NCBI GenBank assembly: GCA_018806985.1
Contig: JADANN010000377.1
Coordinates: 484,501-548,500, forward strand
Length of the DNA: 64,000 nt
From: Angiostrongylus vasorum
Lineage: Eukaryota; Nematoda; Chromadorea; Rhabditida; Metastrongylidae
Reading direction: 5' to 3'
Below, piece after piece: positions 1-64,000 of this stretch. The notes beneath the pieces are model-generated. The model worked only from the letters and a program-made list of their open reading frames with translations. It was not told where the DNA came from and ran no database searches. Position 1 is the stretch's first letter. Every line of letters starts with the position of its first letter. The position numbers and the translations under genes are program-made.

Positions 1-134
1 GCCTGGAAGGGTATACTGATATACAATTTATTACGCCAAACGCTTCAATAACACTTACAAAAAGACGAAAAACTCTATGGGAATTACATGATCAACAGCT
101 TCTCGAAAAAACTCACCGCTTTTTGTGACTTCCA

Positions 135-1002
135 ATGAGGATGATTAGCACAGCTGATTATAGTCGCATATGGATGATGACTGCACCCCCCTCCACATCA
201 GAAATTGATGCGAACATAACGGGTCGGGTCGTGTATGACCTCTGGCCATTCATCCCTGCTATTCATTGTAGGGGGTTTTGGCATTTATCCAAAAAAGCCT
301 CAAGAAGTTTTCGCGCTGGTGTTTTAGTCTCCTGCGCAAGGATATTGACTTTTACTTCAAACTCGTCCCCGCTTTGCTTTTGTATCCTATGCGTGCCTAG
401 TGGGGTGCTTTGTCTTAGTTTTCGTTTGCCATCTAGGTGTTCTTTTATACGGTTACACAAAGGTGTGCCCGTTTCGCCAATATATTCATCTCCGCAATTA
501 ATACAAGAGATCAGTTAAATCGTACCTGAACTCATGCAATTATCCTCCCTGCCGTAAGGGCAAATAACGCAATTTGTTGTTTCACATAGACGGTCGTACA
601 GGCGGTTACGAAATAACTGACGATGTAAAGTAGCCGGTGGTGTTTCAAGTATCGCTACCGATCCTCTAGACCTGCGCTTCTTAAACATCGTTTAATAGCT
701 ACGCTTACTTCATCCCTAATAAAGGGCAACATAAAAGGAACTTTCTTTTGGCCAAGTGTTTCGCTTGGGCGCGTCGCTCTCCTTCTAAACTTATCTCGTG
801 GGGTTACTATTTCGTAGCCATTGGAGATGGCTGTGTGCTGTGCCAAGTCGCGCGATTCTTCCTTTGGTTCCCTGGTTGTGCACACAGAGGTGTCTTTTCG
901 AAACATGTTTCTCACAAGTGCTCTCTTTGTGTGTGAAGGGTGGGAAGAAAGGAAACGAATGAGGTTGTTCTTGTTACTTGGCTCTCGGTACCACTTTGTC
1001 AT
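135..1002 (-). pseudogene. PLE-A GIY-YIG endonuclease and linker remnant
   Basis: The linker at 1002-655 contains RRATRPSETLGQ and FIRDEVSVAIKRCLR. The endonuclease remnant carries ISCINCGDEYIGETG near 515-470, then IKEHLDGKR and, near the C-terminus, TPARKLLEA. These match the YIG motif, the conserved basic helix and the catalytic Glu region of GIY-YIG nucleases. In PLEs this domain nicks target DNA to start reverse transcription. A stop codon just before the YIG motif and a frame change between linker and nuclease mark it as inactive. Confidence 0.8.
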
Positions 1003-1099
1003 GTAACCGCTACTTGATAGGTTTATTTGAACGTTTAGAAACGAAAGCTATTTTTTGTTCGGTTTTCCCCGGATGCACATAATGTACTCAGACTGCTCG

Positions 1100-1858
1100 T
1101 TCAATAATTCAAAGCATTTGCTCATCTCCTCCTGCGTAGAGAGGACGACAAAACAATAGTCTACATATTTGTAGTAGAGTAGTGGCCGGAGATCGAGAAC
1201 AGGCGCTTCTATCTTAGACATAAACACAATGATAAGGCATGGTGCCAGTCCCTTGTCCCAATGCCAAACCCCTTATTTGCGCGAAATATTTCCCAGCCCA
1301 TCTGAAAATCGAGCAATTTAGGCACTCCATCAAGAGAGCCATTAGCTGCTGGATGGAGAAGCCGTCCATATTTATTCTTCCTTCATGTTCAACAAGGAGT
1401 TCGAAGATGGCTTGCATTGCGGAGTCGTTCGATACGTTGGTGTACAGCGCAGTAACGTCGAAGGACTCCATTACGCACGCGTTATTAGGAGACGCGTTAC
1501 GTAGACGTTTTAGGAACATTTGGGTGTTTGTGAGGTGAGCTGGAATGTGGTTAAGCAACTGGGTAAGTATTAGGCTTAAAAACCAGGTTCTATCTGTTGG
1601 CCCGTCTACACAGCTAATGATGGGTCTAACCCTAAATGATGACGGATTGGTTGACGCAAGATCATCAGGTGATACAAACAAATGTGTTTCAATAAGTGGG
1701 TATAGGGCGGGACGTGTTGGTTCATCGATTTTAAAGTGCGAAATAACAGACGATTTCAAGCCTGCAGCCTTTGCCACACTCACCCATTGATTCTTTAGCT
1801 TTCGGTGTTCACTTTTACATTCTTTTTTCAGAGGATGAACGATAGAAAGTAGCATCAC
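1100..1858 (-). pseudogene. PLE-A reverse transcriptase core, inactive
   Basis: The 214-residue open stretch holds RVRPIISCVDGPTDR (motifs 1-2), ESFDVTALYTNV (motif A with its catalytic Asp) and RGLALGQGTGTM (motif B region, GLAMGQ in intact elements). After a frame change at about 1240, the motif C region reads KYVDYCFVV near 1170-1145. The second catalytic Asp of the YVDD box is therefore Tyr. That change and the frame break mean no working polymerase. PLE reverse transcriptases resemble telomerase RT; the assignment rests on the motif wording seen here. Confidence 0.85.
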
Positions 1859-2003
1859 TAAGATGTTCCTCTGTTATCTCAACATCCAGCTGGCGAGCAG
1901 TAACTACGAACTCTCCCCCTTATCACTAACAGATAATCTTATTGTTTTCGAGTTTATTAATTCTCTAATTTCTCGCATGTCAAATTTTTGTGCAGCTGTA
2001 AGG

Positions 2004-2609
2004 TTAGAGATAAACTTTTTTATCGCGGTAGTGATTAAGGATCTTGACAACGCCGTCCGAAAACATGCGGAATTTTATGTCAACTCCATCTTTAGAGTCC
2101 TGCTGTCTAAAAAACGTTTTAGGGAAAGGAGATGGTGATAGTGTCGCCGCCTCTTGATTTTTATCTCTATTTGATGTTTCTTGTTTGGCCTGATAGCGGA
2201 GTCGATCTTGAAGCTCATAAAGGTTGCATGCTATCCTACGCAGGGTCGTTTTAGAAATGGGTTGTGATGGCGCAGAACTTGGGCGCAATTCTAATAGCGA
2301 ACGCGCAATCTCAGGTATTGTTATGTCCTCAATCACGGTGATCCTAGATTTTCTTGGTGCATTATCAACCGTACTTTGACTGTTATCTGAAGCATAAAGA
2401 ATTTGTTTACGGTTCTTTCTTGAAGCTGAGACATGTGAACTACTCAAAAGGTTTTCGAATTTCCGTTGTAAAGTTATTTTGGCATTAGACTTAATAAAAT
2501 CGCATATCAATATTGACCCACCAATTATTCTCGTCCCAAGGCGATCCTCCAAATACAAAGCAAAAAGTGTTCCTTCGTCGCACACTTCTTCATTCTGGCA
2601 TTCTGGCAA
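2004..2609 (-). pseudogene. PLE-A N-terminal region
   Basis: A 201-residue open stretch begins MPECQNEEVCDEGTLFALYL and contains GGSILICDFIKSNAKITLQR. It has no recognised catalytic motif. It is assigned to the PLE because of its position upstream of the RT on the same strand. Diverged fragments of the same region recur at 10605-10860 (minus) and 14890-15150 (plus), where they lie next to RTE elements. Confidence 0.6.
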
Positions 2610-3165
2610 ACATCTCGTTCTGCTTGCTTCGTAGTGCAGCTCGAAATAGTTCCATTTCGACCTCTCGTACTTGTTGGCTGTCTTCTGGTTGACCGCATAT
2701 CTCGTTAAGTCGCTGAAGTTTTATAAACTTCGGCGGCTCAATGTTGGAAACAGCGGCGGAGAAAGTTGATTTGCTGTCTAGCTAAGACAATCTTTTGTCT
2801 TAGTGACAATGCTTTCTTCACAATTCGAAAGTATTTTGCTGGTACATCTTGCAACAGCTCCTAGGATCGACTTCCTATTAACCTCGGCGAAATAATTACC
2901 GCACGAGATAAGTTTAGAAGGAGAGCGACGCGCCCAAGCGAAACACTTGGCCAAAAGAAAGTTCCTTTTATGTTGCCCTTTATTAGGGATGAAGTAAGCG
3001 TAGCGATTAAACGATGCTTAAGAAGGGCAGGTCTAGAGGAATCGGTAGCGATAGTTGGAATACCACCGCCTACTCTACGTCGTCAGTTAGTTCGTAACCG
3101 CCTGTGACCGTCTATGTGAAACAACAAATTGCGTAATTTGCCCTTACGGCAGGGAGGATGATTGC

Positions 3166-3435
3166 ATGAGTTTAGGTACGACATACCTAATCTCTTGTAA
3201 TAATTGCGGAGACGAATATATTGGCGAGACGGGCAGACCTTTGTGTACCTGTATAAAAGAACATTTAGATGGCAAACGAACACCAAGACAAATACCCCTA
3301 CTAGGCACGCATAGGATTCAAAAGCAAAGCGGAGACGATTTTGAAGTAAAAGTCAATATTCTTGCACGGGAAACTAAAACACCAGCGCGAAAACTTCTTG
3401 AGGCTGATAAATGCCAAAACCCTTACAACGAATAG
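3166..3435 (+). pseudogene. PLE-B GIY-YIG endonuclease domain
   Basis: The 89-residue open stretch contains TYLISCNNCGDEYIGETGRP, then CIKEHLDGKR and ARETKTPARKLLEA, which are the YIG box, the conserved helix and the catalytic Glu region. It is the cleanest copy of the nuclease in the window, but it lacks the upstream RT and an intact element around it. The frame upstream of the first Met is broken relative to the linker (2940-3060). Confidence 0.8.
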
Positions 3436-3682
3436 CAGGGATGAATGCCCAGAGGTCATACGCTACCTGACCCCTTATGTTCGCATCACTTTCTCATGTG
3501 GGATGGTGCAGTCATCAACCTTATGCGAGTATAATCAGCTGTTCTAACCATCATCATTGGAAGTCATGTAAAAAGCGGTGTTTTTCGAGAAGCTGTTGAT
3601 CATGTAAATACCATAGATTTCTCGTCCTTTTGTAAGTGTTACTGAAGCGTTTGGCCTAATAAATTGTATATCAATATACCCC

Positions 3683-3724
3683 TCCAGGCTCTGAAGAAGG
3701 CAATACTGACGAAACGTCAGCTAC
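3683..3724 (+). ncRNA. Hammerhead-ribozyme-like motif H1 at the PLE-B end
   Basis: The order is GGCT, CTGAAGA, a variable stretch, GACGAAA, CGTC, AGCT. GGCT can pair with AGCT (one G-U) as stem I. CTGAAGA and GAAA match the two conserved core segments, and GTC is the expected cleavage triplet. Stem III would be only the palindrome ACGT. Stem II is weak in this copy. PLEs are known to carry minimal hammerheads in their terminal repeats. Confidence 0.6.
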
Positions 3725-3821
3725 TGTTGTATTGTATAAATGTATGCTGTTTAACAACCTCGCGACTGCTGTACAAGAAAACGACGCATTCATATTTTTG
3801 CTTAGTGTTCTCGTTTAAGAA

Positions 3822-3945
3822 CTTACTTACTTGATACTTGAACGACCCGTCCTCACTGGTTGTGCGGGCCCCAGCGTAATCACCATTTTTCGGAGATTTG
3901 CTGGTTAAGCCAATGTGGCTTTCTGGAATCCCGAGGTCAGTACTA
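3822..3945 (+). repeat. Repeat family C, partial copy
   Basis: Matches the start of the longer copy at 12842-13265 in the same orientation, including GTTGTGCGGG and TTTGCTGGTTAAG. It lies exactly where the C-terminal exons of aspartic protease copy I should be. Confidence 0.6.
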
Positions 3946-4021
3946 AAATGAAAAAAGTGCGTTGTACTAAAATTGAAAAAACTCCATGGATTTTCTCCCT
4001 AAGCTTGATAACAGAAAGAAC

Positions 4022-5547
4022 CATACCACAGCTCCTGCTCTTGCAAGCATGTCGACGATAGCGTTTGGTCCCAAGATGAACGTTGTACCGGTGTCAGCAA
4101 CAGCGTCAGAGACCTTTGTATGCGTGTAATTTCCAATTCCAATAGGGAATATCTGAAAATTTTCACTTTACAGACAACGAAAATCCTATATCTACTAAGT
4201 GTGGAAAACTGTCTTTGGACTGATAACATGTTGAAGACGAAGGAGTCTCATAGGAGATAACTAGTCCTCAATTTGTGGCGTCAATAGCACCGTAGGTGAC
4301 CAGTCCTCTCGGTGTTCGGTGCCGTGTTGCTCGCTGTTGCATCCAAACAGTGAAGAGTGGTTTATCAGGCAAATCTTAAAACGTTGTAATTGTTGAACAT
4401 TACTTAGAAGTCGTACAATTTTTGTGGAACCACTCTCTCACTTTGGTTAATAGCATTGATAAGCGAAGAATCTACACTGTACTTGGTGAAAGCCGCGAAT
4501 GCGAGGCCAAGAATTCCATCAGCGCGGTCCTGCAGCGAAAGGTTACACCGTAATTTTTTAAAACTAGAAGATGTTTACCAACTCTTTCCAAATGCGGCGA
4601 AATACGATTGGCTAGACCGAAGGTGGTGTTTGGAACTGATAGTTGCTGCTCATTCAAGCCCCCAAACTAAAAAATACGCAATAGGGAGGGAAAATCTCGC
4701 CGTAGTGGGAGTACGTTACCGACCTTCATGACATCACTCCTTAGAACTCCGTTTGCCTCTCCAATTCCATATTTAACACTCCAGTTCTTGTTGCTTTCCA
4801 CAAATGTGCTCGATAAGTCCCCACCAAACTTCTTCCTCATAGAGCATGAAGCACTAAAAAGTAGTTTCGATTTCCGAATTGCAATTATATTTGTGGAATT
4901 TTTGTCTGCAACACGAAAGTAGCCTGCGTAACTATCTGCGTGCAAATGCAATACAAGGAATGCCGAATATTTAGACTGCTAGTGCGTTTACAATATAAAA
5001 GGATAATAAAGGATAAAGCTCTTGGCGTTGATCAATCCCTGAGGGATGCGCCATGCATTAGACTTCAGTAAGCATTGTTCGGAGGTGATTGAATGCATAT
5101 TTGGCCTTTACAACGACTCGCGGTGGCCTGCCGATGTATCGAGCCACTGCTGCTGTGCTCCCAGACAAGTTTGGTACCAATCTGCCGACTCCGGAGAGAT
5201 AGGAGGCTTAGTGAGCCAGAGGCGTGAGGATCGGTCCCATGTTTATCGTAGGGCGCCTCGGACCACTACGCCACACGCGGCCCAAGTGTGTTTACAATAC
5301 TAGAACTTGTTTAATGACGAACTTCTACAATAAATATCGGTAATAAAGGATTATTTGCGGCCGTCATGAGTTTGTCGACCCGCATTCCTAAGCAAGGTTC
5401 GCAAAGATGACCATCAAGTACTAACTCACAACGACATCCCGGCACCCAAGGGTCGGGTGATCCTGTGTCGATTATAGCCGTAAACTGTTGATCAGATGTG
5501 CCGATGGTGATGTTGCCAACGAACTCATTGTCTCCGTAGGGAGACGC
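4022..5547 (-). pseudogene. Aspartic protease copy I, broken and lacking its 3' end
   Basis: Pepsin-like (A1) exons can be read in order on the minus strand. 5547-5430 carries EFVGNITIG and the first active site DTGSPDPWVPG. About 4870-4735 carries SSTFVESNKNWSVKYG. About 4660-4570 carries NEQQLSVPNTTFGLAN. About 4530-4445 carries DGILGLAFAAF. 4374 to about 4215 carries PLFTVWMQQR. 4152-4027 carries the second active site VADTGTTFILG. Both catalytic Asp are kept. A TGA at 4270-4268 stops the frame after YGAIDATN, where copy III has Cys. The two C-terminal exons are missing, replaced by repeat C and PLE-B. No signal-peptide exon is found upstream. Confidence 0.8.
4996..5289 (-). mobile_element. 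SINE family A copy 1, with target-site duplication
   Basis: A copy of the tRNA-derived repeat described at 34695-34980, here on the minus strand. It is flanked by a perfect 10-bp direct repeat GTTTACAATA at 4986-4995 and 5290-5299. The paralogous flank of copy II (24440-24590) has no insert at this place, which gives an empty site. This fixes both ends and shows insertion after the protease duplication. Confidence 0.8.
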
Positions 5548-5799
5548 CTTAACCAGATGTATGATTCAAATAACTCTAGGACATTGCATCTCGTGTATTA
5601 ATCACGTCACCTTAACACATGCGCCTGGGGTTTAGAACCTTTGTCGTTTTTGAATGCGCACAGTTTTTAGCGTGCATTGATAGTTTGGTATTTTGTAAAC
5701 ACAGTGATCTTGTGAGAACTAAGAAAGTAGAGTGGTTGTGAACATTACAGAAATGTAGAAGAGACTTTGTTCTATTTTTTCCATGTATGTATGCAACCA

Positions 5800-6082
5800 C
5801 GTTAAAGGCGCATATTGCGCAGTGGTTTGAGACGTACAGCAATACAGATGGGATCGATCCCATCACCCAAGGTTCACCGAACCTTCCATCTTTCCCTAGT
5901 CGGAAAACTGGTACCAGACTTGTTTGGGAGCATAGCAGCAATGACTCGATACATTGGTAGACAACCACGAGTCATTTTAAAGGCCAGATATGAATTCAAT
6001 CACCTCCAACGATGCTTAATGAAGTCGAATACATGGCGCATCCCTCACGGATTGAGCAACGGCTAAGCTTTATCCCTTTTAG
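5800..6082 (+). mobile_element. SINE family A copy 2, with target-site duplication
   Basis: Begins with the tRNA-like head TTGCGCAGTGG (A box) and GGGATCGATCCC (B box region). It is flanked by TATGCAACCA (5790-5799) and TATGCGACCA (6083-6092), nine of ten identical. The orientation is opposite to copy 1, only 500 bp away. Confidence 0.75.
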
Positions 6083-6940
6083 TATGCGACCATTTACCAA
6101 GCGCTTTTCTAATGTCTATGAAGCAAACATAATGCTGTAAGCATTTCGGCGGGTTCGAAACTTATGCTGTGTCTAACTCGGTGTTTTATAGCCGAAAACT
6201 CCATGCGGCAACCATGATTCGTCATAGCGGTTTAAACGAAACAACATTTAACTGGAAATCAAATTACCAGTAAGTAGCATTGTTGGAAAGAAGTTTTTTT
6301 TGGATTTCCCGATCTCATTTTTATGCATTTTCTGCTTTTTTATTAGATTTCGAATAAATATAAATAGCGCAGTGACAAATTTTTGTAACTACCTGAGCTG
6401 AAAAAGAGACTGTATGTTCAAATCGTCCAGTTGCACCATTACGTTTGGACCTAAACGTATGTTATGCAAGTAGTCATTGGGTGATTTGGCCGAGCACCAG
6501 TAATGTCTCAGTTGCTCCTCGTTCTCTCATCCCATAGAGGTATGATAACGAAGGGTCTTTTGATCCATTCTGGTGTGCACGTAGAGGTCATTTGTGGGTG
6601 GTGGCCACAACCATTCAGACACCATTTACTTGACTTCAAATTCTCAGAATAATAAACGTGCAGGATACAACAGAGAGTATGACAATGTTCAAACAAGATA
6701 TTCACATACTTACTACATTGAGCCTATGAAATCATGCGTATTTTTCCTCTTAATTTATTCTAAAAGGGATTCAGGAAGAGTTAGTTAGGACAGGTCTGGA
6801 AAAAAGTGTTTTAGTCTTTAATCCAAAACAGGAAACATATAAAAGATGCATAGAACAGCCCTGAAGTCTCCTAAAACCTCCGCCTTCTCACTTTACCAAA
6901 AGGCTGTTTTTTAAATACTAACTCTAAACCTATCGAAATA
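6083..6940. other. Upstream flank of protease copy I, paralogous to 25030-25800
   Basis: No gene recognised. Several stretches match the region upstream of protease copy II, for example CACCAGTAATGTC (6496 onward and 25378 onward) and GAAGGGTCT followed by GATCCATTC or GACCCATTC. The duplication that produced copies I and II therefore included at least 1.3 kb beyond the first visible exon. Confidence 0.6.
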
Positions 6941-6943
6941 CAG

Positions 6944-7215
6944 CTACAGTAATGCCGACATATTTGCAGAACTCCGGACAGTAGGTCTCTGCTGCGGGAA
7001 TCGAACCTCGTTGTTACTCTTTCCGAGGCCAACGTGTTCACCGCTATACCATGTGTGTCCATCGTTTCGCCTTTCTCTTAGCCGTGTTTTATAAGTGCTA
7101 TCAGCACGAGTTGCTCTGAACAGCACAAATCGGTATTGAACCCAGTAAAGCTGAATCTGTTGTATAAATCACAAGGTAATCACTTTTTTTACTGCCTATT
7201 CATTTTTCATGACAG
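6944..7215 (-). mobile_element. SINE family B copy 1 (tRNA-derived)
   Basis: On the minus strand the internal head reads TGGTATAGCGGTGAACAC (A box) and, about 35 bases later, GAGGTTCGATTCCCGC (B box), which is tRNA-like. It continues with CCGGAGTTCTGCAAATATGTC, shared in diverged form by the copies at 13436, 30252 and 41050. It is not a tRNA gene because no acceptor stem forms around the boxes. Confidence 0.6.
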
Positions 7216-7299
7216 GTATGAAAAGAAATACAACTACAACGATGCGGACGTAATTCTTCCTAGTTCTGTTTAGCAAACACGAGGTGTTATTTTGTTTCT

Positions 7300-7823
7300 T
7301 TGTTTACGTACAAGCTGACTTTTCGGCGGATTTCGCCTTCCTCAGAGCCTGGAAAGGTCAAGTTGACAGCAATCTACACGATCAAACGCCTCCATGACCA
7401 AACAGAGAAAGTGTTGAACCAAAATTTCAGTCACATTGAACACAGAGTCTTTGCACACTCACCGCTTTCCATTAGTCCACTGAATATGTTGAATGAATAA
7501 ATGAATATGAATACTTCCAGTGAATATGTCACCTGGAGACCAACTCCACAGAGTTCACATGGAATCGTAATGTACCCATCTCATCAGAATAACAGGCTTA
7601 TATACTGCCCAATATCACGCGTGATAATGAGGCATTCTTCCCTGCGGTTCATTTTTTGGATTTTTGGAATTGATCCAGAATGACTCGAGAATTTCGCGCA
7701 CTTGTGGTTTCGATTCCTGCGCGAGGATCGTAACCCGTACTTCAAATTCTTCTCCGTTATGTCTCTGCGTCCTATGCGTGCCTAGTGGAGTGTTTGGTTT
7801 ACGTTTGCCGACTAGGTGTCGAA
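7300..7823 (-). mobile_element. Penelope-like 3' fragment E, interrupted by RTE-1
   Basis: Starts with a hammerhead-like motif (7314-7352) and a terminal-repeat segment. At 7690-7823 it has an antisense match to the GIY-YIG region of PLE-A (CCTATGCGTGCCTAGTG, then CGTTTGCC and CTAGGTGT). It then joins RTE sequence abruptly at about 7823. An N-terminal PLE fragment on the same strand appears beyond RTE-1 at 10605-10860, so RTE-1 may lie within one PLE whose RT is gone. Confidence 0.6.
7314..7352 (-). ncRNA. Hammerhead-like motif H2
   Basis: On the minus strand: GGCT, CTGAGGA, GGCGAAATCCGCC (a GGCG/CGCC hairpin), GAAA, AGTC, AGC. Stem I, both core boxes, stem II and the GTC site are all present. 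Confidence 0.6.
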
Positions 7824-10605
7824 GAAAAAAAAGACTTGCTCATGCAAGCAAGAAGAATAAGGTACGACGTCATCGGCTTGGCCGAGACGAGACGACGCCA
7901 CCCATTCAACGCCGTCTATGACATTGAAGAAGAAATGTTTCTCGGAACATGCGATCGTAGAGGAGTGACGGCCGCGGCGTTCTCGTCAACACGAGTTTGT
8001 CCATGAACATCGATTCATTCGAACAGCTTACAACCCGAATAGGGACGTTTACGATTAAAAAGATGTGGATCAATACCGGTTTTGACAATCTTCGTCGTTT
8101 ACGCGCCGAAATCAAACTATGACGAAGAAGAAGTCAAAGCGTTCTATATGGACTTGGAGAAGTTTTTGCAGAGAAGACCATACATCCTTCAAGGTCATCA
8201 TTGGAGATTTCAATGTCAAGATTGGACCAAGAAGAACGTCTGAAGAACGTCACGTTGGGACCCACGGATTAGAATGGAAAGAACAAGGTGAGTGACTCTC
8301 TGAGTTTATCATGACGATCAAGATTATGATCCATGGCAACTCACAATTCTAGAAACTCCACCCTCAGTGCTGGACGTGGGACTCTCGGAAGGGCGAGTTG
8401 CATAACGAAATAGACCACATCACAGTAAACCGAAAGTTTTGCCCAACCGATGTTGCTGTGGTCAAAAAATTCTACACGAGATCGTGTCATCGCGTTCTTC
8501 GTGCAAGATTCCATTCCTCGCAGAAAGGAGAAAAAGCTGCTAAACTTAAAAAAAAGAAGTCGCAAAACCACTATAAACAGGGACTTATTCAACTCATTAG
8601 TTGGTTGTTAGGGAGGATGCCGTTGTCGACAACATCGACGAGGAATACGATCGACTCATTCAACATCTTCACGTTAGCGCTATGAAAGCTGAGACTTCGA
8701 AAGTCACCAAGAGACGTCTGTCTCCAGAAAAACTCGAATCGAAGCTGGTGTGGAATCGCACGAGCTGCCGCAAAACCGCGAACTAACGTCCGAACTAGCA
8801 AAACAGTGCAGACAGGCGACAAAAGAAGATCTTAAAGAGAGAAGAGCATCAGTAATGGTCGAAGCTGCAGAAGCCCGGAAAAGCATTCGCAAAGCCTACC
8901 GAAGCTACGCCAATAGAACCTAGATGATTGCACTAGGACGCGTAGACGGAACAGTTACAGCATCCAGAAAGGCAACGGAGGAAATCATTCACGAATACTA
9001 CTCAGATCTCTGTGATAGCCACATCCACCCTCAGTCATATGAAAGAAAAGAGAATGGATATGTTGCACCACCGATTCTCCCTTTCGAAATCCAACATGTC
9101 ATTTTGTCAGTGAAAAATCGAAGAGCACCAGGTTCGGAAAGGATAAGGCCAGAACACCTGAAGAACCTTCCGCCAGTTGTCGTGAACACACTTGCTCGGC
9201 TCTTCAAACGTTACCTGTCTGAATGCAAGGTCCCTACCCAGTGGAAGACCAGCAGGACCGTGTTATTGTTCAAGAATAGTGACCTACACGATATCGGCAA
9301 CTATCGCCCAGTCTGCTTGCTGTGTGTCGTCTACAAACTTTTCACTCGACTCATCCTAAACAGGATTGACAGAAAACTGGACGAAGGGCAGTCATGTGGG
9401 CAAGCAGGATTTCGAAAAGGATTTAGTACGATGGACCACATCCACACGGTGACAAGACTCATTGAAGTGTCGATCTCGATTTAGAGAAAGCCTTTGACTC
9501 AACTGAGGTAGAAGCAGACATGAATACTCTGGACACTCAGCGAGTCCCTACCCAATATATACAGGTTCTTCGTTAGCTGTATAAAAATTTCACAAACAAG
9601 ATACCACCATTCTACAACGTTATTAACATCTACGACAAAAAAGGGTTTAAGCAAGACTATATCATCTCGTCAAAAGTGTTTAGTGCCACCCCCGAGAACG
9701 TCATGCGAACGTTGGAATGGGACAACATGGGAGTGAAAAATTGATGGTCGACAACTACATCATCTTCGATTTGCTGGTGACATCGTCCTTATAATAACAC
9801 CAAACATTAGCCAAGCGAATCGAATGCTTGCCGATTTTGATAAAGCCTGTGGAAAGATTGGTCATCGACTAAATCTCACAAAAATGACGTTCATGAGGAA
9901 CGAATTTGTTTCGTATGCCCTATTCACACTCAACGGAACGAATATCTCCGAAGGCTTCCGCCACTTCTGTATAGATGAGGAAATCAACATATGAATGAAC
10001 GACTTAGCTTCAAAGTTGTGCAGAAGGAAACGAGCGGCTTGGCGAGCTTTCAAGAACATCGAAGACGTAGTGAGGGGAATGAAGAACACCCAACTCTGTG
10101 TCAACCGTTTCGACTCAACAGTATTTCCTGCCTTAACGTATCCTTCAAAAAACTGGTCGCTTCTTAAGCAATACGAATGACCACTCAGCGTCATCGAACG
10201 TGCATTCGAAAGGAAGATGCCAGGAGTCTCCCGTGTTGCACAAGTCACGGAAGAAATCCGAAACTCCCACCGGCGTCAACGATCAAAAATCAACGATTCC
10301 GTTCTGTACGCCAATCATTCGAAGATAAGGTAGGTCGGACACGTAATGCGTATTGACAACCGATGGACAAGAGCCGTTAGTGAGTGGATTTCTCGAGATG
10401 TCAAACGCACTGTGGGAAGACTACCGAACCGATGGTTAGAGTTCTTCATGAAAAGCCTAGAAGAAAGGTACGATACTCAAAGAATCCCTGAGTGAGCAGA
10501 ACCCACTGGGCTACTCTTGCACACAGCAGGGAAAAATGGAAGTTTTAGTGGCGCCCTCTCGAGTCACTTGGCGATCAACGGGGTACGGGTGATACAGGTG
10601 ATACT
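7823..10605 (+). mobile_element. RTE-clade non-LTR retrotransposon copy 1, inactive
   Basis: Contains an AP-type endonuclease followed by a reverse transcriptase, the layout of RTE elements. The endonuclease shows [19 protein letters not shown] (about 7887-7945) and [11 protein letters not shown] (about 8195-8235), with frame changes between. The element ends in a short tandem tail of GGTGATACA type near 10590-10605, as RTE elements do. The 5' end joins PLE fragment E and the 3' end joins an antisense PLE N-terminal fragment. Confidence 0.85.
8924..10500 (+). pseudogene. RTE-1 reverse transcriptase, frame-shifted and mutated
   Basis: The open stretch 8924-9484 holds ILPFEIQHVILSVKNRRAPG, IGNYRPVCLL and QAGFRKGFSTMDHI, standard RT motifs of the RTE clade. 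A frame change near 9470 turns the expected DLDLEKAFD (motif A) into a stop at 9482. The catalytic box near 9765-9792 reads RFAGDIVL where an active element has FADD, so one catalytic Asp is Gly. Later fragments (9995-10180) continue the C-terminal part. No function is expected. Confidence 0.85.
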
Positions 10606-10860
10606 GTGCATCGTTTGATCTTGGTTGACAGTGCCTTGTCTCTTGAGATTCTTAAAACCTAGCTGTCCAACTTGCGATTTACTCAAACGGTTCTCGAATT
10701 TTTTTTCGCAATGTTACTTCAGCACTTGGTCTAATAGAGTTGCAAATAAGCACTAACTCACTCACTATTTTCCCTCAAAGGCAGTCCTCCAAATACTGAG
10801 AACAGTAGTTTTTCCTTCGTTGGGCACTTCTTCAACTAAGCAAAGATCGAGCATTAACGA
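10605..10860 (-). mobile_element. PLE N-terminal fragment between two RTE 3' ends
   Basis: The minus strand encodes VPNEGKTTVLSIWRTAFEG, a diverged form of the PLE-A N-terminal region. It is flanked on both sides by RTE 3' ends in direct orientation (to 10605, and 10843-10990). The same RTE/PLE junction occurs at about 15155. Confidence 0.6.
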
Positions 10861-10990
10861 GTCCCTAGAGCGAACAGAACTCACTGGGTTACTCTTGCAT
10901 GCGACAGGGAAAACGGATGATCTGCTGGCGCCCGCTCTAGTTACTCGACGATCAACGGGGCTAGAGGTGATACATATGATCACAGGTTCC
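10843..10990 (+). mobile_element. RTE 3' end fragment
   Basis: Repeats the end of RTE-1: GAACAGAACTCACTGGG, then TACTCTTGCA, then ACGATCAACGGGG and a GGTGATACA tail. It carries no coding motif. Confidence 0.65.
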
Positions 10991-11339
10991 TTTCATGTGC
11001 ACTTTGACGGGTATTACGGTATTATTACGTGTGACTAAACGTTTGCAGGAAGTGGTGTGGTCTCATGTAATTGACCAATAGACTGTCCTAGGTTCTGCAG
11101 ACCAAAGCAGGCAAATGAAACATTAATAGCTAAAACTAAATTGCTTCGTCCTTGTATTGGATATTCTCACGGAACTCGGTTTCACTAGGAATAAAAATGT
11201 GAGCACAGATGCTCGAAATATATATTTTAGAACAAAACGTCTAATTTTCAATACAAATGCTGTATGACGTCAACGTGTTACGTTTGAGCAATAATTGCCT
11301 GAAATGGAAAAAAAAGATGGGCATTGAAGAAAAGGTTGC
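10991..11339. other. No recognised feature
   Basis: AT-rich DNA without an open frame or repeat that I can place. Confidence 0.4.
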
Positions 11340-11485
11340 ACATTTAGATTTCGACTGCAGGCTCAGCTTATCAGGGTTCAATGTCGATTTATGCTCCCCA
11401 GATCAATTCCGCTGACGGGTAGTTGCTGATAGCAGCGTTTGGGTAGAAATTTGCTGAAAGGCAAAGCAAAGGCCTCGGTAATGCT
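11340..11485 (+). mobile_element. SINE family B partial copy
   Basis: Shares CAGCTTATCAGGGTTCAATG and CCCCAGATCAATTCCG with the copy at 41146-41405. The tRNA-like head is missing. Confidence 0.5.
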
Positions 11486-11538
11486 CTGGATAACACGTGA
11501 GCTCACGAAAGGGAAATCGATGGTTTGAAACTGATACG

Positions 11539-11772
11539 TTATCTGAGCTTTGCAAGTACATCATTTTGGTTGTATTTCACGTAACACCTTGCCATGAAGA
11601 AGAAATAAACTGCAACTAAAAAGTTATAATTTAACAGGTTGTTCGCCATTAGACAAGCATTTGCGAGCAAGAGAAACTGAATGAGAGCATAAATGAATGC
11701 ACCTAGCAAGAGCCAGCCTAATAGTTCATTGAGGCCTAGATGAAAAAGAGGAAGCGTACTAGGCTCACTCAT
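11539..11772 (-). CDS. Possible small two-helix membrane protein or first exon
   Basis: A 77-residue frame starts MSEPSTLPLFHLGLNELLGW. It has two hydrophobic stretches (about residues 17-42 and 46-62) and ends basic (CYVKYNQNDVLAKLR). The composition looks more like protein than chance, but I recognise no family. It could be one exon of a longer gene, or chance. No splice partner was found. Flanks to 12075 show nothing else. Confidence 0.3.
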   Translation of the reverse strand: MSEPSTLPLFHLGLNELLGWLLLGAFIYALIQFLLLANACLMANNLLNYNFLVAVYFFFMARCYVKYNQNDVLAKLR

Positions 11773-12075
11773 TGTAATTGTACTTCACTAACATCGTCGT
11801 TCTGCAAAAAATCGCAAAGAATGGCAGAATAACGGAATAGTAACCAGCTTTCTTAACTATTGAAGATTTTGAAAAATCATGCTGGTATACATATAGTGAC
11901 AAGAAAAAAACTTTGGAAATACTATGAGGCGTAATTAACTGGGCATGTATTCTAATTTTCTTCTTTCAATTTAACATGGCAAGATTTTTTGCACAAATGG
12001 CAATTTGCTGTAGAGCAACAGACCGAGAAAGAAGTGACTGCCCAGCAGAAGCATAAAAGAATGAAGTTCTTCGTG

Positions 12076-12330
12076 GTAAGGAATTCCGAGGGATGCGCCA
12101 TGCATTCGACTTCATCAACCATCGTTAGAGGTGAATGAATATCTGGCCTGTACGACGAAACACAGTGGCTTACCGTTATATCGAGGCAGTGGTTCTATCC
12201 TCGAGGCCGGTCTGATAGCAGTTTTGCAGAACCGGAGGCATGGAAGGCTTGGGGGACCTGTGGTATAGGATCTAACCCATGTGTACAGCATGGCGTCTCT
12301 AACCACTGCGTCACACCTGCCTTACCCACA
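12076..12330 (-). mobile_element. SINE family A copy 3
   Basis: GGGATGCGCCATGCATTCGA at the left and the tRNA-like head toward 12330 on the minus strand. It is more diverged than other copies. No clear target-site duplication. Confidence 0.65.
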
Positions 12331-12530
12331 ACATCACCATGTGAGTTGATCGGACCTTCCAACAGACTTCGTTTATTCCTAACCCACGTTTGAAACTGTT
12401 CAGTGGATTCCGCTTCTTCACAAGGCATGGAAAATACCGCAGTTTTCATACGTTGTACGGTTTTCCCACTTTTGGAGTGAAGCTGAAGCTGCAGGTGCAT
12501 CGCCGAGTTTTGCTCCGGCAGCGATTTCAA
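12195..12530 (-). other. Open frame running into a SINE
   Basis: A 111-residue frame starts MKSLPEQNSAMHLQLQLHSK. Its first 70 residues lie outside the SINE and the last 40 are SINE sequence. No family is recognised. It could be a gene fragment with an exonised SINE, or chance. Confidence 0.2.
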
Positions 12531-12841
12531 TATTGAAACAGAAAATCGCCAATAAAATCCTTCCGTAATAATAATATCAAATCATAACAAAAATGTTTTC
12601 TGACCACTTGTGATTTGAAACTGATTGATCAATATGTCCTATCACTTCAACTGCGATTTGATTTATCAACGAAGTTTATTTTGTTATGCTTTACAGTACA
12701 TTGTTGTCAACGGTAAGGACTTCATCTGCAAAACACCAATGATTAAAAATGATACGAATTATCGCTGCAAAGTCCAATATTTTCGTTCTTCAGGAGATTT
12801 CTTCACAACTGCGATAACGCTCTACCATACGTACACGAAGT

Positions 12842-13265
12842 GACTGGGACCATCACTTACTTATTTTATACTTGAAAGCCCTTTCTCACTAGTTGTGCGG
12901 GTCCCCAGCATAATCACCATTTTCCAGAGGTTTGCTGGTTAAGACATTGTGGTTCCCTGGAATCCCAAGGACAGCCTGGCGAAGGTCTGCCCCAAGTCGT
13001 CACCACGACAGGCAGTCACAACCTTTGTGGATCAGAGGGAGATTTACCACCATGCGATTAGTTTGATACCAGGACGGTGGTGGATCATGGTACTGGTTTA
13101 TTCTTAGCAGGGCTTCCTGATGGAAACGTCGGACTCCTTCTCAGCATGGGAGACCCTGCCTGGGTAAGAATCCCCCCCGCTGTACATCACAGTCCGACAC
13201 CAAAGAACACCTCCCAGCTACGATGAGGCGGTACACCGTTGGGAAGGACTGGGACCATTAGTTAC
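12842..13265 (+). repeat. Repeat family C, longest copy
   Basis: Shared with 50697-51045 (inverted) and 3822-3945 (direct). Shared blocks include GGTTTGCTGGTTAAG, ATGGGAGACCCTGCC and GATGAGGCGGTACACC. No coding motif. Its class is unknown. Confidence 0.6.
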
Positions 13266-13435
13266 CGGAATTCATTCAATTTTACTTAAACATCAGAAAA
13301 GGAAAGAATGTGACATCGATCAGCACAACATGCATTACCATTACCGTTTTTCACCTAGCACAATTTTAAGTAATAAAGAGCCAAAGCGACAAGAAATTCC
13401 AAATATATTTCAAAAATACACAAAATGTCACTTCA

Positions 13436-13715
13436 GTGATGTTGAGATATTTGCAAAACCCCGGAGCGCAGGTGTCTGCACTGGGGGAACGAACGCGCTA
13501 TTGTGCTTTCCAGGGAGTAACGCGTTCACCACGACACCATGCTGGTCCTTCGTTTCGCGTCTCTTTCAGATAGTTCTATCGATCTCTGCCATCAGCAATC
13601 ACCGTTAGCGGGCTTGAACTGGGGAGCCCAAATTGGCAATGAACCCAGTTAAGCTGAGGCTTTAGTTATAATCACAATCTTGACCGTTTTATTTACTGCC
13701 TACTCTTTTTAATGG
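13436..13715 (-). mobile_element. SINE family B copy 2
   Basis: On the minus strand: A-box-like TGGTGTCGTGGTGAACGC and B-box-like GTTCGTTCCCCC, followed by CCGGGGTTTTGCAAATATC. Same order as the copy at 30252-30535. Confidence 0.6.
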
Positions 13716-13785
13716 CAGAGTATATATATCATAATATACCGTATGGCATTTTTTACTAAAATTATCAGCTCCATTTAGAAAGATG

Positions 13786-13880
13786 AAAGAGATAAAGCTT
13801 TCTCCTTCGATCACATTCTTAGGAATGCACCATCCATTCGCTTAGTAAAGCCGTAGAGGTGAATGGAAAAGTGTTCAGCG
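13786..13880 (-). mobile_element. SINE family A partial copy (3' part)
   Basis: AATGCACCATCCATTCGCTT and GTAGAGGTGAATGG match the 3' half of family A. The head is missing. The DNA between this and 14200 shows nothing else. Confidence 0.5.
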
Positions 13881-14203
13881 TTTAAAATGGCCGAGGATGT
13901 CTACAACTCAAGCAAATCAACGTTTGTAATTCAGAAGAAAAAGTGCTACTAAATTGGCGACAACACAGAAATGAGAAAATTGGTTCACCAGGGAACGTGA
14001 TCGAGCTAAGGTTAAGTACATATTACAGGACACCTCTGACTACTGGACAACAAACGACAGCATGCGTTAACGTTCTGATATCAGACGCGAGTGACTATCA
14101 AGTGCCAGAATCAACATTCTACTAATATCGGCATCGGTTAGTAATTCACTGCTCTTTCGTTATGATGAGAACCGAGGGTGGCATTGCACTATTCACTCAC
14201 AGT

Positions 14204-14242
14204 AGCTAACAATTCGACGGTTTCGCTTTTGTCAGAGCCTGG
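14204..14242 (-). ncRNA. Hammerhead-like motif H3, degenerate
   Basis: Minus strand keeps GGCTCTGA and a final GTTAGC, but the rest of the first core box and the GAAA segment are altered. Confidence 0.3.
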
Positions 14243-14420
14243 AAAGATCTAATTGATACGCAATCTGCTCAGTGAAATACTTTCCATATATCAGTAGCGA
14301 AAAAACTAATGCCTAAATTTCTATTCGCATGGCAAATATCTTCTTCTAAGCACCTAAAATTTTTGGTGTTTTTATGATAAAACACGATAATTTTTTTTAC
14401 TACACGTTCTATCTGCGAGA

Positions 14421-14459
14421 GCTGATGTTCCAACTGATTTCGCTTTCTTCAGGGTCCGG
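14421..14459 (-). ncRNA. Hammerhead-like motif H4, degenerate
   Basis: Minus strand has CTGAAGA and ATCAGC, but the GAAA core reads GGAA and stem II is lost. A PLE-like terminal segment follows to about 14690. Confidence 0.35.
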
Positions 14460-14889
14460 AAAGGTCAAATTAACTCCAAGCCCGCAAGCCAAAAACACAC
14501 CCATAATGCCAGCAGAAAAATCACCTGAGCAAAATTGCAACAGCACTGAAAGCAAAATAACTTCATGCCACTAAATAACAAAATAACTAACATTAACCGC
14601 TTTCTATGAGTATTTCAGTAGGTTTTCCACGTGGAGACCAGCCGCAGTGTTCGCATGAGTAGGTAATGTGCCTCTTTCACACTAGAATTCAAGTCTTTCT
14701 CTAACGCCTCCTTCAAAACAAAAAAATTCGCACACATATACACGTAAACATACTCTCTACAGGTGCATAAAACACCGAATCGTTCAGAACTAAGAAAATG
14801 AATACGACTGCACGATACGTGCAGTATGCCAGAAGACAGCCACGTGGTACTGCATATTGAAGTGCAATTACCACGTTACAAGCTGAGAA

Positions 14890-15155
14890 GATCTTCGTTC
14901 AGTTAAAGAAAGTGTGGAATGAAGGAAAACTCCTATGCTCAGTATTTGGAGGACTTCCTTTGGGGGAAATAGGTGGTGAGTTAGTGTTGATTTGCAACTC
15001 TATTAGATCGAGTGCTAAAGTAACATTAGAAAGAAAATTCGAGAATCTTTCGAGTAAATCGCAAACTGGAGAATTCGGCTTCAAGAATGTAAAGAGACAA
15101 GGCACTATCAAGCAAGATCAAACGAGGCACAGTATCACAGGTATTACATGTAGCC
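14890..15155 (+). mobile_element. PLE N-terminal fragment joined to RTE-2
   Basis: The frame MWNEGKLLCSVFGGLPLGEI with ICNSIRSSAKVTLERKFENL is a diverged copy of the PLE-A N-terminal region. It abuts the 3' end of RTE-2 at the same internal junction as 10605. Confidence 0.65.
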
Positions 15156-15159
15156 CGTT

Positions 15160-16905
15160 GATTGTCGAGTGACTCGAGCGAACGCCAGTAAATCTATTTT
15201 GCCCTGTCGCGTGCAAGAGTAGCATAGTGCGCTCTGCTCGTTTTAGAAACATGTTGAGCATCATAACTTTCTTTTTAGGCTTTTAGTGAAAAAACTCTGA
15301 CCATAGGGCCGACAGGGCTTCCTGCAGCATGCTTGGCGTCCCGAGGAATCCAGTTACTAACGACCCTTGTCCATCGGTTGTCAGTCATACGCATTACGTG
15401 TTAGGCCTGCCTTATCTTCGACTGTTTGGCGTGCAGAACGGAATCATTGATTTTTGATCGTTGACGCAGGTCGGTGCTTCGGATCCTTTCCGTTACTTGT
15501 GCGACACCAGAGGTATCTTCATGTATCTTCATTTCGAATGCACGTTCGATGACGCTGAGTGGTCTTTCATATTGCTTAAAAAGCGACCACTTTTTGAAGG
15601 ATACGTTAAGGCAGGAAATACCGTTGAGTCGAAACGGTTGACACGGAATCGGATGTTCCTTGTTCTCTTCAATATATCATCGATGCTCTCGATGGAACCC
15701 TAAAGCCGCTCGTTTGCTCCTGCTTAATAAGTCTTTCATCATGTTGACTTCGCGAACGTAATTGGAACGTCCGAAGATATTCGTTCCGTTGAGCGTTAGT
15801 GGGGGAATACGAAACCAACCCGTTCTTTATGAACGTCGTTTTTGTGAGATTTAGTTGAAGGCTCCTTTTTTTCACAGACTTAATTAAAGTCGGCAAGCAT
15901 TCGTTCCACATGGCCAATGCTTCCTGTTACAAGAACGATATCATCAGCAAAGCGAAGATGGTGCAATTGCCGACCATCGATTTTTCACTCTCATGTTGTC
16001 CCATTCTAATGTTCGCGTGAAGTTCTCGAGCGTGGCATTAAATAATTTTGGCAAAAATGGTATCGTCCTGCGCAGCCCTATTTTTTGTCATAGATGTTAA
16101 TATCGTTGTGGAACAGTGATATCTTGGTTGTGAAATTTTTACACAGCTCAGGAGAATTCTTTACATACTGAGTAGGGACTCCTTGACCGCCCCACATGGC
16201 TCCCCTTCGTTAAGTGTTCTGTCATTCCTGCTGAAGACGACTCGAGTGAACAATTTGTAGACGATAGACAGCAAGCATATTAGGCGTTAGTTGCCGATAT
16301 CATGGAGGTCACCCTTGTTGAACAATAGCATGGTCATGGTGCTGTTCCACTGAGTACAGAGAGTAGGACCTTGCATTCAGACAGGTAACTTGTGAAGAGC
16401 CGAGCCAGTGTATTTACGAGGACTGGCGAGAGGTTGTTCAGGTGTTTAGATCTTATCCTTTTCGGGCCTCGTGCTGTTCGATTTTTCACTGACAAAATGA
16501 CATGTTGCATTTCGGAAAGGAGAACTGGTGCTACAACATATTCATCCTCCTTTATTTCATATGACGGAAGTGGACGTGGCTGTCGAAAGAGATCTGAGTA
16601 GTAATCGTGAACGGTTTTCTCCAATGCCTTTTTGGACGGTGTAACTGATGCATCTGGGCGTCACAGTACAATCACCTTGGTTTTGTAATTAGCGAAGCTC
16701 CGGTGGGCCTTGCAAATGCTTTCCCTGCCTCTGCAGCTTCGACCATAACTGCTTCTCTTCGCTCTCTAATATCTTGTCTTGTCGCCTGTCTTTATTGTTT
16801 TAACAAGTTCGGACGTGAGTTGGCGGTTGCCTGGTGTTACACTCATTCTACAAGTGTGTTTTCTCTGTAGCATTGCAATCAAGTAGAACCCTCGTCGCAT
16901 TTCGT
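15160..16905 (-). mobile_element. RTE retrotransposon copy 2, 5'-truncated
   Basis: Minus strand RT region only; the endonuclease is absent, which fits 5' truncation during target-primed reverse transcription. EMQHVILSVKNRTARGPKRI lies near 16520-16460. The catalytic box near 15955-15935 reads LRFADDIV, so FADD is kept here while copies 1 and 3 have lost it. Several frame changes and a shortened NYRP region make it inactive. Confidence 0.8.
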
Positions 16906-16924
16906 ACTAAAATAAAAAAACCGT

Positions 16925-19242
16925 AAAAATTACATTAAGGCTCCGCTGACTTTAGCAAACTGGTAGGTGACAGCTTTTGCTCTGTTAATTATATGCGTCG
17001 GATGCAGCTTCGTAGAGCTGCGTATGAGTGAAATTTCTCTTTTCAATGGCAAATAACTGAAAATTCTTACTTTGTAAGCAGTGGAAATTTTTGAACTTAT
17101 CTAAATATGCAAAGCTATTTTTAACTGATAATGGGATTCGGATGACAGTGCCTCGTAGGTGATGATTGGTCCTCGCTTCTATGTGGTACATTTGGTACGC
17201 TGGACCGGAAGCAGTGTTGCGAACAGGTAATTGCTGCTCATTCAATCTTCTGAACTAAATATATTTCCCTATGAAGAGAACTTAAGAGGACCTTCCTCAC
17301 GGTGTTTTTACGTTATCTCCTCGGTGTTGTATCCAAGTAGTGAAGAGCAGCTAATCCAACAAATCATTGAATCTTCTACTTAGGAGGGTCAGTAAATGAA
17401 ACTGTAGAATCGCTCTAAGGATCTTCTCAAAATTTGATTAAAACAACGCTCGTAATTGATAGTGCAATGAATGCAGGGCAGAAAACTCCATCGACCGGAT
17501 CTTGCAGCAGAAACAGTGGCATAGTACTTCAACACTACAAGACGTTCACCAACATTTTTCAAATCCGAAGCCATATGCTACGCTGGACCTGAAGCAGTGT
17601 TGCGAACAAGTAATTGCTGCTCATTGAATCTTCTGAACTAAATATATTTCGCTAAGAAGAAAATCCACGCAGCGATGCTATGTCATTAACCTTCATGAAT
17701 CTGTTCGTAGAACATTTTTAGCACTTTGCTCCCCGTATTTGATTGCCCATGTCCTGCTGCCCATAACAAACATGCGCGAGTAACCTGGCTAGAACTTCTG
17801 CTTCGTATCGCATGATCTGATAAAAGCATTTCTTGACTTACAAGTTACAATGACTTTGGGAAGTTTACTATTTTAAGTAGCAAAGTAGCCTGCATTGGTG
17901 TCAAGTTGTTATTGAGGACAAATATATTCGCCTTTATCATCTCAAGAGAAACATCTCGTTTCATTTCACGATTGCGTGTTTGATTAACTACCTGGAGAAA
18001 AGTTGATGCGGAAGCAAATGAAGTCTTTAGGAGTAGAAAGCAATTCTTAGTTTTGTCAATGGCCAGCCGTTCGATTTCAAGCAAATTTGCAAAAGAAAAG
18101 TCAAGGATGTTCAGTAACCACTTTCCGGAACCCAAAGGTCGTACGATCCAATGTCAAGAAGGGGAGAAAAAAGTGCTTTTCGGATGTACCTATCGTGATA
18201 TTGCCGGCGAGTTCGAAGTCTCTGTAGTTACGCACCTTAATTGAATGGATGACACGAATGATCCTTACATATTGCCCTTAACACATTCGCGACGGCGTGC
18301 AAGTTATGGAATCACAGCGGAGCGCCGATTATTCGGTTTGACCTCTCTACATAAGTCAACCCATTGGGCTTAAATCGATCCTATGATAGAAATGGAAATA
18401 AGTGGAACGAGTGAGGCATAACCGTTTTTCGATCACTTCTGGACTGTCGGTGGAGCTCATTTGAGGAAACAACCTCAAATATCCCATTCAACTGATTTCA
18501 AAGCTTTGGAAAAACAGTTGTCTATGGTGCAATTCCTATACATAGTGGATTACTCATACCGTAAAACACTCTTGATCTCGGATCCCAAATAGAAAGCACC
18601 AACCAAGGATACTAGAAAAGTGGTGATGTCTACTGAGACAATGAGTATCCATAATCTAAGGGTTGGTAATGTCTTGGAATATTATAATTTGAAGACAGCG
18701 GAGCACCTCTTCCATACAACTCTTTTTCTTCTTTTCCTTTTTTCATTCCTTCTGTACAAAGCGGAACAGCGTATTTATCCAATTTTTTTGCTTTTTATCC
18801 ATTTTTCTCTTTTCTGCGGCACTACCTCTCCATTCATTCTACCTTTCTCACGATCTAGTAGTATCTACAATGGCAAAGCGATGTCAAGTACACTGATATG
18901 AACTCTTGTTGGGGTATCCAATTGAAATGTAAAGTAAATAGGAAGGTAGTATGGAATCCATCGTCGATGTAAACCTGAAGGTCTCAGGGAAAGTTTTGCT
19001 TGCCCACTGTGTAGTACTGACGAGTGAAGAAGAGCATCGAGTGTTGAGATACTCTGCGATGGCACCTTGTTGACAACGTTCGATCATTTCCATCTATAAC
19101 AAGTGACGATTTTGTTTCAGCTAGGTAAATCACCTCCTTAGGTGGATGTTAATGCCAATTTTTGTTCTCTCCATATGAGAGCATCTTGAAAAACAGTTGC
19201 CCTTGTCATTTTAACAACGACGAGGAGAATGAAGAAGCGCAT
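16925..19242 (-). pseudogene. Aspartic protease copy IV, pseudogene
   Basis: On the minus strand a signal-peptide exon starts at 19242 (MRFFILLVVVKMTRATVFQ). A prosegment exon lies near 19093-19010 (MEMIERCQQGAIAEYLNTRC). The first active-site exon lies near 18240-18118 (FELAGNITIGTSE), then a frame change to LDIGSYDLWVPES, so the catalytic DTG is DIG. Further exon remnants lie near 17820-17690 and 17245-17160 (NEQQLPVRNTA), with a partial second copy of the latter near 17610. At 17060-16980 FTHTQLYEAASD is followed by a deletion that removes the second catalytic motif. It cannot be active. Confidence 0.75.
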
Positions 19243-19259
19243 CCTACGAAAGGACTTGC

Positions 19260-19965
19260 TTGTGAGCTACAAACACTACCTAACAACGCTTTGCAGTTCA
19301 TGAGTAAAATTGTGTTGGTTTTTTTTATTCTCCACACATCTGTGTAAAATACAAGGAATAATCGGTTAAAACTTCGCTGAGAGATGCTTTAAGCCATGTT
19401 TGAAAAAAAACGGAAGTGGACAAGCAAATGTTCCTTGGTGGTGGAAGAAGTGTGAACGAGATTTAACTCCCTACTTCGAGCATTATCACGAGCGTAATTT
19501 GTTAGCACTTATGTAGATTTATTCCGTTCGATTATGTTTTCACGAGAAGTGACATGTTCTTTTTTGATTGACTAGAACACGGTGCAAAACAATCTACAAT
19601 TTAAAAAGAGTAGCTGAAACATTAACTACCGAGATACTCTCGGCCGTTTAGCTATTGGGTGTTGTGAAAGTCCGCGCCCTGAAATGGTGTACAGTATGAA
19701 TGCTAAAGCATAAGACTTTTTAGAACAAACGTCAAATCGCGGAAACGAACAAGAGGAAACGCCATCGTCTTAAGTTTTCATTCACGAAGGAACGAGAATC
19801 TTTGCGATGTGTGTTAAATCAGAGACATGAAACTGAAATTAGGGAGAAGAATGAGAATAGGAAAAAAAATTGAACATGTGAGCACAACAATTGCACTGGA
19901 GTTGCAATTATCGTATTAAGCAATCTTAAATTTCCACTGCATTAACAATAAAATTTAAAACTTCT
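19260..19965. other. No recognised feature
   Basis: AT-rich intergenic DNA between protease copy IV and a SINE. I see no coding or repeat signature. Confidence 0.4.
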
Positions 19966-19967
19966 CA

Positions 19968-20260
19968 TAGTCCATGCGGTGCATGTAGCACAGTGGTTGG
20001 AGGTGCCACTGCGACATACACATGGAATCGATCCCCTCGCCCATGGCCCACCAAGCCTTCCATCCCTCCGGGTTCGGCGGATTGGTACCAGACTTGTCTA
20101 GAAGGATAGCAGCACTGGTTCGATACATCGGTAGGCCACCGCGCGTCATTGTAAAGGCCAGATATGAATTCAATCACCTCCAACGATGCTTAATGAAGTC
20201 GAATGCATGGCGCATCCCTCAGGGGATTGATCAACGCGGGAGAGCTTTATCCTTCGCCCT
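19968..20260 (+). mobile_element. SINE family A copy 4
   Basis: Head TAGCACAGTGGTTGG (A box) and TGGAATCGATCCCC (B box), then the family body and tail ending GGGATTGATCAACGC. The target-site duplication is unclear. Confidence 0.7.
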
Positions 20261-20657
20261 TTTTATACCCCATTACTGCATCGTCGTATTATTTTGGATC
20301 AGACCGTCATGCGTAGTGATGATGGCTCAGCTGAACGTCGAGTTCCGGCAATTAAAATTTATCGTCGTGGCAATATTGAGACTACCCTGTGATGAAAATG
20401 TTCTAGAACATTCTCTAAATACGAAATAGGTTATAAAAAAAATTGCAGACAGCTGGTGCCTAGCGCTCGGTTGTACAGAAAGTGGCACTTTTTTACACTC
20501 GTTTCACTGTCCTTCAGCTGCTAATCATGGTGACAGTGGAACTTACAAACTCATAAATCTCTAAATTTCATTGCTAACTTTGAATGTCGATGCTTCTCAC
20601 GCCACTAATCTAATACTTTGCCTATCCGACACTGTTATTCCACGATTTATTCACAAC

Positions 20658-20696
20658 GCTGATGTTTCGGACGACTTCGGGCTGTTGAAAGCCTGG
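20658..20696 (-). ncRNA. Hammerhead-like motif H5, degenerate
   Basis: Minus strand keeps CCAGGCT and GAAACATCAGC, but the CTGANGA box is TTTCAACA. A PLE-like terminal segment follows to about 20890. No gene is seen in the 20891-22080 stretch beyond it. Confidence 0.3.
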
Positions 20697-22080
20697 AAAG
20701 ATCAAGTTGATTGCAATCTGGTCAGCGAAAGGTTTCCACAACCACAGAGAACAAACTCAACACCCAACTATCAATCGCAACAGAAACAGTCTTTTTTTGA
20801 AAAGCATTCACAGTTTAGCTCTTTAGAGTCTTCCACTTTTGATGGACACCAACCACATGGAGTTTACATGGGTAGTTAATGTGCTTCTCCAGAGTTCGAC
20901 ATTTTCTTTTGTTTTTTTATACAACTCACCTGGCACAGATGCTATGCCGTATAACTGGACTGTACATTGGCTTACTATTGCTCGGGCGATATATCTATTA
21001 AATACTTCGAAAGCCGATCTTCCTCCAAGCCCAGCATTGAGTTTATTAGTTAGTTAGTTAATTAGTTAGCACAGTTATATTGCTATTCCAGGTTGAATTG
21101 ATCCACAAGAATCGATACTCATGAGAACACCAAGTCATTAGGTAACCGTGGAACAGAAAAGCTAATCTGAAGGCCTTCGTTGGTAACGGATGTTAGAGAG
21201 CGAACCGAATGAGAAAATAGCCTAGGATCGGCACGATAAGCAAAGTTAGCTTACGAAAAAAAGAAAAGCAAAAGAGCAATATCTATTCATTTAACGGATT
21301 TTGAGAAACCAAAGTGGGGTGAGATGAAAAGACTTACCTTGATGGGTACGGATGGAATTGATTCAACTGCAAAAAGAGAAAAATCTTTGCACTGCCGTCG
21401 TCGTCACAATATTGACAAAAAAAAGTGTTAATGAGTTTCTGTCCCGTGTATACCTACTTAAGGGAGACCTAGTCATAAAAATTCTACAGTAAATTCAACA
21501 AAACCCAATCTTTATTGCAGTTGCCCAGCCAACTGTTAAAGAATCTCATGAGCTGTTGAATCAGCCTCAATTATTGCTGATAGATTTCTCTTCAAGAAGT
21601 AAATTTTTTGAGATGAATCACTTACATGGCATTAAAATGTTAATTTTGAAAAGGCGATGTACCCATTCGCGCTGAAAAAACATGAATTTCAGAGTGACAA
21701 TTTTTGTTCCTGTAATGAAATTTATAGCAGAACTCATAGGTTAAGTAGTCGGACGTTGGCCTTGACAAACGGTACTCCGACGTCAACTCAACCGAAAATT
21801 TTCGGAAATCGTCCCAATGATAGGGATGTCATGATAAAGTCTACGGAGATAAGTTGATTCAGCTGACTTCAACGAGGTGACGTACCTTTCATTAAAACGG
21901 ATGCATCGGAAGCATTATAGTCTCAAAAGGTAATGATGTCTCGAAAAGCAATGCTTGATACTTTTTTGGAATCATTCAACGGCTCAGGTTTTGCACGAAA
22001 ACGGAAAACTCAGAGTGGTAAAACATTGTAACTAAGCCGATCGTTATGTAGATGCAGTAGATAGCTCACCTTTATATAGA

Positions 22081-22150
22081 ATGCATAGCGCATCCCTCAG
22101 GAATTGATCAACGCCTACAGCTTTATCTCTTTTATTACATATTTTTTTAC
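22081..22150 (+). mobile_element. SINE family A 3' fragment
   Basis: GCATCCCTCAGGAATTGATC and the tail are present without the head. Confidence 0.55.
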
Positions 22151-22164
22151 GAACTGCCTTTTTT

Positions 22165-22265
22165 TAGCCGACGCGAGGTTGGCGTAGATGTTCTTACTGC
22201 TGTTGTTGTCGTTGTTCAATGGCTGATGTTTCGGCGACTTCTCCTTCCTCAAAGCCTGGACGTAT
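22165..22265 (-). repeat. Foldback-family fragment with motif H6
   Basis: GCGAGGTTGGCGTAGATG, then a GTTGTTGTCGTTG stretch, then a hammerhead-like motif at 22222-22259 (minus: TTGAGGA, GAAACATCAGC; first core base changed). Same order of parts as at 26427-26617 and 44489-44701. Confidence 0.5.
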
Positions 22266-22940
22266 CATATGTAACAGTAGCCCAACAATTCGGTAAACTA
22301 CGTAGTATTAATGGAGATTCAGCATATGAAAATACGCCAATTTTGAAAAACCACGGTGGGTGCATACAATTTAGCAGCGTGTGGAAGCTGTTTGGCAGCT
22401 TATGGCTATTCCATTTCTACATTTTTTGTCCCCTGCCCATTTCATACGACAACTATAATTAACGATGGAGATCGGAATTGAAATTGCAGTGAATTGTTAT
22501 TCAAAGCACTCTTCAATGATTCAGTCAGGAAAATGTTCTTTGGATATTTCTAGGTGCAGAATAGAGCTTCGGCCAAAATTTGCCTCAACGTCTGTACACG
22601 ACTAGCTGTTGAATGATAACAAGAAGCATAAGAAAAGCGTTCAGCAGAAGAAAATAAACCATCCGAAAGAAAAACAGCTCCAACATAGCTCATAGTGGCC
22701 AGTCAGAATGCACACCGTTCATAATTTGTTAGTGCCTTAAAATATGAAGTAACGGAAACAATCATTTCGGGAGGACAACTTCGCATACACCGTACGACGC
22801 AGGAATGTCTTGTAATAATGTGCTCTGAAAAAGGAAACACTAGGCAAAGTGTGGAATAGAATTACTCTGTCTCTTAAAAAGAAATTAACAAAATTCTAGT
22901 GGAAGCAAACTATCTATCGAGGTTCCACGAGACCTGACCA

Positions 22941-23114
22941 TCAACACCATCCAATGCCTTTGTTTTTCTGGAATGCCTGTTGCCGATATGCCTTTAGATT
23001 TTTGTCACCTAGATCATACTGTCGAGCCTTATCCATTTCGAGTCCGATGATTTGAACAAGCACGTTGTTTGGCAAACATCCCGACAGGCCATGAACATAA
23101 TTATATATCGAATT
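22941..23114 (-). other. Short open frame, possibly an exon
   Basis: A 57-residue frame without an initiating Met contains SGCLPNNVLVQIIGLEMDKA and ends in TGA at 22943-22941. The composition looks coding, and it lies just downstream of protease copy II. It does not match the C-terminal protease exon. Family unknown. Confidence 0.25.
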
Positions 23115-23288
23115 TCATAAAAATAACTGGATGATATGAAAATCAACCCCAAAAATAGCCAAATAGCACCTGTTTACATCTGCCTAAATTTCGAATTCAT
23201 ATAGGTATCAGCTTCAATAGTAAAGAAGAGGATGTTAAAATATTTCTAAACATTAACTTAAAGAAACAGCACTGGAGAAAGTAAACAA

Positions 23289-26200
23289 ATGGAACGGAGC
23301 AAAACTTGCTTCAATAATGTAATTTGCAGGCTGTACAGAATACTTATATGCCCCGATTGTAATGTCAAGTGTGGGGTGCGTGACATTACATTCAACGACG
23401 TACAGGTGCTGACTAGCGTTGTACTAAAATTAAAAAAGTCAATGGATTTTCTCCCTAAGCTTGATGACAGAAAGAATCATACCACAGCTACTCCTGCTCT
23501 TGCAAGCATGTCGACGATAGCGTTTTGTCCCAGGATGAACGTTGTTACCGGCAGGTATAGCGTCAGAGACCTTTGTATGCGTGTAATTTCCAATTCCAAT
23601 GGAGGATATCTGAAAATTTTCACTTTACAGACAACGAAAATCCTAAATCTACTAAGTGTGGAAAACTATCCTTGAACTGATAGTGTTTTGAAGACGAAAG
23701 AGGCTCATAGGAGATAACTGGTCCACTGTTTGTAGTGTCAGTGGCACCGTAGGTGACCAGGCCTCTCTATATTCGGTGCCGTGTTCCTCGGTGTTGCATC
23801 CAAACGGTGAAGAGTGCGCTATCCAGTAAACCTAAGCACATTGTAGACGCTAAATAGCACTAGGAACTTGCGCAGTTTTTCCAGTTACACACTCTCACTT
23901 TGGTTAATGGCAATGACAAGCGGAGAAAAATACTTTGCATTTGGTGAAAGTCGTAAAGGCGAGGCCAAGAATTCCATCAGCGCAAACCTGAAACGAAAAG
24001 TTGTGTCATCTTTATTAAAAATAGAAGATATTAACAAATTTTTTCTAAATTTGAAGAGATATGGTTGGGTAGGCCGAAGGTGGTGTTTGGAACGGCTAGT
24101 TGCTGCTCATTGAAGCCTCCAAACAAAAGTCACATAGTAAGTAAAAAAAATCTCATCGTTGTTTGGCTGCGTAACTAACCTTCATAATATCAGTTCCGAA
24201 AAATCCCATTTTGCCTCTCCAGTTCTGTACTTGATCGACCAAGTCTTATTGGTTTCTACAAACGTGTTCGATGAGACCCAGTCGAACTTATGCTTCGTAA
24301 AACACGACTCACTAAAAGCAGTTTAAAACTCTAGATTGCAATTGTGTTTGTTTAATTTCTTCCATTCAATGCCAAAACAAAAAGCATTGTGAAGTGCAAA
24401 TGCAATCTAAGAAAAACCAGATATTTAGATCCGCAAATGTCTTTAAATTATTAGATGTTAAGCGCTGGACTTTCATTCCACGGCCATGTAATAGGTGACT
24501 TTTTGAAGGAAGCTGTTTCACATGTTCTCGAACAAAAGAAATTCGATAATAAAGGCCGAGAATAAAGTATTGTTTCCGGACATCGTAACTCTAAGCACTT
24601 ACTCACAACAATATCCCGACACCCAAAGATCGGCAGATCCTGTGTCTATTACAACTCTAAACTCTTGATCGGGTGTACCGATGGTGGTGTTACCAACGAA
24701 TTCATGTTGTCCGTAGAAAAACACCTTAACCAAATGTATGTTTTGATTCATTCTTGAAAGTTGTATCTCCTTTATGAATCTCGTCGCCTTAACGCATATC
24801 GGAGTCTAGCATTTAGCGGTTTCGTCGCTTTTGATGACACCTAGTTTTTAGCTCTCAATTATATGCTAGTTTTTTGAAAATAAACAATAATTTAAATACT
24901 TGAGAGGTAGTCAGCATGACAGAACAGTATAAGAGACTTTATACTATGGTTTTATTATCTATGCTAGCATTTTTTTATGAGTTGATATTGTCCATAAAGT
25001 AAACGTAGCGCTCGAACAGCTTCGAAGCGTTTTGCAACTTATGTTTTGTCTAAATCCTATACGGTAACCGCTGCTCGTCATAACGATTACAACGAAATAA
25101 CAGCTAATTGTCAACCAATTTATCGGTCAATGACACTGTTTGAAAGAAGGTTTTTTTGTAAATCATCCAGCCCAAATGATGGCTTTCCTGATCTCATTCC
25201 TCAGACGTTGATTTTTCTTTCGATTAGTTAACGAGTGAATATAGATAGTGTGGAGAAATAGTTCTGCAACCTGTTGAACAGTCTAAAGACGTTGTATGTC
25301 CTAGTCGTCCAGTCACATCGCTACGTTTAGACCTAGACGTCCGTTATGTGGTATTCACCGAGTGGATTGACCGAACACCAGTAATGTCCCATTCGATCCA
25401 CATTCTCTCACTCCAGGCTGAGTTGTAATAATGAAGGGTCTGATGACCCATTCTTGTGTGTATGTACGTATTTGTACTTGTGGAAGTTGGCCCCAAGCAC
25501 TTCCCGTTTACATGACATTTGCCTTACAACAGACTTTTTAGAATAACAAATGCACAGGAAACTATAAAGATGCGCAACCATTTTTAAATAAAATATGCTG
25601 ATGCATATTACATCAAGCCTATGAAATCAAGCGTTTTCCTCTTCATTTGCTGTAGACAGGCTACTAGTAGTTAGACTATTTTGACATCAAAATATTTCTA
25701 GTCTTCAATCCAAAGCAAAAAACAAATGAAGGAATGTTAGAATAGCCCTGAAGGCTTTCAGAACCCCCTACTTCCCCACTCAAACAGCAGGCTATTTTTT
25801 GGGTCCTAACATCAAACCTATCGAAGTATTTGTTCATTTCTCTAGTGTTTCTATCTTGTACAGGTCTTTCTCTCTGTTTCCGTGCCTTTCAGCTTTTTTT
25901 CCACGATATCTAAAAAATACTTTTTCTGATTGGTAATGTTGCTATCTAGTCATTTTTGGATGTGTAACCCAATTCAGCAAAGGCCATTCAGCAATAGAAC
26001 CCATAGTCTTGCACACATGTTTTGTAGACCGAAACTTTACTTGAGATTGGAAACTATGGTAAAAAGTGGCTCTTACCTCCTGTACAGTAGTCTTGAGTGA
26101 TTAGGAGCGTACAGCATTATGGTACTTGACGTAAGCGGCATAGTTCGATCATTTCTATCTGTTTGAAGAGATAACTCTAGTTAGACAATTTAGATGTTCT

Positions 26201-26306
26201 TCAAATCAATGTTGGTACCATTTTTTGACTTCCGCTATGTTAGGACTTGCTGAAGAACGACCGCCGTAGCTATCTCTACAATAAGTGGAATAATGATGAA
26301 ACGCAT
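23289..26306 (-). pseudogene. Aspartic protease copy II, pseudogene
   Basis: On the minus strand the signal exon at 26306 reads MRFIIIPLIVEIATAVVLQQ and then hits a TAG. The prosegment remnant is near 26165-26095. The active-site exon 24724-24607 reads EFVGNTTIGTPDQ and DTGSADLWV, with a GTGAGT donor. Later exons carry NKTWSIKYRTGEA (about 24300-24185), FTVWMQHRGT (about 23825, followed by a stop) and YTHTKVSDA (about 23610), after which a frame change destroys the second catalytic DTG. The HPTLDITIGAYKYS exon is present near 23380-23300. It is clearly closest to copy I, and the two share flanking DNA. Confidence 0.75.
24730..26085. other. Intron or upstream DNA of protease copy II
   Basis: Contains blocks paralogous to 6100-6900 (for example around 25306-25480). 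No coding sequence seen. Confidence 0.5.
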
Positions 26307-26426
26307 CCGAAGAGCGAAAATGGTGCTTATCTTAAAGAAATTTTTTTTTATCGCTTGCGCTAATCATAATGTGGGAAGAATATCGAGTGTACTTCCAGTT
26401 GGGTCAGCATGACGATTGAAGCAACA

Positions 26427-26617
26427 TATTTATTTATATGATCTTTATAAACTGATCTTCTTTAGTTGATATGAGGTTGGTATAGGTCTTCGTTGATTCG
26501 TTGTCGTTGTTGTTGGTGTTGTTGGTCAATGGCTGACGTTTCGGTGATTTCGCCTTCCTCAGAGCCGTGATGTTACGAGTGGGACTGCAGTCGAAAAGAT
26601 CATATAAATAAATATAT
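26427..26617 (-). repeat. Foldback element with hammerhead-like core
   Basis: The left arm starts TATTTATTTATATGATC at 26427 and has a short right partner GATCATATAAATAAATA near 26600-26617. Between them lie CAACAACA-type runs (minus strand) and the ribozyme-like motif H7. The flank 26617-26673 matches 44702-44761 in the same orientation, while the interior is inverted relative to 44489-44701. Confidence 0.6.
26532..26567 (-). ncRNA. Hammerhead-like motif H7
   Basis: On the minus strand: GGCT, CTGAGGA, a hairpin with one mismatch (GGCGA/TCACC), GAAA, CGTC, AGCC. Stem I GGCT/AGCC is perfect. The core is intact. Confidence 0.65.
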
Positions 26618-26679
26618 TAACTATCTATGCCGAGGTTTATAGAAAGTCGGTCTTTTGAGTTATTGAGAGATTGAAGCAA

Positions 26680-28640
26680 TAGTTTCATAAGGTAAAGAGT
26701 GCGAGTAAATGTTCCTCGGCGGTCCAAGGAATGTGAAAGATGTTTGAGCCACTATTTCAAGTCATATCACAGGCCTCGTTTACACGCACTTTAACTGATA
26801 TGGTTCATTATTTCTGTTCACTTGTTCATAGGATGAGGTGTAGCCTCGTGTGACTGATTAATAGGCTATTGACAAGATTTTGCATGTTAAAAAAGCTAGA
26901 TGAAGCACTAACCCTGAAACCAACTCCATTCACAGAAAGGATGACCACCTGCCTGTGTGGGTGCGTGCTGAGCATAGGTGTGGAGCATCAAATCAAAAGC
27001 AATAAATGAGTTGTACTTGTATGAGCAGTAATTGTGTTACAGTCAGTTCAATGTTTGCTACTTAATGAGGCAGCCAATCATCTCTATTAACATTGCTGAC
27101 ACTTTAAAATGCAGGGTATGATAAAGCCGGGTAACTCTGGATTGTTTTTGTTCCGCGTCTCTAGTACCGATAGCTCTTTTGAGGTTCGAGTAGCAAGAGC
27201 ACAGTAACAGCCTCTGACATCCTCTGCTTCCTGTTTTGCTTTTATATCATTTGAAACTCCGCCATTAACTTTTGCTGTACGTCGGTTGCGGCTAAGACGC
27301 GTCAATAGATGCCTCAGTTGGAGCCCACCTGATTCTCAACATCGCGGGGTACGCGGCAGAGTCTCAGATCTTTCATCGCAGCCATAGCTCGTACCGTTGG
27401 ATTTCTGTTTTGCCATTAACCCCTTCGCCTATCCCTGTTGAATGCCAAATTAGCTGTTGAGCACGACGGGTCATTGGCAACTTATCCAATTTTTTAGGAC
27501 CGTTTTATGGGGTTTCAAGCAAGAATGTTTTCACTGAAATCTTCTTGAAATTGGAAAGTGGTCATGCCGCCTAACAATGCCTTGAAGTTTACGGCACCAT
27601 GTGGTCAAGATAGAGACAGTGGGATCAACAAAGAAATGATGGCATAGTTGTCGACCATAAACATTTACTTTTGTGGTGTTCCGTCACACTTTTCCTTCGA
27701 GTAGAGATGTAAACAAATTTTTCAAGGTGGCATCGTTTTCATCAATCCCTCTTTTTCAGTCTAGTAGAGAGTAGTTGCAGAATGGTAAATTTCTGGTTTA
27801 AATTTCTGAATTGGCGAACCGCTTGTAGAATGCCATTGTGTGCTGAGCAAAGACACCTGAGTTTTCTAAATCTTTCATGATCGCTGCTTTCTAAACAGAG
27901 CCCAAGGCAGCTTTTCATCGGATGAAATAAGAAAAGTGGGATCTTGTACCGTCACAGTACTTCACTGAGTTTCGCTATCACGTGCATAAGATCCATTGTG
28001 CTGACCAATTTTCGGAACCTTTCTCAACGTTTCTTAATGCTGTGGATGAAACAAGCGATGAGCCTGTGGAGGACAACCTGAAAATTCATTGAGCAGTAGT
28101 TACCAATGTCGTCTGGACTTCTCTCTTCACCGAACAGCACAATTTTTTGATGGCTATTCAATGAAAACTGAGGCATTGCATTCTAACGTGTAACACGAGA
28201 AGTCAGGCCAGTGTGTAATAGAGACTACTTGTACCTTCTTAAGAGGTATAAAAATCATTAATAATCTGCTATTTTCATATCTAATTTTGCGCAGTCGAAA
28301 TGTCTTAGGGTTTTGCTGATAAGAATGGATGTCGAACTTCGAAATAAATAACCATTTGTGCATCTCATTGATGTCGCTGATTGCATCTTCCTAAAAGTTG
28401 GTTAAAGATGTGGACAAGACCTAATTTCATATCATCGTCTGATTTCGTTCCTCTGATTTTCCTAAGATTATTTCTGTCTGGTTAAAAAGTGTAGAATGTC
28501 GTGAAAAAATAAAAAAATGGTCCAATTCAGTGTAGGACTTTGCAATATTGATATCGGTTGGAGAAAACGATCGAGTACCCACCATGTGTTTTGAAAAAAT
28601 AAAAACGGCAATAGTTGGTAACTGTTCCAAAAGGCAAGTC
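26680..28640. other. No recognised gene
   Basis: Two minus-strand open stretches, 27305-27087 and 28363-28154, have no recognised family and no convincing splice partners. No repeat of the named families was found. Confidence 0.35.
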
Positions 28641-28647
28641 GTCCTGA

Positions 28648-28924
28648 ATCCCATTGACTCGGACAATATCGACCCAGTTTCCAGGAAGCCTTCGAAGCTT
28701 TCGAAGTAATTTGTTATCGCATCTTGGTGAAAGCTCTTCCTAAGAATCGAATTCCAGAGTCCAGGTAGAGACATTTCTCCTCTTCTTTCCTGAATCCCAT
28801 TGACCCGAAGAATATCGACCCAGTTTCCAGGAAGCCTTCGAAGTGATTTGTTATCGCATCTTAGCGAAAGCTCTTCCTAAGAATCGGATTCCAGAGTTCA
28901 GGTAGAGACATTTCTCCTCTTCTT
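28648..28924. repeat. Tandem duplication, two units of about 138 bp
   Basis: CCCAGTTTCCAGGAAGCCTT and GAGACATTTCTCCTCTTCT each occur twice at the same spacing. The units differ by a few substitutions and a short deletion. A minus-strand open frame (28774-28427) starts inside the left unit, but its product is not recognised. Confidence 0.75.
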
Positions 28925-30250
28925 CACCGATCTTGGCGTCTTTGGTATATGCACTCCTCAACAGCATTAGCCTCTTGCCGCAAAATTAACTTGCGCAAAA
29001 AATTACTTTTTCTATATTATTAAGGCAAGAGAACAGATTTTCAGGGCCGCTTTCTGTCAAAGGCTCATGTTGGACAACTATCAACTTAGGAGGAACCCAG
29101 TAGGATTTCAAACCCGCGATTGCCATTGCTGGGTGGTCGCTCGCTGTCCACCACACCAACCTAGGGCCCCCTTGCTTCGCGTTTATGTTTCTGCTTTTTA
29201 AGCCCTTTATCTTCCTTTTCGCCTGACAATAAAGCTCGCATTAACAGCAGTCATCATTATTTAGACCAGAATAATCTCCACACATTATTGTTCTTTGGTA
29301 TCACCGATTTTAACAAAATTAGAAACTGAGCCATACATAGAAAACACAACAAGTAGAAGTTGTTTTCGACTTCGAAGATTTCTATTGATTTAACTTCGAT
29401 GATTTCTATTCATTTATTAATTTATTAAATTAACAAGACATTGTTAAAATTCTTAATTGTGTGTGGCATGGAAAACGAGATCGTTGCCCTCAGAATCCTA
29501 TCGGTTAGAGACGAATGTTTGTCGTCGACTACCGTTGATGTCAGGTGATGTTCTGAGTTCCGTCGTGCTCATTGTTCACTCTATCAGTTCAATGTCAGGT
29601 GCACAAGCACCATCAGTGATCGAACCGAGTCTACACCCGTCCCTGGAAAATATTGTAATTTAAAAAACGAACAACTGGAAGCACAACAAAGGCTTTGTGG
29701 TCGTGATAAGAAGAAGAGCGATTTGTGATGATGCGAAAGTTAAAGCATAATTGTGCCCGGTCAATTTAATACTCAAAAACAGTTCACTTATCCTTAATTT
29801 TCATTGTCAGCAATCCCATTATTCAAAACGCGTGGTGCAACGGGTGTGGAAATCAGATGCCTGCGGTAATTTGGTGCTGCTGTCATTGTATCCACTTTAA
29901 GACTTTACGAGCTAACAAATCCGTTACCCTAATCAAATGACGCAGTGACGCGGTGAATGGTGAAAAGTATTACCACTTTGTCACTACGGCACTACCAGTT
30001 TACCCTCAGCCTCAGTTATAATGAAAGTCTGTAAGACAAAGTGAAAAACAAGAATTACTCAATTTGGGATATAACAGAATAGCATTTATCGCTACAGTTT
30101 TACTAGATGTAGACCGAGTTGCTGACAGCAGAATATCGTGATGTTACTCAACTCATTTTCATTGGCAAATCGTAGTGCGATCCGAACCATGAAACAGGGT
30201 CTTTGAGAGTTAAAAATCACAAGTGTTTTTAGACTTAAAATTTAATACCA
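28925..30250. other. No recognised gene
   Basis: AT-rich. A tRNA-like word pair occurs around 29100-29160 on the minus strand, but no cloverleaf forms. Short near-repeats of GATTTCTATT at 29375-29415. Confidence 0.35.
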
Positions 30251-30251
30251 C

Positions 30252-30535
30252 AATATTGCTGTGATATTTGCAAAACACCGGACCACAGGTGTCTGCGGTG
30301 GGAAACGAACGCGCTGTTGTCCTTTCCAAAGAGTACAGCGTTCACCACCACACCATGACGGTCCTTCACATCGCCTGTCTCTCAGCTAGTTTTGTCGATC
30401 AGTGCCATCAGCAATCACCCGTCAGCGGGATTGATCTGGGGAGCCCACATCGGCATTGAACCCAGTAAAGCTGAGGCTGTAGTTGAATCCACAATGTTTA
30501 CTTTTTTATTTTCTGCCTACTATAATTTTTACGGC
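30252..30535 (-). mobile_element. SINE family B copy 3
   Basis: On the minus strand: TGGTGTGGTGGTGAACGC (A box region) and GCGTTCGTTTCCCACC (B box region), then GGTGTTTTGCAAATATCACA. One of the best preserved copies. Confidence 0.65.
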
Positions 30536-31560
30536 ACCTTGAAACTTATTAGTTATTGTTATTGGTATCTTCTCATATTACCCCATATTAAAAATGAAAT
30601 CCTGGCTAAAGAGGAATTCTGCGAGCTATTCATTAGTCTTTCTACGACAACTAGTGAATAAGTGCACCAAAAAGAGTGGTACTCTTCTGGCTCTTCAATT
30701 GTGAGGATCCTAATGCTTAATGCGATTATTTTCGACCAATATTTCCTATTCACTGCAAACTTTACAGTGCAGCGAGGTATTCTCTATACAAGAACGTTAG
30801 GACTTTTATCTTAAGATTATGAGACCTACGTAATAAACACGATGAATCGAGCGTTACATATTGGAGATGATTTGCAGAAAACAACACTAAGCATTCTGCA
30901 AGCTCACATCTTCTCGTGGAAGAATTTTGCGTCTTCCACAAATACAAAATTTTTCTCCTATTTAACAGAGTACCGATATCCCAATTGTCAGAGGCGCCTT
31001 GGAACAATACGTGAACAGCGCATGGTTCGACAACTTCTCTCAGCAATCGTGAATTACCCTCCCGCGAGAATACATTGCTGTCAGACTTGTGTGGGAAGAG
31101 CTTCTTTCGGTCCACAGATGCCGTTAGATGCCGTTGACCGTTTCTGCTGGAGATGTTAAAATGCCACAGAACAATTGTCCCATTATTCTATGTAGAATCT
31201 ATTGCACTTGAATAGCACTTAGTCACCTTAATGAGAAAGAAAAAATTCTTCAAGCAACAATAAATTTCTTAGATGGCGAATGCGAGAAAAAACGAACAAA
31301 AGAAAATGAAGAACATTCAGAACCACATCGTTTGTAATTCTGACATATTCGAGTGAAAAATTAAGTAAGGAAGTCCTTATTTACTTCTTCTTTAATACCA
31401 ACGAGGACAACTTTTGATAAGCACAATATAAGATAGAGAGACAAGGTTTATTCGTTTGTGGACGGATTATTTGTCATTAGTCAGTGGTGAGATTCAGTTG
31501 CCAGTCTCAAATATCTACGGACTTGTGAGATGATTTTGGATAAAAGTAATCGGAACAATC
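30536..31560. other. No recognised gene
   Basis: Overlapping open stretches on both strands at 30762-31159 have no recognised product. At most one could be real. The rest is AT-rich. Confidence 0.3.
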
Positions 31561-31569
31561 ACCAAAACA

Positions 31570-34480
31570 ATGGCTAACAAACCACAGTGCAGCACACATC
31601 TGTGTCATCTGTCACCTGTCGTCCCGTTGATTGTCCAATGAATAGAGCGAGCGAAAGATAGTAAATCTTCTATTCTCTCCGACGCTGGCAGGAACAATCC
31701 TGTAGGATTTGTTCGCCCTACGGATTCGTTGAGCAACATATCTTTGTTCTACGGTTTCCGTGGAGAACGCTGATCATCGGGACGGTGGTCTTCCTGCGGA
31801 ACCTTTGAAATGCCAAGGAATCCAGTCACTAACGGCTCTTGTCCATCGGTTGTCGTTCATCCGCATTACAAGTCCGGCCCACCTTGTCTTGGACAGTTTG
31901 CGCATAGAACTGCATATTCGATTTTTTGAGGTTGACGTAGGTCATGTAGGCTTCAGAGCTTCGGATCCCATCTCAGTTATGTTATAAGGGGATGCTCCTG
32001 GGATCTTCCTTCAGACTGAGCGTTCGATAAAGCTGAGTGGTCCTTTATCATGCTTATGTAGCGACCATGTTTCTAACGCACATTACAGCAGAAAGTATCG
32101 TGGAGTTTGAAAGGAGAAACAAAATTGGTTTTCCATGTTATCTTTATTACATCCTCGATGCTGTTGAAAACTAACGAAGTCGCTCGCCATCTCCAGCTTA
32201 ACTTTTCGACTAAGTCGTTCATAATGTTGATTTCCTCATCTATACAGACGTAGCCAAAGCATGCGGTGATATTCTTTTGATTTATAGTGAGTGGGCAATA
32301 GAAAACGAATCCGTGTCTCAAGAACATCGCTTTTGTGAGATTTAATCGAAGACTAACGTTCCCACTGGCCACAGTCAGCAAGCATTTATTTCGCATGGCA
32401 AATGTTTGATATTATAAGAACGATGTCATCAGGGGAAGGAAATTTAGTTTTACTATAGACAATTGATTTTCACTCCATGTTCTTCCCTTCAAATGTTCGC
32501 ATGAAGTACTCGTGGGTGGCGGTGAATAATTATGGCATGATAGTTTCACCCTTCCTACCTCTCTTTTTGCTTCGATGGTGATATCGTCGTAGCATGGCGA
32601 TATCTTGGTTGTGAAAATCATATATAGATGACGAAAAACCTTTATAAGCTGACAAATAACGCGATGGCTGTCCAGGGCTTCCATGACTGCTTCTATTTCG
32701 AATGAGTCGAAAGCTTTCTTTTAAATCGCTGAGTGTCAAACAGAACGGCCTGTTGTACTCTCGTGCTACTTCATTGAACCTTGCTATTGTGTGGATGTGG
32801 TCCATCGCACTGAATCCTTTTCGAAACCCTCCTTGCTCACATGGCTGTCATTCGTCCAGTGTTCTGTCAATCCTGTTGAGGATGACTCGAGTGAAAAGTT
32901 TGCAGACGACAGACAGCAAGCAGACTGGGCGATAGTTGCCGATATCGTGGAGATTATCCTTCTTGAACAACAACACGGTCTTGCTGGTCTTCCACTGAGA
33001 AGGGACCTTGCATTTAGACAGGTAACGTGTGAAGAACCAAGTCAGTGTGTTTACGAAGACTGGCGAAAGGTTCTTCAGGTGTTCTGATTTTATCCTTTCC
33101 GGACCTGGTGCTCTTCGACTTTTCACTGACAAAATGACATGTTGCATTTCGAAAAGGAGAATTGGTTGTACAACATATTCATCCTCCTTTATTTCATATG
33201 ACGGAAGTGGACGTGGCTGTCGAAAAGATCTGAGTAGTATTCGTGAATGGTTTTCTCCAATGCCTTTCTGGACGCTGTAACTGTTTCGTCTGGGTATTGG
33301 AGTGCAATCATCTTGGTCTTGGAATTGGCGAAGCTTCAGTGGTGGGCTTTGCGAATGCTTTTTGCCAGCCTATGCACCTTCGACCTTTACTGCTTATTAC
33401 TATTTCTTTCTCAAAGGTCTTCTTTTATCACGTGTCTGCATCGTTTTGCGAGTTCGGACGTAAGTTCACGGTTGCTTGGAGCTCGTGCGATTCCACGCTG
33501 GTGTACAAGCTCGAAAACTTGTGGAGACGGACGTCTCTTGATGAGTTTCGAACTCTCAGCTTTCATAGCGCTAACGTGAAGATGTTGAATGAGCCGATCG
33601 TATTCTTCGTCGATGTAATCGACAACAGAATCCTACCAACAAGCGGCTAATGAATTGAATAAGTCCCAATTTGCGGTGATTCTGGAACTTCGGTTTTTGA
33701 ATTTAGCGACTTTTTTTCCTTTCTGCTGGAATCTTGCACCAAGAAGGCAGTGGTCTCATCCCGTGAAGAACTTTGGGACAACAGCGACATCGGTTAAGTA
33801 AAACCTTCGGTTTACTACGATGTGGTCTGTTTCGTTATGGTATTCTCCATTGGGAGACTCCCACGTTTGAGGGTGGGGCTTTTGGAATTGCTAGTTACCA
33901 TGGATGGTCTTGGTCGCCATGATAAACTCAGATAGCCGCTCACCATGTTCGTTCCATTCTAATCCATGGGTCAAAATGTGAGGTTCCTCAGACGTTCTTC
34001 TTGGTCCAATCTTGACATTGAAATCTCCAATGATGACCTTGAAGGATGTATGGTCTTCTCTGCAAAACTTCTCCAAGTCCATATAGAACGCTTTGACTTC
34101 TTCTTCGTCATAGTTTGATTTCGGCGCGTAAACGACGAAGATTGTCAAAACCGGTATTGATCCACATCTTTTTAATCGTAAACGTCCGATTCGGGTTGCA
34201 AGTTGTTCGAATGAATCGATGTTTCATGGACAAACTCGTGTTGACGAGAACGCCGCGGCCGTCACTCCTCTACGATCGCATGTTCCGAGAAACATTTCTT
34301 CTTCGATGTCATAGACGGCGTTGAATGGGTGGCGTCGTCTGGTCTCGCCCAGGTCGATGACGCCGTATCCTTCTCGCTTACATGATTAAATCTTCTTTCG
34401 AGGACTCGGATGCAATTGTACGCGTGTTGTAGGTACAAATTTCCACTTAATTTTTTTGAGATCTGAGCAGTCCCCACTGG
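31570..34480 (-). mobile_element. RTE retrotransposon copy 3, near full length, inactive
   Basis: On the minus strand the endonuclease runs from about 34480 (near RRFNHVSEKD) through [20 protein letters not shown] and [14 protein letters not shown] (34148-33891). The RT follows with MQHVILSVKSRRAPGPERIK and IGNYRPVCLLSVV (33147-32848), MDHIHTIARFNEVAREYN (32805 on), and a catalytic box reading SPDDIVL near 32440-32420, where FADD is expected. It is broken into several frames. The 3' tail has a GGTGACAGATGACA repeat and, unlike copies 1 and 2, no adjoining PLE fragment. Confidence 0.85.
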
Positions 34481-34694
34481 CCCTGAGATTTTAGCAGCCT
34501 CTCCGTACTCAGCGCTGCCGAATTGGAGCTGTTTTTTTTGGAGGCGAATCCTAGCCGTCTCCCATATGCTTCCCTGTCACTTGACTGAAGGGTTTTGTGC
34601 GAATTGACTTGTTGAATGCAGTACGCATAAACTAAAACGCACCAACACACACGCGCATGAATAACCCTCGTAAATACAGGAAATATATGGCAAA

Positions 34695-34980
34695 CAGGGG
34701 CGCGTGTGGCGCAGTGGTCGGAGACGCCCTGCAACACACGTGGACTCGATCTCCGCTCCCATGGCCCACCAAGCCTTCCATCTCTCCGGGGTTGGCAAAT
34801 TGGTACCAGACTTGTCTAGCAGGATAGCAGCACTGGCTCATTACATCGTTAAGCCACCGCGAGTCATTGCAAGGGCCAGATATGCATTCACTCACCTCCA
34901 AACGATGCCTAATGAAATAGAATGCATGGCGCATCCCTCAAGTATTGATCAACTCCTAGAGCTTTATCGTTTATTATTTC
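34695..34980 (+). mobile_element. SINE family A copy 5, reference copy with target-site duplication
   Basis: The head GCGTGTGGCGCAGTGG holds a perfect pol III A box (TGGCGCAGTGG). The B box region follows about 40 bases later (GGACTCGATCTCC). The body holds TTGGTACCAGACTTGTCTAG and the tail GCATCCCTCAAGTATTGATC. Flanks ATATGGCAAA (34685-34694) and ATATGCCAAA (34981-34990) form a near-perfect duplication. A tRNA-derived SINE moved by another element's RT; RTE is a candidate partner, by inference only. Confidence 0.75.
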
Positions 34981-34990
34981 ATATGCCAAA

Positions 34991-35770
34991 TCGAGGTGGC
35001 AGAGACAGCGAGTCCATTTCCTGGATCCACATGTGTCTCAGGGAAACATACGGTCTCTTTTGGTCTGCAATTAACTCTCTATCCGCCACCTGGAGACGCG
35101 CCACGTGGCCTCGCGACTAACCGGCTCGAGGTCCCTGGATTGTGTTATAATAAGATTTATTCGATGCGAGGGATTTTGGATTAATTGCAAAACCTTTGGG
35201 CGATATATGTTTGCAACGAAGAAATGACATGGAAAAAATGTTGATGAAATACCATCTAGTATTCAACTACCAGTAAATTTCTGACAAGAGGAGAGTACAG
35301 CATTATCAAAAGTTGTCACTCGTTGATAGATTTGTCGTCCAAGCAAATTATATTATATTTGTGAATCACTAAATGTATTTGTCGACCGAACGTCTCCCGT
35401 GCAGTATTTTGCAAACGACACTTCCAAATGTGGTATCAAATTTTTTTGATTCTGAAAGATGGTCTACCAATCCATTGCGTGTTCAATTCATTCACTGAGA
35501 GGCATGTACTTCATTGAACTTCACTGTACCTGACAGCAATGATTTATGTTAGTAACTATGTGGAAAGGCTTGATCAACATACCACGTCTCTATTCTACTA
35601 GCTGGCTCTCCAGGACCACCATATCTGTAAGGCTTTTAAGAAAAAACTGCTTTTTTGTGGAAAATTTGGAACAGTTCCCAGGATTAAATTTCTCAACACT
35701 GAATTATAAATGTGTCGTTTTCTTGTTCAGTAATTGGGAGGTTGTTATATAGCATACATTTAATTCTATA
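34991..35770. other. No recognised gene
   Basis: AT-rich DNA leading into PLE-C. Near 35693-35742 it resembles the arm of the foldback element at 45891-45934. Confidence 0.35.
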
Positions 35771-37870
35771 CAGAAATACATACAATACAACAGTAACTGA
35801 TCTTTTGGCGGTAAACCCTTCTTCAGAGACTGGAAGGGTATATTGATATGCAATTCACTAGGCCAAATGCTTCAATAATCCATACAGCACCAGCTTCTCA
35901 AAAAACCCACCGTTTTTTTTTACGCGAGTTCCACTAAGGAAGAACAGCTGATTATAGTCGCATAGGGTTGATGACTGCACCACCCCACATCAGAAATTGA
36001 TGTGAAGATAAGGGGCCAGGTCGCGTGTGACCTCTGTGCATTCCTCCCTACAATTCATTGTAGGGTTCTTGGCACTTATCGAAAAGGCCTCAAGAAGTTT
36101 GCGCGTTGGTGTTTCAGTCTCCTGTGCGAGGATAATAACTTTTGTATCAAAATCGTCTCAGCTATGCTTTTGTATGCTATGCGTGCCAAGTTGGGCAATT
36201 TGCCTTGTTTTTCGTTTGTCATCTAGGTGTTCTTTTTATGGGGATACATAAAAGGCTGCTCGTTTAGCCAATATATTCGCCTCCGAAACTACTACAAGAG
36301 ATCAGGTGTATCGTACCTGAACTCATGCAGTCACCGTTCCTGCCACATGGGTAAATTACGCAATTCTGTGTTCCACATAGACGGTCGTATAGGCGATTAA
36401 GAACTAATTGACGACGAAGAGTATTCGGTGATATTTCAATTATCGCTACCGATTCCTCTAGATCTGCCCTTCTTAAGTATCGCTTTATCGCTACGCTTAC
36501 TTCATCGCTAATGAAATGCAACATAAACACGACTTTATTCTAGCCAAATGCTTCGTTTTGGCGCGTCGCTCTCCTTCTAAACTTGTCTCGTGTGGTTACT
36601 ATTTCGTAGCCATTGGAGATGGCTAGCTGCCGAACCAAGTCGCGCAATTCTTCCTTTAGTTCCGTACTTGTGCACACAGTGGTGGTTGCAAGGAACATGT
36701 TCCTCACAAGCGCCCTCTTTGTGTGTGAAGGGTAGCAGCAACGGGAATGAACCAGGATGTTTTTATTTGGTTTTCGGTACCATTTTGTCATGTAGCTGCT
36801 ACATGATAGGTTGATTTGAACGTTAAGAAATAGAAGCCAGTTTTCCTTCTATTTCTCCCTTGTGAATTTGATGTACTCAAACTGCTCGTTCAATAATTCA
36901 AAGCATTTGTTCATCTCCTCCTGCGTAGTGAAGATAACAAAACAATCATATATGTATCTGCAGCAGAGTAGGAGTCAGAGACCGAGAACGGGGGGTCCAC
37001 TTTTTGAACATAAATGCAATGACGAAAGTTGGCGCCAGTCGTTATCCCGTTGCCAACCTCCTTATACGCACGATATATTTCCCAGAACATCTGAAAACCG
37101 AACATTTTAGCCACTCCTTTAAAAGAGCCACAAGCTGCTAAATAGACAAGCCATGGATATGTATTGTTCCTTCATGCTGACCAAGAAGTTCGAGCTTGGC
37201 TTGCATTGCAGAGTCATTCGATACGTTGGTGTAAAGCGCGGAAACGTCGAAGGACTCCATGACATATCGTTGTTGGGGGGACTTGTTACGTAGACGTCCC
37301 TAGGGGACATTTGGGTTTGTGGGACACAAGAACCTCCTTTCGTGAGATGGGCTGGAATATGGTTAAGCAGCTGGGTAAGTATTTGGCTTAGAAACCATGT
37401 TATTCTATGCTTTGGCTCGTATGCTCAGCTGATAATGGGTCTAACCTCGTAGGATGACGGATTGGTTGAAGCGAGATCATCAGCTAATAAAACACTTGTT
37501 TTAATACGTAGGTATAAAACGGTACATGTTGGTCTATCTATTTTATAATGCGAAATAACGGATGGTTTCACGCCCGCCGCCTTAGCCATTTTGACACATT
37601 CATTAAGTTTTCGGTATTCTCTTTTTATTGCTTTTCAGATGATGAGGGACTAAGGGTAGCATCACTAAGACGTTCCTCCATTACCTTAATATCCAAGTGA
37701 CGAGGAATAACTACGAACTCTCCCCTTTGTCACTAACTGACAGTCTAATGGTCTTAAAATTTATTAATTCCCTAACTTCTCGCCTAGCTATTTTTTGTGC
37801 GGCTGCCAGGTTAGAGACAGATTGCTTTTTTTTCAGTAGCTTGCAATACAGCGACTCGGCCTTCACAATG
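35770..37870 (-). mobile_element. Penelope-like element copy C, decayed
   Basis: Minus strand order: N-terminal remnant (about 37870-37600), RT remnant (37560-36900), linker (36791-36540) and GIY-YIG remnant (36530-36000), with LISCSSFGGEYIG near 36310-36270. The RT motif C region near 36960-36930 reads RYIYDCFVI, so the first Asp of YVDD is lost. Many frame changes. It sits about 240 bp downstream of protease copy III, as PLE-A/B sits downstream of copy I. Confidence 0.8.
35795..35832 (-). ncRNA. Hammerhead-like motif H8, degenerate
   Basis: Minus strand has CTGAAGA, but the second core box is CAAAA and stem II is gone. It marks the 3' end of PLE-C. Confidence 0.35.
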
Positions 37871-38108
37871 TCTTAGACGTATTATGTAGCGACATTTCTA
37901 TAATTTGATGAACACTAACAAGCTATATAGTACGTTTAGGCCCCGAGGAAGTCGTTCAAGCGTTAGCAAATGGATTCTAAGAATACGTCTTGACAATCTC
38001 GTTCCAGCTCAAAAAGAAGAGTTCGTACATCGTTTCAACGCCGTTTTACCGCACTTCTAGATAAGTTTCTGACTTTATATTTCGCAGGTATTTGTGAATG
38101 CTACACTT

Positions 38109-38114
38109 TTTATT
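38109..38114 (-). promoter_or_regulatory. Candidate polyadenylation signal of protease copy III
   Basis: AATAAA on the minus strand, overlapping the expected stop codon. Confidence 0.4.
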
Positions 38115-40955
38115 TGTTGACAATATAATAAAGTGACGGCGCAAATCCGATACGCTTTTTGTCCGATGTCGAAGATGTTGCAGTATTGATGGATAAATGG
38201 AGTGCCGAGAATCCAATCTGGTCCGAAACCACCAGACTCAGATGAGTAGATGATCAAAATACATACGTTTTCTTCCACCTAAATTTTCATCATCTTTAAA
38301 TCTTAAGGAATAAACGGGTACAAAAAAGCATACAAATGACTTTAACGAAAAAACATTTCAGAAATGTAATAGTGAAGCAGTACAGAAAACGAACATGGCG
38401 AAAATCACCTCAACAACGTAGTTGGCACGATCAATAGGATACTTGTTACTTCCGATTGTAAAGTCAAGTGTTGGTACCGTGAAACCGCAGTCAGTGAAAT
38501 AGAGATCCTCACTAGCATTGTACTAAAATAAAAAAAAGGAGTTAAAACGCGATATTGAACATGAAAACCGGGTGAATTATACAGTGGCTCCAGCAATTTT
38601 AGCAAGAAGATCGATGAGAGCTTTTGGCCCTCCGATGAGTGTTGTGCCAGTGTCGGATGCAGCTTCATAGACCTGTGTATGAGTAAAATTCCCTATTCCA
38701 ACGGCAGATATCTGAAATTTTTCACTTGGCAAGTGGCGGAAATTTTGGACTTATCAACATGTAGACAACTATCCTTGAACTGATAGAAGGTTTCAGATGA
38801 CAAAGGCTCGTAGGCGATGATTGGTCCACAATTTTTTGGTGTCGATTGCACCGTAAGTAACTAGGCCTCCCTTTGTTGTTACGTTTGATCCTCGGTGTTG
38901 CAACCAAACAGTGAAGAGTGGCTCATCCAGCAAATCTTACAATATTCAACATAGTAAGAAGCACAGGAAATAATTATGCAATCGTTTTAGGGGTACTGTC
39001 TCACTTTGGTTAATGGCATTGATTAGTGGCGGCACCACATTGTCAGTTGCGAGAGCAGTAAAAGCGAGACCGAGGATTCCATCGACGGGATCCTGCAGTG
39101 AACACAGTACGGTATTCATTTAGCACCAAAACTACTGTTACCAACTTCTTCCAAAACAGAGGAGACATGATTAGCCAGACCAAAGGTAGTGTTTGGAACT
39201 GCTAGTTGCTCCTCATCCAACCCACCGAACTAAAAAATGCATGGTAATACAAAACTAAAAAGCGCTTTTAACATGGTTATTTCATGTCATCAACCTTCAT
39301 AATGTCAGTTCCGAAGACACCTTGTACAACTCCTTTCTCGTATTTCCCAGACCAAGTCTTATTGCTCTTCGTAAAGGTACTCGATGAACCTGACTCGAAC
39401 TTTTGCTTCGAAGCGCATGACTTGCTAAATGTATATCTTCACTTTTTAAATTTCAGCTACTTGAGTAAAAATTAATCTTCCACTAGAAAAAATGGCTTGC
39501 ATAGACGTCTATTTGTTGGTTGCGGCAAGAAACGTAGGCAAACAAACACATTTTGTTTGTTTCGGGGAAAATTGTTACGTGTGGCACAAATTTCTTCTTT
39601 ACTTTGTTAAAAAAGGCATTGGACTTCATTTTGCTAACGTCTTTTCGAACACTTATCTAAACAAAACGCTCTAAGAGTTTTGCTCATAGAAATTTGAAAA
39701 ACGACATAATTTGTGTTTTCATCGGTCGACAACGCTCAAATGTCAAACAGAGTTGCACAAGTTATTCACTGAGCACCTACTCGGATTCATCTCCAGGAAC
39801 CCAAAAATTTGCCGACCCAGTATCAAGCGTGACTGAAAACTGCTGCTCGGGCGTACCGACTGTGATGTTACCAACGAATTCAAGTTCTCCGAAGCCATAA
39901 ACCTTAACGAAATAAATGATTCGAAATGTCGTAAAAAATTGCCTCTGTCGTGTCACCAGTATCACCGTCGAACATCGGGTGAAGCGAAAATCAGTAAAGC
40001 TTTTTTTCGTAAAGTGTCACGCGGTGGGCTCCGTTCGTTCGAATTGTAGGAATGGCAGTAGAAGTCATGGAAGGATAAATCAAGGACGACGAAAAAGCCT
40101 GTTAACTCTTCCTCTGTCGCCCACGTGGAGCTTAGATGCGAGATACGACGTCACTCTACATCCGCTAATTTCAGTTACTTCATTGCAGGTTGTGAGACAA
40201 ACAAACTTTCAGAATGCCAACAGGTAAGATTAATACCTATGCGCTTACTTAAGGAGCTATAAATCTGCCACGGCTTTCTAACCTATCTCTATAGGTTGTC
40301 GACTTGCCATGTTACTAAATAGGTTACGATATAACGTAAAAATGACCCCAATCCTCTGCCTATTAATGTGGCAAAACAGTTTCATACTGTAATCTGAAGC
40401 AGAAAGGCTAATCATGGAAAGATGAAGTGGCGCCCAGCTCTATTGAGATATTAATATCAAATATAAAATATTTGCGGTATGTCAGTCGGTAGTGGCTCTG
40501 AACTTTTAACACTGAAACCATTAAAATAGTTTCCAACAAACTTTTTAGTTTGTCTGAGTGTGCTTGTCAGTCTAATTCCGCACTTTTCATTTATTTTATA
40601 TTTTGTCGCAATCTAGTAATATCTTCCTTTCGCCTATATTATATACGTAGCTCTGGAGGTACTTCATAGGTAGAAACTATAGTTGAACCTGGAGGTTCGA
40701 GAATATTTAGCTCATACCCGTTGTCTAGTAGTGATGAGTGAAGAGCGCAAACCATTACGGTACTTTACGTCGGCAGCATACTCGACCCCTTTGATTATTT
40801 CCATCTGTAGAAAGTGATAATATTATTTGAAAAGGGTTAGATGTCTTTTTTAGTTAAATATTGTTACCTTTTTTTGACCTGCGACGTACAAGATGATGCT
40901 GAAAAATAACTGCCGTCGTTAACCCGACGATAACAAGGACACTGACGAGACGCAT
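38110..40955 (-). CDS. Secreted pepsin-like aspartic protease, copy III, ten exons, two single-base frame breaks
   Basis: Exons (minus): 40955-40868 signal peptide MRLVSVLVIVGLTTAVIF; 40804-40718 prosegment (YAADVKYRNGLRSSLITT); 39902-39781 EFVGNITVGTPEQ and DTGSANFWVPG (first catalytic Asp); 39424-39295 NKTWSGKYEKG (flap Tyr); 39229-39146 LAVPNTTFGLAN; 39092-39005 DGILGLAFTALA; 38935 to about 38765 PLFTVWLQHRG; 38711-38583 SDTGTTLIGG (second catalytic Asp); 38522-38409 CGFTVPTLDFTIG; 38278-38110 GFGPDWILGTPF. Most junction phases fit, and the product would be about 390 residues, normal for family A1. One base too many occurs in the T run at 38832-38837 and in that at 38156-38160, each shifting the frame. 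The exon 1/2 phase is also off by one. AATAAA overlaps the stop (38114-38109). Either a gene with assembly errors or a young pseudogene. Confidence 0.75.
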
Positions 40956-41049
40956 CCTGAAAAAGATTTTTAGTTTGTGCAAAACCAGCGTTCTCTACAA
41001 CGCTTTTAGTGAATTTACTGAATCTTAGTGTATTTTTGTCTCAACCACA
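40956..41049. other. Upstream of protease copy III
   Basis: AT-rich. The sequence TTTTTCAG ends one base before the ATG, so the signal exon may itself be preceded by a 5' exon or a trans-splice site. Confidence 0.35.
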
Positions 41050-41145
41050 ACGATGCTGAGATATTTGCAAAACTCCGGACCGCAGATGTCTGTGGTAGCG
41101 AAACGCATTGTTGGCTTTTCTAGAGGCTAACGCGTTGTGTCGGCT
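41050..41145 (-). mobile_element. SINE family B partial copy, left half of an inverted pair
   Basis: GAGATATTTGCAAAACTCCG at the left, then a decayed head on the minus strand. It stops where the plus-strand copy begins. Confidence 0.55.
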
Positions 41146-41405
41146 TACGTGTGATTTAGATTACAGCCTCAGCTTAATTGGGTTCATTGCTGATTTCGGC
41201 TCTCCAGATCAATCCCGTTGATGGGTGATGATTGCTGATGGCACTGATCGATAGAACTGGCTGAGAGACAGGCGAAGCGAAGGACTCACACGGTGTGGCG
41301 GTGAACGCGTTGGCCTCCGGAAAGAGTAATAGCGCGTTCGTTTCCCACCGCAGACAGCTGCAGTACGGAGTTTTGCAAATATCTCAACATCATGGTGGTT
41401 GAGTC
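41146..41405 (+). mobile_element. SINE family B copy, right half of an inverted pair
   Basis: Body CAGCTTAATTGGGTTCATTG, A box region TGTGGCGGTGAACGCG, B box region GCGTTCGTTTCCCACC, then CGGAGTTTTGCAAATATCTC. It forms an inverted repeat with 41050-41145. Confidence 0.65.
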
Positions 41406-41409
41406 ACAT

Positions 41410-42305
41410 ATTAATACTCCGCTGTGAAAAATTGAAGCAGGTAGTAAATAAAAAGTTGAGATTATATTTTGTTTATTCAGCAAATGTCTCAAAATAGTAC
41501 GAGAAACACATTTGAGAAAAACTTCGCCACAACAAAATTCACTGATGGTTGCAACGGACTGAGGGAAGACGAACAACAGTTTCTGTGAGGCTGAAACAGT
41601 GTTGAAGGTGTTTCATTAACTGGTTCTAACCTTATCGCAGATAAACTTGCTTGCGAGCGATTGATAGAATTCCTTGAGCCCGTTTATGTTCTCATATGGG
41701 GAGGCGTGGGCTTAGATGGTTGCTTCCTAAGCAGTGTAAGAGAAATTTCCCGTTCAAACAGATCAAACACCAACTACAGAAGGTAAATGGTTCTGCTGTG
41801 GAATTGATTCTCCTGAGGGCCAATAGCTTTAAACAGCGTGAGCTTAGAGTTCCGCTGTAGGTCATTAATTCCAGATGACCCAGTAATTAAATTCAGCGAA
41901 ATGTAGGCCGTAACTATATTTCTGTATTAAACTCTTACTTCATTGAGCTGGCACGAGATTGGTATAAAAATTTTTATTTTGGCTAACATTTCTTTATCGA
42001 TTGGAAGGATCAAACAGAGAATGGATCAAAAATTGAACCAATGCGGCTTCGAAGAAACCGAAGGCACCAAAACGTTAGCCGAATATGACTGAGATGACAC
42101 AAGTCATGCAGAAAACTATTGCGATTCATTGAGGTTCAATGAAAGTTGGTTTTTTAAGATAAACTTTTAGCTCCATAGAAGCTTTAATCAAAAAGACTTC
42201 TCGGCAAATAACTTTGATAGGGCAAAAATTTCTTCGGAGGGTATGGTCTTAGATCCTTAAGCGAGTTCCAATACTAGTGCCACCAGTGCAGACATTTTAT
42301 AGCAT
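41410..42305. other. No recognised gene; possible degenerate ribozyme-like site
   Basis: Around 41985-42080 TTGGCTAACATTTC and AAAACGTTAGCCG form a short inverted pair with CGAAGAAACCGAAGG between, a faint echo of the hammerhead-like layout. The rest shows nothing. Confidence 0.3.
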
Positions 42306-42310
42306 CAATG

Positions 42311-42600
42311 ACCATCGCGTAGGCGCATGTAGAGCGGTGGTCAGAGGCCCCTGCAATACACATGGGACCTATACCTGTTCCCCCAGCTCACGATTCCTTC
42401 CATTTCTCCGGTGTCGGCGAATTGGTACCAGACTTGTCTGAGAAGAGAGCAGCACTGGCTCGATACATCGGCAGGCCACCACGGGTCATTGTAAATGCCA
42501 GCTATGCATTTAGTCACCTCCAACGATGCTTAATGAAGTCGAATACATGGCACATTGCTCAGGAATAGATCGACGTAAAGCTTCATTCGTTATTCACCAT
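42311..42600 (+). mobile_element. SINE family A copy 6
   Basis: Head GTAGAGCGGTGGTC, body TTGGTACCAGACTTGTCTGA and GATACATCGGCAGGCCACC. The B box is decayed. No clear duplication of the target. Confidence 0.7.
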
Positions 42601-44480
42601 CCTTTGTGTCTAAGAACTATCTCTGTGTACTGCTGTCCTTCAATATCTGTTTTTTCATGAACTCCCAAAGAAGAAATGCTGACTTTAAATTTCAGGTGAC
42701 CATCAGCAACTTCGTTTTCATCTGGTAAATTCTAATATCCAGACACTTTGCAACGGAGTGACGTTGCAAAATCTGCTTTGATTGCAGAAAACACACTATA
42801 TGGCACACTAAAAATGCACTTTTTAAAAAAGCCCTGGGATTGTTATTGGTTGACATGTTTTGTGTTTTCGAGCCCTGTGCACAATTTTCATCCTCAGCAA
42901 ACAGTTTGCCAAATAAGATATTACTTGAAAACACGCCTTCTTCAATCAATCGCCTTCAATCAGACTTCGGGAAGTTCTGCACTGACAATAATAGTTTGGA
43001 AATAATTAAGCAGAAGTGACATAATTGTAAAGCACAGGTTCCATGTGGAATTTGACGATTTCATAGGTATCCAGGCACATTTCTTTGACATCGACGAATG
43101 CGCTTCCAAACACCTTTATGAAGCCCAATGAAGATGAGTTAATGACAGGTGCTTAAGGAAATGGTCAGTGTCCAATGCTTGATCATTGTTATTTCCTATC
43201 TAAAGCTGGAAGTTTTTTGCTAGAGATAGTTTCTTTTTCTCATCTCATTAATCCTCTGAGTTTCCTTTTTCTCATCTTATTTATCCTCTGACAATTCTTA
43301 CCGTTTCTATCACTTAGGCAAGTCTGAACCGAGTGGAAAAAGACAGTTTTCGTGCATATTTTGCTGAATGGTGTCTTCTTCTTTCCCTTCTGATCCCGAA
43401 GTGCAATGAAATGACTCTTAATAACACGTGATCACTTTAACTCATGGCGTACGTGACGTATGCAAAGGACGAAGAATGTTATCGCAGCAGTGAAGAATTT
43501 CGCTGAACAATACAAAAGTTGGATTTTGCAGCAGAGAGTCATATCACTCTGATCATTGACATCTTATAGAACATAGTCCTCACTGTTGATAACATCATAC
43601 TGTAATGTTGCCCGATATGAATTTCATTGATAAATCGGAATGTGATCAAAGGAATACAGCACATTGGTCGAAAAAATTTCTAACCCCAAATGAGCTGAAA
43701 ACCGACTTTTATTATAACTGTTCGTGTTAGTTGATATTACTGTAATAGAAACATTTGCCAATATCTTTCTGTGTTATTGAGCTGACCAGAGACTTGAACG
43801 AAATATTTATTCCGCTAACGTTTGGACATGGTCATCTTCTTCAGACCCGCATTGATCCGAGTTGATGGAAGATGAACAGACCACATTCGGGATGTGGGTG
43901 CTCTTTCTCGCACTGAGTCGAATCCAGTGATGTGGAGTGCATATCTAACGAAGAATCTCACTCGACAGTGTCGTTTCATTTTCTTAATCGCCTCCTTATT
44001 TTAAGACTGAAGTCATTGCCACAGAAAATCTGATATGCCTCCTGCCGCCCAGCTTCACGCCGAAGAGAGAGAAATGAAGTGGTGCTGGCATCCTGACCCC
44101 CCAAGTTCTCCAATTAGGGATGCGAAATACACCAAGCAGCGTAACTATAGCAGTCTGGTAGTGGCTGCGAGTAAGTGCCTTTGGTCACTTTGTGTAACTT
44201 TGCTTATCTGAGCCTGTTCACACATGACCTGTCAGAATGCAGTGTTCTTACTTATTAGATGTCAGTGACAACTAGATACCTACGCAGGCTGACTTGCGGC
44301 CAATGATGGAGAGTTCTGAAAAACTAGTTGCAGTCTAAATGCAGGGAAATTCCTTTAGTAAGTCGTACTTTACAAAGCCGAAGTTCATGTCAAGCTCACC
44401 AAGTACCTTTTTGGGCAGCGACAGCATCAGGGCAATCGAATAACGAAGAACAAGTGGTGTTTGGAGAGCTGAGAATGATG
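42601..44480. other. No recognised gene
   Basis: AT-rich. A degenerate ribozyme-like word set lies at 43814-43850 (minus: CTGAAGA and AACGTTAGC), and a short tandem repeat of CCTTTTTCTCATCT type at 43230-43292. Overlapping open frames at 42692-43005 look like chance. Confidence 0.35.
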
Positions 44481-44488
44481 ATCGTATC

Positions 44489-44701
44489 TATTTATGTGAT
44501 CTTATAAACTGATCTTCTTTAGCTGATCCGAGGTTGGTATAGGTGTCGAGTCCCACTCGTTACATCACGGCTCTGAGGAAGACGAAGTCGCCGAAACGTC
44601 AGCCATTGACAAACAACACCAACAACAACGACAACGTCAACGAACACCTATACCAACCTCGCATCAGCTAAAGAAGATCAGTTTATAAGATCACATAAAT
44701 A
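44489..44701 (+). repeat. Foldback element with two 58-bp arms around a hammerhead-like motif
   Basis: The arm 44489-44546 (starts TATTTATGTGATC, ends GGTTGGTATAGGTGT) is the inverse of 44644-44701, with one or two mismatches. The interior holds motif H9 and a CAACAACACCAACAACAACG run. Relatives lie at 22165-22265, 26427-26617 and 47348-47480. Confidence 0.8.
44568..44604 (+). ncRNA. Hammerhead-like motif H9
   Basis: GGCT, CTGAGGA, GACGAAGTC hairpin, CGCC, GAAA, CGTC, AGCC. Perfect stem I and intact core boxes. Confidence 0.65.
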
Positions 44702-44761
44702 AATATACCAACTATCTGTGCCGAGGTTTATAGAAAGTCGGTCTTTTGAGTTATTAAGAGA

Positions 44762-45885
44762 TGATCGTTTCGCCGTGTTATGATGAATCATACTACTTCT
44801 CAACAAAGATTAAGTTGATCTACATCATATTGACTTTTTCGTCCACACTGGGGAGGGGGAATGGCAACGCTTTAAGCAAAAAAATATCTCTAGTAAGTTT
44901 TTGACGAACAGCTTACCACTATAACTTAATTAGCTGTGGAATAGCTAGGCTCCGCTTGTTCAAAGAGCCCAAAGAGCTTCATAGTTTTAGCTTAGTAGTC
45001 TTTTCTGCAGTGTTTCACAAGAACATAGCTACAGAAAGCCTGCGTTGTTTTGCCGTCGCCAAGCTTCGCTACTGGCTGGACTTTTCGATGAAGATGCCCA
45101 CGTGTTTTTCAGCTTAAGCTACCTTTTTATGGGATTTATCCAGTGACCTAGGTCGCATTTATTCTTTATGAAGACTACGGTAAAGCGAAGTTGTTGCAGT
45201 ATTCCACTGAGTACTTCTCGACATTCTATCACGACACACGCAAGGCATTCTTGTTTCCTGGAAATGCTCCACATAGAACGATGTGTCGAGGTTTTCCATA
45301 TTACCAATTCATTTCTTGAAGCAAAAGCCATCAAAACTACATTTCGTCGCAGATCTTCCTTTTTCACAAGGAGAAATTTTTTTAGTAAGGCCCTGTTACC
45401 TTTTTTATTTTGAAATGCAGACAGTGTACAACGGAAAGGCGTCGCTGGAATCCATTTCAGGGGCAAACGAGCTGTTACGTGCTGCATGAAGCTGTGTTTT
45501 CAAAGGAACTTTTGTGTATGTTCTTAGTGTTCGAATAACGTGCAGAATTCTCATCTTGCAAAAATATTCTGCTCCACCTGTCGAACACGACTACCAACAC
45601 AGCGCTTGCTAATGGATATGATAAGAAGGACACAGTGGTTTGCACTTATGAATGAAAGCCAGATCTCTCTCTGCAGAATATTTGCTATCTAAAAATAGTT
45701 CGCCTGTTCGTCATATTCATTACGAGCAGTGATCGATCGCATGGTGCAAAATAGTGGGTGGAATGGGTGCCAAAATTCGAAGAACGTTGAGCCTTGGTGG
45801 CGGTATGCCGTCTGTTTAATAATGGCTAATAAATCCTCTCTTCTAGTAGTTCCCAGGATCGCCTTTCTATTAACCTCAACATTGG
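44762..45885. other. No recognised gene
   Basis: A 122-residue minus-strand frame at 45487-45119 (MQHVTARLPLKWIPATPFRC) has no recognised family and overlaps open frames on the other strand. Probably chance. Confidence 0.3.
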
Positions 45886-45890
45886 TTTAT

Positions 45891-46124
45891 AAATTCGCCG
45901 TTTTCTTTCTCAGCAATCGCGAGGTTGTTAAACAGTCGTCAACCATATGCCGCTCTGAGCGGCTGTTCTTCCTCGGTGGAAGACAGCTGAAAAAAAGCGG
46001 CTCTGAAGAAAGCGATCCTGCCAAAACGTCAGCTACGATTGTGTTGTATGTGTGTTAATTGTATGGAAGTAAACGTATGCTGTTTAACAACCGCGCGATT
46101 GCTGAGAAAGAAAACGACGAATTT
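45891..46124 (+). repeat. Foldback element with 44-bp arms and motif H10
   Basis: The arm 45891-45934 (CGTTTTCTTTCTCAGCAATC type) is inverted at 46081-46124. The interior holds a degenerate hammerhead-like motif at 45998-46034 (CTGAAGA kept; GAAA reads CAAAA; GTCAGC kept). The arms resemble the tail of PLE-B near 3751-3790. Confidence 0.65.
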
Positions 46125-47345
46125 ATGATCCTCTCTTCTTCGAATTGAATTGTCAAAATCTTTCCTACTATATATGCACATTATTGAGGGTTGGTTAATA
46201 CTTTCTGAGATCGTGAAATATCAGGAGGTTCTCACAAAAACTTTTTATTCGGCTAGGCTTTCGGTGTCATCGCCATTCCCATACCTTCCTAAGACCCGGC
46301 ATGACCCGAGCCGACCGTCGATAGACTTCAAATCCAGTCCTGGGAAAATCTCTAAAGTGGAAAAAAGAGAATTTTTCAAATATAAGTGTAATAGTGTCAC
46401 TGTTGACAACAAAGCGCTGCAGTGGAAACAAACGTGTTGTTGATATGGAGAAAGATTCGAAAGAATATAAAGCTTACAAACTGTCCAGACCACAAACGTG
46501 CTGAAAGTTGATATCCAGTAGTTTGTACTGTTACGATGGAAATACTTTATCTCAAACATTCTCATTTAGGAACTGGAATCTAAACCACAGCCAATCACGG
46601 CGATCAACTCGTGGCTACCTCTTCTCAGCAGAGGAAATTGGCATCGCACATCGGGAAGCTAACGATTGATCAGACAGCTCCTCGCTGACAGGGTTACTGA
46701 GTTTTTAGGGTTTGATATGTCAATAATGCATTTACAAAAGATATACAGTTTTCTTGTACTTTGGTAATGTATATTTCCAGTTCTTCACTTATTTTTTTGA
46801 TATCTCATTAGGTATCAAGGGAAAATGATTTCGGAAACGTCAGCTGTCTTGGAAGTTTCGAACTGCTACAGTTGCCATATGCTAAGGATTTTTCTACTGC
46901 CCGAGTTATTCTTGAATGATGTTACCGGATCAAAGCAATCATGAGATGAAACGAGATGAGAGGCTGTTCAGCACACATTTACCTTATTTAATAAGTTCAG
47001 TTATGATATAGCTCATATGATTGACAACGTTTGTCTTCTGTTAATTTCAAAAATTTCAGAAATTCCAAAGCTGAACCGGAAAGACGAATGCCTGACAATT
47101 GCAAGTGACCTGGCTGTCTATTTCAAAATGATATTTTGACCCCGTGGTTTGTCTTGCTCGCGACCTCACGTGAACAACGCGTGGGCGAGTCTCGTAACAT
47201 GCGGTGAGTAGCCTTTCTGTTCAATATGGCGTAGAACTACGTTTGACCGTAGCATCCTAATCCACTATCTATTTAAAAGTCTGGTCTTCATCAATACTTT
47301 AGGCTTTTTTACACCGAATAATTAGAGTATTTTAATATAAAATAC
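46125..47345. other. No recognised gene
   Basis: AT-rich. A faint ribozyme-like word set lies near 46254-46310 on the minus strand (ACACCGAAAGC and TAGGAAGG). Confidence 0.35.
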
Positions 47346-47347
47346 GT

Positions 47348-47385
47348 CCAGGCTCTGAGGAAGGCGAAATCGCTGAAACGTCAGC
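47348..47385 (+). ncRNA. Hammerhead-like motif H11
   Basis: GGCT, CTGAGGA, AGGCGAAATCGCT (stem with one bulged G), GAAA, CGTC, AGCC. One of the best preserved. Confidence 0.65.
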
Positions 47386-47480
47386 CATCGACCAACAACA
47401 CCAACAACAACGACAACGACAACGAAGACCTGTACCAGCCTCGCATCAGCAAAAGAAGATCAGTCTATAAGATCATATAA
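47348..47480 (+). repeat. Foldback-family element, single arm, with motif H11
   Basis: The ribozyme-like motif is followed by a CAACAACACCAACAACAACG run, CCTGTACCAGCCTCGCATC and an AAGAAGATCAGTCTATAAG arm. The partner arm on the left is absent. Confidence 0.6.
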
Positions 47481-48005
47481 ATGTCTTTTGTTAGTTTGTA
47501 ACAGTACTCCGGGATTCGTTTCTTGATAGAAGATTATAGGACACATTCAGTGAAATTTATCAAGCGTTTTATGATCGTAGAAAATGCTTGTGTATTGCTG
47601 AGTCACTTTTACTTCTGTTCGAGGAAATAACTCGGAGCACACTTAACTTAAGTAGAGAATGTCCCCTCTAATTCAAACATCCACGGAAGAACTGTGCTTA
47701 CGGTTGACAGTATGCTATGTGTAACGAGATTTGTAGGGCTCCTTGAATAAGGAATCAAATCCTGACATTGCAACCGCTAATCCACCAAAGCCGATAGGCT
47801 TTATAAAAATTTCTATGAGTGAAATTTTATAATAAAATCTAGGACGCCTTCCAACTAGAAAAAAGAACCAAGAAGAGTACAGGCTTCATGAAATAGAGGT
47901 GGAAGACATTAGGGTTGAGACAAAGAACTAAGTGCAGCTATTAATGCACAGTTTTTTTGGTGAGCAAAAACGAGGTTGCCACTTTATTCTTTATCCACGG
48001 AGAAA

Positions 48006-48180
48006 GCTGGCGTTTCGGTGGATTTCGATTTCTTTAGAGCCTCAAGATGTCAGGTTGATTGCAATCTGCTCCGAACGTTTCCATTACCTCAGCTTAACAG
48101 AGCTCAACACCCTCGCTTGAGAAACCACCTTTGGAGTTCATGTGGCTGGCTAAAATGACTTTCTGATATCAAAATATATT
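48006..48180 (-). mobile_element. PLE-like terminal segment with degenerate motif H12
   Basis: The minus-strand motif at 48006-48042 keeps GGCT and GAAACGCCAGC, but CTGAAGA reads CTAAAGA. It is followed by AGGTTGATTGCAATCTGCTC, shared in diverged form with 7353 and 20697 onward. Confidence 0.45.
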
Positions 48181-48697
48181 TTAAAGTACGAAAAAAATGA
48201 TCCATATCCAAAAAAATTCAACTATATTTCGGATTGCATGTTTTAAAATATGTTGCAGCATTGGAGGGGCACATCACCCACCCATGTAAACTCTGTGGAC
48301 CTGGTCTCTCTTCATCAGTAAGTCCTAGGACTTAAATTAGGTCTCTCCGAAACTGATGCCTCATCTGTGGCTTCATTTTTTCTTGCACGCGTTTAAGCAA
48401 TATTTTATTTTAATGCTGTACTTCTTTTGCTTGTTATAGTTGAATTGTAATGTGATCTGAGTAAAATAATATAAACTGTGCTTCTGAGGAATTTTAAAGG
48501 TTAGAGTTTCAGATGCTAAGCAGAAATTTCGAGAAGTCCACAATTGCGAATTCAGACTCTGACGTAGTACAGTCAACCAGCTTGAAACTTTGAGGCTGTA
48601 TAGAGCCAATGGAGTGTTAACGAACGCAGAGGACGACGTTGGTTTAGAATTGACATTGCGTCAAAATTGGCCTTAAAAATGAGGTGAACTGCGGACA

Positions 48698-49097
48698 TCA
48701 TTCCCTTACTGATGACGGCGAATTGAAGCCTTCCTTGTAAGCAAATACATGCACAATTGCCCAGTGACCTGCATAAGCACTCTGGATAAGCGTGTCAATT
48801 GTTACGGAGCACCTAATGACAATTCGATGAAGAAGCTCGACAAGTGGGTGGTAAACGAAGTGAATGAGTGCCCAAAAAAACAACCGTTTAAAAGTGTTTT
48901 TTGCAAATAACGTGCTGTTTCTCCACTGCAAGTAGACGTCCCGTTTCTCGATGGAGCTGCAACCCACGAGTAAAACTATATAAGTTATAATAACTGCTTA
49001 CGACTTGCTCTGTGGTTGGACAGCAGTGAAGCTCCCTCCCATTTCCTAAAACCGTAATTGCATCATAAGGTTGTGCTGAGCGTTTAGTGATTTGCAT
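48698..49097 (-). other. Possible two-exon fragment of an unknown gene
   Basis: A frame starting at 49097 (MQITKRSAQPYDAITVLGNG) reaches GTAAGC, 45 bases before TTGCAG, a typical short intron. Beyond it an open frame continues as SIEKRDVYLQWRNSTLFAKN with a hydrophobic stretch FFWALIHFVYHPLVELL. The phase across the junction is uncertain and no family is recognised. Confidence 0.25.
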
Positions 49098-49655
49098 CTG
49101 GTTCGATCCATAACAGCTTCTTGAGACTGGTTGAATAGATCCCGTCGAAGAGATATGTTCACCAAACCAACAAAATACATCACATACTTAAACAGTTTCA
49201 CGTCTCACTATTTGACAGAAAGGCACCAATTCTTCTGTTTGATAGCGCGTGGGCACAGGTCACACTAACGAAACCGCAGAAGTTGAATGAGATGGGCTAC
49301 GAAACTCGGTCTCATCCACCATATGTGCAAGACCCTCCTCGAGAAATACTTCGGAAACCAACCCAGGGTCAAAACCATTTTCTAAGCCCACATTACCTCC
49401 AGAAGTCCAGAATTCTATGCAGCCATAAAAATAAAGTTGTCTCTTTTCCCAACCTTAGGTTCCAATGGTTTTTATTTCAACGAATAATGTTTATTCTAAT
49501 AGGAAACATGCCACTTTAAAAGCATAGATCGATTCTGAGAAGTAATTTCGGGAAGACGTCGTAGAAAACGGCGAGTATGGAGTTTTTCCTTTGTCAATGT
49601 TTTCTTCTTAAACAAAAGCGTGGTTGTCAATAACAAGGTTTATTCGATACAACAC
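49098..49655. other. No recognised feature
   Basis: AT-rich with one short plus-strand frame (49283-49519) that looks like chance. Confidence 0.35.
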
Positions 49656-49656
49656 T

Positions 49657-49800
49657 GCTTGTCGTCCCGGTAGATTTCGCCTTCTTCAGAGCCTAGAAAT
49701 GTCACATTATTTGCAAGCACTCAGTGAAACACCTCCATCATCTCAATAGGAAATGTGAACTCTCCATGGTCGTTCTCTAGTTGGAATACTAAGTGACACA
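49657..49800 (-). mobile_element. PLE-like terminal segment with degenerate motif H13
   Basis: The minus-strand motif at 49657-49694 has GGCT, CTGAAGA and GGCGAAATC, but GAAA reads GGGA. The terminal segment with CAGTGAAACACCTCCATCA follows. Confidence 0.4.
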
Positions 49801-49929
49801 GAAAGCGGCATGTGTGTGAAAAAAAATTGCCTTGCTTCCACTGCGACTAAAATTTAGGTTTCTTGATTCTTCTGCAGAAGTCATTCAGGTTTTTTCGCTG
49901 AGTAGATCAAAAATAACTAAACCTTTTCA

Positions 49930-49966
49930 TACTTTAAGGAAAGCGAAATTGCCTGCAACGTCAACC
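49930..49966 (+). ncRNA. Hammerhead-like motif H15, very degenerate
   Basis: AAGGAAAGCGAAATTGCC and ACGTCAACC recall the motif. The first core box is lost. Confidence 0.2.
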
Positions 49967-50263
49967 TGTACTGTATTGCACTGAAATCAGCCTTTTTATT
50001 AACAGCCTCATCTCTACTAAGAAGAACGTGCTGGCTTCCCGAACAATGCCGAGGCTAACAAAAAGCCAGTGTTCAGAATTTCTCGCTGCTTACATATAAA
50101 AATTCTGCTTAATTTCCTCAATAGTTGACAGGGACACCGTGAAGATCACACTATACGGACAAATTCCTTTTAAGCTCAACCATCCTCTCGTGCTTCCGGT
50201 TTCTCTTACCATCGATGGCACCCATTTGAAATGACCTAGTTTAAAGCAAAAAACCGTTTTTCA

Positions 50264-50700
50264 AACCGGTTTCGTTTCGGCTTCTTCTGAGCTTGGAAAG
50301 TTCCAATTGACAAGAAATCTAATCGGTCAAACACTTTCATAACCTCAGCAGACACAAATTAATACATAAATTTTCAATCGCGTATCAAACAGCTTCTTTT
50401 AAATACTCACCGTTTTATTCTTTGTAAGCCTCCAAGTTGTTTGGTGGAAACCAACCGCAGCGAGTCTCGATGGATGGAAAATGTGCCTGGTTTAGGTCAA
50501 AAAATCAATCCGAGGTACGGTGCGAGGTCATACGAGATCACAAGGCACTCTTCTTTGCTGTTCATTTTTGGATTTTTTAAGTATATTCAAAACGCTTGAA
50601 GAGTTCTAGGTAATGGTCTTTTGGGTCTCTGTGGATGGATAGAGAGTTTTACTTCAGAACCTTCTAGGCTATGTTTCTGTGTCCTATACGCGCCTAACCT
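50264..50700 (-). mobile_element. PLE-like 3' fragment with motif H14
   Basis: A degenerate motif lies at 50264-50296 (minus). A terminal segment follows, and near 50640-50700 there is a diverged antisense GIY-YIG region (TTTCTGTGTCCTATACGCG, cf. 7762-7780). It stops against repeat C. Confidence 0.45.
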
Positions 50701-51045
50701 CCCAACTAAGGTGTACCGCCCCATCGTGGCTGGGAGGTGTTCCTGGGTGTCGGCCTTCGATGTACAGCGGACGGATTCATCCCCTCGGCAGGGTCTCCCA
50801 TGCCAGCATTTCCATTAGGAAGCCCTAGATAAGAGTAAACCAATACCAGGATCCACCATCGTCCTGGTTTCAAACTAGTCGCATGGTGTCAAATCTCCCT
50901 CTGATCCACAAGTGTGGCGACTGCCTGTCGTGGTGAAGACCTGGGGCCTTGGCCACACTGACCTCGGAACTCTAAGGAACCACAGTAGCTAAATCAGCAA
51001 AACTCCGAAAAAATGGAAAATTTTTTTGGGACTCGCACAGTGAGT
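50697..51045 (-). repeat. Repeat family C, inverted copy
   Basis: GGTGTACCGCCCCATCGTGG, CAGGGTCTCCCATGC and ACTGCCTGTCGTGGTGA are reverse complements of blocks in 12842-13265. Confidence 0.65.
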
Positions 51046-51569
51046 GAAGACTGGTCGTCGAAGTATTCAAGTATACACGTATACCGGATTGCGCCTTCAA
51101 GAAGCTTCTTCCGAAGATCTATAAATATAAAAGAGTGCCTGTTCCGAAATCCAGCCAAAGCATGCTGAAACTCATCCGATCCATAAGCCGAATATGGGTG
51201 AATTCAATCATTTTTTAAACGACAACGCCAAAACTGTGGCAACGCTTGGACGAACAGCGCTTTAAAATGAAATATCGTTTATTTAATTGAAGATCGCTGA
51301 AGAAAGATACAAAATATCACCTTCGCATGATATCATAGTATCTGCAGATCTTCGGGCAGTGTTGTCTTTAGAGTACTAAATATAACGTGTTCCTGTAACA
51401 CCTTGCCAACTGAGGACAATCGGAGACTCCTGTCGACGGATTGAGCAAATCTCGACATTCTGGACAAAGCGAAATTGTGTCATTTTTGAGAATGATTGCT
51501 TAGATCGTTCAAAACATCTACAATCACGGAACACCGAAGCCCATTGCATCAGGCCATATCGTGTTCTTG
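51046..51569. other. No recognised feature
   Basis: AT-rich; no coding or repeat match seen. Confidence 0.35.
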
Positions 51570-51850
51570 AAGAAGCCAAAAGGATAAAACGAATAAAGCT
51601 CTCGGCGTTGATCAATCCCTGAGGGATGCGCCATGCACTCGACTTCACTAAGCATCGTTTGGAGGTGATTGAATGCATATCTAGCCTCTACAATGACTCG
51701 CTGTGGCCTATCGATGTATCGATCCAGTGCTGCTATCCTCGCAGACAAGTCTGGTACCAATTTGCCGACACCGGAGGGATAGAAGGCGCGGGGATCGATC
51801 CCATGTGTGTGTTACAGGGCGCCTCTGACCACTGCGCCACACGCACCCTG
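51570..51850 (-). mobile_element. SINE family A copy 7
   Basis: GGGATGCGCCATGCACTCGA, GATGTATCGATCCAGTGCTG and, at the right, the head (minus: TGTGGCGCAGTGGTCAGAGG, A box intact; TGGGATCGATCCCC, B box). Possible duplication GAAGCCAAA / GAACCCAAA. Confidence 0.75.
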
Positions 51851-52147
51851 ACGAACCCAAACTACAGTAAAACACAGCGAATTTCGATATTCACATGAGT
51901 AGAGAACTAAACTGCAAATATGACGAGCAAAAATTTACGGGAAGAAAATTTGGTTTTTTTGATAAAAGTACAGTTCTTCACGGAACATTTTGTGTAAACG
52001 AATCGGTGAAAAACTAACCTGGAAGAGCCATTGTTGTTCGGCGCGAAATTTATTATTGTTCCCGGAGATCTGTTGCAAGTTTTGGGACAGTCTCGATATT
52101 CTTGTTGAGCAAACACGAGGTGTTACTTTATTCTTTATTCCGTTAAA

Positions 52148-52186
52148 GCTGACGTTTCAGCGGATTTCGCCTTCTTCAGAGCCTGG
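52148..52186 (-). ncRNA. Hammerhead-like motif H16
   Basis: Minus strand: GGCT, CTGAAGA, AGGCGAAATCCGCT (stem with one bulge), GAAA, CGTC, AGC(T). Intact core. Confidence 0.65.
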
Positions 52187-53177
52187 AAGGGTATGATAGG
52201 CAATTTACTTACGGCAAAGTGCAGCTCGAAGCATCGAAGCAGTTCCATCACTAAACCAAGTAACAAGAATATCCTCGTTCATTTCCTCTGCTCCTGTCGT
52301 TCACACATAAAGAGGGCGCTTGCAAGAAACGTTTCGAACAGCCACCTCTGTGTGCACGAAGAGGGAACTAAAAGAGGAATCTCCAATGGCTACGAAAGAG
52401 TTACCGCACGAGATAAGTTTAAAAAGAGAGCGAGTGGCCAAGGCAAAACGCCGTTTGTGTTGCCCGTCATCGGCGATGAAGTAAGTGTAGCTATAAAACG
52501 ATGCTTAAGAAAGGTGCTCTAGAGGAATCGGTAGCGATAGTTGAAATACCACCTGATTCCCCTTCGTTGTCAATTAGTTCGTAACCGCCTGTATGACCGT
52601 CTATGAGAAACACAAAGTTGAGCAATTTGCCCTCACGGCAGGCACGGTGGATGCATAAGTCCAAGTACGATATACCTGATCTCTTGTAGTACTTGCGAAG
52701 ACGAATATATTGGCGGAACGGGAAGTCCTTTAAGTATCCGTATAAAAGAACACCTAGATGGCAAACGAAAATCAAAACAAGGCACGCCACTAGGCACGCA
52801 TAGGGATACAAAAACATAGCGGAGACAATTTCGATGTTAAAGTCGCTATCCTCGCACAGGATGCCAAAACACCAACGCGCAAACTTCCAGAAGCTTTTTG
52901 GACAAGTACCAGGAGCCCCAGAACGAACAGCATTGAGGAATGCCCGGAGATCACACGTCATCAGGCCCCGTACCTTCGCATCGACTTTTGAAGCGGGGTG
53001 GTGCATTTATCGACCATACGCGACTCTGACCAGCTGTTCTTCCTTAGTAGAAGGCACGTAATAAACGGTGGGTTTTTTCGGGAAGTTGTTGGTGATGTGA
53101 CTACGATTTACATTTTCATCATTCTGTATGTGTTGTTGGAGCGTTCCACTTAGTAAATTGGCTATCAATATACGCTT

Positions 53178-53216
53178 CCAGGCTATGAAAAAGGCGAATA
53201 CCACGGAAACGCCAGC
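53178..53216 (+). ncRNA. Hammerhead-like motif H17, degenerate
   Basis: CCAGGCT and GAAACGCCAGC are kept; the first core box reads ATGAAAA. Confidence 0.35.
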
Positions 53217-53269
53217 TTTAACTGAATGAAGAGTGCAGTAACACCTCGTGTTTTTCCCGACAGGAATAT

Positions 53270-53590
53270 CGAGAACTATTTGATCAATGCCGAGGTTAAC
53301 AGAAAGTTGGTCGTGGGAATTTCTGGGACACTGTTCAGTCACCAGTGTGAAGTAAACTGTGTTGTTGCACAGATACACACTATACGGGCAATCAAATACA
53401 CCACTTTGCGGATTGAGACAATCCACACAACCTAATCGCATTTCATTAACATTCCTCAGAGTATTGCCGTCGGATCACCACTGTATTGTATACGAGCGAT
53501 AAGGAGATCGTTGATGAGTTCCTGATGGAAATGACAAGCCCTGTCCGCAGGTTGAAGAGCGTTTTAATAGGCGGGACTAATACGATTCAA
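53270..53590. other. Unique DNA left of the tRNA array
   Basis: No repeat of the array unit and no recognised gene. The array starts abruptly at about 53592. Confidence 0.5.
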
Positions 53591-53591
53591 C

Positions 53592-53673
53592 GACGAGATG
53601 GCTGAGGGGTCCAAGGCGCTTGTTTTAGGCAACAGTCCCTTCGGGAGCGTGGGTTCGAATCCCACTTTCGTCA
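53592..53673 (+). pseudogene. tRNA-Leu relic, unit 1 (array edge)
   Basis: Anticodon loop TTTAGGC is kept, but two anticodon-stem pairs are lost (CTTGT/AACAG) and the A box reads TGGCTGAGGGG. The acceptor stem starts GACGAGA. Spacer strongly diverged. Confidence 0.75.
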
Positions 53674-53774
53674 CGCGTTTCATGCGTTTGGCTAGCGATT
53701 AGCTACCCTCAACTGTATGCGAACCAGTGCTGGACATGTCATCTCTTTTGCAGAAGAGACTAAGACCATTCTAC

Positions 53775-53857
53775 GGCGAGATGGCCCGGCGGTCCAAGGC
53801 GCTGGTTTTAGGCAGCAGTCCCTTCGGGGGGCGTGGGTTCGAGTCCCCCTCTCGTCA
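53775..53857 (+). pseudogene. tRNA-Leu relic, unit 2
   Basis: TAG loop. The A box is damaged (TGGCCCGGCGG), one anticodon-stem mismatch (AGCAG), T-arm CCCCC instead of CCCAC. Confidence 0.7.
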
Positions 53858-53979
53858 ACTGTTTTTGCCGACGATTGCTAGGGTACACTGTATGTGAACC
53901 ACTACGGGAAACGTTATCTTCAAACATTTCTGCACGGCTTTAAAGCGTGCTTTTGCATGAGAGACTAACACCGTTGTAA

Positions 53980-54062
53980 GGCGAGATGGCCGAGCGGTCC
54001 AAGGCGCTGGTTTTAGGCACCAGTCCCTTCGGGGGGCGTGCGTTCGAATCCCACTCTCGTCA
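53980..54062 (+). tRNA. tRNA-Leu(TAG), unit 3
   Basis: Cloverleaf intact except the first B box base (CGTTCGAATCC), which breaks one T-arm pair. Trailer AGTGTTTT. Confidence 0.75.
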
Positions 54063-54180
54063 AGTGTTTTGCCGACGATTGCTAGGGTACACTGTATGTG
54101 AACCACTACGGGAGAGTTGATCTTCAAACATTTCTCCACGGCTTTAAGCGTGCTTTGCATGAGAGACTACACCGTTGTAA

Positions 54181-54261
54181 GGCGAGATGGCCGAGGGGTC
54201 CAACTCGCTGCACCTAGTTACCACTTCCTTCGGGGTTTGTGTTCGAATTCCACGCTTGTCA
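54181..54261 (+). pseudogene. tRNA-Leu decayed variant, unit 4
   Basis: First of five V-type copies: CCAACTCGCTGCACCTAG replaces the anticodon stem, and the T arm (GTGTTCGAATTCC) has mismatches. Acceptor end GCTTGTCA. Confidence 0.8.
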
Positions 54262-54380
54262 CGTGTTTTGCCGATGACTGCCTGGGTACACTGTACTGTG
54301 AACCACTACAGGAGACGTCATCTTCAAACATTTCTGCACGGCTTTAAGCGTTCCTTTATAGTAGAATAACACCATTGTAA

Positions 54381-54463
54381 GGCGAGATGGCCGAGCGGTC
54401 CAAGGCGCTGGTTTTAGGCACCAGTCCCCTTCGGGGGCGTGGGTTCGAATCCCACTCTCGTCA
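54381..54463 (+). tRNA. tRNA-Leu(TAG), unit 5
   Basis: Intact; variable arm CCCCTTCGGGGG. The upstream spacer has TTTATAG about 25 bases before the gene. Confidence 0.93.
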
Positions 54464-54583
54464 AGTGTTTTGCCGACGATTGCTACGGGTACACTGTATG
54501 TGAACCACTGCAGGAAACGTCATCTTCAAACATTTCTGCACGGCTTTAAGCGTGCTTTGCATGAGAGACTAACACCATTGTAA

Positions 54584-54665
54584 GGCGAGATGGCCGAGGG
54601 GTCCAAGGCGCTGGTTTTAGGCACCAGTCCCTTCGGGGGCGTGGGTTCGAATCCCACTCTCGTCA
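54584..54665 (+). tRNA. tRNA-Leu(TAG), unit 6
   Basis: Intact; D-loop form GAGGGGTCC (C to G), still an A box match. Confidence 0.92.
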
Positions 54666-54784
54666 CGTGTTTTGCCGATGACTGCCTGGGTACACTGTAT
54701 GTGAACCACTGCAGGAAACGTCATCTTCAAACATTTCTGCACGGCTTTAAGCGTGCTTTGCATGAGAGACTAACACCATTGTAA

Positions 54785-54868
54785 GGCGAGATGGCCGAGC
54801 GGGTCCAAGGCGCTGGTTTTAGGCACCAGTCCCCTTCGGGGGCGTGGGTTCGAATCCCACTCTCGTCA
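54785..54868 (+). tRNA. tRNA-Leu(TAG), unit 7
   Basis: Intact arms; one extra G in the D loop (GAGCGGGTCC). Confidence 0.9.
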
Positions 54869-54988
54869 CGTGTTTTGCCGATGACTGCCTGGGTACACTG
54901 TATGTGAACCACTGCAGGAAACGTCATCTTCAAACATTTCTGCACGGCTTTAAGCGTGCCTTTGCATGAGAGACTAACACCGTTGTAA

Positions 54989-55071
54989 GGCGAGATGGCC
55001 GAGCGGGTCCAAGGCGCTGGTTTTAGGCACCAGTCCCTTCGGGGGCGTGGGTTCGAATCCCACTCTCGTCA
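54989..55071 (+). tRNA. tRNA-Leu(TAG), unit 8
   Basis: Extra D-loop G as in unit 7; otherwise intact. Confidence 0.9.
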
Positions 55072-55191
55072 CGTGTTTTGCCGACGATTGCTAGGGTACA
55101 CTGTATGTGAACCACTACGGGAAACGTCATCTTCAAACATTTCTGCACGGCTTTAAGCGTGCTTTGCATGAGTAGACTAACACCATTGTAA

Positions 55192-55273
55192 GGCGAGATG
55201 GCCGAGGGGTCCAAGGCGCTGGTTTTAGGCACCAGTCCCTTCGGGGGCGTGGGTTCGAATCCCACTCTCGTCA
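55192..55273 (+). tRNA. tRNA-Leu(TAG), unit 9
   Basis: GAGGGG D-loop form; trailer AGTGTTTT. Confidence 0.92.
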
Positions 55274-55395
55274 AGTGTTTTGCCGACGATTGCTACGGGT
55301 ACACTGTATGTGAACCACTGCAGGGAAACGTCATCTTCGAAACATTTCTGCACGGCTTTAAGCGTGCTTTGCATGAGAGACTAACACCATTGTAA

Positions 55396-55478
55396 GGCGA
55401 GATGGCCGAGGGGTCCAAGGCGCTGGTTTTAGGCACCAGTCCCTTCGGGGGGCGTGGGTTCGAATCCCACTCTCGTCA
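55396..55478 (+). tRNA. tRNA-Leu(TAG), unit 10
   Basis: GAGGGG D-loop form; variable arm with six Gs; trailer AGTGTTTT. Confidence 0.92.
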
Positions 55479-55597
55479 AGTGTTTTGCCGACGATTGCTA
55501 GGGTACACTGTATGTGAACCACTACGGGAGACGTCATCTTCAAACATTTCTGCACGGCTTTAAGCGTGCTTTGTATGAGACACTAACACCATTGTAA

Positions 55598-55679
55598 GGC
55601 GAGATGGCCGAGCGGTCCAAGGCGCTGGTTTTAGGCACCAGTCCCTTCGGGGGCGTGGGTTCGAATCCCACTCTCGTCA
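55598..55679 (+). tRNA. tRNA-Leu(TAG), unit 11
   Basis: Consensus copy with five Gs in the variable arm. Confidence 0.95.
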
Positions 55680-55797
55680 CGTGTTTTGCCGACGATTGCT
55701 AGGGTACACTGTATGTGAACCACTACGGGAGAGTTCCTCTTCAAACATTTCTGCACGGCTTTAAGCGTTCCTTTATAGTAAAATAACACCATTGTAA

Positions 55798-55880
55798 GGC
55801 GAGATGGCCGAGGGGTCCAAGGCGCTGGTTTTAGGCACCAGTCCCTACGGGGGGCGTGCATTCGAATCCCACTCTCCTCA
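55798..55880 (+). pseudogene. tRNA-Leu relic, unit 12
   Basis: TAG loop intact, but acceptor 3' strand TCTCCTC (one mismatch), B box CATTCGAATCC and variable arm CCTACGG. Upstream TTTATAG form. Confidence 0.65.
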
Positions 55881-56000
55881 AGTGTTTTGCCGACGATTGC
55901 TAGGGTACACTGTATGTGAACCACTACAGGGAAACGTCATCTTCAAACATTTCTGCACGGCTTTAAGCGTGCTTTGCATGAGAGACTAACACCATTGTAA

Positions 56001-56082
56001 GGCGAGATGGCCGAGGGGTCCAAGGCGCTGGTTTTAGGCACCAGTCCCTTCGGGGGCGTGGGTTCGAATCCCACTCTCGTCA
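56001..56082 (+). tRNA. tRNA-Leu(TAG), unit 13
   Basis: GAGGGG D-loop form; otherwise consensus. Confidence 0.92.
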
Positions 56083-56201
56083 CGTGTTTTGCCGACGATT
56101 GCTAGGGTACACTGTATGTGAACCACTGCAGGAAACGTCATCTTCAAACATTTCTGCACGGCTTTAAGCGTGCTTTGCATGAGAGACTAACACCATTGTA
56201 A

Positions 56202-56284
56202 GGCGAGATGGCCGAGGGGTCCAACTCGCTGCACTTTAGTGACCACTTCCTTCGGGGTTTGTGTTCGAATTCCCACTCTTGTCA
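56202..56284 (+). pseudogene. tRNA-Leu decayed variant, unit 14
   Basis: V-type with GCACTTTAGTGACC where other V copies have GCACCTAGTGACC, plus one extra C in the T arm. Confidence 0.8.
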
Positions 56285-56403
56285 CGTGTTTTGCCGATGA
56301 CTGCCTGGGTACACTGTATGTGAACCACTACAGGAGACGTCATCTTCAAACATTTCTGCACGGCTTTAAGCGTGCTTTGCATGAGAGACTAACACCGTTG
56401 TAA

Positions 56404-56486
56404 GGCGAGATGGCCGAGCGGTCCAAGGCGCTGGTTTTAGGCACCAGTCCCTTCGGGGGGCGTGGGTTCGAATCCCACTCTCGTCA
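56404..56486 (+). tRNA. tRNA-Leu(TAG), unit 15
   Basis: Consensus gene; trailer CGTATTTT. Confidence 0.95.
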
Positions 56487-56559
56487 CGTATTTTGCCGAT
56501 GACTGCCTGGGTACACTGTATGTGAACCACTACAGGAGACGTCATCTTCAAACATTTCT

Positions 56560-56577
56560 GCACGGCTTTAAGCGTGC
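56560..56577. promoter_or_regulatory. Conserved upstream hairpin of the array unit (example before unit 16)
   Basis: GCACGGCTTTAAGCGTGC, an imperfect palindrome (GCAC/GTGC and GCTT/AAGC with one bulged G) at -46 to -29 from the tRNA start. It recurs in most units. Role unknown. Confidence 0.5.
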
Positions 56578-56605
56578 TTTGCATAAGAGACTAACACCGT
56601 TGTAA

Positions 56606-56688
56606 GGCGAGATGGCCGAGCGGTCCAAGGCGCTGGTTTTAGGCACCAGTCCCTTCGGGGGGCGTGGGTTCGAATCCCACTCTCGTCA
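56606..56688 (+). tRNA. tRNA-Leu(TAG), unit 16
   Basis: Consensus gene, six-G variable arm, spacer of the GACGATTG type. Confidence 0.96.
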
Positions 56689-56692
56689 CGTG

Positions 56693-56696
56693 TTTT
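56693..56696 (+). terminator. Pol III terminator (example after unit 16)
   Basis: TTTT beginning five bases after the discriminator A. The same T4 run follows essentially every unit (five Ts after unit 2). Confidence 0.8.
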
Positions 56697-56807
56697 GCCG
56701 ACGATTGCTAGGGTACACTGTATGTGAACCACTACAGGAGACGTCATCTTCAAACATTTCTGCACGGCTTTAAGCGTGCTTTGCATGAGAGACTAACACC
56801 GTTGTAA

Positions 56808-56890
56808 GGCGAGATGGCCGAGCGGTCCAAGGCGCTGGTTTTAGGCACCAGTCCCTTCGGGGGGCGTGGGTTCGAATCCCACTCTCGTCA
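56808..56890 (+). tRNA. tRNA-Leu(TAG), unit 17
   Basis: Consensus gene; spacer of the GATGACTG type. Confidence 0.96.
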
Positions 56891-57009
56891 CGTGTTTTGC
56901 CGATGACTGCCTGGGTACACTGTATGTGAACCACTGCAGGAAACGTCATCTTCAAACATTTCTGCACGGCTTTAAGCGTGCTTTGCATAAGAGACTAACA
57001 CCGTTGTAA

Positions 57010-57092
57010 GGCGAGATGGCCGAGCGGTCCAAGGCGCTGGTTTTAGGCACCAGTCCCTTCGGGGGGCGTGGGTTCGAATCCCACTCTCGTCA
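57010..57092 (+). tRNA. tRNA-Leu(TAG), unit 18
   Basis: Consensus gene; trailer AGTGTTTT. Confidence 0.96.
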
Positions 57093-57211
57093 AGTGTTTT
57101 GCCGATGACTGCCTGGGTACACTGTATGTGAACCACTACAGGAGACGTCATCTTCAAACATTTCTGCACGGCTTTAAGCGTGCTTTGCATAAGAGACTAA
57201 CACCGTTGTAA

Positions 57212-57294
57212 GGCGAGATGGCCGAGCGGTCCAAGGCGCTGGTTTTAGGCACCAGTCCCTTCGGGGGGCGTGGGTTCGAATCCCACTCTCGTCA
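57212..57294 (+). tRNA. tRNA-Leu(TAG), unit 19
   Basis: Matches unit 18 in gene and trailer, as if the pair arose by a recent duplication. Confidence 0.96.
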
Positions 57295-57413
57295 AGTGTT
57301 TTGCCGATGACTGCCTGGGTACACTGTATGTGAACCACTACAGGAGACGTCATCTTCAAACATTTCTGCACGGCTTTAAGCGTGCTTTGCATGAGAGACT
57401 AACACCGTTGTAA

Positions 57414-57496
57414 GGCGAGATGGCCGAGCGGTCCAAGGCGCTGGTTTTAGGCACCAGTCCCTTCGGGGGGCGTGGGTTCGAATCCCACTCTCGTCA
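57414..57496 (+). tRNA. tRNA-Leu(TAG), unit 20
   Basis: Consensus gene; last before the first 8-base-loop copies. Confidence 0.96.
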
Positions 57497-57615
57497 CGTG
57501 TTTTGCCGACGATTGCTAGGGTACACTGTATGTGAACCACTACAGGAGACGTCATCTTCAAACATTTCTGCACGGCTTTAAGCGTGCTTTGCATAAGAGA
57601 CTAACACCGTTGTAA

Positions 57616-57699
57616 GGCGAGATGGCCGAGCGGTCCAAGGCGCTGGTTTTAAGGCACCAGTCCCTTCGGGGGGCGTGGGTTCGAATCCCACTCTCGTCA
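57616..57699 (+). tRNA. tRNA-Leu with 8-base anticodon loop, unit 21
   Basis: Loop TTTAAGGC between CTGGT and ACCAG; one base longer than normal. All other arms intact. Confidence 0.8.
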
Positions 57700-57818
57700 C
57701 GTGTTTTGCCGACGATTGCTAGGGTACACTGTATGTGAACCACTACAGGAGACGTCATCTTCAAACATTTCTGCACGGCTTTAAGCGTGCTTTGCATAAG
57801 AGACTAACACCGTTGTAA

Positions 57819-57901
57819 GGCGAGATGGCCGAGCGGTCCAAGGCGCTGGTTTTAAGGCACCAGTCCCTTCGGGGGCGTGGGTTCGAATCCCACTCTCGTC
57901 A
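57819..57901 (+). tRNA. tRNA-Leu with 8-base anticodon loop, unit 22
   Basis: Same loop as unit 21; five-G variable arm. Confidence 0.8.
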
Positions 57902-58020
57902 CGTGTTTTGCCGACGATTGCTAGGGTACACTGTATGTGAACCACTACAGGAGACGTCATCTTCAAACATTTCTGCACGGCTTTAAGCGTGCTTTGCATG
58001 AGAGACTAACACCGTTGTAA

Positions 58021-58101
58021 GGCGAGATGGCCGAGGGGTCCAACTCGCTGCACCTAGTGACCACTTCCTTCGGGGTTTGTGTTCGAATTCCACTCTTGTC
58101 A
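58021..58101 (+). pseudogene. tRNA-Leu decayed variant, unit 23
   Basis: V-type (GCACCTAGTGACC); acceptor end TCTTGTCA. Confidence 0.8.
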
Positions 58102-58221
58102 CGTGTTTTGCCGATGACTGCCTGGGTACACTGTATGTGAACCACTGCAGGGAGACGTCATCTTCAAACATTTCTGCACGGCTTTAAGCGTGCTTTGCAT
58201 AAGAGACTAACACCGTTGTAA

Positions 58222-58303
58222 GGCGAGATGGCCGAGCGGTCCAAGGCGCTGGTTTTAGGCACCAGTCCCTTCGGGGGCGTGGGTTCGAATCCCACTCTCG
58301 TCA
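58222..58303 (+). tRNA. tRNA-Leu(TAG), unit 24
   Basis: Consensus gene; trailer AGTATTTT. Confidence 0.95.
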
Positions 58304-58422
58304 AGTATTTTGCCGATGACTGCCTGGGTACACTGTATGTGAACCACTGCAGGAAACGTCATCTTCAAACATTTCTGCACGGCTTTAAGCGTGCTTTGCA
58401 TGAGAGACTAACACCGTTGTAA

Positions 58423-58506
58423 GGCGAGATGGCCGAGCGGTCCAAGGCGCTGGTTTTAAGGCACCAGTCCCTTCGGGGGGCGTGGGTTCGAATCCCACTC
58501 TCGTCA
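58423..58506 (+). tRNA. tRNA-Leu with 8-base anticodon loop, unit 25
   Basis: Loop TTTAAGGC; six-G variable arm. Confidence 0.8.
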
Positions 58507-58625
58507 CGTGTTTTGCCGACGATTGCTAGGGTACACTGTATGTGAACCACTACAGGAAACGTCATCTTCAAACATTTCTGCACGGCTTTAAGCGTGCTTT
58601 GCATGAGAGACTAACACCATTGTAA

Positions 58626-58708
58626 GGCGAGATGGCCGAGCGGTCCAAGGCGCTGGTTTAAGGCACCAGTCCCTTCGGGGGGCGTGGGTTCGAATCCCAC
58701 TCTCGTCA
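58626..58708 (+). tRNA. tRNA-Leu(AAG), unit 26
   Basis: Normal 7-base loop TTAAGGC gives anticodon AAG, the first such copy in the array. Confidence 0.9.
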
Positions 58709-58827
58709 CGTGTTTTGCCGACGATTACTAGGGTACACTGTATGTGAACCACTACAGGAGACGTCATCTTCAAACATTTCTGCACGGCTTTAAGCGTGCT
58801 TTGTATGAGAGACTAACACCATTGTAA

Positions 58828-58910
58828 GGCGAGATGGCCGAGCGGTCCAAGGCGCTGGTTTTAGGCACCAGTCCCTTCGGGGGGCGTGGGTTCGAATCCC
58901 ACTCTCGTCA
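58828..58910 (+). tRNA. tRNA-Leu(TAG), unit 27
   Basis: Consensus gene; the spacer after it has GCGGACG for GCCGACG. Confidence 0.95.
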
Positions 58911-59031
58911 CGTGTTTTGCGGACGATTGCTAGGGTACACTGTATGTGAACCACTACAGGGAGACGTCATCTTCAAACATTTCTGCACGGCTTTAAGCGT
59001 TCCTTTATAGTAGAAACTAACACCATTGTAA

Positions 59032-59116
59032 GGCGAGATGGCCGAGCGGGTCCAAGGCGCTGGTTTTAGGCACCAGTCCCCTTCGGGGGGCGTGGGTTCG
59101 AATCCCACTCTCGTCA
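59032..59116 (+). tRNA. tRNA-Leu(TAG), unit 28
   Basis: Longest copy (85 bases): extra D-loop G and variable arm CCCCTTCGGGGGG. Upstream TTTATAG form. Confidence 0.88.
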
Positions 59117-59236
59117 AGTGTTTTGCCGACGATTGCTACGGTACACTCGTATGTGAACCACTGCAGGAAACGTCATCTTCAAACATTTCTGCACGGCTTT
59201 AAGCGTGCTTTGCATGAGAGACTAACACCATTGTAA

Positions 59237-59320
59237 GGCGAGATGGCCGAGCGGTCCAAGGCGCTGGTTTTAAGGCACCAGTCCCTTCGGGGGGCGTGGG
59301 TTCGAATCCCACTCTCGTCA
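59237..59320 (+). tRNA. tRNA-Leu with 8-base anticodon loop, unit 29
   Basis: Loop TTTAAGGC; arms intact. Confidence 0.8.
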
Positions 59321-59441
59321 CGTGTTTTGCCGACGATTGCCTAGGGGTACACTGTATGTGAACCACTACAGGAGACGTCATCTTCAAACATTTCTGCACG
59401 GCTTTAAGCGTGCTTTGCATGAGAGACTAACACCGTTGTAA

Positions 59442-59524
59442 GGCGAGATGGCCGAGCGGTCCAAGGCGCTGGTTTTAAGGCACCAGTCCCTTCGGGGGCG
59501 TGGGTTCGAATCCCACTCTCGTCA
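59442..59524 (+). tRNA. tRNA-Leu with 8-base anticodon loop, unit 30
   Basis: Loop TTTAAGGC; five-G variable arm. Confidence 0.8.
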
Positions 59525-59643
59525 CGTGTTTTGCCGACGATTGCTAGGGTACACTGTATGTGAACCACTACAGGAGACGTCATCTTCAAACATTTCTGCA
59601 CGGCTTTAAGCGTGCTTTGCATGAGAGACTAACACCGTTGTAA

Positions 59644-59726
59644 GGCGAGATGGCCGAGCGGTCCAAGGCGCTGGTTTTAAGGCACCAGTCCCTTCGGGGG
59701 CGTGGGTTCGAATCCCACTCTCGTCA
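59644..59726 (+). tRNA. tRNA-Leu with 8-base anticodon loop, unit 31
   Basis: Same gene as unit 30, but followed by a hybrid spacer (GATGACTGCCTAGGG). Confidence 0.8.
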
Positions 59727-59846
59727 CGTGTTTTGCCGATGACTGCCTAGGGTACACTGTATGTGAACCACTACAGGAGACGTCATCTTCAAACATTTCT
59801 GCACGGCTTTAAGCGTGCTTTGCATGAGAGACTAACACCGTTGTAA

Positions 59847-59928
59847 GGCGAGATGGCCGAGCGGTCCAAGGCGCTGGTTTAAGGCACCAGTCCCTTCGGG
59901 GGCGTGGGTTCGAATCCCACTCTCGTCA
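59847..59928 (+). tRNA. tRNA-Leu(AAG), unit 32
   Basis: Loop TTAAGGC; five-G variable arm; hybrid spacer GACGACTGCCTAGGG. Confidence 0.9.
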
Positions 59929-60048
59929 CGTGTTTTGCCGACGACTGCCTAGGGTACACTGTATGTGAACCACTGCAGGAAACGTCATCTTCAAACATTT
60001 CTGCACGGCTTTAAGCGTGCTTTGCATGAGAGACTAACACCGTTGTAA

Positions 60049-60130
60049 GGCGAGATGGCCGAGCGGTCCAAGGCGCTGGTTTTAGGCACCAGTCCCTTCG
60101 GGGGCGTGGGTTCGAATCCCACTCTCGTCA
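60049..60130 (+). tRNA. tRNA-Leu(TAG), unit 33
   Basis: Consensus gene; trailer AGTGTTTT. Confidence 0.95.
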
Positions 60131-60249
60131 AGTGTTTTGCCGATGACTGCCTGGGTACACTGTATGTGAACCACTACAGGAGACGTCATCTTCAAACATT
60201 TCTGCACGGCTTTAAGCGTGCTTTGCATAAGAGACTAACACCGTTGTAA

Positions 60250-60332
60250 GGCGAGATGGCCGAGCGGTCCAAGGCGCTGGTTTTAGGCACCAGTCCCTTC
60301 GGGGGGCGTGGGTTCGAATCCCACTCTCGTCA
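60250..60332 (+). tRNA. tRNA-Leu(TAG), unit 34
   Basis: Consensus gene; trailer AGTGTTTT; hybrid spacer. Confidence 0.95.
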
Positions 60333-60452
60333 AGTGTTTTGCCGACGACTGCCTAGGGTACACTGTATGTGAACCACTGCAGGAAACGTCATCTTCAAAC
60401 ATTTCTGCACGGCTTTAAGCGTGCTTTGCATAAGAGACTAACACCGTTGTAA

Positions 60453-60534
60453 GGCGAGATGGCCGAGCGGTCCAAGGCGCTGGTTTTAGGCACCAGTCCC
60501 TTCGGGGGCGTGGGTTCGAATCCCACTCTCGTCA
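60453..60534 (+). tRNA. tRNA-Leu(TAG), unit 35
   Basis: Consensus gene; GACGATTG spacer. Confidence 0.95.
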
Positions 60535-60654
60535 CGTGTTTTGCCGACGATTGCTAGGGTACACTGTATGTGAACCACTACAGGAGACGTCATCTTCAAA
60601 CATTTCTGCACGGCTTTTAAGCGTGCTTTGCATAAGAGACTAACACCGTTGTAA

Positions 60655-60738
60655 GGCGAGATGGCCGAGCGGTCCAAGGCGCTGGTTTTAAGGCACCAGT
60701 CCCTTCGGGGGGCGTGGGTTCGAATCCCACTCTCGTCA
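60655..60738 (+). tRNA. tRNA-Leu with 8-base anticodon loop, unit 36
   Basis: Loop TTTAAGGC; the upstream hairpin has one extra T. Confidence 0.8.
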
Positions 60739-60858
60739 CGTGTTTTGCCGACGATTGCCTAGGGTACACTGTATGTGAACCACTACAGGAGACGTCATCT
60801 TCAAACATTTCTGCACGGCTTTAAGCGTGCTTTGCATAAGAGACTAACACCGTTGTAA

Positions 60859-60940
60859 GGCGAGATGGCCGAGCGGTCCAAGGCGCTGGTTTTAGGCACC
60901 AGTCCCTTCGGGGGCGTGGGTTCGAATCCCACTCTCGTCA
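60859..60940 (+). tRNA. tRNA-Leu(TAG), unit 37
   Basis: Consensus gene. Confidence 0.95.
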
Positions 60941-61059
60941 CGTGTTTTGCCGACGATTGCTAGGGTACACTGTATGTGAACCACTACAGGAGACGTCATC
61001 TTCAAACATTTCTGCACGGCTTTAAGCGTGCTTTGCATAAGAGACTAACACCGTTGTAA

Positions 61060-61141
61060 GGCGAGATGGCCGAGGGGTCCAACTCGCTGCACCTAGTGAC
61101 CACTTCCTTCGGGGTTTGTGTTCGAATTCCACTCTTCGTCA
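61060..61141 (+). pseudogene. tRNA-Leu decayed variant, unit 38
   Basis: V-type with end CTCTTCGTCA, one base longer than units 23 and 46. Confidence 0.8.
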
Positions 61142-61260
61142 CGTGTTTTGCCGATGACTGCCTGGGTACACTGTATGTGAACCACTACAGGAGACGTCAT
61201 CTTCAAACATTTCTGCACGGCTTTAAGCGTGCTTTGCATAAGAGACTAACACCGTTGTAA

Positions 61261-61343
61261 GGCGAGATGGCCGAGCGGTCCAAGGCGCTGGTTTTAGGCA
61301 CCAGTCCCTTCGGGGGGCGTGGGTTCGAATCCCACTCTCGTCA
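61261..61343 (+). tRNA. tRNA-Leu(TAG), unit 39
   Basis: Consensus gene; trailer AGTGTTTT. Confidence 0.95.
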
Positions 61344-61462
61344 AGTGTTTTGCCGATGACTGCCTGGGTACACTGTATGTGAACCACTGCAGGAAACGTC
61401 ATCTTCAAACATTTCTGCACGGCTTTAAGCGTGCTTTGCATGAGAGACTAACACCGTTGTAA

Positions 61463-61544
61463 GGCGAGATGGCCGAGCGGTCCAAGGCGCTGGTTTAAGG
61501 CACCAGTCCCTTCGGGGGCGTGGGTTCGAATCCCACTCTCGTCA
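61463..61544 (+). tRNA. tRNA-Leu(AAG), unit 40
   Basis: Loop TTAAGGC; arms intact. Confidence 0.9.
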
Positions 61545-61663
61545 CGTGTTTTGCCGACGATTGCTAGGGTACACTGTATGTGAACCACTACAGGAGACGT
61601 CATCTTCAAACATTTCTGCACGGCTTTAAGCGTGCTTTGCATAGTAGACTAACACCATTGTAA

Positions 61664-61745
61664 GGCGAGATGGCCGAGCGGTCCAAGGCGCTGGTTTTAG
61701 GCACCAGTCCCTTCGGGGTTTGTGTTCGAATTCCACTCTTCGTCA
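61664..61745 (+). pseudogene. tRNA-Leu chimera, unit 41
   Basis: The 5' half is an ordinary TAG gene with intact anticodon arm. From CTTCGGGG onward it is V-type (TTTGTGTTCGAATTCC, CTCTTCGTCA), as in unit 38. The T arm is mismatched, so function is doubtful. Confidence 0.8.
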
Positions 61746-61864
61746 CGTGTTTTGCCGATGACTGCCTGGGTACACTGTATGTGAACCACTACAGGAGACG
61801 TCATCTTCAAACATTTCTGCACGGCTTTAAGCGTGCTTTGCATGAGAGACTAACACCGTTGTAA

Positions 61865-61946
61865 GGCGAGATGGCCGAGCGGTCCAAGGCGCTGGTTTTA
61901 GGCACCAGTCCCTTCGGGGGCGTGGGTTCGAATCCCACTCTCGTCA
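61865..61946 (+). tRNA. tRNA-Leu(TAG), unit 42
   Basis: Consensus gene; hybrid spacer GACGATTGCCTAGGG. Confidence 0.95.
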
Positions 61947-62066
61947 CGTGTTTTGCCGACGATTGCCTAGGGTACACTGTATGTGAACCACTACAGGAGA
62001 CGTCATCTTCAAACATTTCTCCACGGCTTTAAGCGTGCTTTGCATGAGAGACTAACACCATTGTAA

Positions 62067-62150
62067 GGCGAGATGGCCGAGCGGGTCCAAGGCGCTGGTT
62101 TTAGGCACCAGTCCCTTCGGGGGCTGTGGGTTCGAATCCCACTCTCGTCA
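62067..62150 (+). tRNA. tRNA-Leu(TAG), unit 43
   Basis: Extra D-loop G and an inserted T before the T arm (GGGGGCTGTGGG). Confidence 0.85.
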
Positions 62151-62269
62151 CGTGTTTTGCCGACGATTGCTAGGGTACACTGTATGTGAACCACTACAGG
62201 AAACGTCATCTTCAAACATTTCTGCACGGCTTTAAGCGTGCTTTGCATGAGAGACTAACACCATTGTAA

Positions 62270-62352
62270 GGCGAGATGGCCGAGCGGTCCAAGGCACTGG
62301 TTTAAGGCACCAGTCCCTTCGGGGGGCGTGGGTTCGAATCCCACTCTCGTCA
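62270..62352 (+). tRNA. tRNA-Leu(AAG), unit 44
   Basis: Loop TTAAGGC; G to A just before the anticodon stem (GGCACTGG). Confidence 0.88.
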
Positions 62353-62472
62353 CGTGTTTTGCCGACGATTGCTAGGGTACACTGTATGTGAACCACTACA
62401 GGGAGACGTCATCTTCAAACATTTCTGCACGGCTTTAAGCGTGCTTTGCATGAGAGACTAACACCATTGTAA

Positions 62473-62555
62473 GGCGAGATGGCCGAGCGGTCCAAGGCGC
62501 TGGTTTAAGGCACCAGTCCCTTCGGGGGGCGTGGGTTCGAATCCCACTCTCGTCA
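62473..62555 (+). tRNA. tRNA-Leu(AAG), unit 45
   Basis: Loop TTAAGGC; second of two adjacent AAG copies. Confidence 0.9.
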
Positions 62556-62674
62556 CGTGTTTTGCCGACGATTGCTAGGGTACACTGTATGTGAACCACT
62601 ACAGGAAACGTCATCTTCAAACATTTCTGCACGGCTTTAAGCGTGCTTTGCATGAGAGACTAACACCGTTGTAA

Positions 62675-62755
62675 GGCGAGATGGCCGAGGGGTCCAACTC
62701 GCTGCACCTAGTGACCACTTCCTTCGGGGTTTGTGTTCGAATTCCACTCTTGTCA
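62675..62755 (+). pseudogene. tRNA-Leu decayed variant, unit 46
   Basis: V-type, like unit 23 (GCACCTAGTGACC, CTCTTGTCA). Confidence 0.8.
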
Positions 62756-62873
62756 CGTGTTTTGCCGATGACTGCCTGGGTACACTGTATGTGAACCACT
62801 GCAGGAGACGTCATCTTCAAACATTTCTGCACGGCTTAAGCGTGCTTTGCATGAGAGACTAACACCGTTGTAA

Positions 62874-62956
62874 GGCGAGATGGCCGAGCGGTCCAAGGCG
62901 CTGGTTTTAAGGCACCAGTCCCTTCGGGGGCGTGGGTTCGAATCCCACTCTCGTCA
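62874..62956 (+). tRNA. tRNA-Leu with 8-base anticodon loop, unit 47
   Basis: Loop TTTAAGGC; the upstream hairpin lacks one T. Confidence 0.8.
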
Positions 62957-63076
62957 CGTGTTTTGCCGACGATTGCCTAGGGTACACTGTATGTGAACCA
63001 CTGCAGGAAACGTCATCTTCAAACATTTCTGCACGGCTTTAAGCGTGCTTTGCATGAGAGACTAACACCGTTGTAA

Positions 63077-63160
63077 GGCGAGATGGCCGAGCGGTCCAAG
63101 GCGCTGGTTTTAAGGCACCAGTCCCTTCGGGGGGCGTGGGTTCGAATCCCACTCTCGTCA
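63077..63160 (+). tRNA. tRNA-Leu with 8-base anticodon loop, unit 48
   Basis: Loop TTTAAGGC; six-G variable arm. Confidence 0.8.
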
Positions 63161-63279
63161 CGTGTTTTGCCGACGATTGCTAGGGTACACTGTATGTGAA
63201 CCACTACAGGAGACGTCATCTTCAAACATTTCTGCACGGCTTTAAGCGTGCTTTGCATGAAAGACTAACACCGTTGTAA

Positions 63280-63361
63280 GGCGAGATGGCCGAGCGGTCC
63301 AAGGCGCTGGTTTAAGGCACCAGTCCCTTCGGGGGCGTGGGTTCGAATCCCACTCTCGTCA
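63280..63361 (+). tRNA. tRNA-Leu(AAG), unit 49
   Basis: Loop TTAAGGC; hybrid spacer GATGACTGCTAGGG. Confidence 0.9.
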
Positions 63362-63480
63362 CGTGTTTTGCCGATGACTGCTAGGGTACACTGTATGTGA
63401 ACCACTACAGGAGACGTCATCTTCAAACATTTCTGCACGGCTTTAAGCGTGCTTTGCATGAGAGACTAACACCGTTGTAA

Positions 63481-63562
63481 GGCGAGATGGCCGAGCGGTC
63501 CAAGGCGCTGGTTTTAGGCACCAGTCCCTTCGGGGGCGTGGGTTCGAATCCCACTCTCGTCA
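63481..63562 (+). tRNA. tRNA-Leu(TAG), unit 50
   Basis: Consensus gene. Confidence 0.95.
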
Positions 63563-63681
63563 CGTGTTTTGCCGACGATTGCTAGGGTACACTGTATGTG
63601 AACCACTGCAGGAGACGTCATCTTCAAACATTTCTGCACGGCTTTAAGCGTGCTTTGCATGAGAGACTAACACCGTTGTAA

Positions 63682-63763
63682 GGCGAGATGGCCGAGCGGT
63701 CCAAGGCGCTGGTTTTAGGCACCAGTCCCTTCGGGGGCGTGGGTTCGAATCCCACTCTCGTCA
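63682..63763 (+). tRNA. tRNA-Leu(TAG), unit 51
   Basis: Consensus gene; hybrid spacer GATGATTGCCTAGGGG. Confidence 0.95.
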
Positions 63764-63885
63764 CGTGTTTTGCCGATGATTGCCTAGGGGTACACTGTAT
63801 GTGAACCACTACAGGAGACGTCATCTTCAAACATTTCTGCACGGCTTTTAAGCGTGCTTTGCATAAGAGACTAACACCGTTGTAA

Positions 63886-63968
63886 GGCGAGATGGCCGAG
63901 CGGTCCAAGGCGCTGGTTTTAGGCACCAGTCCCTTCGGGGGGCGTGGGTTCGAATCCCACTCTCGTCA
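63886..63968 (+). tRNA. tRNA-Leu(TAG), unit 52
   Basis: Consensus gene; its spacer is cut by the window edge. Confidence 0.95.
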
Positions 63969-64000
63969 CGTGTTTTGCCGATGACTGCCTAGGGGTACAC

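Follow-up and report, generated by a model that had tools for sequence, protein, structure and literature searches.

Tandem tRNA repeats of mixed types are found at few loci in Xenopus (a 3.18-kb tDNA repeat) and in Arabidopsis (Ser-Tyr-Tyr clusters). Entamoeba has several long, homogenised tandem tRNA arrays per genome, for which concerted evolution has been proposed; in the available part of that account (Tawari et al., PMC2652664), units hold 1 to 5 tRNA genes head to tail, almost all genomic tRNA genes are arrayed, and short tandem repeats between the array genes are confined to E. histolytica and E. dispar. The portions available of two further papers describe a human tRNA VNTR at 1q23.3, a single locus of 9 to 43 units of 7.3 kb with several tRNA types (Darrow and Chadwick, PMC4041453), and clusters of at least 50 tRNA genes, mostly parallel, in Nematostella and teleosts (Bermudez-Santana et al., PMC2888827); for Caenorhabditis, the available text of the latter discusses synteny, not arrays. 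Our full-text literature searches found no nematode precedent for arrays such as those described below, in keeping with an earlier note that had called this locus unusual for a nematode.

The array in the window

We analysed a 64-kb stretch of DNA from the nematode Angiostrongylus vasorum (the window, on contig C377), in which the earlier note had seen a large leucine-tRNA array that continued past its end. Both points were borne out. There are 52 unit starts in the window, from 53592 to 63886, all head to tail on the plus strand (Table 1), and 32 further unit starts beyond it up to the contig end, the last of them a 23-base stub. As assembled, the array thus has 84 unit starts in total, and the contig ends inside it. 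The single orientation described earlier held throughout, and the near-constant spacing of 199-205 bp held everywhere except at the first unit. TRF reports a single 202-bp array (53747-64000, 50.7 copies, 94% match), while ARAGORN called a tRNA in 47 of the 52 window units and the Rfam model RF00005 matched 46. Spacers after the first are about 119 bp long, including the TTTT terminator.

The internal promoter boxes and terminator were likewise found in most units, as had been claimed: a strict A box in 40/52 (50/52 if C or G is allowed at one site), a strict B box in 43/52, and a run of four T no more than 16 nt from the tRNA 3' end at all 47 of the ends recognised by a fixed end motif.

Units are decayed at both edges of the array, the far edge being, by its appearance, at the end of another contig. 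With a 29-nt spacer motif as probe and up to 3 mismatches allowed, all 78 genome matches fell in C377 and C125, and the rest of the window had zero copies; because the copies are not dispersed, we rejected a tRNA-derived SINE. An ORF adjoining the array (53010-53441, minus strand) has a sub-threshold ShK match, and a search at E 0.001 found no homologue of it.

Table 1. Features of the array, in window coordinates.
Feature	Position	Strand	Remarks
tRNA-Leu-type tandem array	53592..64000	+	~202 bp/unit, 52 units, extends to contig end; ARAGORN, TRF, Rfam
Left edge unit, diverged	53592..53774	+	183 bp to next unit, anticodon-stem mismatches; Rfam 41.2 bits vs 59.7 in best units
First inter-gene spacer, diverged	53675..53774	+	
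Intact tRNA-Leu(UAG), example	55598..55680	+	A box TGGCCGAGCGG, B box GGTTCGAATCC, long variable arm, A73, TTTT 3'; ARAGORN, Rfam 59.7 bits
tRNA-Leu(AAG)	58626..58709	+	further starts 59847, 61463, 62270, 62473, 63280; ARAGORN
8-nt-anticodon-loop copy	57616..57700	+	further starts 57819, 58423, 59237, 59442, 59644, 60655, 62874, 63077; ARAGORN tRNA-???, Rfam 52.6-52.8 bits
Dead subtype unit	54181..54380	+	altered anticodon arm and B box; further starts 56202, 58021, 61060, 62675; missed by ARAGORN and Rfam
Chimeric unit	61664..61864	+	5' half UAG-type, 3' half dead-type; ARAGORN yes, Rfam no

Variation among units

Typing the anticodon loops of units 2-51 gave 30 UAG, 6 AAG, 9 with an 8-nt loop and 5 dead; units 1 and 52 were assigned to UAG from ARAGORN and alignment, which brings UAG to 32 of the 52. 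Because the nine copies with an 8-nt loop are reported by ARAGORN as tRNA-???, a standard leucine anticodon, one of the features of a canonical tRNA-Leu along with A73 and a cloverleaf that has a long variable arm, is present in 38 of the 52 window units. The earlier count of 52 tRNA genes therefore stands for these 38 and has to be qualified for the other types. Dead copies retain the A box and have a damaged B box (TGTTCGAATTC), and dead or 8-nt-loop copies make up 27 of the 82 aligned C377 units. Nematode nev-tRNAs are variable-arm tRNAs with a glycine or isoleucine anticodon (PMC4300185, available part); we rejected this identity because the window anticodons are UAG and AAG.

In C377 the tRNA body is 3.7 times less diverse than the spacer (0.0121 vs 0.0444; circular-shift P 0.03, a modest value) among 70 of the 82 aligned units, 11 dead units and 1 chimera having been left out. 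This constraint is visible only with the dead units set aside, because with all 11 kept body diversity (0.055) exceeds that of the spacer (0.045).

Units of the same type are neighbours in C377 more often than expected (42 observed vs 27.9 +/- 3.6, P 1e-4), although the dead type did not cluster in the same kind of test (P 0.40). Five substitution sites at spacer positions 83-104 were tested, and each is linked to loop type (P 0.0005 or less); of four sites at 128-195, none is (P 0.11 to 0.78). Linkage disappears between 70 and 93 bp, and no linkage to loop type was found for an insertion at spacer 103/104 (P 0.40). Four of six pairs of identical units are non-adjacent.

tRNA arrays elsewhere in the genome

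The earlier description of one leucine array was correct as far as it went, but incomplete: we find at least 12 arrays or array pieces of several tRNA classes. A second leucine array, on C447, has 81 unit anchors with anticodon AAG (66/66 ARAGORN calls) in the same tandem pattern. The tRNA consensus sequences of the two are near-identical, differing in the anticodon base and one variable-arm G, whereas their spacers are unrelated and do not align. Body diversity in C447 is again below that of the spacer (0.041 vs 0.102 in 74 units, edge and gap-side units having been dropped). Neighbouring C447 units are no more alike than average (0.890 at lag 1, mean 0.907, peak at lag 4). A unit head whose acceptor arm is broken, with 4 of 7 acceptor pairs formed, recurs in C447 and has an exact match at 14 of the 81 anchors.

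Across the 280-Mb genome, ARAGORN and six motif probes identified arrays of Leu(UAA), Arg(UCU), Arg(UCG), Lys(UUU), Gly(GCC), Glu(UUC), initiator Met and decayed Tyr, and each of the six further tRNA motifs probed had at least one large array. Basic periods are about 157-486 bp, mostly with one isoacceptor group per array, and the Arg arrays contain a 92-bp sub-repeat. A sampled Lys array gave 4 tRNA calls in 2.5 kb of 172-bp units, most of which lack a tRNA; in the Tyr-like array on C389 the 3' half is gone, and a tRNA was called in 1 of about 8 sampled units. Motif matches lay inside arrays for Leu(AAG) in 66/66 cases, Leu(UAG) in 42/43, initiator Met in 58/60 and Gly in 59/79. Solitary intact genes exist for Leu(UAG), Leu(UAA), initiator Met and Gly; the exact Leu(AAG) arm was not found in the genome as a solitary copy.

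No stretch of at least three consecutive TTAGGC telomere repeats occurred in the 73 sequences examined, and viral contigs and prokaryote genome contigs scanned with the array motif gave no matches. We considered AcanR3990, the A. cantonensis diagnostic repeat, as a name for the arrays and dropped it after comparing by eye the primers given in the available part of PMC10174499.

Growth, upkeep and relation to known systems

We believe, with somewhat better than even confidence, that unequal exchange and short-tract gene conversion, as in ribosomal DNA, most likely made the C377 array grow and kept its units similar, a reading drawn from the assembled sequence. The window shows the left part of this array, one of the 12 arrays or array pieces found. 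Unequal exchange between units would make the array grow and, together with short-tract conversion, would produce concerted evolution; we favour this because like types are adjacent and linkage is lost over so short a distance. The chimeric unit is a trace of such exchange. Copy number would then be predicted to drift well beyond need, dead and 8-nt-loop copies to persist without selection, and expression to be limited to some of the units. A UAG isoacceptor may switch to AAG by way of the 8-nt loop, first gaining one A and then losing one T, or the change may run in the opposite direction.

That the assembler multiplied one or a few units is the least credible of the alternatives. Its appeal is that the C377 contig terminates within the array, that the arrays on C447 (100 N), C448 (100 N) and C466 (at least 48 N) contain or adjoin N gaps, and that homopolymer lengths are noisy among units, which points to some probable consensus error; yet linked substitutions distinguish units, the C447 array is flanked on either side by non-array sequence, the same pattern recurs across many contigs, and the annotation of a related lungworm lists 9,623 tRNA genes (PMC10940269, available part). 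The 8-nt loop could itself be a sequencing error of the AAG loop, as a single T within a run of T separates the two and the lengths of other T, G and C runs differ as well. We think this improbable: the 8-nt loop occurs in 0/55 strict C447 arms vs 16/69 C377 arms, its spacer alleles are shared with AAG copies (A at site 83 in 0/16 8-nt and 0/12 AAG vs 19/43 UAG copies), and 8-nt copies adjoin each other (6 adjacent pairs vs 2.9, P 0.03). Selection for a pol III/TFIIIC chromatin or replication-pause domain is very unlikely; tRNA genes act as barriers in other systems (PMC4041453, available part) and dead copies keep the A box, but their B box is damaged.

Leucine codon demand, suggested earlier, would mean that tRNAs for frequently used codons were selected for higher copy number, and it fared poorly. 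Because CUA, CUU and leucine were not found in the available main text of a nematode codon paper (PMC1779591), we counted codons in actin exons. Of 20 actin loci, 8 were compared and 6 yielded pieces that were kept, those below 88% identity or with a stop being dropped; this is a small test on trimmed exons of close paralogues in one gene family. An AAG anticodon would read CUU and CUC via inosine, and the C447 array does fit the commonest leucine codons, CTT (40/95) and CTC (21/95). However, UAG leads C377 although CTA is the rarest leucine codon (4/95), Leu(UAA) is arrayed although TTA is 5/95, and Arg(UCU) and Arg(UCG) are arrayed although AGA is 3/54 and CGA 6/54, against 29/54 for CGT. 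We therefore consider codon demand unlikely. A somewhat stronger, though still doubtful, candidate is that the arrays amount to selfish or neutral satellite DNA that just happens to include tRNA sequence, while solitary genes do the work. The retention of dead and 8-nt-loop copies, the loss of any body conservation in C377 when dead units are kept, the decay of the Tyr-like and Lys units, the recurrent broken head in C447 and the solitary intact Leu(UAG), Leu(UAA), Met and Gly copies all fit; the conservation of body over spacer in both leucine arrays, dead C377 units excluded, and the confinement of the exact Leu(AAG) arm to arrays do not. Among the functions that the earlier note offered, tandem expansion in excess of need fits best, and the tRNA body shows signs of constraint.

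Beyond growth by exchange and conversion in C377, we tentatively entertain, at slightly less than even confidence, that most nuclear tRNA genes have been rebuilt as dozens of isoacceptor-specific, rDNA-like arrays convergent with those of Entamoeba, with copy number free of codon demand, and one leucine isoacceptor in one array converting to another through 8-nt-loop intermediates, which might serve as frameshifting tRNAs. A nematode with many large tRNA arrays would offer an animal system for asking why tRNA genes turn rDNA-like, how cells cope with surplus tRNA genes and by what route an isoacceptor changes its anticodon. The arrays would also explain contig breaks within them in the assembly, and they warn that tRNA gene number in A. 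vasorum may be an unreliable guide to codon demand.

This organisation is known mainly from Entamoeba; elsewhere there are single loci or mixed clusters. As far as the available portions of the papers cited at the outset describe these systems, the A. vasorum arrays resemble those of Entamoeba in being head-to-tail, homogenised and of several distinct kinds, with the Tyr and most sampled Lys units decayed. They differ in belonging to an animal, in having one tRNA gene per leucine unit, in the solitary genes that remain and in lacking short tandem repeats in the leucine spacers (TRF found the 202-bp period only, in the window array). The human 1q23.3 locus is likewise a tandem animal tRNA array with the tRNA conserved and the remaining unit not, but the A. 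vasorum periods are far shorter, its arrays mostly hold one isoacceptor group each, and they occupy many loci. Clusters in Nematostella and zebrafish consist mostly of heterogeneous pairs, whereas the A. vasorum arrays have a fixed period.

Extent and make-up of the leucine arrays

The earlier note had claimed a head-to-tail array of 52 tRNA-Leu genes starting at position 53592 of the window. Both the number of units, each of about 202 bp and made up of a tRNA body and a spacer, and their common orientation were borne out: between that position and the window end 52 units begin, every one on the plus strand; TRF found a single 202-bp array (match 94%). The gene count itself has to be lowered, as ARAGORN called a tRNA in 47 of the 52 units and Rfam gave 46 calls, and the units without an ARAGORN call are exactly the five that we term dead, in which the anticodon arm and B box are altered. 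By anticodon loop, 32 units are UAG, 6 are AAG, 9 have a loop that is one base longer (8 nt), and 5 are dead. The claimed T4 terminator was present after all tRNA 3' ends that match a fixed motif (47/47 in the window, 77/77 on its contig, C377), and the array does extend past the window, which covers C377:484501-548500, reaching the contig end at 554,869 with 84 unit starts, the final one a stub.

The right end of a second contig, C125, of this assembly (279.9 Mb, 468 contigs) begins on the minus strand at a unit boundary and carries three decayed units, none called by ARAGORN, followed by unit-free sequence. We infer that this is the far edge of the C377 array; both edges are decayed, which exchange between units would lead one to expect. 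The reading frame that adjoins the array in the window has a weak ShK match (E 0.008, below cut-off), and a homologue search with its upstream half found none. Two other ORFs of the window, which have sequence in common, are likely copies of a dispersed repeat.

The second leucine array, on contig C447, is flanked on both sides by non-array sequence, has a 100-N gap close to its right end, and was called as AAG by ARAGORN in 66 of 66 cases. Its tRNA body departs from that of C377 at two points only, the base in the anticodon and a G of the variable arm, and the two spacers do not align with each other. All 66 genome matches to the exact AAG arm fall within these two arrays, and of 43 matches to the exact UAG arm 42 are on C377 and one is a solitary intact gene on C467. 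Among 78 motif-matched 3' ends on C447, 59 are followed by four T, 17 by three and 2 by five.

Coordinates of array stretches and other features, by contig of the assembly or by position in the window
Feature	Location	Strand	Remarks
Second tRNA-Leu array	C447:384.7-401.1 kb		81 unit anchors, spacing mostly 203-211 bp
Recurrent unit type	C447:384700-401400		broken 5' acceptor arm
Inverted tRNA-Leu piece	C447:401364		just beyond right edge of array
tRNA-Arg(UCU) array	C377:1-9900		left end of C377, the contig that holds the window; 9.9 kb with 31 genes; higher-order period 760 bp and 92-bp sub-repeat
tRNA-Lys(UUU) repeats	C360:1-2500		complete units interspersed with truncated ones, 172-bp repeats
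Tyr-like array	C389:1569001-1571600		intron-like insert, 3' half lost
tRNA-Ser-like copies	C442:556800-557300		several, decayed and clustered; no ARAGORN calls
Broken retroelement pieces	window 1214-2609, 8924-9484		proteins at 1214-1855 and 8924-9481 best match Angiostrongylus, 76-77%
ORFs with common sequence	window 20022-20429, 34704-35120		MAHQAFH...
Reading frame, single stop	window 52491-53441	minus	adjoins Leu array

Probable exchange and constraint among leucine units

After removal of 11 dead units and a chimera, the remaining 70 of 82 C377 units had a diversity of 0.0121 in the tRNA body versus 0.0444 in the spacer (circular-shift P 0.03). With dead units kept, the body is the more diverse (0.055 versus 0.045), since most differences of the dead type lie in its body; reversing in this way, the contrast speaks for a constraint on the tRNA body that would act on the living C377 units only. 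The values for 74 C447 units were 0.041 and 0.102; here the body region also counts a few leading columns of spacer and the units with a broken acceptor arm.

Along C377, neighbours share a loop type in 42 cases, versus 27.9 +/- 3.6 expected (P 1e-4); the dead type taken alone shows no clustering (P 0.40). On C447 the similarity of neighbouring units is not above average, and identity peaks for units four apart (0.927 versus an average of 0.907). Loop type on C377 is linked to the five substitutions tested between spacer positions 83 and 104; it is linked neither to the four at 128-195 nor to an insertion beside 104. This decay of linkage within a single 200-bp unit is the mark of short-tract exchange. 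The unit at window position 61664 is a visible chimera, and four of the six pairs of identical units on C377 are non-neighbours.

The 8-nt loop, TTTTAAGG, is intermediate between TTTTAGG (UAG) and TTTAAGG (AAG). Because it occurs in 16/69 strict arms on C377 versus 0/55 on C447, clusters on C377 and has linked alleles in common with AAG units, we take it as a real variant, a putative intermediate of an anticodon switch in either direction.

Arrays of other tRNA classes

Six further probes, picked from common tRNA motifs rather than randomly and matched exactly throughout, each yielded at least one array; the total stands at twelve arrays or pieces, with basic TRF periods of about 157 to 486 bp and identities taken from samples 0.8 to 9.9 kb long. 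The Arg motif gave 216 matches, of which the 100 listed comprise 69 on C374 (Arg(UCG) where sampled), 25 on C339 (Arg(UCU)), 1 on C377 and 5 singles. The Glu motif gave 226, and the 100 listed comprise 73 on C457 and 20 on C330, both Glu(UUC) where sampled, and 7 singles. For GCTCAGTYGGKAGAGC there were 272 matches versus 1 in a reversed control; among 100 listed, 69 are on C389, 30 on C360 and one, a single on C32, is the only GTCGG-form match. The sampled C360 stretch belongs to Lys(UUU); 172-bp units fill its 2.5 kb and tRNA calls number 4, which leaves most of the units sampled there without a tRNA.

Of 60 matches to GCCGAGYGGTTAAGGCG, 58 are on C448, whose sampled stretch is Leu(UAA), while the two singles are a Leu(UAA) gene on C439 and a decayed Ser-like stretch on C442; this probe was meant to cover Ser as well, and no Ser array was found among its matches. 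The Gly motif gave 79 (59 on C86, 20 singles), the sampled C86 edge holding Gly(GCC) together with one copy that was called as Asn at a low score, and the initiator-Met arm gave 60 (58 on C466, about 250 bp apart, and 2 singles). Some arrays begin no more than about 150 bp from the end of their contig (C377 at both ends, C360, C374, C457, C125), and those on C447, C448 and C466 are in contact with N gaps, so the assembled sizes are likely lower bounds.

Codon demand and comparison with other nematodes

In a sample of 1,124 codons taken from the exons of six actin loci, close paralogues among them, leucine codons were CTT 40, CTC 21, TTG 16, CTG 9, TTA 5 and CTA 4, and arginine codons CGT 29, CGC 10, CGA 6, AGG 6, AGA 3 and CGG 0. 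Arrayed tRNAs with the anticodon UAG, UAA, UCU or UCG would pair with rare codons of leucine and arginine. The suggestion that the array serves leucine codon demand thus agrees, in this sample, with the AAG array only. On these counts we favour an expansion beyond need, in which the living units would remain under constraint. The main rival is that the arrays are plain satellite. The Tyr-like array on C389, whose 203-bp units are 97% alike though mostly dead, serves as a natural control for neutral homogenisation. Against the satellite reading stands the lower body diversity of living leucine units.

Among the papers listed by full-text searches on tRNA genes, mostly outside subscription journals, none describes tandem arrays of nuclear tRNA genes in a nematode, and the accessible part of the main text of the A. 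cantonensis genome paper does not mention tRNA (PMC6871775). The assembly published there has a GC content of 41.7%, a value within the span of the window outside its array, as would fit an Angiostrongylus-like host. Counts of tRNA genes, as given in the accessible parts of the respective papers, are 659 for C. elegans and 233, 254 and 467 for three other nematodes (PMC3715494), versus 9,623, tabulated without comment, for the related lungworm Parelaphostrongylus tenuis (PMC10940269). This difference suggests a feature shared more widely among these lungworms.
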